This document shows, piece by piece, positions 1 through 35,279 of a stretch of DNA of 35,279 nt (within the stretch, counting starts at the first letter, position 1; each line of letters starts with the position of its first letter). Position numbers and translations under genes: made by a program. Origin of the DNA: a virus; the IMG/VR virus record IMGVR_UViG_3300009488_001619, positions 1-35,279 of that record; one strand, written 5' to 3'. Under the pieces are notes generated by a model, which did not search any database, had not been told where the DNA came from, and was given only the letters and a program-made list of their open reading frames with translations.

Positions 1-1529
1 CTACAAGTACTACTAGCACATCGACGACTACAACCACAAGTACTTCGAGTACGTCTACTTCTTCGACTTCAACCACTACAACTACTAGTACATCTACTTC
101 TACTTCAACTAGTACGACAACTATAAGTACTTCGACATCAACTAGTACGTCAACATCTACTAGCACTAGTACTTCAACGAGTACTACCTTTTCAACTACT
201 ACTATCTGTGAAAGAGAATTCGGTGAAAATTGGCAGCGAAAAATGTGGTTTGATGATGTTAACGATTACTATTGGAGAGCTAGATGTCTAGCAGAAGACT
301 CAACAGCTATTATGGTAATAGAATATATATCTAGAGCCGATGTAGAAAATGATGTAGACAATTGGATAGAAAACACTAACGCTCGAATTGTTTGTCTTGA
401 TTTTGGTGGAATTAAAGCTGACTTTACTATTCGAAGTGCAGAGTCAAATCTACCAGTTACTGTATTCTATTCTGACGGTACTGACGTCTACATCGCTGAA
501 AGTGATGAGGCTAGTCCTACTGGATGGGCGTGGGAGAACGTAAATAAAGTATTTGATGCTTCAGAGATTGAAGGTGCTATATACCAACGTGTTAATTTCG
601 CAGCGAACCGTCAAACTCCAACTTCTTTTATATGGGCAACAGCTGTTTGTAAGATCGATATTGGTGGAGGTGGGTTTACTTATCAAGTTAAAACTAAACA
701 TCAAACAAATGCTGGCGATTTAACTAATTGGGACGCAGCAGTAGATATCAGTGATGTGATTGATGGAACAAACGGAAACCAAATCTGGGGTCAATCTGTA
801 CGATCAATGGGTGAATCTGGTGCTCAAAAGAAAGAGATGATTTTTGTTTGGAAGGAAGACGTTTATTTAAAATCTAGATACCATGCACTTGGATGGGAAA
901 ACATCCAAAACATTCCAGACGGAGCTGCTGTTCCACATTATCCAGGTGTAGCGAGATTTGATCTCGAACACGGAATTACTGCTGGGGAAGATCATGCTCA
1001 TATTATATATGTAGAGGCTGATAATACTATTCAGTGGAGTGAAAGAGATCCTGGTGTTAATGGTGTTTCTCAGTGGAATGCAGCTACTTGTATAGCTGAC
1101 TCAACAGCTGCTATTCATGGTGCAGTTGGTATAATTGAGCATGGCTCTGGTAATTTGTATGTAGCTTGGAAACATAACGACGTAATTGAATATAGAACAC
1201 ACCCTTGTGACACTGAAATTTGGAGTCCGCTAGTAAGCCAGGAAGCTTACGTCTTTGATCCAAGCGTTGACGCGGTTGTGACTACTTCTACTATATGGCA
1301 GATCCAAACTGCAGACTCTGTGTCAGCAGATGACCACGTTATACTAAACTGGATAGGTCATAAATTAGGAGATTGGTGTGATATAGGATGGGGTAAATTA
1401 GCACTACCATATACAACTAGTTCAACGAGTACTACTACTAGTACGAGTACTTCTACATCAACTAGTACTACAACAACAACTACTAGTACAAGTACTTCTA
1501 CGAGTACGACATCATCAACTACTACATAA
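1..1529 (+). CDS. Virion adhesin / tail-fibre-like protein with Ser/Thr tracts, 5' end outside window
   Basis: The reading frame is open from base 3, so the gene starts before the window; the first ATG at 243 is internal. The visible part begins with a Ser/Thr tract (to about base 201), then a globular region of about 400 residues (about 205-1411) rich in Trp and in motifs such as IQWSERD and LYVAWKHND, which suggests short beta-strands of a propeller. A second Ser/Thr tract (1412-1526) runs straight into the TAA stop, so the protein ends inside low-complexity sequence with no distal domain. That is unusual beside the next gene, where each tract is followed by a domain. By context it is a tail-fibre or decoration adhesin. 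The propeller fold is inferred from residue patterns only; I do not recognise a named family. Confidence 0.75.
   Translation, partial: TSTTSTSTTTTTSTSSTSTSSTSTTTTTSTSTSTSTSTTTISTSTSTSTSTSTSTSTSTSTTFSTTTICEREFGENWQRKMWFDDVNDYYWRARCLAEDSTAIMVIEYISRADVENDVDNWIENTNARIVCLDFGGIKADFTIRSAESNLPVTVFYSDGTDVYIAESDEASPTGWAWENVNKVFDASEIEGAIYQRVNFAANRQTPTSFIWATAVCKIDIGGGGFTYQVKTKHQTNAGDLTNWDAAVDISDVIDGTNGNQIWGQSVRSMGESGAQKKEMIFVWKEDVYLKSRYHALGWENIQNIPDGAAVPHYPGVARFDLEHGITAGEDHAHIIYVEADNTIQWSERDPGVNGVSQWNAATCIADSTAAIHGAVGIIEHGSGNLYVAWKHNDVIEYRTHPCDTEIWSPLVSQEAYVFDPSVDAVVTTSTIWQIQTADSVSADDHVILNWIGHKLGDWCDIGWGKLALPYTTSSTSTTTSTSTSTSTSTTTTTTSTSTSTSTTSSTTT
3..201 (+). repeat. Ser/Thr-coding low-complexity tract 1
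   Basis: Codons are almost only Thr (ACT, ACA, ACG, ACC) and Ser (TCT, TCA, TCG, AGT, AGC) with mixed synonymous use. The tract forms the N-terminal visible part of the truncated adhesin. Confidence 0.85.
1412..1526 (+). repeat. Ser/Thr-coding low-complexity tract 2
   Basis: A terminal Ser/Thr tract that runs to the TAA stop of the first adhesin; no folded domain follows it. Confidence 0.85.
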
Positions 1530-1538
1530 TTGGAGATT

Positions 1539-1545
1539 TATAAAG
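1539..1545 (+). promoter_or_regulatory. TATAAAG, late-promoter-like motif
   Basis: TATAAAG lies 35 nt upstream of the ATG at 1574, the same spacing as similar motifs before other structural genes (9348, 15322, 26544). It resembles the T4 late promoter element TATAAATA. This copy lacks the GAACA prefix found at some of the others. Confidence 0.35.
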
Positions 1546-1573
1546 GGAACAAATCTAAAAGAGAGGAATATTA

Positions 1574-4500
1574 ATGGCAATACCTCCTGGTCAATATTAT
1601 CTATGTTATGATGGAACCTCTACTGACTACATAGAGATTATAAATGTATACAATACATTGATCGGGAACCCTTCTTCTAGAGATGATAAACGAACTAAGT
1701 ACTTTCAATTTTTTGATTTATTCACAAGACACAGATCAAGAAATTTTCTAGTAAATAGGGACTCAGCTGGTCAAGTCCTTAATCTAGTAAACACAGATCT
1801 AAAGTCTGCATTAGATGACTTATACAATAAAACTGAGAAAGATGAACTCCTATTATCACTTCTGAAAAATCTTAGAGACTGGGTACGAGCAAACATTGGT
1901 TATGGTTATCTAGATCTTGCCTTCTTATTCCTTGGTCATGAAGCGATTCTTAAAGAATTAGGAAATGTAATAGACTTCTTCAAACCTTACAGAGCGAGAA
2001 TTCTTCCATTAGAAATGATTGAGTTTAAGAATAGATTAATGAACTCAGTTCGACTTGACGACAGTCTTATTCTAGATATTGGACAAGACATCTATGACTG
2101 GGTAACGGCTAATAGTAATCCTTGTTGTCCAGATCCTTTATTATTATGTCCAGACTCAACCGCAGCATCGCAATGGTACTCACGAATAACTTACGATTGT
2201 GGGTCTTACTATGACATTGGTTGTTGTCTTGATATAAGACCGCTTGAGATTTATATTCAACAGATTTTTCATGACCATTATATTTGTAGAGATGCTTCGG
2301 TTACTAGTAGAGACTCAACATCTACTTACAATATTATGGTTCATAGTAGATATGAGATGTACGACCCGTCACATTTAACTGACTCTACTAGTTGCGTAAA
2401 AATTGCGTACCAAGATGGTGGTGTAGTTAATTATGATGGTGGGTGGTCGTTTGACTGTCCTTATGCAAGCGATATATGTGAAATTACCGTGACTGTTCCA
2501 ACGACAACAACTACTACTACAACTACAAGTACTTCGAGTACGTCTACTTCTTCGACTACAACCACTTCAACTACTAGCACGACTTCGACTTCTACTACAT
2601 CAACTACAACCACTTCAACTACGAGCACTACAACAAGCACTACAACAACAGAGTTCTTAGTTGGTTGTGGAATATTAAGACCAGATCCTGGAGCAGATGA
2701 TGAGAGATTATATCCACCTTGCTGGATTTCTACTACATCGACTAGTACTACTACATCGACTTCAACAAGTACTTCTACAAGTACAAGTACATCTACGTCA
2801 ACTAGTACTTCAACTTCTACAACAACTACATCTACAAGTACTTCAACTTCTACAACAACTACATCTACGTCAACTAGTACGACAACAACATCCACAAGTA
2901 CTTCCACATCTACGAGTACATCAACTACTACAAGTACTACAACTTCATTAGCAATTTCAGAGACTTTAATTTCTAATGATACAAACGATTGGGGAGATAT
3001 AAATGGCGTACTTGGTTCGTGTATAGTTTATTGTACTTATGGACAAGCAACTCCACTTGGACCTGTATTTGGAAAATCAATAACTTGTGGAGATAGTTGG
3101 AATACTACGTTATTACCAACTGCTGTCAATCCTGGTGTTATTGATGATATAAGAACAAGAATACATGCTATAGACCAAAATAACATAGTTATGGCCTATT
3201 CAGAAAATATTACAGATATAAAACTATATTTCGCTAAAAGTATTGATGGTGGTTCTACATGGAGCGCTACTGACACAACTAGTTGGATAGAAGTTACAAC
3301 AATAAGTGAAATTCCAGGTCAAATACATGTAGTTCCATTTGATATATTTGCTTCAGATATTAACACAATTTTTGTAGCTGCAAATATAGGAAATCAAATA
3401 ACATTAGGCAAGTCTGTAGACAGTGGAGTAAATTGGGACTTCAATACGATCTATAACTCTGAAGCTGATCATATTAGAATTCAAGCTATAGATTCTACTG
3501 CAGTATATGTTGCATGGAGGTGGCAGTCTACGGGTTACTTCAGTAAAACAACTGATGGAACAAATTGGACTACAATTACAGTATTAGAAGCTTTCAAATG
3601 TGATAAAATCGACTTCTATGCTTTAGATGAAAATAATTTATATTATGCCACACAGTCTGAAGATAATGAGAGAATTTCTGTTTTCATTTCAAATAATGCT
3701 GGTGATAACTGGACTGAAAAAGTTGTTGAAACATCACCAGGACAAGAACCAGAAGGAGAAAATCAAGTCGGAGTTTGGGCAGCTGATACTAGTAATATCT
3801 TTGTATTCTATAGTTATGAAGAAGGTGCGCAACTAAAATTCGCTTATACTCAAGACGGTGGAGATTCTTGGCGTAATGAAGTAATACTTAACAATCCTGT
3901 TATATCCACATTTATACATGGATGTGACATTAATAATGTATTTGGACTTGCTTTAAGAGATTCAAATTATATTTATAGTTTTACAATCGGTGGAACATGT
4001 CCAGAAACAACTACAAGTTCAACAACTACTACTAGTACTACTACAACGACAAGTACGAGTACTTCTACTACGAGTACATCTACTTCGACAACATCTACGT
4101 CTACTTCTACAAGTACTACATCTACATCTACATCGATATCTACTTCGACAACGTCTACTTCGACTTCTACGACAAGTACATCTACTTCGACAACGTCTAC
4201 GTCGACTTCGACAACGTCTACGTCGACTTCTACTACAAGTACATCTACTTCGACAACGTCTACGTCGACTTCTACTACTAGTACGAGTACATCGACAACA
4301 TCTACGTCAACTTCGACAACGTCTACGTCGACTTCTACTACAAGTACATCAACTTCGACAACATCTACTTCTGCTTCAACGAGTACAAGTACATCGACAT
4401 CTACTAGTACCACAACAACAACTACAACAACAACGACGTCGACTAGTACTACTAGTGGAAGTACTACTTGTACTGAAGAATGGATTTCATGTCATGACAA

Positions 4501-4834
4501 CACATATTGGACAGGTACTCAGAATGTAAGCTGGAATGCGGGAGAAAGCAGATGGGAGACTTCTGATATTGCTAAGTTAGAAGTTACAGGAACATGGGCA
4601 AACGGTTTCAGACCAACTAAGTTTCGTATGACATTTACTGAAGTTGCAAGTATTGACGAGCTCCAACTACTAGACTCAGATTCGCCAGCAAATCTTATAG
4701 TCTTTGTGTACGACTATACGTCGTTAGAGGAACGAAATTGTACATTTACTGAGCCCTATAATATTGCAGAACTAAGAATAAACGATACTACTCCCATTTA
4801 TATAACAAACATAGAATTCTTTGCATGTCCCTAA
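1574..4834 (+). CDS. Large multidomain adhesin: head domain, Ser/Thr linkers, BNR/Asp-box propeller, C-terminal domain
   Basis: This 1086-residue protein is preceded by GAGAGG before ATG. Residues 1-308 form a Cys-containing globular domain, perhaps the virion anchor. Residues 309-360 and 386-457 are Ser/Thr tracts separated by a short Cys segment (VGCGILRPDPG). Residues 459-809 contain six Asp-box-like motifs (for example SIDGGSTW, SVDSGVNW, TQDGGDSW), the hallmark of BNR/sialidase-type beta-propellers. Residues 811-965 are a long Ser/Thr tract with a seven-residue period. The last 120 residues form a compact Cys-containing domain, probably the receptor-facing tip. No sialidase catalytic set was identified, so glycan or surface binding is likelier than hydrolysis. 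Neighbours are another adhesin upstream and an adhesin fragment downstream. A tail-fibre role is inferred from architecture. Confidence 0.8.
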   Translation: MAIPPGQYYLCYDGTSTDYIEIINVYNTLIGNPSSRDDKRTKYFQFFDLFTRHRSRNFLVNRDSAGQVLNLVNTDLKSALDDLYNKTEKDELLLSLLKNLRDWVRANIGYGYLDLAFLFLGHEAILKELGNVIDFFKPYRARILPLEMIEFKNRLMNSVRLDDSLILDIGQDIYDWVTANSNPCCPDPLLLCPDSTAASQWYSRITYDCGSYYDIGCCLDIRPLEIYIQQIFHDHYICRDASVTSRDSTSTYNIMVHSRYEMYDPSHLTDSTSCVKIAYQDGGVVNYDGGWSFDCPYASDICEITVTVPTTTTTTTTTSTSSTSTSSTTTTSTTSTTSTSTTSTTTTSTTSTTTSTTTTEFLVGCGILRPDPGADDERLYPPCWISTTSTSTTTSTSTSTSTSTSTSTSTSTSTSTTTTSTSTSTSTTTTSTSTSTTTTSTSTSTSTSTSTTTSTTTSLAISETLISNDTNDWGDINGVLGSCIVYCTYGQATPLGPVFGKSITCGDSWNTTLLPTAVNPGVIDDIRTRIHAIDQNNIVMAYSENITDIKLYFAKSIDGGSTWSATDTTSWIEVTTISEIPGQIHVVPFDIFASDINTIFVAANIGNQITLGKSVDSGVNWDFNTIYNSEADHIRIQAIDSTAVYVAWRWQSTGYFSKTTDGTNWTTITVLEAFKCDKIDFYALDENNLYYATQSEDNERISVFISNNAGDNWTEKVVETSPGQEPEGENQVGVWAADTSNIFVFYSYEEGAQLKFAYTQDGGDSWRNEVILNNPVISTFIHGCDINNVFGLALRDSNYIYSFTIGGTCPETTTSSTTTTSTTTTTSTSTSTTSTSTSTTSTSTSTSTTSTSTSISTSTTSTSTSTTSTSTSTTSTSTSTTSTSTSTTSTSTSTTSTSTSTTSTSTSTTSTSTSTTSTSTSTTSTSTSTTSTSASTSTSTSTSTSTTTTTTTTTTSTSTTSGSTTCTEEWISCHDNTYWTGTQNVSWNAGESRWETSDIAKLEVTGTWANGFRPTKFRMTFTEVASIDELQLLDSDSPANLIVFVYDYTSLEERNCTFTEPYNIAELRINDTTPIYITNIEFFACP
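2501..2650 (+). repeat. Ser/Thr-coding low-complexity tract 3
   Basis: This linker joins the N-terminal domain of the 1086-residue adhesin to a short Cys-containing segment. It is nearly pure Thr and Ser. Confidence 0.85.
2729..2945 (+). repeat. Ser/Thr-coding low-complexity tract 4
   Basis: This linker precedes the Asp-box propeller. Its synonymous codons are mixed, so the selected property is the amino acid composition rather than the DNA sequence. Confidence 0.85.
4007..4468 (+). repeat. Long Ser/Thr tract with 21-nt tandem periodicity
   Basis: From about 4080 to 4375 the protein repeats TTSTSTS, a seven-residue period, and the DNA repeats a 21-nt unit of the type tcgacaacgtctacgtcgac plus one base. 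Several copies are identical or nearly so. Recent slippage or unequal exchange is likely. The tract links the propeller to the C-terminal domain. Confidence 0.85.
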
Positions 4835-4850
4835 TGAAACAATCTAGACA

Positions 4851-4867
4851 AAACTATTTGGTAGTTT
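4851..4867 (+). terminator. Weak hairpin after the large adhesin
   Basis: AAACTA and TAGTTT can pair across a 5-nt loop and are followed by ATTTAAAT. The stem has only six AT-rich pairs, so terminator function is uncertain. Confidence 0.25.
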
Positions 4868-4892
4868 ATTTAAATATAATATCAAGGAGAAA

Positions 4893-4936
4893 CTTAGAAC
4901 AAAACTAAAATAGGAGGTTTTAGAAGTAGTGGCAAA
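4893..4936 (+). repeat. 44-nt direct repeat, copy A
   Basis: Identical to 6301-6344. It contains the AGGAGG ribosome binding site and GTG start of the adhesin fragment. Its first part spells Leu-Glu-Gln-Asn-stop, which in copy B is the real C-terminus of the TPR-glycosyltransferase. In copy A no glycosyltransferase precedes it, so this looks like a remnant of a duplicated gene junction. Confidence 0.85.
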
Positions 4937-5180
4937 CCCTGTTATAAGTGGAATCGTAAGAGACAAAGACGGAAACATCATTACGGGTGTTCAATGTAAC
5001 ATCGACGTATATGATAAAGATGACCGTTCTCTTCGAATACTTGCCATCAAAACTGATGGAACTCTATGGGCTTGGGGATATATAACATACCGTTCTTCTC
5101 CAGTACAAGTAGGTTCATTAACTAACTGGGTAGATGTAGCTGCTGGAAGAGATCATACAATTGCTATCCAGATTCAGTAA
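4929..5180 (+). CDS. Short chimeric adhesin remnant: shared head domain start fused to one partial RCC1 blade
   Basis: This 83-residue product starts at GTG after AGGAGG. Residues 1-37 match the start of the head domain in the genes at 6337 and 7813 (ISGIVRDKDGN, CNIDVYDKDDRSLRI). The sequence then switches abruptly near base 5040 to an RCC1-type blade (LAIKTDGTLWAWG, RSSPVQVG), as in the 7813 gene, with about ten residues of the blade missing. The rest of the head, the Ser/Thr linker and the other blades are absent. It is best read as an internal-deletion product of a full adhesin gene. It keeps its ribosome binding site and an intact frame, so it may still be translated. Confidence 0.7.
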   Translation: MANPVISGIVRDKDGNIITGVQCNIDVYDKDDRSLRILAIKTDGTLWAWGYITYRSSPVQVGSLTNWVDVAAGRDHTIAIQIQ

Positions 5181-5197
5181 AACATAGGAGATAAAAA

Positions 5198-6316
5198 ATG
5201 TCAACAATCCGTGAAATGTTAGAAGTAGCAGGAAGTTTAGAAAAAGCTGAGAAGATGGCACAAAAATTTATTAAAGAAAAAGGACCTGAATATCTACTTG
5301 ACCTTCAACTTCTATATTCTATGCAGGGAAAAGTAAAGAAATCTTGGGAAGTTTGTCAAGAAGCAACTAAAGTATTTCCTGACGATGATCGGGTTGCGTA
5401 TGACAGAGGTTGGCATATTATGATGCAAGGAGATTTGCTTGGAGGATTTACTCTTATGAACAGAGGTAGAAACGTTGAAACCTGGGGGAATGCTCCTATT
5501 GGAAGTATCAGACCAATATGGAACGGAGAAGATATTAAGGGAAAGCATATACTTTTTAATTGTGAGGCAGGTTTCGGAGATGAAATAACTTTTATAAGAT
5601 TTGCAAAAGAAATTACTAAATTAGGAGCCCATGTAATTGTTGTATGTAGTCCAGATCTTGCTCCATTGTTTGCTAGAATTCCAGAAATGTCTGCTGTTGT
5701 ACAAAGAGAGACAGCTTTAGGAGTTTATCATGATTACTGGGTTCCTTCTATGTTAGCACCAGTAGTTTTGAAAACACAATTTAGTGACTTATCTGGAAAA
5801 CCATATTTAGAACCAAACTTAAAACATGTAAAGAAGTTTAACATAGTTATAAATAGTAATAAACTAAAAGTTGGAATTAGATGGTTAGGAAGAGAAGGAG
5901 AAGATTATATAAATAGAATCTTTTCAAAAGAATTATTTTTTGATGCAGTTACTCAAGACCATATCCAGTTATATTCTTTACAGAAAGATCATAACGAAGA
6001 AAGTTTACCTAAACATATTGTTGACTTAGAACCGATGCTTGAAACTTGGGAAGATACTGCAGGGGCAATCGCTAATCTTGATCTTGTAGTATCATCTTGT
6101 ACTTCAGTAGCTCATCTAGCAGCAGCAATGGGGAAACCAACTTGGGTTATACCTCCACTGATGATGTATTATGTTTGGTCTTACCCTGGAAACAAGTCTC
6201 CTTGGTATGACTCTATTACTTTGTTTAGACAAGAAAAGTATGACGAATGGGAACAACCTTTTAACAAAATGAAAGAAGAACTAAATAGGGTTAGAACGTC
6301 CTTAGAACAAAACTAA
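5198..6316 (+). CDS. TPR-containing glycosyltransferase, GT9/heptosyltransferase-like
   Basis: This 372-residue protein has an AGGAG site before ATG. Residues 1-95 are helical with TPR-like spacing (KAEKMAQKFIKEKG, VCQEATKVFPDDDRVAYDRG). Residues about 110-360 resemble GT-B enzymes of the family 9/TPR class: a glycine-rich N-terminal motif (CEAGFGDEITFIRFA), VGIRWLG at the start of the second Rossmann half, and a C-terminal donor-site segment (SSCTSVAHLAAAMGKPTWV). Such enzymes transfer sugars from nucleotide-sugar donors. It lies between two adhesin genes with Ser/Thr-rich linkers, so a virion adhesin is a plausible acceptor, though host surface glycan cannot be excluded. Its last codons overlap the 44-nt repeat. 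Confidence 0.78.
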   Translation: MSTIREMLEVAGSLEKAEKMAQKFIKEKGPEYLLDLQLLYSMQGKVKKSWEVCQEATKVFPDDDRVAYDRGWHIMMQGDLLGGFTLMNRGRNVETWGNAPIGSIRPIWNGEDIKGKHILFNCEAGFGDEITFIRFAKEITKLGAHVIVVCSPDLAPLFARIPEMSAVVQRETALGVYHDYWVPSMLAPVVLKTQFSDLSGKPYLEPNLKHVKKFNIVINSNKLKVGIRWLGREGEDYINRIFSKELFFDAVTQDHIQLYSLQKDHNEESLPKHIVDLEPMLETWEDTAGAIANLDLVVSSCTSVAHLAAAMGKPTWVIPPLMMYYVWSYPGNKSPWYDSITLFRQEKYDEWEQPFNKMKEELNRVRTSLEQN

Positions 6317-6344
6317 AATAGGAGGTTTTAGAAGTAGTGGCAAA
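6301..6344 (+). repeat. 44-nt direct repeat, copy B
   Basis: Identical to 4893-4936. Here it encodes the last residues and stop of the glycosyltransferase, then AGGAGG and the GTG start of the next adhesin. Similarity continues at lower identity into the head domain, to about 6448. Confidence 0.85.
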
Positions 6345-7512
6345 TCCTGTAATAAGTGGAATCGTAAGAGATAGAAACAGAAATGTGATAACAGGAGTAC
6401 AATGTAATATTGACGTATATGATAAAGATGACCGTTCTCTTCGAATAGGAAGTAGTAAATCAAAAGCTGTTAATGGTGAGTGGTACACTGAACTTCCTGG
6501 GATTCCTCATAATACAAAAGTTCTGACTATGTTCTCCTTACAAAACAGTCAGTTCATAGCTGGTGCTGAGTTTATGCAAGCTACAACTACTACAAGTACT
6601 TCTACTTCTACAACAACAAGTACTTCTACTAGCACTACAACAACGACTACATCTACGTCAACTAGTACATCGACAACGACTACATCTACTTCAACTAGTA
6701 CATCGACAACAAGCACTACTAGTACATCGACAACAAGTACTATTAGTACATCGACAACAATTACTACTAGTTCCTCTACTACTTCTATATCTACAACAAG
6801 TACTACTAGTACTTCAACAACTAGTGGTTCTACTACCTCAGCTAATGGTGAGGCAGAGTGTGACTGTGATACTCGTATATTAGCATTTGATGATGAGAGT
6901 ACACCTGACACTATCAATCAGGATGATTCAATAACTATATTTCTTAATGATGGATGTCCGCCTTATGAATGGTCTGTAGAAGGAACTGGTTTTTCGATGA
7001 CTCTTGCCCAAACACAAGATAAAAATAATACACTTAACGCTAGTCCTACAGCTTGTGGACCTGCTAGTATTACTATAACAGATCACTGTGAGAGAACAGT
7101 CTATGCTTATATACGATGTACAACTGGTAGCTGGACAGTTAGTTATGTAGAATATTTGCACCAACCTTGGACAGTAGGTTATTGTCTTTTCGATAATTTA
7201 AATTGTTCTGGTTGTGATGGCGAACCATTAACTTACGAAGAGATTTATGGAAAGTATAAATTTGTACTGGAGGGACCTATTTGTCTTGCTTCTTACCAAC
7301 CATCCTGTGGGGGTTCAGGAAGTTGTCCCAACGATTTTGAATGGAAACAGACTAATGGAGATCCACCTACAGCAATTCCCCATGCTGGAGACCCCAATCA
7401 ATGTCATGTTGCCTATCATGGTGGTACATGTACTTGTGACCCCCCTAGTTGTTATGATCCTGTCAAAGGATGTATATATCGGTATGCAAAAAGATATGAT
7501 TGGATATGTTAG
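6337..7512 (+). CDS. Modular adhesin: shared head domain, Ser/Thr linker, Cys-rich C-terminal domain
   Basis: This 391-residue protein starts at GTG after AGGAGG. Residues 1-82 are the shared head (ISGIVRDRNRN, GVQCNIDVYDKDDRSLRI, NGEWYTELPG), which looks like a small beta-sandwich of carboxypeptidase-regulatory or Ig-like type. Residues 83-168 are a Ser/Thr linker. Residues 169-391 have many Cys (CDCDT, CPPYEWSVEG, CSGCDGEP, CTCDPPSCYDP). The first part has an Ig-like pattern (PPYEW then ASITITDHC). The Cys content suggests disulfides or metal binding in the mature particle. It uses the same ribosome binding site sequence as the remnant at 4929 and lies just after a glycosyltransferase. Receptor binding is inferred. 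Confidence 0.75.
   Translation: MANPVISGIVRDRNRNVITGVQCNIDVYDKDDRSLRIGSSKSKAVNGEWYTELPGIPHNTKVLTMFSLQNSQFIAGAEFMQATTTTSTSTSTTTSTSTSTTTTTTSTSTSTSTTTTSTSTSTSTTSTTSTSTTSTISTSTTITTSSSTTSISTTSTTSTSTTSGSTTSANGEAECDCDTRILAFDDESTPDTINQDDSITIFLNDGCPPYEWSVEGTGFSMTLAQTQDKNNTLNASPTACGPASITITDHCERTVYAYIRCTTGSWTVSYVEYLHQPWTVGYCLFDNLNCSGCDGEPLTYEEIYGKYKFVLEGPICLASYQPSCGGSGSCPNDFEWKQTNGDPPTAIPHAGDPNQCHVAYHGGTCTCDPPSCYDPVKGCIYRYAKRYDWIC
6583..6840 (+). repeat. Ser/Thr-coding low-complexity tract 6
   Basis: Linker between the head and the Cys-rich domain, again with mixed Thr and Ser codons and a few Ile substitutions. Confidence 0.85.
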
Positions 7513-7747
7513 AAATGGGCGAAAAACTATAGACCAGATACTTGCAGCTTTTTCTAAGGGCCATATTCAGGATGCTTTAAATATTATATCCTTGATGGAT
7601 AAGCATAATATTACAAAGGAAGATATTAAGAGCTTTTTAGAGACTTCATTGGTTGAGACAAATAAACCTATAAAAACTAGAAGGTTATCTAAAGAACAAC
7701 GAGTCGATATGCTTGCAAGAACCAAATGGGGCTACAAACGAAGATGA
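7484..7747 (+). CDS. Small hypothetical protein overlapping the adhesin 3' end
   Basis: An ATG at 7484 (or 7496) opens an 83-87 residue frame whose body lies beyond the adhesin stop. The composition looks like real protein: an amphipathic helical stretch (IDQILAAFSKGHIQDALNIIS), then an acidic helix (ITKEDIKSFLET) and a basic C-terminus (RLSKEQRVDMLARTKWGYKRR, positions about 7682-7744). I see no strong ribosome binding site and do not recognise a family. It could instead be the tail of an older gene truncated by adhesin exchange. Confidence 0.45.
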   Translation: MQKDMIGYVRNGRKTIDQILAAFSKGHIQDALNIISLMDKHNITKEDIKSFLETSLVETNKPIKTRRLSKEQRVDMLARTKWGYKRR

Positions 7748-7760
7748 GGGGAAACAATTT

Positions 7761-7777
7761 TACTTCCGGGGGAAGTA
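7761..7777 (+). other. Short GC-containing hairpin in the leader of the RCC1 adhesin
   Basis: TACTTCC and GGAAGTA form a perfect 7-bp stem with a GGG loop, between the small gene and the RCC1 adhesin. No T-run follows on either strand, so this is not a typical terminator. It could be a processing or stability element. Confidence 0.35.
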
Positions 7778-7812
7778 ATGACAGCATAAACAATAATGAG
7801 AGTAACTAATTT

Positions 7813-9312
7813 ATGGCTAAAATAAACGGAATTGTGAGAGACAAAAACGGAGATCCTATAGTAGGTGTCCAATGTAATATTGACGTTTATTATAAGGACA
7901 ACCGGAATGTGCGAATTGTAAGTAGTACATCAAGTGTTGTTGATGGTAGTTGGGAAATTGATTTACCTGGTTTCTCTTATGGAAATAAAGTTATTGTTTT
8001 GTATTCCTATGAAGGAAATTACGGTGGAGATATTGATATTGCTGGTGCTGAGTTCTTATCTGCTTATGTAACTACAACAAGTACTTCATCGACAAGTACA
8101 ACTACTTCTACAAGTACGAGTACATCTACTAGTACCTCAACTTCAACTAGTACTACTTCAACATCGACTTCTACTTCTACTAGTACAAGTACGTCAACCA
8201 GTACAAGTACTTCTGCAAGTACTACTATATCAACAACTACTGCTGGTTTAGAAAGCTTTACTTCATGGACTTGGGGAAGAAATGATTATGGAGAGATTGA
8301 CCATGGAGATATTACTCCCAGATCTAGTCCTACACAAGTAGGAGCACTTACAGATTGGAACATACTTTCTGCTGGTTGGAATTGCTGTCATGCTGTAAAA
8401 ACTGACAGAACTTTATGGGCTTGGGGAGAGAATTCTCTTGGAAAACTGGGACTCGGAGATACAGTTCATAGGTCAAGTCCAGTCCAAGTAGGAGCTCTAA
8501 CTGATTGGAGTAAAGTTTTTCCTGGAGGTTATCACTCTTCAGCTATAAAAACTAATGGAACGCTATGGACTTGGGGACTTAATACTTATGGGTGTTTGGG
8601 ACTCGGAGATACAGTTCATAGGTCAAGTCCAGTTCAAGTAGGAGCTCTAACTAATTGGAGCAAGCTCAGCCTTGGGTTTTTCCACTCTTTAGCTATAAAA
8701 ACAAATGGAACTTTGTGGTCTTGGGGAAGAAGTAACCAAGGACAACTTGGTCAAGGTGACGCCACTGACAGGTCAAATCCAACTCAAGTGGGATCCGACA
8801 CTAACTGGTCTGAAATTGCTACTGGAAGCTATTATAGTTTAGCAGTAAAAGCAGACGGAACTTTATGGGCTTGGGGATACAATACTAATGGAGAACTTGG
8901 TCTTGGAGATATAATCCATATATCAAGTCCAGTGCAAGTAGGAGCACTTACAAACTGGAGTAAAGTTTATGCTGGTGCTAACTCCTCATATGCTATAAAA
9001 ACTGACGGAACTTTATGGGCTTGGGGGCTTAATAATTATGGTCAACTAGGTCAAGGTGACATTACGAAACAGTCAAGTCCAGTACAAGTAGGTGCTTTAA
9101 CTAACTGGGACAAAATTGCTGCAGGAGAGTACCACGTAATAGCAGTAAAAACAGACAGTACCTTATGGGCTTGGGGACATAATATTAATGGAGAACTTGG
9201 TCTTGGAGATGTAAACCCTAGATCAAGTCCAGTGCAAGTAGGAGCACTTACAAATTGGAGTGATGTAAGTAGTCGTACTTACTTTTCTTCTGCTATACAA
9301 TCTTTACCTTAA
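7813..9312 (+). CDS. Modular adhesin: shared head domain, Ser/Thr linker, seven-bladed RCC1 propeller
   Basis: This 499-residue protein has an ATG start and a weak upstream GAGAG. Residues 1-86 are the shared head (INGIVRDKNGD, GVQCNIDVYYKDNRN). Residues 87-142 are a Ser/Thr linker. From about residue 150 to the end there are seven consecutive repeats of about 50 residues with the RCC1 signature: WAWG, GQLGLGD or similar, SSPVQVGALTNW, then AIKTDGTL. Seven is the blade number of RCC1/BLIP-II propellers, so the domain looks complete. RCC1-type propellers occur in bacterial and phage surface proteins and usually bind proteins or glycans. The blades are similar at DNA level, consistent with repeat homogenisation. 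An adhesin or receptor-binding role is inferred. Confidence 0.85.
   Translation: MAKINGIVRDKNGDPIVGVQCNIDVYYKDNRNVRIVSSTSSVVDGSWEIDLPGFSYGNKVIVLYSYEGNYGGDIDIAGAEFLSAYVTTTSTSSTSTTTSTSTSTSTSTSTSTSTTSTSTSTSTSTSTSTSTSTSASTTISTTTAGLESFTSWTWGRNDYGEIDHGDITPRSSPTQVGALTDWNILSAGWNCCHAVKTDRTLWAWGENSLGKLGLGDTVHRSSPVQVGALTDWSKVFPGGYHSSAIKTNGTLWTWGLNTYGCLGLGDTVHRSSPVQVGALTNWSKLSLGFFHSLAIKTNGTLWSWGRSNQGQLGQGDATDRSNPTQVGSDTNWSEIATGSYYSLAVKADGTLWAWGYNTNGELGLGDIIHISSPVQVGALTNWSKVYAGANSSYAIKTDGTLWAWGLNNYGQLGQGDITKQSSPVQVGALTNWDKIAAGEYHVIAVKTDSTLWAWGHNINGELGLGDVNPRSSPVQVGALTNWSDVSSRTYFSSAIQSLP
8071..8240 (+). repeat. Ser/Thr-coding low-complexity tract 7
   Basis: Linker between the shared head domain and the RCC1 propeller. 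Confidence 0.85.
8259..9309 (+). repeat. Seven tandem RCC1-coding units of about 150 bp
   Basis: Each unit encodes one blade. Adjacent units share long near-identical stretches, for example ggactcggagatacagttca in the second and third units, showing recent duplication or gene conversion. Confidence 0.8.
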
Positions 9313-9340
9313 TAAAACTAGAATACAAATAATATAAGAA

Positions 9341-9354
9341 GAACAAATATAAAA
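9341..9354 (+). promoter_or_regulatory. GAACAAATATAAAA, late-promoter-like motif
   Basis: The TATAAAA core at 9348 lies 35 nt before the ATG at 9383. It shares the GAACA prefix and spacing of the motifs at 14525 and 26536. Resemblance to the T4 late promoter core is by eye. Confidence 0.4.
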
Positions 9355-9382
9355 GAAATTCTGATAATTAGGAGGGTGAATT

Positions 9383-10609
9383 ATGAAAATTGGAATCCTT
9401 ACTCATTTCGGTTCATTTCAAGATGGTTATGCTCTTCATGTTGGTTGGCTTGAAAGGGCAAACCTATTAGACTATTTCAAACAAGATTTTGATTTCCTTG
9501 TTAATCAAAGGTGTACTTCTGATATTTATCCCCACATCAAGAAAGTTTTAATACAATCTAAAGGTGGACAAAGTTTTCAAAACAAAGCAAAACATTATGA
9601 AGACCAATACAGAGAAATACTTACAGAATATGATGCAATTCTAACTGCAGATTTAATTTATCAACGTCGTGGAGACTTTCTAGCACAGAACCAAGCTATG
9701 CGGAAGGTAGCTCCTGACTTAAAGGCACATTGGTATCATTGGATCCACTCTTCTTGGATAAACCCGCCGAAGAATCTAAATTTTCCAGACAGTCTTAGAT
9801 TTACTCCAATGGAAAAGTCTACGATTGTTTATATGAATAGTTCAGAAAAGGCTGGAGTAGCTAAAATGTATAGCGTCCCAATTGAAGATGTAGTTTGTGT
9901 TTATAATCCAAAAGATATTAGATCATTTACTGACTTCCATCCATTGTCTTGGGAGATTATAAATAGACTAAAGATTCCAGAAAAAGATACAGTTCAAATA
10001 CTTCCTCATTGTAGTACAAGAATGGACGCAAAAGGATTAGACGTTACGATTAAAGCCTTTGCTGCTTTCAAAAGGAACGGACTAAAAGTTGCTTTAGTAT
10101 TCGCAAATGCTAACGCTAGACAAGTTCCTCAAGAACTACTTGTTAAGAAGAATTTCATGACTTCTCAAGGTCTTATAGAAAACGAAGATTTTCTTTTTAC
10201 ATCGGACTTAAACGAGAATCGGCCTCTACCAAGAAAGGCTGTTTCTGACATATTTAGAGTTTCTAATGTTTTCGTATACGCAACATATAGTGAGGTTTCT
10301 CCCAACGCTTTAATGGAAGCTAAAATAAGTGGAAATTTATTAGTACTAAGCAATAGACTACCTTCTTTAGCTGAGTTTGGCGGTCCAAGTGCAATTTACT
10401 TTGATGCTTCATTTAGGACTCCAGGTGTTCCAAGTGGAGAAGAAGGTGATTTACAAACAGTTACATATCATAATGAAACTAGTTATTTTGATGAACTAAC
10501 AAAAAGGATTGTTAGTCAGCTTCCAAGCAGAAAGCATCTGTGGGAGTTCTCATACGAACGAATCTGGAATGAACAACTAAAACCACTACTTTATGGAGAG
10601 AAAAAATGA
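9383..10609 (+). CDS. GT-B glycosyltransferase, family 4-like
   Basis: This 408-residue protein has a strong AGGAGGG site before ATG. The N-terminal half starts with MKIGILTHFGS, a first beta-strand and loop typical of GT-B folds. The C-terminal half has the hinge region (DTVQILPHCSTRMDAKGLDVTIKAF, about residues 210-235) and the donor-site segment EVSPNALMEAKISGNLLVLS near 310-330. The latter matches the EX7E motif of retaining family 4 enzymes. It overlaps the next glycosyltransferase by 4 nt, so the two are probably translationally coupled. It should transfer a sugar from a nucleotide donor in the cytoplasm. Adhesin Ser/Thr tracts encoded just upstream are candidate acceptors. Confidence 0.8.
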   Translation: MKIGILTHFGSFQDGYALHVGWLERANLLDYFKQDFDFLVNQRCTSDIYPHIKKVLIQSKGGQSFQNKAKHYEDQYREILTEYDAILTADLIYQRRGDFLAQNQAMRKVAPDLKAHWYHWIHSSWINPPKNLNFPDSLRFTPMEKSTIVYMNSSEKAGVAKMYSVPIEDVVCVYNPKDIRSFTDFHPLSWEIINRLKIPEKDTVQILPHCSTRMDAKGLDVTIKAFAAFKRNGLKVALVFANANARQVPQELLVKKNFMTSQGLIENEDFLFTSDLNENRPLPRKAVSDIFRVSNVFVYATYSEVSPNALMEAKISGNLLVLSNRLPSLAEFGGPSAIYFDASFRTPGVPSGEEGDLQTVTYHNETSYFDELTKRIVSQLPSRKHLWEFSYERIWNEQLKPLLYGEKK

Positions 10610-11196
10610 TAGCAGGAATCATGCCCATTTGTAATTTTCCTATGGCTCCCGAATTGGCTGGTAAATTAGCAAAGAGAGTAAATCATATAAGTCTAAGGTT
10701 TGACAGTGGAGTTGGTAACAGAAAAGTATGGGAAGAATGTAAGAAAGCTGTAAAAGAAATATGTCAATCAACTCACTTCTTTGAAACAGATATTAAGTGG
10801 AATAGACATAATTGGAGGAGTGACCTCATAAGGTCACTTGATCATATTAGACCAGAATATGTTCTCTTTATTGACGAAGATGAAGAATATGAAGATAATT
10901 TTAATGAGGACTTCGAACTATTTAAACTTTCTGAATTTCCAATGATGATGTTTGACTATCGAATGGCAACCGATGACGAACGAGAAGTAATGAAATATCC
11001 TAAGGCAAGACATTGTAAAGCTTATAAATGGATGCCAGGAATAAAATACCAACCCTACCATGGTTACGCAATACCAGACTTCCCTGGTGAGCCAAAACCT
11101 ACCTACCATATAAATAGATACAGAGCAAAAACTAGAATCAAACACTACTGTTTCTATACAAAAGAGATGGAAGAAACTAAAGCTCTCCATAAGTAA
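10606..11196 (+). CDS. GT2-like (GT-A) glycosyltransferase, frame ends early
   Basis: This 196-residue frame starts at the ATG that overlaps the previous stop by 4 nt. Features point to a GT-A family 2-like enzyme: an N-terminal strand (MIAGIMPICNF), a central acidic DxD-type motif in VLFIDEDEEY near residue 90, and C-terminal HINRYRAKTRIKHYCFYTKEM. The frame stops at 11196, but the +1 frame continues with protein-like sequence to 11335, so the intact enzyme was probably about 244 residues. It forms a cassette with the GT4-like gene. The family call rests on the DxD motif and the general pattern, so it is moderate. Confidence 0.65.
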   Translation: MIAGIMPICNFPMAPELAGKLAKRVNHISLRFDSGVGNRKVWEECKKAVKEICQSTHFFETDIKWNRHNWRSDLIRSLDHIRPEYVLFIDEDEEYEDNFNEDFELFKLSEFPMMMFDYRMATDDEREVMKYPKARHCKAYKWMPGIKYQPYHGYAIPDFPGEPKPTYHINRYRAKTRIKHYCFYTKEMEETKALHK

Positions 11197-11335
11197 AGAA
11201 ACGTTCCAAGGTAAAAATGGTTTGCTAAAGAACTTCGAAGCTAAGTTTTATATTTTTGAAGAAACAAAAAATGACTGGAAAAATTATAGTCATGATATTC
11301 CAGAACCAAAGATAACAGAAGCACTCTTTTTATAA
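11189..11335 (+). pseudogene. Probable frameshifted C-terminus of the GT2-like glycosyltransferase
   Basis: In the +1 frame relative to the gene at 10606, 48 codons from 11189 encode a plausible continuation (SKETFQGKNGLLKNFEAKF, YIFEETKNDWKNYS) ending at TAA 11333-11335. There is no start codon or ribosome binding site for separate translation. The frame change lies near the sequence cataagtaaag. Possibilities are a real mutation, a sequencing error or a translational frameshift. Confidence 0.5.
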
Positions 11336-11355
11336 ACTAGATCGAAGGACTTAAA

Positions 11356-11553
11356 ATGTCTTGGAAAAATTTTACATGTAGTTCTAACTGCAAAGATCCC
11401 GAAAATAGAAAAAAGAAAAACTGTGTTTGCGGTGGTCACAACTGGAAGAACTTTAAACGAAACTTAAATTGTAACTCTACAAGGAACAGATTAAACATTA
11501 AGAAAGAACGTCAGTTTAGAAGAGAACAAGAGACAGTGCTTCAGAACTTATGA
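11356..11553 (+). CDS. Small basic Cys-containing hypothetical protein
   Basis: This 65-residue protein has AAGGACTT 5' of the ATG, a reasonable ribosome binding site. It contains four closely spaced Cys (FTCSSNCKDPENRKKKNCVC) and one more near residue 38, with many Lys, Arg and Asn. The Cys spacing could bind zinc. I do not recognise a family. It is the last plus-strand gene before a convergent terminator. Confidence 0.55.
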   Translation: MSWKNFTCSSNCKDPENRKKKNCVCGGHNWKNFKRNLNCNSTRNRLNIKKERQFRREQETVLQNL

Positions 11554-11576
11554 ATGAACAAAAAAATTCTGAGTAA

Positions 11577-11606
11577 AAAATGGGGAGACGAGAATCTTCC
11601 CATTTT
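11577..11606. terminator. Convergent hairpin terminator
   Basis: AAAATGGGGAGA and TCTTCCCATTTT form a 12-bp stem (one G-T pair) with a CGAGAA loop. A-rich and T-rich flanks suit termination on both strands, and it lies between convergent genes. Confidence 0.75.
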
Positions 11607-11618
11607 GTCGTTGGTAAT

Positions 11619-11705
11619 CTACCTTCTACATTTATATTTGCTATCCACAATTGGGACAACTATCATGCAGAAGATAATACCCAATGTACAGAATACAACT
11701 TCCAT
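11619..11705 (-). CDS. Tiny membrane peptide, 28 residues
   Basis: On the minus strand a strong GGGAGGAG site precedes ATG by about six bases. The peptide reads MEVVFCTLGIIFCMIVV then PIVDSKYKCRR: a hydrophobic helix of about 19 residues followed by a basic tail, a single-pass topology. The ribosome binding site overlaps the stop of the upstream minus-strand gene, so translation is probably coupled. Its function is unknown; small phage membrane peptides of this kind can act in lysis or host modulation, but nothing here proves that. Confidence 0.55.
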   Translation of the reverse strand: MEVVFCTLGIIFCMIVVPIVDSKYKCRR

Positions 11706-11716
11706 TGTTCTCCTCC

Positions 11717-11944
11717 CTAGTCGAAGACTAATAATGTTACTTTTCCAACCATGGGATTCTCGGTTGAGTTAATACAATCGAGATTTATGTTATGTTGTTC
11801 CGCCCATACCATCATAGCGTGGACCATACCGTTTCCACCAATTTCTGAGTAGTTATCCTTTTCATAAAGGTCCTTAATCTCTTCTTTCCTGGAAACGATC
11901 TCTTCCACAACTGTTCTTTGTTCTTTTGTCAGTTTTGATTTCAT
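11717..11944 (-). CDS. Small hypothetical protein, helical
   Basis: This 75-residue protein has a GGGAGGG site before ATG. It is charged at the N-terminus (KLTKEQRTVVEEIVSRKEEIKD) and has a Trp/His-containing centre (NGMVHAMMVWAEQHNI). No family is recognised. It is transcribed from the minus-strand motif at 11995 and followed by the 28-residue peptide. Confidence 0.65.
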   Translation of the reverse strand: MKSKLTKEQRTVVEEIVSRKEEIKDLYEKDNYSEIGGNGMVHAMMVWAEQHNINLDCINSTENPMVGKVTLLVFD

Positions 11945-11994
11945 CTATCCCTCCCAATTAAAAAGTTAAAATAATCATATACTAGTCTTCCACT

Positions 11995-12009
11995 AATTAA
12001 TATATATAG
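11995..12009 (-). promoter_or_regulatory. Minus-strand promoter-like motif CTATATATATTAATT
   Basis: On the minus strand it reads CTATATATATTAATT and lies about 50 nt before the start at 11944. The same core occurs at 12564, 14467 and 26479, each time ahead of a minus-strand gene. Confidence 0.5.
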
Positions 12010-12041
12010 TCACTAACTTTTATATGTTATAATTTTAACAA

Positions 12042-12071
12042 AAAAATAAGGGAACTTCTTCCCTTATTTTT
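12042..12071 (-). terminator. Strong intrinsic terminator
   Basis: A perfect 13-bp stem (AAAAATAAGGGAA with TTCCCTTATTTTT) and a 4-nt loop, immediately after the minus-strand stop at 12072. On the minus strand it is followed by further T residues. Confidence 0.85.
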
Positions 12072-12326
12072 CTAATACGGACTCCTCGCCATAACTTCAA
12101 TCACTGCGTCAATCACTGCAGTTATAAACTCAAGTCCAGCTCCTTTGGTTGGTATCGGGATCTCAACCCCTCTACTTAGACTTTGACTTACTTTAGGACC
12201 TTTTCTATATGCCTGAATCCTTAGACTTGGAGTACTAACAAATTCTGGACTTAAACATGTAATTCTTATATTCTCAACATCCCAGTATAGTTGTCCATGT
12301 TTATCTGTGCTTTTAGGTATAGGCAT
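12072..12326 (-). CDS. Small hypothetical protein
   Basis: This 84-residue protein has AAGGAGA before ATG. The composition is that of a soluble protein with short strands (YWDVENIRITCLSPEF, PSLRIQAYRKGPK) and a C-terminal hydrophobic helix (GLEFITAVIDAVIEVMA). No family is recognised. It lies between two intrinsic terminators, so it is probably its own transcript unit or a readthrough product of the 43-residue gene upstream. Confidence 0.65.
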   Translation of the reverse strand: MPIPKSTDKHGQLYWDVENIRITCLSPEFVSTPSLRIQAYRKGPKVSQSLSRGVEIPIPTKGAGLEFITAVIDAVIEVMARSPY

Positions 12327-12354
12327 TCTAATCGTCTCCTTTCTAATTGTTAAA

Positions 12355-12380
12355 AAAATAGGAACCTAAGTTCCTATTTT
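12355..12380 (-). terminator. Intrinsic terminator
   Basis: AAAATAGGAAC and GTTCCTATTTT form a perfect 11-bp stem with a CTAA loop, followed on the minus strand by TTTAAC. It lies ten bases past the stop of the 43-residue gene. Confidence 0.8.
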
Positions 12381-12390
12381 CTTGGTATCT

Positions 12391-12522
12391 TTACATACCA
12401 AATACTGAGGTGAGAAGTTTTATCGGGCATTCTCCATGTATCCAAGCTATCCCGATTAGTGCACATCCGAACATCACAGCAATTATTACTTCTGCTCTGT
12501 ACCTTCGAATTATTCTTCTCAT
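12391..12522 (-). CDS. Small single-pass membrane protein, 43 residues
   Basis: A near-ideal AAGGAGGTGA site precedes ATG by five to seven bases on the minus strand. The protein has a basic N-terminus (MRRIIRRYRAE), a hydrophobic segment (VIIAVMFGCALIGIAWI) and a short polar C-terminus. The positive-inside pattern predicts a cytoplasmic N-terminus. It has its own upstream motif (12564-12578) and a terminator. Its function is unknown. Confidence 0.7.
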   Translation of the reverse strand: MRRIIRRYRAEVIIAVMFGCALIGIAWIHGECPIKLLTSVFGM

Positions 12523-12563
12523 GATTTTCACCTCCTTAAAAAAACAGTTACCTTCTATCTACC

Positions 12564-12578
12564 AATTAATATATATAG
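12564..12578 (-). promoter_or_regulatory. Minus-strand promoter-like motif CTATATATATTAATT
   Basis: Identical to the copy at 11995-12009. It lies 41 nt before the minus-strand start at 12522, in a divergent gap, and is followed within a few bases by the plus-strand motif at 12582. Confidence 0.5.
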
Positions 12579-12581
12579 TTA

Positions 12582-12597
12582 GAACATATTATAAATG
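12582..12597 (+). promoter_or_regulatory. GAACATATTATAAATG, late-promoter-like motif
   Basis: TATAAAT at 12590 with a GAACA prefix. It is farther from its gene (81 nt to the ATG at 12671) than the other copies. Confidence 0.4.
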
Positions 12598-12670
12598 CTC
12601 ATTGCACTATAAACCCAATGGACTTTAAGCTTAAACAAGGTCGTAGTCCAAGACCTTAGGAGGATGTATC

Positions 12671-13528
12671 ATGGTGTATAACGATAATTTTGTAGTCGTT
12701 GTAAAATGCGACGGAAAAATCCTTCGTGAGAGGGATGGGGCAGTAATCCTACCTTTTGGAAGTCATTATTCACTTCAACTAAAAAATCTAGAACCTAGAA
12801 AAGCCAATATTAAAGTTAGCGTTGACGGACAAGATGTTCTAGGGAGTTCGTCTCTTATTATGCAATCAAATTCTGACTTCGAGTTACAAGGTTTTCTAGA
12901 GGGTATGACAGTTAGAAATAAGTTTAAGTTTATCCAGAAAACAAAAGAAATCCAAGAACATAGAGGCGATAGAATTGATGATGGTATTGTCAGAGTTGAG
13001 TTTGCTTTTGAAAAACAAGTAATTCGAAGAAGTGTAATTCATGACCATCATGATGTTTATCATCACCGTGACGTCTATCATCACTATCCTCCTTACAGAC
13101 CTTATTGGCCTCATTGGCCTTACCCGCCTTGTGAGCCACATTTTACTTCGGGTTCTTTTACTTATAGTGATGACGTAAGCAAAGGATTTACTAATGATGA
13201 CGGAAGTCAAGGAATTGGAGAAGAAGTTAGTTGTTATAACTCAAATGTAAGATCAATAAGTTCTCCTGCAGACAAGTTGTTTGAACCTTCGGAAGATGAG
13301 GGAATTACAGTAAAAGGAGAAGAAACAAGACAAGATTTTATTTATGGGTCAATAGGAGAACTTGAACCCTCTAAAGTAATAACCATTTTACTAAGAGGAA
13401 CAAAAAGTAATAGTACCATTGTTTCAGAACCAGTCACTGTAAAAACAAAACTAACTTGTCCTACATGTGGGAAAAGGTCAGTTTCTAGTTCTAAGTTCTG
13501 TTCCGGTTGTGGAACATTCTTAGAGTAA
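12671..13528 (+). CDS. Hypothetical, possibly virion-associated, protein with His/Tyr/Pro-rich hinge and C-terminal zinc ribbon
   Basis: This 285-residue protein has TAGGAGG before ATG. Residues 1-115 look like a beta-rich domain (NFVVVVKCDGKILRERDG, ANIKVSVDGQDVLG). Residues about 118-160 are a His, Tyr and Pro-rich hinge (DHHDVYHHRDVYHHYPPY). A second domain follows, and residues about 259-285 form a zinc ribbon (CPTCGKR, then FCSGCGTFLE; four Cys). The zinc ribbon and its own late-type promoter motif suggest a protein expressed with structural genes. I do not recognise a named family. The His-rich hinge could bind metal. Confidence 0.7.
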   Translation: MVYNDNFVVVVKCDGKILRERDGAVILPFGSHYSLQLKNLEPRKANIKVSVDGQDVLGSSSLIMQSNSDFELQGFLEGMTVRNKFKFIQKTKEIQEHRGDRIDDGIVRVEFAFEKQVIRRSVIHDHHDVYHHRDVYHHYPPYRPYWPHWPYPPCEPHFTSGSFTYSDDVSKGFTNDDGSQGIGEEVSCYNSNVRSISSPADKLFEPSEDEGITVKGEETRQDFIYGSIGELEPSKVITILLRGTKSNSTIVSEPVTVKTKLTCPTCGKRSVSSSKFCSGCGTFLE

Positions 13529-13553
13529 ACAAAAAAAGTGTAATGAGTATTTA

Positions 13554-13584
13554 CAGGGATAACATCATAAAGATGTTATCCCTG
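13554..13584. terminator. Convergent hairpin
   Basis: CAGGGATAACATC and GATGTTATCCCTG form a perfect 13-bp stem with an ATAAA loop, between convergent genes ending at 13528 and 13588. There is no adjacent T-run, so it may act by structure or be factor-assisted. Confidence 0.6.
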
Positions 13585-13587
13585 GAA

Positions 13588-13965
13588 TTAATGAATTGAA
13601 CCTTTGTTCTTCGCACGGATCATTTCGAGTTCACTTATAAACGAGTCAAGTTCGGAGAGTAATATCTCTTTTGGAAAAATATCCCAAGCAAATGAGAACA
13701 CGTCAATAACTTTCATGATTCTCACAAACTTCTCCTTCTCGGTACCACATATCTTGTCCAAAGGACATTCAGGACAAACACGTTTATGAATAATACAAAA
13801 CGGAACAATCAACCCGGAAGAATCTAGTACAGGCCCAAAGTCTTCCTCAGAGTTTACAGCTTCTGAGAATTTTCTAATCCTAGTCCACTTCTCAATAGTT
13901 AAATCAAAAGCGTCTTCCTTTTCAAACCTTTTTTTCATTTCTTCTATAAGTAATAATTCAGTCAT
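13588..13965 (-). CDS. Hypothetical protein with clustered Cys
   Basis: This 125-residue protein has a GGGAGA site before ATG. Residues 57-73 contain four Cys and a His (CIIHKRVCPECPLDKIC), a pattern that could hold zinc or an iron-sulfur cluster. The N-terminal half is helical and charged, and the C-terminal half is helical (LLSELDSFISELEMIRA). No family is recognised. Confidence 0.65.
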   Translation of the reverse strand: MTELLLIEEMKKRFEKEDAFDLTIEKWTRIRKFSEAVNSEEDFGPVLDSSGLIVPFCIIHKRVCPECPLDKICGTEKEKFVRIMKVIDVFSFAWDIFPKEILLSELDSFISELEMIRAKNKGSIH

Positions 13966-14002
13966 TTAGGTCTCCCTCTTAAAGTTTTAAGGTTCTTTAC
14001 TA

Positions 14003-14069
14003 AAAAATTGGTAGTAAATCTTATCGTCTAAGGGGCCGAAATTCTTAAGACGATAAACTACCAATTTTT
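14003..14069 (-). terminator. Long structured hairpin / terminator
   Basis: The outer stem is 13 bp (AAAAATTGGTAGT with ACTACCAATTTTT). Inside it, across a small bulge, TTATCGTCT pairs with AGACGATAA and AAG with CTT, leaving a loop that includes GGGGCCGAAATT. On the minus strand the outer arm ends in a T-run, so termination after the gene ending at 14082 is plausible. The inner structure is more elaborate than needed for a terminator. Confidence 0.65.
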
Positions 14070-14081
14070 GTTTTGTACCGG

Positions 14082-14423
14082 TTATACAGCTTCCTTAATC
14101 GCAGCGAGTTCTTCCTTGATCTGGTTAAGTTCGGAACGAAGTGGAATTTCTTTTGCGGCCCTTCTATACATAATGACCGCTCTTAAACCCCAGAAGACAT
14201 AACCACCAACAATGAATGATATAGAAAGTGTCATACGTCTCCAAATCTCTGACTGATTCCAAACCCGCTGAAGAACTCCATCGGCGAGACCAAGAGCTGT
14301 AAGAAGATAATAGATACCTACTACGACACAGAATATCGTAGCGAATCTAAGGAAAGTTATAGATATGACCACTCTGCGTACTCTGTTGAGTACTCTGTTG
14401 GCTATTTTGAATATTCTTTCCAT
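14082..14423 (-). CDS. Two-pass membrane protein with C-terminal coiled coil
   Basis: I place the start at 14423: GGAGG sits seven bases before this ATG, while the in-frame ATGs six and five codons upstream have no site. The 113-residue protein has a basic amphipathic N-terminus (RIFKIANRVLNRVRRVV), hydrophobic segments near residues 23-45 (FLRFATIFCVVVGIYYLL) and 65-82 (LSISFIVGGYVFWGL), and a C-terminal charged helix (SELNQIKEELAAIKEAV). Its function is unknown; an inner-membrane location is expected. Confidence 0.7.
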   Translation of the reverse strand: MERIFKIANRVLNRVRRVVISITFLRFATIFCVVVGIYYLLTALGLADGVLQRVWNQSEIWRRMTLSISFIVGGYVFWGLRAVIMYRRAAKEIPLRSELNQIKEELAAIKEAV

Positions 14424-14466
14424 AATAGTTTCCTCCATCAAAGATTAACAAGGCCCCTCTCTACTA

Positions 14467-14480
14467 TTTAATATATATAG
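14467..14480 (-). promoter_or_regulatory. Minus-strand promoter-like motif CTATATATATTAAA
   Basis: Same core as at 11995, 12564 and 26479. It lies about 44 nt before the minus-strand start at 14423. Confidence 0.5.
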
Positions 14481-14524
14481 AAAACTTACTTAATATATAA
14501 CAAACTAACATGTTCTGAACTTAA

Positions 14525-14539
14525 GAACAAAATATAAAG
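14525..14539 (+). promoter_or_regulatory. GAACAAAATATAAAG, late-promoter-like motif
   Basis: TATAAAG at 14533 lies 46 nt before the ATG at 14579. The first 14 bases match the motif at 26536-26549 exactly. It faces the structural gene pair leading to the tail sheath. Confidence 0.5.
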
Positions 14540-14578
14540 TTTATCATTCAACTATCTCTTCACTAAGGAATCTTAAAT

Positions 14579-15244
14579 ATGAAAAAGAAAGTAGAAGACA
14601 TTTTAATCCAAATAGAAGAAAAATATGGTGACCAATGTCTTTCTGATTCTCAAGGAAAGTCATCAGGTGGTGTTAGAAGACCACAAGGACATGTAGAAAT
14701 TTATGAAATAGATAACGAAGGGGTAAAACAATTAATTAGAAAGAGTAACTTAGTCGTTTATGAGGGAAGAGAGTTAATAACTCAGAAAATTTTTGACTTA
14801 GAAAATACGCATGTTGATACAGATAAAGATGAGTTTCTTTACTGGTTTGGGTTAGGAAGTGGGGGCGTAAATCCAGCTGATCCATTTGACCCAATTCCAC
14901 CAGTAAATAGTGATACTGACTTATATGAGGAAATTCCGATAAGTGCTACAGACACAACTTGTGCCGATTTTCATGATGGAGCTTATTATAAACATCCATT
15001 CGATAGTGTTGTGTTTGAACAGGATTCAGATAATGATGGGAAATACTTGATAGCAAAAGTTATAACTACAATTGATACAGATGACGCCAATGATGAGGAG
15101 GTAAATGAAGCAGGACTTTTCTCCAACTTAAGTAATGCAGGAGGTGCTCTTGTACCGTTCCACTTATTTGCTCGAGTTACATTCCCCACGATCTTGAAGA
15201 CTAATCTAAGGAGACTTACTTTTGTTTGGTATCTTTATTTCTAA
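14579..15244 (+). CDS. Virion structural protein, putative
   Basis: This 221-residue protein has AAGGAATC before ATG. The N-terminus is a charged helix. The middle has SNLVVYEGRELITQKIFDL, and the acidic second half ends in a strand-rich segment (NEAGLFSNLSNAGG, then LFARVTFPTI and RRLTFVWYLYF). Similar C-terminal signatures occur in uncharacterised phage tail or neck proteins. It is directly upstream of the tail sheath and shares its orientation, which suggests a tail-associated role. No precise family is claimed. Confidence 0.65.
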   Translation: MKKKVEDILIQIEEKYGDQCLSDSQGKSSGGVRRPQGHVEIYEIDNEGVKQLIRKSNLVVYEGRELITQKIFDLENTHVDTDKDEFLYWFGLGSGGVNPADPFDPIPPVNSDTDLYEEIPISATDTTCADFHDGAYYKHPFDSVVFEQDSDNDGKYLIAKVITTIDTDDANDEEVNEAGLFSNLSNAGGALVPFHLFARVTFPTILKTNLRRLTFVWYLYF

Positions 15245-15321
15245 ATTTTTGAGATACAAGAAAAAAAAAGGATTTTAAAAAAATAGACTCCAACTGAAAG
15301 GTAATTTGTATTTAGAGAAAC

Positions 15322-15328
15322 TATAACT
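15322..15328 (+). promoter_or_regulatory. TATAACT, weak late-promoter-like motif before tail sheath
   Basis: TATAACT lies 35 nt before the sheath ATG, matching the spacing at 1539 and 9348, but it departs from TATAAA at the sixth base. Confidence 0.25.
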
Positions 15329-15356
15329 TAGAAAAAACCATTTGGAGGAATAGAAG

Positions 15357-17339
15357 ATGGCAATAAATATTTCGCCTGGAGTCTATACTAAGATAATCGA
15401 CCTCTCAACATATGTCCAAGTAGTTCCAAGTACTATTGGGTTTATTTGCGCGCTTACTAAGAAAGGTAGAGATAATCAACTTCTTCTTATTGCATCTCGT
15501 TCTGATTTGATTAGTGAATGGGGTGAACCCAATATTCAAGACTATGGAAAACATTATGGACAGGGTCCATATTGCGCATACAATTTCCTTGGTGAAGCTG
15601 GAAGTTTATACTTCATGAGATGTCTTCCTGAAGACGCTGCTTTTGCAAATATGAGAATTGACGCAAAAATGGCTGCCGCCGACGCCACCGCATCGATAGT
15701 TATTACCTATGTTAGTGACATGGAGACATTAACTGACTTAAATACAAACTTAGCTGACGATGATCCTAAATATCCAATCGCTTTTCTATATCCTATTGGA
15801 AGAGGAGAATACTACAACGCAATTGGAGTAAGGTTTACAGAACATTCGAATCCACTTCTAAGCGATGTGTATACTATGGACATATACGAAAAACAATCTG
15901 ACGGAGATGATGTAATTATTGAGTCATTTGAAGTGTCGTTTAATCCTAAAGCAGTTGATGATGTAGGTGAGTCTATTTTTATTGTAGACGTTCTAAACAT
16001 GTATTCTTCAGTTCTTAGAGCTGATATGACCTTAACGTCTGGTGCTTATACTGGAGGATATGAGTTAATTGCTAAAGTTTATGATAAAGATATTGGAACT
16101 GTGTCAACAGTTAAAACTGTTGGTTCTGCAACTATTACTGATAATAAACAAGACTTCTCAGATTGGCAAACTACAGAAGCAGGTGGTGTTACTCTTGAAT
16201 ATGTAGTAATTGCAACTGATGGAAAAGGAAATAAAATTTGGGGTTGGTTAGGTGACGCTAGTGGTGATGATAATGAAACAATCAACGTTTTTGACGAAAG
16301 ACATTATAGTAGTGCAACACAGTCTTGGAAAGGAGATACAAGTCTCTTTAACGTACCTGCTGGAGAAATTACTTATATAATCAAGAAAGCTAATACAAGT
16401 ATAGCAAGTGCTTTTACTTCGAGCGAACCAGTTCCTCTAAAACGAGGTTCTGACGGTGAATTACTAGACGATTCTGGTGATCTTGATACTACTATAGCTA
16501 AACAAATTCTAGCACAAGGTTATGCTGGAGTTTTAGATGACCAAGTTCTTGATGATGAGAACATTTATTTTACATTAGTTTATGATTGTGGTTATCCAGA
16601 TGAAGTAAAAACTAGTATTAGTTCTTTAGTTCAAACAAGACGAGATTGTGTAGGTATCTTAGATAATGGTGATAACTCAGTATGTGGAGGTCCAAGTAGC
16701 ACTAGTGGCGCTGTTTATGAACGTCTAAACAACCATACATACAATACTTATCTGTTAGCGCTTTATGAAGAATACAATAAAGTTTATGATATATTTACTG
16801 GAAAAGATGTATGGTTCTCACCAACTTATCATATGTCTTACATACTTCCAAGAAATGATAATGTCTCTGAACTTTGGTATGCCGCTGCTGGATTCAACCG
16901 AGCCGCGATTGACTCAATTAAGGAGTTACGGTTCAATCCAAATCTTGACCAAAGAGATACAATGTACTTGAAACAGTTAAACCCAATTGTTAAATTTAAT
17001 CCTGGATATGTTGTTTGGGGACAATTAACAACACAAGCGAAAGCAAGTGCATTACAAGACTTAAACATTGTAAGACTAGTTCTATATTGTAAACGAGCAC
17101 TATCCGAATATTGTAGATACTTCATTTTCGAACAAAACGATGCTATCACTTGGAATATGGTTTCTGGTGATATAGTTGAATTCTTAGAAGTAATTAAGAA
17201 ACGAAGAGGCTTGTATGACTATAATGTTGAAGTCAGTGCTACTAACTATGAGAAGAAACGAAAGATTTTCCATGTAGATGTTATCTTGAACCCAACTAGA
17301 GTAGTTGAGAAGATTGAACTAAACTTCTTTATTAAATAA
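15357..17339 (+). CDS. Tail sheath protein (T4 gp18-like)
   Basis: This 660-residue protein has a strong TTTGGAGGA site before ATG. The N-terminus has the sheath hallmark (INISPGVYTKIIDLSTYVQ), followed by VPSTIGFICALTKKG and a region matching the conserved entry of the fold. The C-terminal domain (about 540-660: FNPGYVVWGQLTTQ, LVLYCKRALSEYCRYFIFEQ, then VDVILNPTRVVEKIELNFFI) matches the conserved C-terminal subunit-linking domain of contractile sheaths. T4 gp18 is also about 660 residues. It polymerises around the tail tube and contracts to drive DNA injection. The tube-like gene is not adjacent but lies about 9.7 kb away, beyond the minus-strand island. Confidence 0.93.
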   Translation: MAINISPGVYTKIIDLSTYVQVVPSTIGFICALTKKGRDNQLLLIASRSDLISEWGEPNIQDYGKHYGQGPYCAYNFLGEAGSLYFMRCLPEDAAFANMRIDAKMAAADATASIVITYVSDMETLTDLNTNLADDDPKYPIAFLYPIGRGEYYNAIGVRFTEHSNPLLSDVYTMDIYEKQSDGDDVIIESFEVSFNPKAVDDVGESIFIVDVLNMYSSVLRADMTLTSGAYTGGYELIAKVYDKDIGTVSTVKTVGSATITDNKQDFSDWQTTEAGGVTLEYVVIATDGKGNKIWGWLGDASGDDNETINVFDERHYSSATQSWKGDTSLFNVPAGEITYIIKKANTSIASAFTSSEPVPLKRGSDGELLDDSGDLDTTIAKQILAQGYAGVLDDQVLDDENIYFTLVYDCGYPDEVKTSISSLVQTRRDCVGILDNGDNSVCGGPSSTSGAVYERLNNHTYNTYLLALYEEYNKVYDIFTGKDVWFSPTYHMSYILPRNDNVSELWYAAAGFNRAAIDSIKELRFNPNLDQRDTMYLKQLNPIVKFNPGYVVWGQLTTQAKASALQDLNIVRLVLYCKRALSEYCRYFIFEQNDAITWNMVSGDIVEFLEVIKKRRGLYDYNVEVSATNYEKKRKIFHVDVILNPTRVVEKIELNFFIK

Positions 17340-17347
17340 ACAAAAAA

Positions 17348-17382
17348 TTGAGCAGGAAAGTATCTCTCACTTTCCTGCTCAA
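17348..17382. terminator. Strong bidirectional terminator
   Basis: TTGAGCAGGAAAGT and ACTTTCCTGCTCAA form a perfect 14-bp stem with a 7-nt loop, flanked by A-runs and T-rich sequence. It separates the tail sheath from the convergent end of the minus-strand island. Confidence 0.9.
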
Positions 17383-17385
17383 AAT

Positions 17386-17742
17386 TTATTTCTTAGTCTC
17401 TTCTATTATAATGTCAAGTTTATCTTTCAAGTTATTTATAACGTTAATAATACATCCAACATCAGGACCACCTTCAAACTCACAAACAACTAAATTCAAC
17501 TCTTTCAACATAATACCCAGAAAATCAAAATAAGAAGTACCTACCTCAAATTCGTGAGTAAAACCCATACATTTTAACTCTGTAAAACGTTCAGATAATT
17601 CTTCTATTTCAATATCGTCAGGTAGATTAATCCCAGCTTGTTCTCGTATTGAAAGACATTTTTCCAAAGACAATTTAGATGGGATTAGTACTACATAATT
17701 AGTCGACGAACTATTGGTTATAAAATCTGTTTTAACTTTCAT
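17386..17742 (-). CDS. FVTNSSS-family protein 1
   Basis: This 118-residue protein begins MKVKTDFITNSSSTNYVVLI. The first 19 residues match the starts of the four genes upstream on this strand, while the rest is unrelated in sequence and rich in Glu and Cys (a hydrophobic C-terminus, GCIINVINNLKDKLDIII). GAGGA precedes ATG. It is the last gene of the island, before the sheath terminator. The N-terminal motif recurs, as far as I recall, at the start of many uncharacterised phage and bacterial proteins, without an established function. It does not look like a classical signal peptide: a basic start is present but no hydrophobic core. Confidence 0.75.
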   Translation of the reverse strand: MKVKTDFITNSSSTNYVVLIPSKLSLEKCLSIREQAGINLPDDIEIEELSERFTELKCMGFTHEFEVGTSYFDFLGIMLKELNLVVCEFEGGPDVGCIINVINNLKDKLDIIIEETKK

Positions 17743-17745
17743 TCT

Positions 17746-18108
17746 TTATCCTCGCTCTATTACTTCAATCCATATTGACTTGAAACCAAAAGTTTCTGAT
17801 AATTCTTTTTGTCGAATCTTAGAATCTATAATAATATGTCGCATATAGTGGGGAATATCCTCATAATTATTGTACATACTAGTAGATTCGGTTATTTTAA
17901 ATATACCTTCTTCTTTTTCTTCAATCGTTTGTGGATTGTAAAATCTTAAAGTAGAACATTCTCCAGTGTATTTATACTCTTGTATATATTCTTCTAAATA
18001 ACGGTTAAAACTATCTTGAAAACTATTTAAGTTCTTATCTGTTGATGCAAAATACAATATAAAACTTGCTGAACTACTATTAGTCACAAAATCTGTTTTA
18101 AATTTCAT
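17746..18108 (-). CDS. FVTNSSS-family protein 2
   Basis: This 120-residue protein begins MKFKTDFVTNSSSASFILYF. AGGGAA precedes ATG. The body is acidic, with LEEYIQEYKYTGE and a C-terminal IDSKIRQKELSETFGFKSIWI segment. Only the first 19 residues resemble the neighbours. It is followed after 3 nt by family member 1, so the two should be co-translated. Confidence 0.75.
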   Translation of the reverse strand: MKFKTDFVTNSSSASFILYFASTDKNLNSFQDSFNRYLEEYIQEYKYTGECSTLRFYNPQTIEEKEEGIFKITESTSMYNNYEDIPHYMRHIIIDSKIRQKELSETFGFKSIWIEVIERG

Positions 18109-18119
18109 TCTAATATTCC

Positions 18120-18626
18120 CTAATGGTGACTAATTTGGAGGTGTGGAAGTTTTCTAAAAATTTCTCCATGTTCCATATCTGACCAAAAAGCTCCACCTTC
18201 ATCAGAATAACTAAAGAAGTAAATTACTCGTCCAATATTTTTTTTTATAAATTGCACAGCGAGTTCTTTCGCTATTTTCCTTCGTTCACGGTCTTGTATT
18301 CTATAAGCTTCTTCGATAGGCATTCCACCTCTTTTAACAAGGTTGTCAGCATAATCCCATCCAAGATCACCTTCGAAATGCCCAGACTGAATCTCTTCGG
18401 TAAGTTTGTCAGTAACACCCCCTAATACTGGTTCAAAGTCAAACTCAAAATAACTCTCTTTTAATATCAAAGGTTCCTGCGTTTGTATATCTTCCAAAAC
18501 TGCTCTTGCTTGTTCAGTATACATTATGTATTTCTTAACATCTTCAAATGACTCCACTACTTTATCCCAGGCAACTATAAAACTTGAAGAACTTGAGTTT
18601 GTTATAAAATCTGTTTTTGTCTTCAT
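18120..18626 (-). CDS. FVTNSSS-family protein 3
   Basis: This 168-residue protein begins MKTKTDFITNSSSSSFIVAW, the closest to the family consensus. The body has VESFEDVKKYIMYTEQAR and DLGWDYADNLVKRGGMPIEEA, then a strand-rich region (IGRVIYFFSYSDEGG) and a His-containing end. It may be the member that best shows the ancestral form. No body family is recognised. Confidence 0.78.
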   Translation of the reverse strand: MKTKTDFITNSSSSSFIVAWDKVVESFEDVKKYIMYTEQARAVLEDIQTQEPLILKESYFEFDFEPVLGGVTDKLTEEIQSGHFEGDLGWDYADNLVKRGGMPIEEAYRIQDRERRKIAKELAVQFIKKNIGRVIYFFSYSDEGGAFWSDMEHGEIFRKLPHLQISHH

Positions 18627-18632
18627 TACGAT

Positions 18633-19010
18633 CTAACACATCCGACTTCCAAAAAATAACTTAAAGTCTCTTGCCCCAAAAGTCGTTTTAAGATGTCTCT
18701 TATTTTCGCTAATTATTCCTAGGTCTTCTTCACCACTTTCTTCACAATTAGAATCAAATACGAAGATTGGTACTCCAACTAGAATAGAATATTCATCGGG
18801 TGCACCCGCTTCTTCACTAACTAAGAAAAAATTACTACTGAGTTGTTTCTCTATTTCATTTATTTCTTCATCTGTTTCATTCTGAAAAACTAGTTTTAGT
18901 ATATCGCTATATGACATCTCACATGCAACTTCGTCTGTTTTAACTTTAAATCCTAATAATATAAAATTGCAAGTTGAACTATTTGTTACGAAACTTGTTT
19001 TTATCTTCAC
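18633..19010 (-). CDS. FVTNSSS-family protein 4
   Basis: This 125-residue protein starts at GTG, preceded by AAGGAG, and overlaps the upstream gene stop by 3 nt. It begins MKIKTSFVTNSSTCNFILLG, where one Ser is Thr and a Cys follows. The body is acidic with a short Cys-containing VFDSNCEESGEEDLG segment and ends FFGSRMC. Confidence 0.75.
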   Translation of the reverse strand: MKIKTSFVTNSSTCNFILLGFKVKTDEVACEMSYSDILKLVFQNETDEEINEIEKQLSSNFFLVSEEAGAPDEYSILVGVPIFVFDSNCEESGEEDLGIISENKRHLKTTFGARDFKLFFGSRMC

Positions 19011-19534
19011 TTTTTTAAACTCCTTTTGATTTTTTCTTTTTCTTTTTCTTTTTCCTCTTTTATCGCTTCCAGTTCTTTTTCAAATTGTTTACTTTGTTCT
19101 CGTTTAAACTGAAGTCTTGTTTTTATTTTGAAATCTGTTAAGTCTAGAAACAAGTCTGATTCCCTATTTTCATCATAATAATCATCTTCACCAAGATAAC
19201 GTTTTATCATCAATCCTTCATCTTCCCAGTTTTCATTTCTACATGTATCTACTCTAAGACTACGACCTCTAGCAACGTCAATCCAGTCACCATCATAAAT
19301 AAAAGTTTCGTAATTACAAGTCCATGGAATAACAATATTTCCGTCAAAATCAGGATTATCTTTTAACCATTTTTTAACTATCATCTCATGTGGATGTGGT
19401 GCATCTCTTGGACCCTCTTTCCAGTTCTCAAAAAATATATCTAACATCTTCCTTGCCGCGTCAATCGGTTTTCTATAGTCCACAATGTATGCAGTACTAG
19501 AACTGTTAGTTACAAAATCATGTTTTATCTTCAA
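19007..19534 (-). CDS. FVTNSSS-family protein 5
   Basis: This 175-residue protein starts at TTG, preceded by AAGGAGGAACG. It begins MKIKHDFVTNSSSTAYIVDY. The body has Trp, Asp and Tyr-rich stretches (FIYDGDWIDVARGRS, YLGEDDYYDENRES) and a highly charged Glu/Lys coiled-coil C-terminus (KEEKEKEKEKIKRSLKK). It is the first of the five in transcription order, directly after the zinc-ribbon and radical SAM genes. Confidence 0.75.
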   Translation of the reverse strand: MKIKHDFVTNSSSTAYIVDYRKPIDAARKMLDIFFENWKEGPRDAPHPHEMIVKKWLKDNPDFDGNIVIPWTCNYETFIYDGDWIDVARGRSLRVDTCRNENWEDEGLMIKRYLGEDDYYDENRESDLFLDLTDFKIKTRLQFKREQSKQFEKELEAIKEEKEKEKEKIKRSLKK

Positions 19535-19568
19535 AAAACGTTCCTCCTTGAAAAAACTCAGTTATAGT

Positions 19569-19733
19569 TTATATTCGGACGGCTCGAATACCCCTATTTT
19601 GACTTCTCCTATTCTTTTTACAAGAGGGGCAGTACACTCGTACCACCCCCCTACCTTTCCATTCATATTCCATTCTTGCCATATATGTTTTTCGACAACC
19701 AGGACAAATCGCCTTAACTTTAAATTTACTCAT
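19569..19733 (-). CDS. Small zinc-ribbon protein
   Basis: I set the start at 19733 because GGAGAG lies about eight bases before that ATG, while the in-frame upstream ATG has no site. The product is 54 residues with two CxxC pairs (CPGCRKTYMARMEY, then VYCPSCKKNRRS), a standard zinc-ribbon layout, and a very basic C-terminus that could bind nucleic acid. It overlaps the upstream membrane gene by 8 nt. Its partner is unknown. Confidence 0.75.
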   Translation of the reverse strand: MSKFKVKAICPGCRKTYMARMEYEWKGRGVVRVYCPSCKKNRRSQNRGIRAVRI

Positions 19734-19908
19734 TTTTTTTACTCTCCAGTTCATTTGGTTTTCGAGTCATCATTAAACAAAACAAAACAAAAATAGCAAC
19801 TATCAAATTGCTAATAGAGGAGAGAAACAAACTAAGAGGAACATTAATTATGAATGTAAACCACAAAAACATTCGAATATCTCTTCTCATTTCTTCTTTT
19901 GCTTCCAT
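19726..19908 (-). CDS. Small membrane protein
   Basis: I set the start at 19908: AGGAGGTGGATT directly precedes this ATG, which is seven codons after the first in-frame start. The 60-residue protein has a charged N-terminus (MEAKEEMRRDIRM), hydrophobic segments (FLWFTFIINVPLSLFL and NLIVAIFVLFCLMM) and a polar tail. Two short helices or one hairpin in the membrane are likely. Its function is unknown. Confidence 0.65.
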   Translation of the reverse strand: MEAKEEMRRDIRMFLWFTFIINVPLSLFLSSISNLIVAIFVLFCLMMTRKPNELESKKNE

Positions 19909-19918
19909 AATCCACCTC

Positions 19919-20986
19919 CTATAATTCATAAGGACATATATCTGGATGTTGTTTTAAAAGTTCTCTACATCTTATAAAAGGATCTGATCTATTCCATGCG
20001 TCCTCAATTGATTTATATTCAAGAGATACACTATGTTGTTTATAATTAGCAAAAGAACATGGAACTAATCTCATATCTGGAGTAATATAAACAGACATCC
20101 TTCCAGACTCACACGTATCAATTGACATTTCTTGCTGTGGTGAAAACTTAGCAAACTTTTTTACTTTGTTCACCATACAACTATCAAGTCCCACCTTAAA
20201 CTTACATTTCGGTTCTTTAATTAGTTTACTAAACTGACGTATTTGACTAATTTTTGGTACCCAGTATAGAAGCTCCTTACCTCTACCTTGTGGTTTAAAC
20301 AAAAGGAAAATAATTGCATTAAGTTTTTCTAAATCACCTTTACCATTCCATATATCTATACCCTTTAGTATCTTTACTGCAAGTGGGTGAGATACAGAAG
20401 AATATATAAAGTGAATATTGGTTTTCATTCCATTGTCTATAAATCTTCTTAACGAATTATATGTAAAGTCTTGTCCATAGTCAGATACAGCTACAGCACC
20501 GCAAAGTTTTGATATCTCTATTTGTTTATCTGTTAAGTTAATTCCACTAGTAGTATAGTTCGGAACTACATTATTACTCCTAGCATACTCAACAATCTTT
20601 TCAAAATCCTCATGAAGATTTGGATCTCCTCTTCCTCCTAATGCTATTTGATTTGTATGATGTTTACACTCATCTACAATTCTTTTAAAATCTTCAAATT
20701 TCATATTTGGTTCTTGATTATCTCCCTGATAGCAAAAATCACATCTGTTCTTACAATGTCCCATTATCCCACAATCAATCATTGACGGCATATCAAGAGA
20801 AAATGGATCAGGGTGACCCTTAATACCTCGTAAGGCTTCAAACCCTGTCAGTGTGTTAAATAACAATTCATAGCGATCATTTTTAAAGCATTTATCAAAA
20901 TAAGCACCTATTTCTATTCCAGTACGTTTGTCTTTCAATGTTCTAAATTTCATATTTGACAGATCAGAATCGAACCTTCTACCCAT
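19919..20986 (-). CDS. Radical SAM protein with SPASM/twitch-like C-terminal Cys
   Basis: The 355-residue product has C78, C82 and C85 (CKNRCDFCYQG), the CxxxCxxC that binds the SAM-cleaving 4Fe-4S cluster, and GGRGDP shortly after as the GGE-like SAM-binding strand. The C-terminal third has CKFKVGLDSC, CESGRMSVYITPDMRLVPC and RCRELLKQHPDIC, resembling SPASM or twitch domains that hold auxiliary clusters. Such enzymes often modify peptides or proteins. The start is ambiguous: starts at 21016 (TTG) and 21004 (ATG) also exist. I chose 20986 because it gives the 8-nt overlap (ATGNNNTAR pattern) seen at other junctions in this operon. Neighbours are a 182-residue protein upstream, and a membrane protein, zinc ribbon and the FVTNSSS family downstream. 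It does not resemble QueE-type enzymes. Its substrate is unknown. Confidence 0.83.
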   Translation of the reverse strand: MGRRFDSDLSNMKFRTLKDKRTGIEIGAYFDKCFKNDRYELLFNTLTGFEALRGIKGHPDPFSLDMPSMIDCGIMGHCKNRCDFCYQGDNQEPNMKFEDFKRIVDECKHHTNQIALGGRGDPNLHEDFEKIVEYARSNNVVPNYTTSGINLTDKQIEISKLCGAVAVSDYGQDFTYNSLRRFIDNGMKTNIHFIYSSVSHPLAVKILKGIDIWNGKGDLEKLNAIIFLLFKPQGRGKELLYWVPKISQIRQFSKLIKEPKCKFKVGLDSCMVNKVKKFAKFSPQQEMSIDTCESGRMSVYITPDMRLVPCSFANYKQHSVSLEYKSIEDAWNRSDPFIRCRELLKQHPDICPYEL

Positions 20987-21527
20987 CTTTATGAATTGTT
21001 CCATTTTCTTTACCAAACTTTGTATAAACTACACCATCGATCGTTCTTATTTGTCTAAATTTCCCCATTTTTAAAAGTAAAGGAGCATTTTTATGTAAGG
21101 ACTTCTGATCTTCTGGCATTGAATTTTCCCATTCTTTTTCACTAATAACCTCGTCAGAAACCAAAATAATAAATTTGTTCTCCTTATCTGGGTCATAGTC
21201 ATTTTGAACAATCAGTAGAGTCTTGTAGAATGTTTTTCGAAGGACTTGTCGCAAACATCTTCCACGAAACCGATTATGATAGTCTCCCCAACAAAAACCA
21301 TTGTCTTCTAATATTGATTCTATTTTATCGGCGTTCTCCCGGTTTTGTTCTACTATTTCATTAAGTTCATCAAAATGTTCGATTAAGAGTTTTAATATAG
21401 GTCTCCATTTTTTACCTACAGCTTTTAAGACCTTGTTTTTATTTTCTTCGTCTTCTAAATTGAAGATGATTTCTCGCCAGTAGTTATTTTTTGGAACTAT
21501 AACAAATGTATCTACTAAGTTTCCCAT
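20979..21527 (-). CDS. Hypothetical protein, coupled to radical SAM gene
   Basis: This 182-residue protein has MGNLVDTFVIVPKNNYWREI at its N-terminus and a charged helical middle (LLIEHFDELNEIVEQNRENADKI). A Trp/Arg/Cys-containing segment (NGFCWGDYHNRFRGRCL) and a strand-rich end follow. It overlaps the upstream gene by 13 nt and the radical SAM gene by 8 nt (with the start used here), so all three are probably translated together. It may be an accessory protein of the radical SAM enzyme. No family is recognised. Confidence 0.65.
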   Translation of the reverse strand: MGNLVDTFVIVPKNNYWREIIFNLEDEENKNKVLKAVGKKWRPILKLLIEHFDELNEIVEQNRENADKIESILEDNGFCWGDYHNRFRGRCLRQVLRKTFYKTLLIVQNDYDPDKENKFIILVSDEVISEKEWENSMPEDQKSLHKNAPLLLKMGKFRQIRTIDGVVYTKFGKENGTIHKDG

Positions 21528-21823
21528 TTCTTGCCTTCTTCCTTTATTAAAATCTCCTGAAAACCTTCTGGATAATGAAATGCTCTTATCTCTTCCATTT
21601 GTTCATCCATACTCATGTTAAGATCGTATACTTCTATTATCTTAATTGCACTATGTTTAGGACTATATTTATCATAAACTTCTTTAAACTTTTCTAGTCC
21701 TTTAGTATAAACAGGAAAGTCGTACCAGTCAATTTGGTCGCATAGAACTATCATATGGTCTTCTTTATTTTCGACTCCTGTTTCAAACCACGAAATTATA
21801 TCTTGTTTTGTTGCTGCACTCAC
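21515..21823 (-). CDS. Hypothetical protein, GTG start
   Basis: This 102-residue protein starts at GTG after AGGAGGTAA. It is a soluble acidic protein (TKQDIISWFETGVENKEDHMI, then YDLNMSMDEQMEEIRAFHYP). A long imperfect hairpin (21836-21885) lies just upstream of its ribosome binding site. No family is recognised. Confidence 0.65.
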   Translation of the reverse strand: MSAATKQDIISWFETGVENKEDHMIVLCDQIDWYDFPVYTKGLEKFKEVYDKYSPKHSAIKIIEVYDLNMSMDEQMEEIRAFHYPEGFQEILIKEEGKKWET

Positions 21824-21835
21824 ACTTACCTCCTA

Positions 21836-21885
21836 TTTATCCTGTCCATCTGTAGTTGCATTTACTACAAGCTGGACAAGATAAA
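21836..21885 (-). promoter_or_regulatory. Long imperfect hairpin before a ribosome binding site
   Basis: Three short stems stack across internal loops: TTTATC with GATAAA, TGTCCA with TGGACA, and TGTAGT with ACTACA. On the minus strand the structure ends two bases before AGGAGG of the 102-residue gene, and no T-run follows. It may control translation or RNA processing. Confidence 0.45.
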
Positions 21886-21900
21886 TGACGAAAAAGTTTA

Positions 21901-22140
21901 TTAAGATGTCTCAACATTCGCACTTTTTCTTGGTCTATTAGAAGTTTTTCTTCTTTTAATTATTGTAATAATATACTCAACAGTCACGACTAAAGGACCA
22001 ATAAATAATAATATGAGACAAACCCAAAGGTCTACAGCAGTAACAGAGCCATAAATCTTGTTATAGTATAACATCCGTTTAATACTTATAACAAACCCAG
22101 CTACAAACCATACTAATAATATAATATGTAAGACTGTCAA
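21901..22140 (-). CDS. Two-pass small membrane protein, TTG start
   Basis: This 79-residue protein starts at TTG, supported by AAGGAGGTG six bases upstream. Hydrophobic segments span residues 3-20 (VLHIILLVWFVAGFVISI) and about 38-60 (LWVCLILLFIGPLVVTVEYII), with a basic tail (KRRKTSNRPRK). It resembles generic phage inner-membrane proteins. Its function is unknown. Confidence 0.65.
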   Translation of the reverse strand: MTVLHIILLVWFVAGFVISIKRMLYYNKIYGSVTAVDLWVCLILLFIGPLVVTVEYIITIIKRRKTSNRPRKSANVETS

Positions 22141-22143
22141 TTT

Positions 22144-23199
22144 TCACACCTCCTTGGTTAAATATGATTTTACTAATTTAATACATAGTTCATCTACCAA
22201 TTGCTCATTTGGTGATTCTGGTAGAGGACTAATTTCCTTAAGTTCTCTAAGTTGACTGGTAAGAACATCCGTAAGCGATATTAACTCATCATAAGTAACA
22301 TTCCCATTTAAAATCCATCGTAAGAGACCTACGTCTGGTCGAGGAAAAGTAATATGACCAGTTCCAACTATCTCTTCTCCTTCTGATAACAGACGATATA
22401 AATGGGCAGCATGTTTTGTATCATATCCAAACTTTTCTTCAAGTTTTGCTCTAGCTGGATGTCTGTTCTTTTTCCAGTTTTGATATGAATTCCATTCTCT
22501 CATAGCGTTCATATAAGCCTTTTCTCTCTCAAGAGCTTCAAGAAAATTGTCACTCACTGGAACAAGAGTTTTGATTGCTTTATAATCTAATGCTTTCAAA
22601 TTTTGCGTTAAAGCAATAAAAGCAACCGTTTCTTCCATCTTATCTAATTGTTCTCTAAGACCATGAAACTTTCCAATTTGTTGTAAGTATAATGATAATA
22701 ACTTATTAAAAGCTCCAATCTGGTCTTTTGGTATTAATGAACGATTATCTGGAAGACCATACTTCTCACGAGTTGGTTGTTCTTTGGGAGGATTTAGAAG
22801 CCAGTTTCTATGTCGTTTAATACGTTTTAGTTGTTCATGTGCATAACCTATAAATGAGTCAGTACATAATCTAGAAACAATATGTTCTTCCATATGGATT
22901 ATCGCAATCCATTCTTTTGTATGATGTTTCCAGAAAGATTCGGGAATAAATAGATACTCAATAATTGACGGGTTGTTAACTAGCAACATCTTCATAAAAC
23001 TACATATATCATAAAGCGTGGTGCTTTTTTCTTTATCTTCATAGTCTCGTAAATAAATCTTATTTAAGAAACCATAAAAGTACTCCTCACTTGGTATAAA
23101 AACTCCTCCTATATCAACATCTGAAGTTTCTATATCAGTTCCATATAAATTGCTTCCGACTATTGTTTTAAATATCAACTTAAAATCGTTTGGTATCAT
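22144..23199 (-). CDS. RlaP-type nucleotidyltransferase (DNA polymerase beta superfamily)
   Basis: I set the start at 23199: GGGAGGATAGTA precedes this ATG, whereas the longer frame's start lacks a site. The 351-residue protein has the minimal nucleotidyltransferase motif near its N-terminus (IVGSNLYGTDIETSDVDIGG: GS, then D-x-D), followed by YDICSFMKMLLVNNPSIIEYL, the pattern of the RlaP/predicted-nucleotidyltransferase family (PF10127). Related genes lie near RNA repair genes in bacteria and are common in large phages. It overlaps the upstream gene by 20 nt. The substrate is not established; tRNA or RNA end repair is inferred from family and from the CCA enzyme nearby. Confidence 0.8.
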   Translation of the reverse strand: MIPNDFKLIFKTIVGSNLYGTDIETSDVDIGGVFIPSEEYFYGFLNKIYLRDYEDKEKSTTLYDICSFMKMLLVNNPSIIEYLFIPESFWKHHTKEWIAIIHMEEHIVSRLCTDSFIGYAHEQLKRIKRHRNWLLNPPKEQPTREKYGLPDNRSLIPKDQIGAFNKLLSLYLQQIGKFHGLREQLDKMEETVAFIALTQNLKALDYKAIKTLVPVSDNFLEALEREKAYMNAMREWNSYQNWKKNRHPARAKLEEKFGYDTKHAAHLYRLLSEGEEIVGTGHITFPRPDVGLLRWILNGNVTYDELISLTDVLTSQLRELKEISPLPESPNEQLVDELCIKLVKSYLTKEV

Positions 23200-23557
23200 T
23201 ACTATCCTCCCGTAATTTGTTAAGTAATTTCTTCTTTGCTTCACTTACCAATTCTGAAACAATGTCAGAGCTAGTTGTTAGGAATTTAAAAGTTAATCCA
23301 TCTAACACTAAAGAAGTATATAGTTTCCTCTCAAAATCCCACTGATTGAGACCTTCCTTTTTACAAAATTCTCCTATAGTTTTTGTTAATATGTGAGGGA
23401 TTTCTAAAGAAACTGGAGTTTCTTCTTTTTCACCAAACCATAGACTTGGCCCTACATCAACGATCGCCTTTGCTACGGCATATATCATACTTCTTTCGAC
23501 TTCAGAATATCCAAGAGGATTTCTCAGTTTTTCAAGTATCTCTTCTAGTTGGTTCAT
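23180..23557 (-). CDS. Hypothetical protein, tandem paralogue of the next upstream gene
   Basis: This 125-residue protein is clearly homologous to the gene at 23554-23898: both have NPLGYSE near the start, EKxxTPVSLEIPH in the middle and QWDFExKLYTxLxLxGLTFxFL later. This copy has a longer Lys-rich C-terminus (EAKKKLLNKLREDSNDTKRF). The two genes overlap by 4 nt (ATGA type). No family is recognised; conservation of the middle motif suggests a small folded domain. Confidence 0.7.
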   Translation of the reverse strand: MNQLEEILEKLRNPLGYSEVERSMIYAVAKAIVDVGPSLWFGEKEETPVSLEIPHILTKTIGEFCKKEGLNQWDFERKLYTSLVLDGLTFKFLTTSSDIVSELVSEAKKKLLNKLREDSNDTKRF

Positions 23558-23898
23558 AATTTATACTCCTCTACTTTTTCATTTGCTTCTTTATTTAGTA
23601 AATCTCGCAGAACCTTAGATTTCCCTAACAAGAAAATAAATGTTAATCCTTCTAGTATTAAATGAGTATACAACTTAGTTTCGAAATCCCACTGGACAAG
23701 TTTCTTTTCTCTACACATTATGTTAATTTCTTCTATTATCTCATGAGGAATCTCTAAACTAACTGGAGTCTTTTCTTTTTCACCAGTCCATACTTCTGGA
23801 CCTGACATTAACATCCTTCCTAACATTTCAAATATTATGTCTTTAACCTCTTCAGAATATCCAAGTGGATTTTTGTATCTTTCAATTATATCTTCCAT
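23554..23898 (-). CDS. Hypothetical protein, tandem paralogue
   Basis: This 114-residue protein is homologous to its downstream neighbour (see 23180-23557), with conserved NPLGYSE, TPVSLEIPH and QWDFETKLYT. It overlaps the CCA-adding enzyme gene by 17 nt. Divergence outside the shared motifs shows an old duplication. Its function is unknown. Confidence 0.7.
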   Translation of the reverse strand: MEDIIERYKNPLGYSEEVKDIIFEMLGRMLMSGPEVWTGEKEKTPVSLEIPHEIIEEINIMCREKKLVQWDFETKLYTHLILEGLTFIFLLGKSKVLRDLLNKEANEKVEEYKL

Positions 23899-25225
23899 TA
23901 TTATACTCCTCTATTAATTTAGTTAACTTCTCTTTTGTATTTAGTTCGGGTTCGTCAGTAACTTTATCTAAAAGAAAACTCAGAATCTTTCCAATTATTG
24001 GACTAGGACTAAAGCCAGTTATTTCTATTATATCATTCCCCTTCAAAACTAAATCTTTAAATCTATTTGGTGGTTTCTCGCTTATTACTTCTTCTATTGA
24101 ACCCACCAAAGTCCTTGCTTCTTGTATACTATATGGGTGTCGTTTTAAGTTTCCTTTTTTGTCTGCTAATATCATACGAAGTAGGTCTTTGTATTCTATA
24201 TTAGACTCATTTAATTCTCGTAGAACTCGTCTAATAGCCTTCTTATGGTTAGATCCAATATCTCGCATATGTAGATATATTAGTTTAGAAATGTAGTTTA
24301 CTTCTATATTTGAGAACTTCAAAGCACCTAATTCGTCTTTCACTAAATTGGACCCTGCTTCAACATGTCCCATAAATGTTAAGTCATTTGTTTTCGGATT
24401 TATTTTACATGCAACTGGCTTTCCTATATCATGTAGATAAGTTGCTAGTTTTAAAAGTGGATAACGAACTGAAATACAATCACCACATATCATACTATGT
24501 TCAAATATATCTTCTAAATGATGTGGTCCATGTGGGTGGTCAATACAGTCTTCTAAAGAAGGAAAAATGTATTGTAAAGCTCGAATCTGATGTAGAGTTC
24601 TAAAAAAATTAGAAGCTTTTCTTATTTGCATTGTTTTTAGAACTTCTAATCGGACTCGTTCTGGCGAAACAAAAGTCTCTATATATTCAGAATGACTAAT
24701 TAAAGCATCCCATGAGTCCTTTTCGATAATTCCATCTAACTTCGTAACAAACCTACATGCCCTTATCATCCGGTTTGGATCTTCAAATATTCTTTCACCT
24801 GGTTCTCCAACGAATCTTATTATCTTATGTTCTAAATCAAAAAGTCCATTATGTAGATCAATTACTTCTTTTTTGTTAACATCATAAGCCATTGCGTTAA
24901 TAGTAAAGTCTCGACGAGATAAATCTTCTTCGAGAGTCACTGGGAAAGTAACTTCTACATCTTTGTTATTCCAACCATGATATCGGTCGCGTCTATATGT
25001 AGCAACTTCAGTTCCATTAACTATCACAACTCCAAACTTTTTTCCAAGAGGTACTACAGTTTCATTTTTAAAGATCTCCTCAACCTCATCGGGAAGAGCA
25101 GATGTAACTATATCAATATCATGTGGGTTTTTATTACCTAGAATAAAATCTCTAACTGCTCCACCAACTATGTAAGCTTCATATCCATAAGTTTGTAGTC
25201 TTTCAATTATCGGGTGTGATCTCAA
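23882..25225 (-). CDS. cca: CCA-adding enzyme / tRNA nucleotidyltransferase with HD domain
   Basis: This 447-residue protein carries the class II nucleotidyltransferase set: GG21-22 with VRD (VGGAVRDFILG), catalytic D36 and D38 (HDIDI), RRDFTINAMAYD near residue 105, and EDPNRMIRACRF near 145. VSPERVRLEVLKTM follows. An HD domain is present (HGPHHLEDIFEHSM and LATYLHDIGKP), as in many bacterial CCA enzymes. It should add or repair the 3' CCA of tRNAs using CTP and ATP. The length is normal for bacterial CCA enzymes with HD domains. It overlaps the neighbouring genes on both sides, by 17 nt downstream and 4 nt upstream. A phage copy suggests tRNA repair during infection; no tRNA gene is visible in this window. 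Confidence 0.9.
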   Translation of the reverse strand: MRSHPIIERLQTYGYEAYIVGGAVRDFILGNKNPHDIDIVTSALPDEVEEIFKNETVVPLGKKFGVVIVNGTEVATYRRDRYHGWNNKDVEVTFPVTLEEDLSRRDFTINAMAYDVNKKEVIDLHNGLFDLEHKIIRFVGEPGERIFEDPNRMIRACRFVTKLDGIIEKDSWDALISHSEYIETFVSPERVRLEVLKTMQIRKASNFFRTLHQIRALQYIFPSLEDCIDHPHGPHHLEDIFEHSMICGDCISVRYPLLKLATYLHDIGKPVACKINPKTNDLTFMGHVEAGSNLVKDELGALKFSNIEVNYISKLIYLHMRDIGSNHKKAIRRVLRELNESNIEYKDLLRMILADKKGNLKRHPYSIQEARTLVGSIEEVISEKPPNRFKDLVLKGNDIIEITGFSPSPIIGKILSFLLDKVTDEPELNTKEKLTKLIEEYNNGRYN

Positions 25226-25518
25226 TTTCTATTATCTCCTCTGTTCTTTAGTTTTCTTCTCATTTCTGGCCTGTCTTTTATATAAGTACAATACCAAAGA
25301 GAAAATTCAGGATCAGTAATCATATCTCTTACTTCAGATCTGTCTTTTATTTCTACACAATAACGATAAGCATATTGAGAGTCAGTAATTCTACTTCTCA
25401 TTTTAGGTCGGTCTCTTATTTGCTTACAATACTCATAAGCCCATTCAGAATCAGTAATCAAATTTCTCATCTCAGATGTATCTTTTTCTAAACACATTTT
25501 ATAAGCTATTTCAGACAT
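25222..25518 (-). CDS. 23-residue-repeat protein B
   Basis: I set the start at 25518 by homology to repeat protein A, whose first residues (MSRIACKICLEKD) match MSEIAYKMCLEKD here; the longer frame starts seven codons earlier. The stop of protein A overlaps this ATG by 8 nt. The 98-residue product has three 23-residue repeats (ITDSEWAYEYCKQIRDRPKM; ITDSQYAYRYCVEIKDRSEV; ITDPEFSLWYCTYIKDRPEM). Pairs of short helices are likely. Similar AYxYA-type repeats are, from memory, seen in other phage and bacterial proteins. Its function is unknown. Confidence 0.7.
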   Translation of the reverse strand: MSEIAYKMCLEKDTSEMRNLITDSEWAYEYCKQIRDRPKMRSRITDSQYAYRYCVEIKDRSEVRDMITDPEFSLWYCTYIKDRPEMRRKLKNRGDNRN

Positions 25519-25840
25519 TTCTTTTGGAAAGATCCACATTTAATAGCTCCATTAAAAGTTTTTTGCAAGTAATTCTTTCTCTTATCTCAGGTCTGTCTTT
25601 TATAAATTTACAATACCGATAAGCCCATTGAGATTTGGTAATTCTAGCTCTAATCTTAGATCTGTCTTTTACATCTTTACAATACCAATAAGCATATTCA
25701 GACTCAGTAATCCTGTCTCTTATCTCAGGTCTGTCTTCTATAACCCTACAATAATAATAAGCGTCTGCGGACTTAGTAATCAAATCTCTAATAAATGGAT
25801 CATCTTTTTCTAAACATATTTTACAAGCTATTCTTGACAT
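25511..25840 (-). CDS. 23-residue-repeat protein A
   Basis: This 109-residue protein has repeats starting near residue 18 (IRDLITKSADAYYYCRVIED; IRDRITESEYAYWYCKDVKD; IRARITKSQWAYRYCKFIKD; IRERIT). Each repeat carries a Tyr-x-Tyr-Cys core and an Asp-Arg-Pro/Ser turn. The C-terminus (NVDLSKRNV) resembles the C-terminus of the upstream gene (VDFSKRNV), so the gene junction itself was duplicated with the gene. It is a paralogue of protein B. Its function is unknown. Confidence 0.72.
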   Translation of the reverse strand: MSRIACKICLEKDDPFIRDLITKSADAYYYCRVIEDRPEIRDRITESEYAYWYCKDVKDRSKIRARITKSQWAYRYCKFIKDRPEIRERITCKKLLMELLNVDLSKRNV

Positions 25841-26252
25841 TTCTTTTGGAAAAATCTACATATCTATTATCTCCAAATTTTACATAACATAAACTTTTTC
25901 CTTCCCAATATTGTATAACATGAGGCTGTGGCCAATAACCATGGTCTAATCTATTAAAGTACATAAGTACCTGAGGTGTTCTCTTTAAGATCGTATCCAA
26001 AGAAAAACGAGTAAGTGGTTTCTCACGATAGTCACGAAATAAATGTATGGAAGCAGCTATCTCCGCTAGTTTACCCCACTTAGAGCGAATTATCTCTACT
26101 CCATAGCTATTATGAAGAAAAGTTCTATGATAATCAACAAAAATATCTGGAGGGAATATTTTGGAATACTGGTCTAAAAACTTATGTACTTCCCAATATT
26201 CTTTATCCAGATATCTTTTACATTCCTTTGCATGGTCACTTACATATGTCAT
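25821..26252 (-). CDS. Hypothetical protein (weak resemblance to DUF6915-type proteins)
   Basis: The start is fixed by overlap: TAATG joins the stop of the membrane protein gene to this ATG at 26252. The 143-residue protein begins MTYVSDHAKECKRY, followed by a conserved-looking segment (WEVHKFLDQYSKIFPPDIFVDYHRTFLHNSYGVEI, spread over residues 19-53). HAK near the N-terminus, then FLDQ and YHRTFLHN, recall DUF6915-type proteins; I am not certain of that match. The second half has YREKPLTRFSLDTILKRTPQ. The 3' end overlaps repeat gene A by 20 nt. Confidence 0.6.
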   Translation of the reverse strand: MTYVSDHAKECKRYLDKEYWEVHKFLDQYSKIFPPDIFVDYHRTFLHNSYGVEIIRSKWGKLAEIAASIHLFRDYREKPLTRFSLDTILKRTPQVLMYFNRLDHGYWPQPHVIQYWEGKSLCYVKFGDNRYVDFSKRNVKNSL

Positions 26253-26425
26253 TATGATCCTACTAATACTTCCATACCAGCTATAAGTCCGATAAAAATA
26301 ACTCCAGCAATGATCGCCAAGATAATTACAGCAGGTATAGAGGCAATTGACCACTTGACCATAAACCTAACCATTGACCAAAAAGGCATTTTGACGTTAG
26401 TTACAACTACTTCGGTTCGGTCCAC
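26252..26425 (-). CDS. Small single-pass membrane protein, GTG start
   Basis: This 57-residue protein starts at GTG after AAGGAAGGAGAAG. The N-terminus is TEVVVTNVKMPFWSMVRFMV, followed by KWSIASIPAVIILAIIAGVIF. The MPFWSMVxFMVKW core is, as I recall, a widespread signature of small phage and bacterial membrane proteins. It is the first gene of the island operon, 53 nt after the minus-strand motif at 26479. Its function is unknown. Confidence 0.75.
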   Translation of the reverse strand: MDRTEVVVTNVKMPFWSMVRFMVKWSIASIPAVIILAIIAGVIFIGLIAGMEVLVGS

Positions 26426-26478
26426 TTCTCTTCTCCTTCCTTAAAGTTAATTTTTAACAACTTCTCACCTATTATGTA

Positions 26479-26491
26479 GTAATATATATAG
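26479..26491 (-). promoter_or_regulatory. Minus-strand promoter-like motif CTATATATATTAC
   Basis: The same core as three other copies, about 53 nt before the GTG at 26425. It is the only such copy I found ahead of the island, so it may drive the whole 9-kb operon. Confidence 0.5.
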
Positions 26492-26535
26492 AAAAAACAA
26501 ATAGAAAAGAAACAACTAAACAGTAATGTTCTATA

Positions 26536-26550
26536 GAACAAAATATAAAT
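26536..26550 (+). promoter_or_regulatory. GAACAAAATATAAAT, late-promoter-like motif
   Basis: TATAAAT at 26544 lies 36 nt before the ATG at 26580. Its 14 leading bases equal those at 14525. Confidence 0.5.
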
Positions 26551-26579
26551 TTATGCGTTGTTAACTTGGAACTTTAATT

Positions 26580-27059
26580 ATGGATATAGAAAAATATTTA
26601 GAACAGATACAAAAAGACGAATCTATATTTCCTATTGACTCGTTTGAGAAGAAAAAGAAGAATGTCTTAAGAACTGTTTATCCTGAACAGACAAGTCCAC
26701 CTACAGAAAACGAACGAATTATGATAGATTTCGATGGTGTTATTAACAGTTATAAACATGGTTGGATGGACGGGAAATTAGTAGACGAACCCAATCTTGG
26801 CACCAAAGAAGCTATTGACGAGTTACACAATAGAGGTTATCAAATAGTTATTTTTACTACAAGGGCGTTAACGACACACATTGAACCACCTGCTTCCAAA
26901 TTAATAGAAGATTTAAAAAACTATCTTCGGGTTCACAATATTTATTACGATGAAATTACTGCCGAAAAACTTCCTGCTGTTGCATATATAGATGACAGAG
27001 CTATTAGGTTCCACAACTGGAAGCAAGTTTTAAAGGACTTTAACAATATAAAGGAATAA
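26580..27059 (+). CDS. HAD-superfamily phosphatase
   Basis: This 159-residue protein has a helical N-terminal extension (about 45 residues), then the HAD motifs: motif I IMIDFDGVINS near residue 50, motif II VIFTTRALT near 97, a Lys in AEKLPAVAY and motif IV YIDDRAIRF near 138. The small size and DDR ending resemble single-domain HAD proteins common in phages. It should hydrolyse a phosphate monoester; the substrate is unknown, and a 3' or 5' phosphate on RNA is one option given the RNA-repair-like genes across the divergent promoter. I see only weak ribosome binding, and the ATG follows TTTAATT. Confidence 0.8.
   Translation: MDIEKYLEQIQKDESIFPIDSFEKKKKNVLRTVYPEQTSPPTENERIMIDFDGVINSYKHGWMDGKLVDEPNLGTKEAIDELHNRGYQIVIFTTRALTTHIEPPASKLIEDLKNYLRVHNIYYDEITAEKLPAVAYIDDRAIRFHNWKQVLKDFNNIKE
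27041..27054 (+). promoter_or_regulatory. TAACAATATAAAGG, late-promoter-like motif
   Basis: TATAAAG at 27047 is 39 nt before the tail tube ATG and lies inside the 3' end of the HAD gene. It partly matches the GAACA-A/T-TATAAA pattern. Confidence 0.35.
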
Positions 27060-27085
27060 TCTCTTTTTAAAGGAGGATAAATAAA

Positions 27086-27808
27086 ATGAAGTATTCATTT
27101 GCCGAACTTGGACAAAATATAGTTTCCAGAAGGTTTGGTGGAACTACAGTCGGAGTTGCTGACCCATATACTACAGGCTACCATTTCATATGGTTTTCTA
27201 AATTACCCCCAAAACTGGTTGACTATACAAGAGAAGGAATTTCAAAAATCTCTAGTATCTCCGAAATACAGAATATTTTAGCGGCTTCATGTTTATCCGT
27301 AACTCCTCCCGGTGGAACTTTAGGGAAAATTGAGTACACTGGTCTAGGAGGGATAAAATGGGCAGTCCCATCAAATATCGATTATGGAAATACAGTTACG
27401 GTCAAGTTTTTAGAATTTAACAAAACTCCCATTCTAGACATTATGCATGGTTGGGTAAAAATGATTCGTGACTATAGAACTGGTATTAGTGACATATTGA
27501 TAGATGGTGACGAAGGTGAAGGATATACAAAGAAAACATATGCTGCAATGATGTATTATTGGACAACTGCTCCTGATGGAAAAACGGTCGAATATTATGC
27601 AGCCTACGACGGAATGTTTCCAGCAAAAGACCCTCAAGATTTATTTACAAGTGATGTAGAAACCGTTGGTAGACTTGATATTGAAATCGAATTCAATGTT
27701 GATTATGGTTGGCATGAACCTTGGGTAAAAGATAAATGTGACTCTTTTACAAATACATTTATGGAAGCTAAAGAAGTTGTCAAGAGATATGGTACAAGAG
27801 AACAATAA
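27086..27808 (+). CDS. Tail tube protein (T4 gp19-like)
   Basis: This 240-residue protein has AAAGGAGGA before ATG. It shows the tube pattern: a strand-rich N-terminus, then SVTPPGGTLGKIEYTGLGG, TVTVKFLEFNKTPILDIMHGW and a C-terminal GRLDIEIEFNVDYGWHEPWV. T4 gp19 is shorter (about 160 residues), so this version has an insertion, perhaps in the middle (IDGDEGEGYTKKTYAAMMYY). The product stacks as hexamers inside the sheath to form the DNA channel. It lies 9.7 kb from the sheath gene, although the two are neighbours in T4. Confidence 0.8.
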   Translation: MKYSFAELGQNIVSRRFGGTTVGVADPYTTGYHFIWFSKLPPKLVDYTREGISKISSISEIQNILAASCLSVTPPGGTLGKIEYTGLGGIKWAVPSNIDYGNTVTVKFLEFNKTPILDIMHGWVKMIRDYRTGISDILIDGDEGEGYTKKTYAAMMYYWTTAPDGKTVEYYAAYDGMFPAKDPQDLFTSDVETVGRLDIEIEFNVDYGWHEPWVKDKCDSFTNTFMEAKEVVKRYGTREQ

Positions 27809-27848
27809 TCTAAGATAATTAACCTTTCCCAAGAGGAGGAAATAAAAA

Positions 27849-28892
27849 ATGATACTTACAGAAAATATTAATCTTACTGACTCAATGTTGTTTCTACTTA
27901 GTGCTCGAGACACTATTAAAGAAGTAGTAGGTATGTCCTCGATTGAGCATAAAGATATAGTTAAGAACTTCGTTATGAATGAAGCGTCTGATTACCAAAT
28001 TATGTCACTCCTAATTGATGGCACATTACCAGAAGAGAAATACAATGTTGGAGAAGAAATGTTACTTTTCAGTCAGTTAAAAGAACAAGTAGTTTCTAAT
28101 TATCCAATATTATCAGAAGCAATAGGTGAAGACCTAACAAGGAATCTTATTTTTGAAGTTGGACCGATTTCTCCAGACTATTCTTCAGCAGCCCCTATAG
28201 TAGAGTTCTTGGTCTCTAAACGTACTTTTGAACAAAGAGCAACTCGTGGAGGAGGTGCTGCCGTTATAGCTGATCCTAAAAAAGCTTTAGATATAGTCAA
28301 AACAAGTCTTAAATTTTGGAAAGGTAAAGCTAAAGTAATAAAGGATCGAATTGCTGCTGCTGCTGCTCCAGACAAAGCAACTTTGGCATTACAGTTAAAA
28401 ACTGCACAGAAAAAGATTACTGGTTTAGAGAAACAACAAGGAAGTATTACGGCAAGTTTAAAACGAGCAGGTGTACTTGCAGCTGGAAAAGGAAAGGGGG
28501 CAGCAGTGGCCGGCGCTGCTCAAGCAACTACATTCTTAAAAGGTCTTCCTGGTGCTTATGCTGTAGGAGCTAAACTAGGAATTTCGGCAACAGCCGCTGG
28601 TGGAGTAATAGCTCTTGGAGGTCTGGCAGCTGCAGCTATTCTTACTTATGCATCAATAAAAACCTACAAACGATTCTTAAGTCAAGCTGCTAAAGCCTGT
28701 AAAGGAAAAAGTGGTAAAGAGAAAACTGCTTGTATGAAAGCTTATAGGGTAAAAGGTTTAAAAGCACAAATAACTGACTTAAGTAGGGGACTTACGGGAT
28801 GTGCCAAAACAAAAGATCCAGCAAAATGTAGTAAATCAGTGACAAATAAACTTACTAGTTTAAAGAAGAAACTAGCCAAAATACAGAAGTAA
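27849..28892 (+). CDS. Structural protein with Gly/Ala-rich membrane-like segment and four-Cys C-terminal motif
   Basis: This 347-residue protein has AGAGGAGGA before ATG. Residues 1-125 are helical, followed by a Gly/Ala-rich middle. There is a hydrophobic Gly/Ala segment near residues 242-265 (GISATAAGGVIALGGLAAAA). The C-terminus carries Cys with spacing C-x10-C-x22-C-x8-C (ACKGKSGKEKTAC, then TGCAKTKDPAKC). The next gene carries a similar pattern. It lies between tube and baseplate genes, where a tape-measure or tail-tip protein is expected, but it is much shorter than most tape measures. Membrane insertion during DNA delivery is a speculative role. Confidence 0.65.
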   Translation: MILTENINLTDSMLFLLSARDTIKEVVGMSSIEHKDIVKNFVMNEASDYQIMSLLIDGTLPEEKYNVGEEMLLFSQLKEQVVSNYPILSEAIGEDLTRNLIFEVGPISPDYSSAAPIVEFLVSKRTFEQRATRGGGAAVIADPKKALDIVKTSLKFWKGKAKVIKDRIAAAAAPDKATLALQLKTAQKKITGLEKQQGSITASLKRAGVLAAGKGKGAAVAGAAQATTFLKGLPGAYAVGAKLGISATAAGGVIALGGLAAAAILTYASIKTYKRFLSQAAKACKGKSGKEKTACMKAYRVKGLKAQITDLSRGLTGCAKTKDPAKCSKSVTNKLTSLKKKLAKIQK

Positions 28893-28893
28893 A

Positions 28894-29253
28894 ATGTTGA
28901 CTATACAAGAGTACTTAGATAGTTTACAAAACGTATCAGAGATCTCACAACATACGATTTCCCTTGGAACAGGTGGGTGGAAAATATGGGAACGGATCTC
29001 GTCCGATGTAGCAACAGTTACTGATAGGTGTATGAGGTTAAAGACTCCGATAGAAAGAAAAATATGTAAGTATAGAATAAAGATTATAGAAGCAAGAAGA
29101 AAAATTGCTTTCTTAAGAACTATCGATTGTAGATTAGCAAAACAACCAGAGGCTTGTGATAAACAAGTAGACGAACAAATTACGAAATTAAATCAATCAC
29201 TTAGAGATAATACTGAGAAAGTTGCCCAAGCAATTAGAACTAGACCAAGATAG
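28894..29253 (+). CDS. Small structural protein with four-Cys motif
   Basis: This 119-residue protein starts one base after the previous stop (TAA-a-ATG). Residues 46-90 have C-x11-C-x20-C-x8-C (RCMRLKTPIERKIC, then RTIDCRLAKQPEAC), nearly the same layout as the end of the upstream gene. The two may be distant paralogues of one helical hairpin held by zinc or disulfides. The rest is helical. No named family is assigned. It lies between tube and gp26-like genes, so it is probably a tail-tip component. Confidence 0.6.
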   Translation: MLTIQEYLDSLQNVSEISQHTISLGTGGWKIWERISSDVATVTDRCMRLKTPIERKICKYRIKIIEARRKIAFLRTIDCRLAKQPEACDKQVDEQITKLNQSLRDNTEKVAQAIRTRPR

Positions 29254-29278
29254 AAACTGAAAGAAAGGGGATAGAACA

Positions 29279-30070
29279 ATGACATTTACAGGTTTCAACT
29301 TAAAATTTCCTGAGTATGAAGTAATTACACCACAAACAAGACTATCGTTTAATGTACGGTCGTTAAGTGTACAAGAGGAAGAACATTTGAAAGGGAGTCT
29401 CATGACTCCAACTAAAATAACTGAACATCTTAATAAGTGTATTTATGATGCACTTGTGAAGAAACCTGATTTAGTTAAAGATTATGATTCTTTTTTAAAG
29501 AACGTTACAATAAAAGATCGAGATGCTTTATTGTATGGACTATACCATATAACTTATGAAGAGATAAGAAACTACATGGTTAGATGTGGAAAATGTGATA
29601 GTGAATATCCAGTTACAATTAAAGCTTCAAGCACATTCAACTTCAATACTTATCCTGGAAAAGATGTTCTTACAAAAAGAGTAAAAGCTAAACTTCCTAT
29701 CTCCAAAGTCGTAACTGCTACTATCAAACAACCCACTCTTTTCGATGAAATCTTCGCAATGAAAGAACTTCTAAATACTCCAGGTTCGAGTATAGACACA
29801 ATTACAGAAACATTAATAATTGATAAGTTTGAAGAAGATATCCAAGAGAAGACAGAACCAATTACATACAATGACAGACAAGATATAATTGATGCATATA
29901 GAAGTTTACCAGCAAAGGACAAGCGAGAAATTCATGAGAATTATATGGAAAACTTTGGAAAATATGCGGTCGAATTAAAGATGAAAAGTTTCTGTGCTTC
30001 TTGTGGAACGGAAGAAACTTTAAATATTGATCTAGTGGAAAACTTTTTTCGTATGGTGTACACGGCATAA
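29279..30070 (+). CDS. Baseplate hub protein, T4 gp26-like (0-frame product)
   Basis: This 263-residue protein has AAAGGGG before ATG. It has two CxxC pairs (MVRCGKCDSEYPVTI near residue 106 and SFCASCGTEETLNIDLVENFF near 240-260), a layout seen in T4-type baseplate gp26-like proteins (PF12322) that may bind zinc. The N-terminal part (FPEYEVITPQTRLSFNVRSL) fits as well. The 0-frame ends at TAA 30068-30070. Coding potential continues in another frame to 30248 (see next entry), so a longer product by frameshifting is likely. A gp26 family assignment is moderate. Confidence 0.68.
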   Translation: MTFTGFNLKFPEYEVITPQTRLSFNVRSLSVQEEEHLKGSLMTPTKITEHLNKCIYDALVKKPDLVKDYDSFLKNVTIKDRDALLYGLYHITYEEIRNYMVRCGKCDSEYPVTIKASSTFNFNTYPGKDVLTKRVKAKLPISKVVTATIKQPTLFDEIFAMKELLNTPGSSIDTITETLIIDKFEEDIQEKTEPITYNDRQDIIDAYRSLPAKDKREIHENYMENFGKYAVELKMKSFCASCGTEETLNIDLVENFFRMVYTA

Positions 30071-30248
30071 TGAAATTGTTGAGTTCAAAAAAGATCAAGC
30101 TGAAAGCATTTATATGTGTATGGAAATGAGTAAACAATCATATATAGAAACTATTATGATGCCAGTTAAAAGATTTCAAGACTACTTAAAATGGAAATCA
30201 GATCTTGAGGATGAGAGAAAGAAGATGATTCAAGAAGAAACTCTTTAA
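30036..30248 (+). CDS. Frameshift extension of the gp26-like protein
   Basis: This frame is open from 30036 (after TAG at 30033-30035) to TAA at 30246-30248. It encodes clear protein-like sequence after the 0-frame stop (NEIVEFKKDQAESIYM, CMEMSKQSYIETIMMPVKRF, QDYLKWKSDLEDERKKM). There is no start codon with a ribosome binding site. A shift of +1 (or -2) between 30036 and 30067 would join it to the gp26-like product. A T6 run (30044-30049, then C) lies in that window: TTT at 30047 slipping to TTC at 30048 gives the +1 frame. Tail genes often use such shifts. A sequence error in the T-run would look the same. Confidence 0.6.
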   Translation, partial: WKTFFVWCTRHNEIVEFKKDQAESIYMCMEMSKQSYIETIMMPVKRFQDYLKWKSDLEDERKKMIQEETL

Positions 30249-30261
30249 ATAAGGATATTCT

Positions 30262-30699
30262 ATGGCAAATTTACTTGATAGATTCAATAAAGAAGTAATT
30301 GGATCTAGAGGAAGGATAGCTGACTACTTAGCTAAAATTTCATCAAAAGGAGACTTTGCCAGAACTACGAACATAAATGTAATACTTACATCATGGAATA
30401 ATATATTATTAACCCCAAGAAGAAGTTATATATGGGACCCCGACTATGGTAGCGATTTATATAAAATGGTTTTCGAACCAGCAGATAATGAAACAGTAGA
30501 GAAAATTAAAGATGAAGTTGCTACTCAACTTATGATATATGACGATAGAGCTAAAATTACTAATATCGATATTACATTTTTGTCAAATTTAAAAGGATTT
30601 GATGTCACATTAAATGTTAATTATATGGGAGAAGAGTCAGAACTTAATTTAACTTTAGATGAAGTTATGTTTGCCAACTTTATGGAGGCCACTACTTAA
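30262..30699 (+). CDS. Baseplate wedge protein, gp25-like
   Basis: This 145-residue protein matches GPW/gp25 family features: SWNNILLTPRRSYIWDPDYGSDLYKMVFEPAD (residues about 45-76, the conserved core), then a C-terminal strand-rich half (KITNIDITFLSNLKGFDVTL). The length is typical (T4 gp25 is about 130). AAGGATATT precedes ATG. In contractile tails gp25 forms the wedge core with gp6 and starts sheath assembly. It overlaps the next gene by 1 nt (TAATG). Confidence 0.88.
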   Translation: MANLLDRFNKEVIGSRGRIADYLAKISSKGDFARTTNINVILTSWNNILLTPRRSYIWDPDYGSDLYKMVFEPADNETVEKIKDEVATQLMIYDDRAKITNIDITFLSNLKGFDVTLNVNYMGEESELNLTLDEVMFANFMEATT

Positions 30700-31211
30700 T
30701 GAGATTATACTTTGCGGCGTTGAAAAAATTCAAAGGTCGTTTCTCACCAAAATGGACTGGAGAATATATTCCATTATTATTGACGCCACTGACAAATACT
30801 TACGGCGCTTTATTTATTGTTGGTGCAGAGTCAGTAACAGAAGAAGATACTTATTATTGTCCAAGGATAGCTAGTTTTCCAACGTCTGAGATCGAGTTAC
30901 GAGTTCGAAAGGAACTAGAATATAATAAAGAACAAAAGAAAACTGAATGGGTAGTTATTGAGTCCCTAGATTGTTCAGTAAAGAAAACAGGAACAGAGTT
31001 TAAAATCGTCCCAAAAAAGGTTGGAAAATATATAAGGTCTCCCCTACGTTTGGAGTTCGATCCTAGTCAAAGTACTTCAGATACTAAAGTATATAAGTTA
31101 CACGGAGATATAAATATAAGTATTGAAGAATCAGACTTACAAACTATGAGAATGACATTATCTAGAAAAATGGCTTTTTACAAAAGTTTAAAATCATTAC
31201 GAGGAAAATAA
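30699..31211 (+). CDS. Baseplate-region hypothetical protein
   Basis: This 170-residue protein starts at the ATG within TAATG of the gp25-like stop. It is basic at the N-terminus (MRLYFAALKKFKGRFSPKW), then a strand-rich domain (GALFIVGAESVTEEDTYYC, KTEWVVIESLDCSVKK) and a helical basic end. No named family is recognised. The tight coupling to gp25-like and gp6-like genes makes a baseplate wedge role likely. Confidence 0.6.
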   Translation: MRLYFAALKKFKGRFSPKWTGEYIPLLLTPLTNTYGALFIVGAESVTEEDTYYCPRIASFPTSEIELRVRKELEYNKEQKKTEWVVIESLDCSVKKTGTEFKIVPKKVGKYIRSPLRLEFDPSQSTSDTKVYKLHGDINISIEESDLQTMRMTLSRKMAFYKSLKSLRGK

Positions 31212-31213
31212 GA

Positions 31214-31858
31214 ATGCAACGATATGCTCGTATCTACGATTATATTCATGAATATCAAAGACTAGTTTACGATTATTATAGTAAACATGGAATCGCGTTC
31301 TTAGTTACATACTACAATATAAATACTCAAGCTACTGTTTGGGAAGATGAAGATTTGATGGGTGGCGCTTATGAAGAAGTTGGAAATCTTACAGGAATAA
31401 AATTTAACAAGATTTTACTACTTCCTATATACTTTATTGAAGAAGTTTCTACAGCTTTTGACGCACAAGATATTGGTTATATTAAAGAGAATGAAACAAA
31501 TATAGTAATACCAAATACTTATGGTATAACTCCATATACAAGAGACCTAGTCAAGTTCGAACAAGAATATTTAAGACCAACAAATGATATATATCCTACA
31601 TTCGCAGTTACTGGTGCTGAGATTTCAGCAAATACTGATAGAAGATTTTGGAAGTTAAAACTAGAAATTTTTCAAAGTAAAACGACTACTCAAATAGACA
31701 AACAAGTAGAAGAAACACATGTATTCTATGAATACGATAAAAAGATCCATACGTTAAGTGACTCTGAAACATTAACAAAGTTATTATCTAAAAATGAAAC
31801 TCTCAGAGGAGTACTAAAAGATTTGTACGACGAAAATTCAGGTTTTTATTTACTATAA
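31214..31858 (+). CDS. Baseplate-region structural protein, unrecognised
   Basis: This 214-residue protein follows the previous stop by 2 nt. The segment GGAYEEVGNLTGIKFNKILLLPIYFIEE, then YGITPYTRDLVKFEQEYL, and NTDRRFWKLKLEIFQS look like a conserved domain of phage structural proteins, and the C-terminus (EYDKKIHTLSD, YDENSGFYLL) ends in a strand pattern. It may form part of the wedge or a tail-tip complex. The family is not known to me. Confidence 0.65.
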   Translation: MQRYARIYDYIHEYQRLVYDYYSKHGIAFLVTYYNINTQATVWEDEDLMGGAYEEVGNLTGIKFNKILLLPIYFIEEVSTAFDAQDIGYIKENETNIVIPNTYGITPYTRDLVKFEQEYLRPTNDIYPTFAVTGAEISANTDRRFWKLKLEIFQSKTTTQIDKQVEETHVFYEYDKKIHTLSDSETLTKLLSKNETLRGVLKDLYDENSGFYLL

Positions 31859-31872
31859 CTTGAGGACATAAT

Positions 31873-34353
31873 ATGACTCAATCAATTTCAAGTCAAATTT
31901 ATCTTTCGAGAGACTCAATAAGACAACAAATAACGGACTACGTAAAAACATATCTTGAGTTAGAAAATGTAGACCTTACGAAATCGTCTTTCCTTTCTTT
32001 TTTGATAGACATTATCTCAACTCTTACAGGAAATTTGATGTTTTATCAGATTTCTACTTACAAAGAGTTCTTCTTAACAAAGGCACAACTACCCGAGTCA
32101 ATCTTAAACCTTTCTGCTTTTCTTGGATATACATCTCAGGATGCGTCCTACGCAACTGCAAATGTTCTAATAAAAGTTCCTCTAACTTTCCAAGTTTCTC
32201 CTGCTATTTTTACAATTTCAGAAGGATTTAAGTTTTACGCTGGTAGTAATATAGAGTTTACAACGTATTATACTACAACACTCACAATTACTAGTAATGC
32301 GTCTGCTACAATAGTTTTAGCTGAAGGAAGTAAGAGATATAATATTCCCTTCACTATAGAAGATGGGATCCTTTCCTTCGTTCTTCCTGTAAGACAATAT
32401 AAAACAAGTGAACAAGAATTCCAAATTGACGAAGATACACCACTCTTCCAATTTGTAACTCTTGACGTTCCAATTACAGGGAAAGTTGCTGAGATGACAG
32501 TCGAGATTCGAAATCCTGGAGATACTGCATACACAACATGGACTAATTTTAATAGTATTTATTTAATGTCATCAACAGACAAAGGTTATGTTACAAGAAG
32601 AACTGACGAAGGTCAGCGACTTTATTTCGGAAATAGTCTAATAGGCGTTCAGCCAACACCAGGGGCAACTATAAGAGTTACTATCATTGAAACCGAGGGT
32701 GCAGACGGAAACGTTATAGCTGGTTCTATAAAAACTGGTGATAGAATATATACAACATCGGGTACCACAACTCAAATAGTAAATTATATTGTTACGAACC
32801 CATCTCCTGCTGTTAACGGAAAAGATGAACAATCTATAGAAGACATCAGGAAGAATTCGATTGCTAACTTAACTGCTCTTGGAAGATTAGTATCAGGGGG
32901 TGACTACAAAAATATCGACATAGTGATACCTACTTCCCCATTGGCAGCGAACTCTTTACCTGTTCTAAAAAGGTCCGATGTTAAAGTAAATGAAATAAAT
33001 ATTTTTACAACGTTACTTTTTGGTTCTGAGACTACTACAATAGAGAATATGGTTCCTTCAAGAAACGCAAAAAATACAGTTCCAATTACTACTACAACTA
33101 TTCCGAGAGGAACAACTATATCTATCAGTGGAGTAGACTATATAACTTTATTTGACATGGATATAGACTTGTTAAATTCAGTTGCGAACTACACTTATAC
33201 AATATATTCAGCAGAACAAACTCCAGCACTTGTGACCAGTTATAACTCTGATTACGATTTATACGCAGATAATTTAACTGTTTCAAAAGTCGGAAATACT
33301 GCTGTTTTTGAACTTCATTATAATTCAACAGAAACAGACGCAGATCTTACTACATGTAAACTGGAAGTAGCTTCCACTAGTATGAAATATGATATGACGA
33401 ACGACACAACTGCACATAACTTTGTTCTAATTATTAACCCTTATACAGAGGTACCAGCAAACGAACAAACATATTATTTTACAATCTATGATGCAAGCAA
33501 TGCAGCAATTGCAAAATACTCTGGTAGTATAGTCTTTAGGAAAGATTTAACTGACTTTATGAGATCAAATACAGTTTCTGATTCTACTAGTACAATAATT
33601 TACGATATTCCAGTAGTTAAGAAAAGTTGGTATAATGGAATAATAAAGAAAGACTTTGAGAATCAAGTTCTTCAAGTAATGATGACTTCTATGGACTTCG
33701 CAAGTTACAAGATGTTAACTGACTTCGCTAACGTCAAATTCTGCAATACTACTGGAACTATGGAGAATATGAAGTTAAACCCAGTTACTAAGGGCTCTAT
33801 ACTAGACATTCTAAATATCCCACCAGTCAGTCCTTTATTAGATAGTAGATATATAGTTGATCCATATCGTCCCAGAGGAGATTGGTCTGGACATGGTAAC
33901 GAGATAGCTTATTGTACTGACGCAACAGCAGTTACTTGGGCCTTTATTGAACCAGTGGCTGATGATATACTTTATATAGGAAATACGAAATATATCTTTG
34001 CAGGTAAAGGTTGGATTCCAATTCCCGATTACCAAATGCCTCTAGAAATAGATGTAGAAGTTTTTAAAGAAGATACTTATTCGGGTACTTACAGTGACCT
34101 TTCGGATGCTGTAAGAGATGCTATAATAGCCGAGTTTAGTGACAGATTTGGTCCAAACGTTGAAATATATAGATCAGAGATAGATGAGACAGTCCAGAAT
34201 GTAGACGGAGTAGACCATTGTAGAGTCGTGAAACCAGAGTCAAGTATTTTCTACACTTTTAAACTAATCGAATTAACAGAAACAGAGTTATTAGAATATG
34301 GTCCCGAGTATGTTTATTTTACTGAAGACAGTATTACAGTAAGGATTTTATAA
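31873..34353 (+). CDS. Baseplate wedge protein, gp6 / baseplate J-like
   Basis: This 826-residue protein has TTGAGGAC before ATG. Residues 1-90 are the helical entry (QIYLSRDSIRQQITDYVKTYL, FLIDIISTLTGN). A central strand-rich domain (about 230-400) includes TPGATIRVTIIETEGADGNV and the J-like hallmark DEQSIEDIRKNSIANLTALGRLVSGGDY. The C-terminal domain has EIDVEVFKEDTYSG and EIYRSEIDETVQNVDGVDH. T4 gp6 (about 660) forms the wedge core dimer; this version is larger, with extra strand-rich modules near 420-560. It overlaps the next gene by 1 nt. Confidence 0.85.
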   Translation: MTQSISSQIYLSRDSIRQQITDYVKTYLELENVDLTKSSFLSFLIDIISTLTGNLMFYQISTYKEFFLTKAQLPESILNLSAFLGYTSQDASYATANVLIKVPLTFQVSPAIFTISEGFKFYAGSNIEFTTYYTTTLTITSNASATIVLAEGSKRYNIPFTIEDGILSFVLPVRQYKTSEQEFQIDEDTPLFQFVTLDVPITGKVAEMTVEIRNPGDTAYTTWTNFNSIYLMSSTDKGYVTRRTDEGQRLYFGNSLIGVQPTPGATIRVTIIETEGADGNVIAGSIKTGDRIYTTSGTTTQIVNYIVTNPSPAVNGKDEQSIEDIRKNSIANLTALGRLVSGGDYKNIDIVIPTSPLAANSLPVLKRSDVKVNEINIFTTLLFGSETTTIENMVPSRNAKNTVPITTTTIPRGTTISISGVDYITLFDMDIDLLNSVANYTYTIYSAEQTPALVTSYNSDYDLYADNLTVSKVGNTAVFELHYNSTETDADLTTCKLEVASTSMKYDMTNDTTAHNFVLIINPYTEVPANEQTYYFTIYDASNAAIAKYSGSIVFRKDLTDFMRSNTVSDSTSTIIYDIPVVKKSWYNGIIKKDFENQVLQVMMTSMDFASYKMLTDFANVKFCNTTGTMENMKLNPVTKGSILDILNIPPVSPLLDSRYIVDPYRPRGDWSGHGNEIAYCTDATAVTWAFIEPVADDILYIGNTKYIFAGKGWIPIPDYQMPLEIDVEVFKEDTYSGTYSDLSDAVRDAIIAEFSDRFGPNVEIYRSEIDETVQNVDGVDHCRVVKPESSIFYTFKLIELTETELLEYGPEYVYFTEDSITVRIL

Positions 34354-35279
34354 TGGAAGAATTACTTTCAAAAGCTAAAATTAACAAATCCATATTAAAA
34401 CGTGCTCTAACTAAGATAGTCGGTACGAACTTATCTCGACTTTCCGAACCATGTTTCTATCCATCTATAAGGAAGCATTATCATGAATTACTTCGAATCT
34501 GTGGTTTAACAGAACGAGATGTTAAAGATTTTACAAAAAGGCGTTGGGGAAAAAGGAAAGAATCTAGATTTAAAATTCATATGGATCCAAAATCGAACTT
34601 CTACGTTTTTCTTATGCAGTACTTTCTTTTAGAAAGAGATCAGTCATCTTTTCAGACTTCAATGGTATTCTTCATAATACGATACTATACAAATTTAATG
34701 TTTAAACAGATTGAGTTTTGTAATCCTGCTTTGTTCAAATATGCTTTAGAACATTTAACCAGAACTCATCTATTTTCTAGAGAAAAGACAATACCAAATG
34801 CACTATATTATCTTTCAAAAGAAATGGTTAGGAAATATCAGAGTGATTTAAAAAGTAATGATTTAGATGGAATATCTAAGTTCATGCAAGAAAGTAGAAC
34901 AAGAGTTAGTCAGAGTATAAAAAGTTTTGCCGAGACATATTACAAAGCAAGCAAAGAAGGGACTGGAATAACAACTCTACCAGAACCAGCAGAAGCTGAA
35001 GAGGATACATATCAATATCAAGTAGTTGAAAAAAGTACTAGATCAGTTGATGAAGTTACAAGAAAGATTACAATCTATAAATTTATAGACAAAAAGGCCA
35101 AAGAAGAAGCAAGGAAACTAACTAGAGTTGCTTCTGAACTTGCTGAACTAATTCCTTCAGGATTGACTAACACAAAATACTCAGATGACATTCGAATTAC
35201 TTTGCAATTATTTGTAAAAGACTTAAAGAATGTAAATGTAATATGTGGAAAAGCATATTATGAATATGTCAGACGATTA
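34353..35279 (+). CDS. Structural protein, partial at right edge
   Basis: ATG at 34353 overlaps the gp6-like stop (TAATG) and the frame is open to the window edge, 309 codons. The first part has a conserved-looking segment (CFYPSIRKHYHELLRICGL, KIHMDPKSNFYVFLMQYFLL), then a helical middle rich in Lys and Glu, an acidic hinge (LPEPAEAEEDTYQYQVVEK) and another helical region. No family is recognised. By position it is a further baseplate or virion component. The 3' end is missing. Confidence 0.7.
   Translation, partial: MEELLSKAKINKSILKRALTKIVGTNLSRLSEPCFYPSIRKHYHELLRICGLTERDVKDFTKRRWGKRKESRFKIHMDPKSNFYVFLMQYFLLERDQSSFQTSMVFFIIRYYTNLMFKQIEFCNPALFKYALEHLTRTHLFSREKTIPNALYYLSKEMVRKYQSDLKSNDLDGISKFMQESRTRVSQSIKSFAETYYKASKEGTGITTLPEPAEAEEDTYQYQVVEKSTRSVDEVTRKITIYKFIDKKAKEEARKLTRVASELAELIPSGLTNTKYSDDIRITLQLFVKDLKNVNVICGKAYYEYVRRL

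Follow-up and report, generated by a model that had tools for sequence, protein, structure and literature searches.

Which function can be carried by a short N-terminal sequence that five neighbouring phage genes have in common, when little else in their products is alike? The question is posed by a stretch of viral DNA, hereafter the window, which comprises a whole IMG/VR record (35,279 bases) and, judging from the tail sheath-like and baseplate-like genes seen in it, looks like a piece of a larger phage. Most known substrates of radical-SAM peptide maturases are short natural-product precursors, and in addition there are a few protein maturases that serve a single substrate. From comparison of viral and cellular sequences, we consider it quite likely that the common start of these proteins acts as a modular tag for a single dedicated radical-SAM/SPASM enzyme, serving as its recognition site and probable site of modification; one enzyme family would then appear to act on many unrelated full-size proteins by way of a fixed address at the N-terminus. 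The tag-enzyme pair is spread across bacteria, archaea and large phages; it gathers anonymous phage genes, some of them in cultured T4-like phages, under one testable biochemical question; and in cells its chemistry may be tied to operons that resemble anti-phage systems.

Five tandem genes in the window

The five tandem minus-strand open reading frames described in an earlier, sequence-only reading of this DNA are present (Table 1); their products (118–175 aa) share the N-terminal consensus MKxKxDF[VI]TNSS[ST]xx[FY][IV]x and then diverge. M1, K2, K4, F7, T9, N10, S11 and S12 are invariant across P1–P5, and the bodies that follow form five separate BLAST clusters. P5 overlaps the start of P4 by four bases, and on the far side of the cassette a converging sheath-like gene stops at 17339.

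Table 1. Motif cassette of the window and the features next to it
Feature	Position	Strand	Description
Motif protein P1	17386..17742	-	118 aa; ATG start; MKVKTDFITNSSSTNYVV followed by an 'IPxxFxLxxxLSxRE' body
Motif protein P2	17746..18108	-	120 aa; ATG start; MKFKTDFVTNSSSASFIL; body cluster 6
Motif protein P3	18120..18626	-	168 aa; ATG start; MKTKTDFITNSSSSSFIV ... LQISHH; PHROG 7397 family
Motif protein P4	18633..19010	-	125 aa; GTG start; MKIKTSFVTNSSTCNFIL
Motif protein P5	19007..19534	-	175 aa; TTG start; MKIKHDFVTNSSSTAYIV; body cluster 22
Zinc-ribbon-like protein	19569..19754	-	61 aa; between enzyme and P5; weak zinc-ribbon matches; putative system member
Hydrophobic protein	19726..19929	-	67 aa; between enzyme and P5; putative system member
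Radical-SAM/SPASM protein	19919..21016	-	365 aa from TTG, true start uncertain; C88-x3-C92-x2-C95; short C-terminus
Intrinsic terminator-like stem-loop	17348..17382	-	strong; 15 bp; directly after P1, at the end of the cassette

Searches of Pfam, NCBIfam and the PDB with the five proteins or with the bare motif gave no significant match. P3 matches PHROG 7397 (E 9e-13) in two stretches, the better one C-terminal, and its family is present in T4-like phages too; it is the only one of the five to match over the protein, P2 and P5 matching weakly and at the N-terminus only, while the bare motif aligns with the first 20 positions. PHROG 7397 (function unknown) covers a single body family, and it names neither the tag module nor the enzyme. 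The bare 21-mer had no match in phages by tblastn, where the low-complexity filter possibly masks SSSSS, and a literature search for the peptide string found nothing; the RaK2 paper (PMC3622015), which surfaced under 'conserved N-terminal motif', is about tail spikes and was set aside. Nor did Pfam, NCBIfam, PDB and literature searches return anything that explains the motif-enzyme pair.

A segment fixed at residue 1 of many different proteins

In order to follow the segment beyond the window, IMG/VR and the GTDB genomes were scanned at the DNA level with the pattern K-x-[KR etc.]-x-D-F-V-T-N-(S/T)3-x-x-F, a start codon not being demanded, and these two scans retrieved at least 119 and at least 118 stretches, respectively. 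A position at residue 1, on which the sequence-only reading depended, was found exactly in 447 of the 451 matches listed from viral contigs and cellular genomes, the same number having a start codon (ATG, GTG or TTG) six residues before F7; the four exceptions comprise two random matches, one with an inserted residue and one without a standard start. A common N-terminal stretch was also seen as described, although it ends at about residue 18 rather than 19: among the matches listed, information content is 1.8–4.3 bits at most of positions 1–18 and 0.4–0.6 bits from 19 onwards, the step between residues 18 and 19 being from 1.8 to 0.6 bits. The motif is not a chance product, because the 39-base degenerate pattern of the N-terminus, read backward, had no match in 593 genomes. 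N-termini from viral loci fetched through the enzyme are less tied to the original pattern (N10 was demanded, and T or S at position 9), and these also carry T9 (78 of 79), S11 (78 of 79), S12 (77 of 79), S13 (76 of 79) and K2 (72 of 79).

The motif is conserved as protein. All six Ser codons occur at positions 11–13, in agreement with the earlier remark on synonymous codons, and when homologues are compared, non-synonymous differences affect 11% of motif codons versus 40% of body codons, synonymous differences being equally frequent in both (40% and 42%).

Among the matches listed there are at least 402 distinct motif proteins of 45 aa or more, with bodies of <100 to >900 aa that fall into 97 single-linkage clusters, 56 of them singletons. 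That the bodies are unrelated, as had been proposed, holds for most of this diversity, which includes a BRCT domain (E 2e-10), a PQQ-type beta-propeller (E 7e-9) and coiled bodies; it does not hold throughout, since profile comparison merges a few clusters of remote relatives and the strand-helix order beta1-helices-beta2-alpha-beta3 recurs in two modelled families. The tag can be regarded as a module because P1-type bodies occur also without it: remote homologues of the P1 body lack the motif (hhalign 97%, E 5e-11), and within single phages such untagged bodies are encoded beside tagged genes of the P3 type. What is conserved is a stretch of protein, strictly N-terminal, borne by many different bodies and absent from some homologous ones.

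The radical-SAM/SPASM partner

Neighbouring open reading frames were clustered in 241 loci, most of them fetched by the motif alone, and the inspection of gene neighbours that the sequence-only reading had suggested yielded one outstanding family, radical-SAM/SPASM, present in 162 of the 241 loci among the matches listed (69 viral, 93 cellular). The next commonest neighbour families are almost wholly limited, among the matches listed, to viral loci of the window's kind. The nearest motif gene lies on the enzyme's strand in 148 of 149 cases with a median gap of 9 bp (again among the matches listed), and in the cellular loci listed a motif gene with the enzyme is the sole constant feature of otherwise differing neighbourhoods. 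No third constant gene was seen among the loci listed, and no protease, exporter or transporter, or discrete RRE protein was consistently linked in them. Viral stretches hold up to six motif genes each among the matches listed. Ten motif genes with different body families lie on one contig of a cellular assembly (L232), possibly a misbinned phage contig. In some T4-like phages (L010, L011, L012) a vWA protein of about 740 aa is encoded two genes downstream of a motif gene; vWA as a downstream partner was dropped as a candidate, being found only in some contexts.

The enzyme of the window has the Cys cluster motif and matches Pfam Radical_SAM (PF04055, E 3e-9), its SPASM part being shortened (PF13186, E 0.008, under the cut-off). 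Cellular and some viral members of the family carry auxiliary-cluster cysteines, CxxC....C.GGC...C (PF13186 E 4e-5 in L144), and in many members CX3CX2C is replaced by CX7CX6C (GHCxHGxSGLCxKxGxxCYQ) with a longer loop (alignment A2; for instance L144:1100-2155 and L104:5102-6202); some members in this alignment show yet another Cys spacing. The nearest solved sequences by profile are the peptide maturases SuiB (E 1e-13), SkfB and PqqE, anSME standing further down the list with a weak match in the SPASM part, and no NCBIfam equivalog, the triceptide maturase families included, scored above cut-off for the enzyme. An RRE/PqqD-like domain had no Pfam match in the two enzymes scanned, which is not decisive, because PqqE-like systems also lack an internal RRE.

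Co-occurrence at the level of whole genomes was examined in 593 genomes, namely 298 from one family (that of L196, a Lachnospiraceae MAG) and 295 from one order (that of L195, Sunxiuqinia, Bacteroidota), in which the enzyme was detected with profile A2 at E<1e-50. The enzyme is present in 11 and a genuine motif in 10, all among those 11 (Fisher p 8e-21, or 3e-17 without the two centre genomes, values that overstate independence because related genomes were treated as independent). One genome that at first seemed to have the enzyme only (G169) carries a motif variant, MKVCLDYVTNSSSSSFIF; the eleventh, motif-less genome (G103; locus L272) has a deletion through the enzyme gene, which is fused to sequence like the end of a motif protein. 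Pattern matches in three further genomes (G236, G374, G383) were rejected as chance, having the wrong sequence, an in-frame stop or a position inside other genes.

Viral records that bear the motif (33–248 kb) contain the enzyme somewhere (E<1e-100) in 22 of 25, with none detected in three, and where it was missing from the stretch fetched from a cellular genome it was located elsewhere in 11 of 16, and not detected in five of 16. In a GenBank phage collection of 50,697 records, the P3-type motif protein occurs in 175 and the enzyme in 172; compared by genus counts, the two sets cover the same genera in nearly equal numbers, all or nearly all being T4-like phages of enterobacteria, with RB43 as one that has both genes. 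Klebsiella phage Miro has its motif gene and enzyme at about 71 and 91 kb, and with some 20 kb between the two genes the linkage is not just one of neighbourhood; a second motif gene lies near the first. An nrdC.11-like nucleotidyltransferase is also found near a motif gene of Miro.

Starting from the enzyme, a motif gene was found in the flanks of 51 of 74 new viral loci. No motif gene was found in the other 23, all of them fragments of 5–41 kb that may be incomplete, and these constitute the main gap in the case. Two loci (L293, L294) have the enzyme gene followed by an untagged P1-type body, with no tagged gene in the fragment. Tail and enzyme also vary together: in viral loci among the matches listed, those with K4 have mostly the short CX3CX2C enzyme (55:2) and those with R4 the long expanded-loop enzyme (51:0), and distances between enzymes follow those between tails (Mantel r 0.46 against a permutation maximum of 0.14, among the matches listed), a pattern that is partly due to shared ancestry, yet is as a direct reading of the tail would predict. 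Motif and enzyme are tied together by adjacent genes, by presence in the same genomes and by residue 4, which varies with enzyme subtype.

What the tag may be for

The sequence-only reading had named three possible roles of a recognition tag: to be read by an enzyme that processes or modifies the protein, to direct the protein to a structure, or to exert co-translational control. Strong support now exists for the first of these, given that the motif is accompanied almost everywhere by a dedicated radical-SAM/SPASM enzyme. For structural targeting no support was seen, and codon usage speaks against control via the mRNA sequence. The original observation is confirmed, and sequence comparison supports one specific candidate for the enzyme.

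We infer that the tag is chemically modified. The enzyme would bind the exposed tail (about residues 1–13; in two models residues 13–18 belong to the first strand of the body) and would modify it by means of a 5'-deoxyadenosyl radical, most probably within [FY]-[VI]-T-N-S-S-S, where residues hardly vary; a single writer would in this way act on an entire group of small accessory proteins. The near-invariant F/Y7, T9, N10 and S11–S13 are possible targets of known radical-SAM/SPASM chemistries, and the motif has no invariant Cys, so that a sactionine or ranthionine is not to be sought there. A first candidate would be a C-C cross-link joining F7 to T9 or N10, of the kind seen in triceptides, where the 3-CyFE maturases XncB and OscB join Phe C4 to C-beta of the Asn two residues on, and MscB joins it to C-beta of the Ser two residues on (PMC11002830). 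The motif is similar in its invariant aromatic residue 7 followed by T9, N10 and serines, whereas the enzyme falls outside the known 3-CyFE maturase families (no NCBIfam equivalog above cut-off). A second candidate would be oxidation of Ser to formylglycine, as carried out by anSME, a SPASM enzyme whose target is a Ser (or Cys) in a full-size protein (PMC8326336). Here too a SPASM enzyme, with a weak sequence match in that part, has full-size protein partners with Ser; in contrast, anSME serves one enzyme family at an internal active site, and here the shared sequence is N-terminal on unrelated bodies, reads TNSSS rather than the sulfatase motif C/S-x-P/A-x-R, and no sulfatase Pfam match was found in the five window proteins and ten other tagged bodies scanned. 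Since no protease or exporter is linked, the likely outcome is a modified protein that stays in the cell, not a peptide that is released.

RiPP leaders are typically N-terminal, with a fixed sequence ahead of variable parts. The resemblance to RaS-RiPP systems such as SuiB/streptide, SkfB and PqqE/PqqA, in which likewise a SPASM enzyme gene lies beside and co-occurs with genes for proteins of conserved, leader-like N-terminus, makes it natural to ask whether the motif works as a leader by which the enzyme is brought to residues elsewhere in the body. The motif-enzyme linkage, the N-terminal position and the fixed sequence ahead of variable bodies would all suit a classic leader and core, but we find this unlikely: the bodies, <100 to >900 aa and including BRCT and beta-propeller domains, have no common core motif, near-invariance of T9, N10 and S11–S13 appears stricter than leader binding usually demands, and neither a protease nor a transporter is linked in the loci listed. 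The partners also differ from RaS-RiPP precursors in being 100–900 aa long, folded, diverse and probably intracellular, instead of short with a cleaved and exported core, and no RRE, discrete PqqD-like protein (two enzymes scanned), protease or exporter was detected, an RRE/PqqD-like domain being a feature of many radical-SAM peptide maturases (PMC8326336).

The same linkage data would fit motif proteins that are docking partners or regulators in the manner of PqqD-like adaptors, the tail binding the enzyme while another molecule is modified; partner proteins can be needed, as PqqD is with PqqE (PMC8326336), and models show the bodies as folded domains. Such a role seems rather improbable, given that in one phage a single enzyme faces up to six or more tagged proteins with unrelated bodies, which fits substrates better, and that the loci listed hold no third constant gene.

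AlphaFold2 models were made for P3 and for a cellular body family unrelated to it, and both have a mean pLDDT of 90, residues 1–10 standing at about 57 and at 52, respectively; a low pLDDT of the tail may mean only that it makes no contacts within the monomer. The first strand begins at residue 13 in both (beta1, residues 13–20), and with the most conserved residues predicted to lie outside the fold, the models fit recognition by another molecule. As no fold match reached E<=0.001 (both models against the PDB, P3 also against BFVD), the bodies give no functional hint. The shared order beta1-helices-beta2-alpha-beta3 and the remote relationship of some bodies are what could be said for one diverged ordinary family with a conserved first strand and loop, which we regard as highly improbable: residues 1–12 are outside the fold in both models and yet the most conserved, P1-type bodies exist without them, and the same tail is found on BRCT, PQQ-propeller and other bodies. 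Clustering does not support a single family, only the two models hinting at one. That the tag localises or packages proteins into the virion or some other structure, with an incidental enzyme link, is scarcely credible, for although the motif genes of the window adjoin sheath and baseplate-like genes, the tag is also found in bacterial and archaeal chromosomes, within operons lacking phage structural genes, is not among the tail genes of T4-like phages, and co-occurs with the enzyme far too tightly.

With the tag read as the address of a modifying enzyme, its cellular settings suggest that the pair was recruited into conflict systems, which is not evidence for the copies in the window, where no STAND/NACHT NTPase lies next to the motif cassette. 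An Avs2-like NACHT/STAND NTPase (Avs2 E 1e-29) stands beside the cassette in 21 cellular loci (e.g. L136, L142, L224, L191), in an operon of conserved order, the NTPase and then a protein of about 135 aa, with the motif protein and the enzyme in 20 of the 21; at four of these loci a metallo-beta-lactamase-fold protein like LmuA/Avs1a precedes. Its gene content makes it possible that this operon is an undescribed defence system. In three loci (L134, L180, L223), genes for a MoxR-type AAA ATPase and a DUF2201 (vWA-like) protein adjoin a beta-propeller-type motif protein. For FtsH-type MoxR-vWA ternary systems, a radical-SAM effector has been proposed to modify a separately encoded peptide (Kaur et al. 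2020, PMC7159879). Those systems are alike in pairing a radical-SAM enzyme with a peptide from a separate gene in a conflict setting, and differ in their other neighbours, the N-terminal motif not being named in the parts of that paper on which this comparison draws (PMC7159879).

A wider reading, which we hold tentatively and at somewhat short of even chances, is that of a portable modification system that none of the sources searched describes, in which an 18-residue N-terminal tag for almost any intracellular body and its cognate radical-SAM writer were recruited into conflict systems, and a group or cross-link on F-x-T-N-S-S-S would be the common functional element of otherwise unrelated proteins. 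If true, it would be common to phages, bacteria and archaea and would operate in Avs2-like STAND operons and MoxR-vWA clusters.

Elsewhere in the window, several plus-strand proteins at 243-7512 contain long runs of only Ser and Thr (STSTTSTSTS), and the protein at 7813-9312 has RCC1-like repeats. An RlaP-type nucleotidyltransferase is encoded at 22144-23244 (PF10127 E 4e-14), and a probable CCA-adding-type nucleotidyltransferase with an HD-like part, assigned by eye, at 23882-25225.
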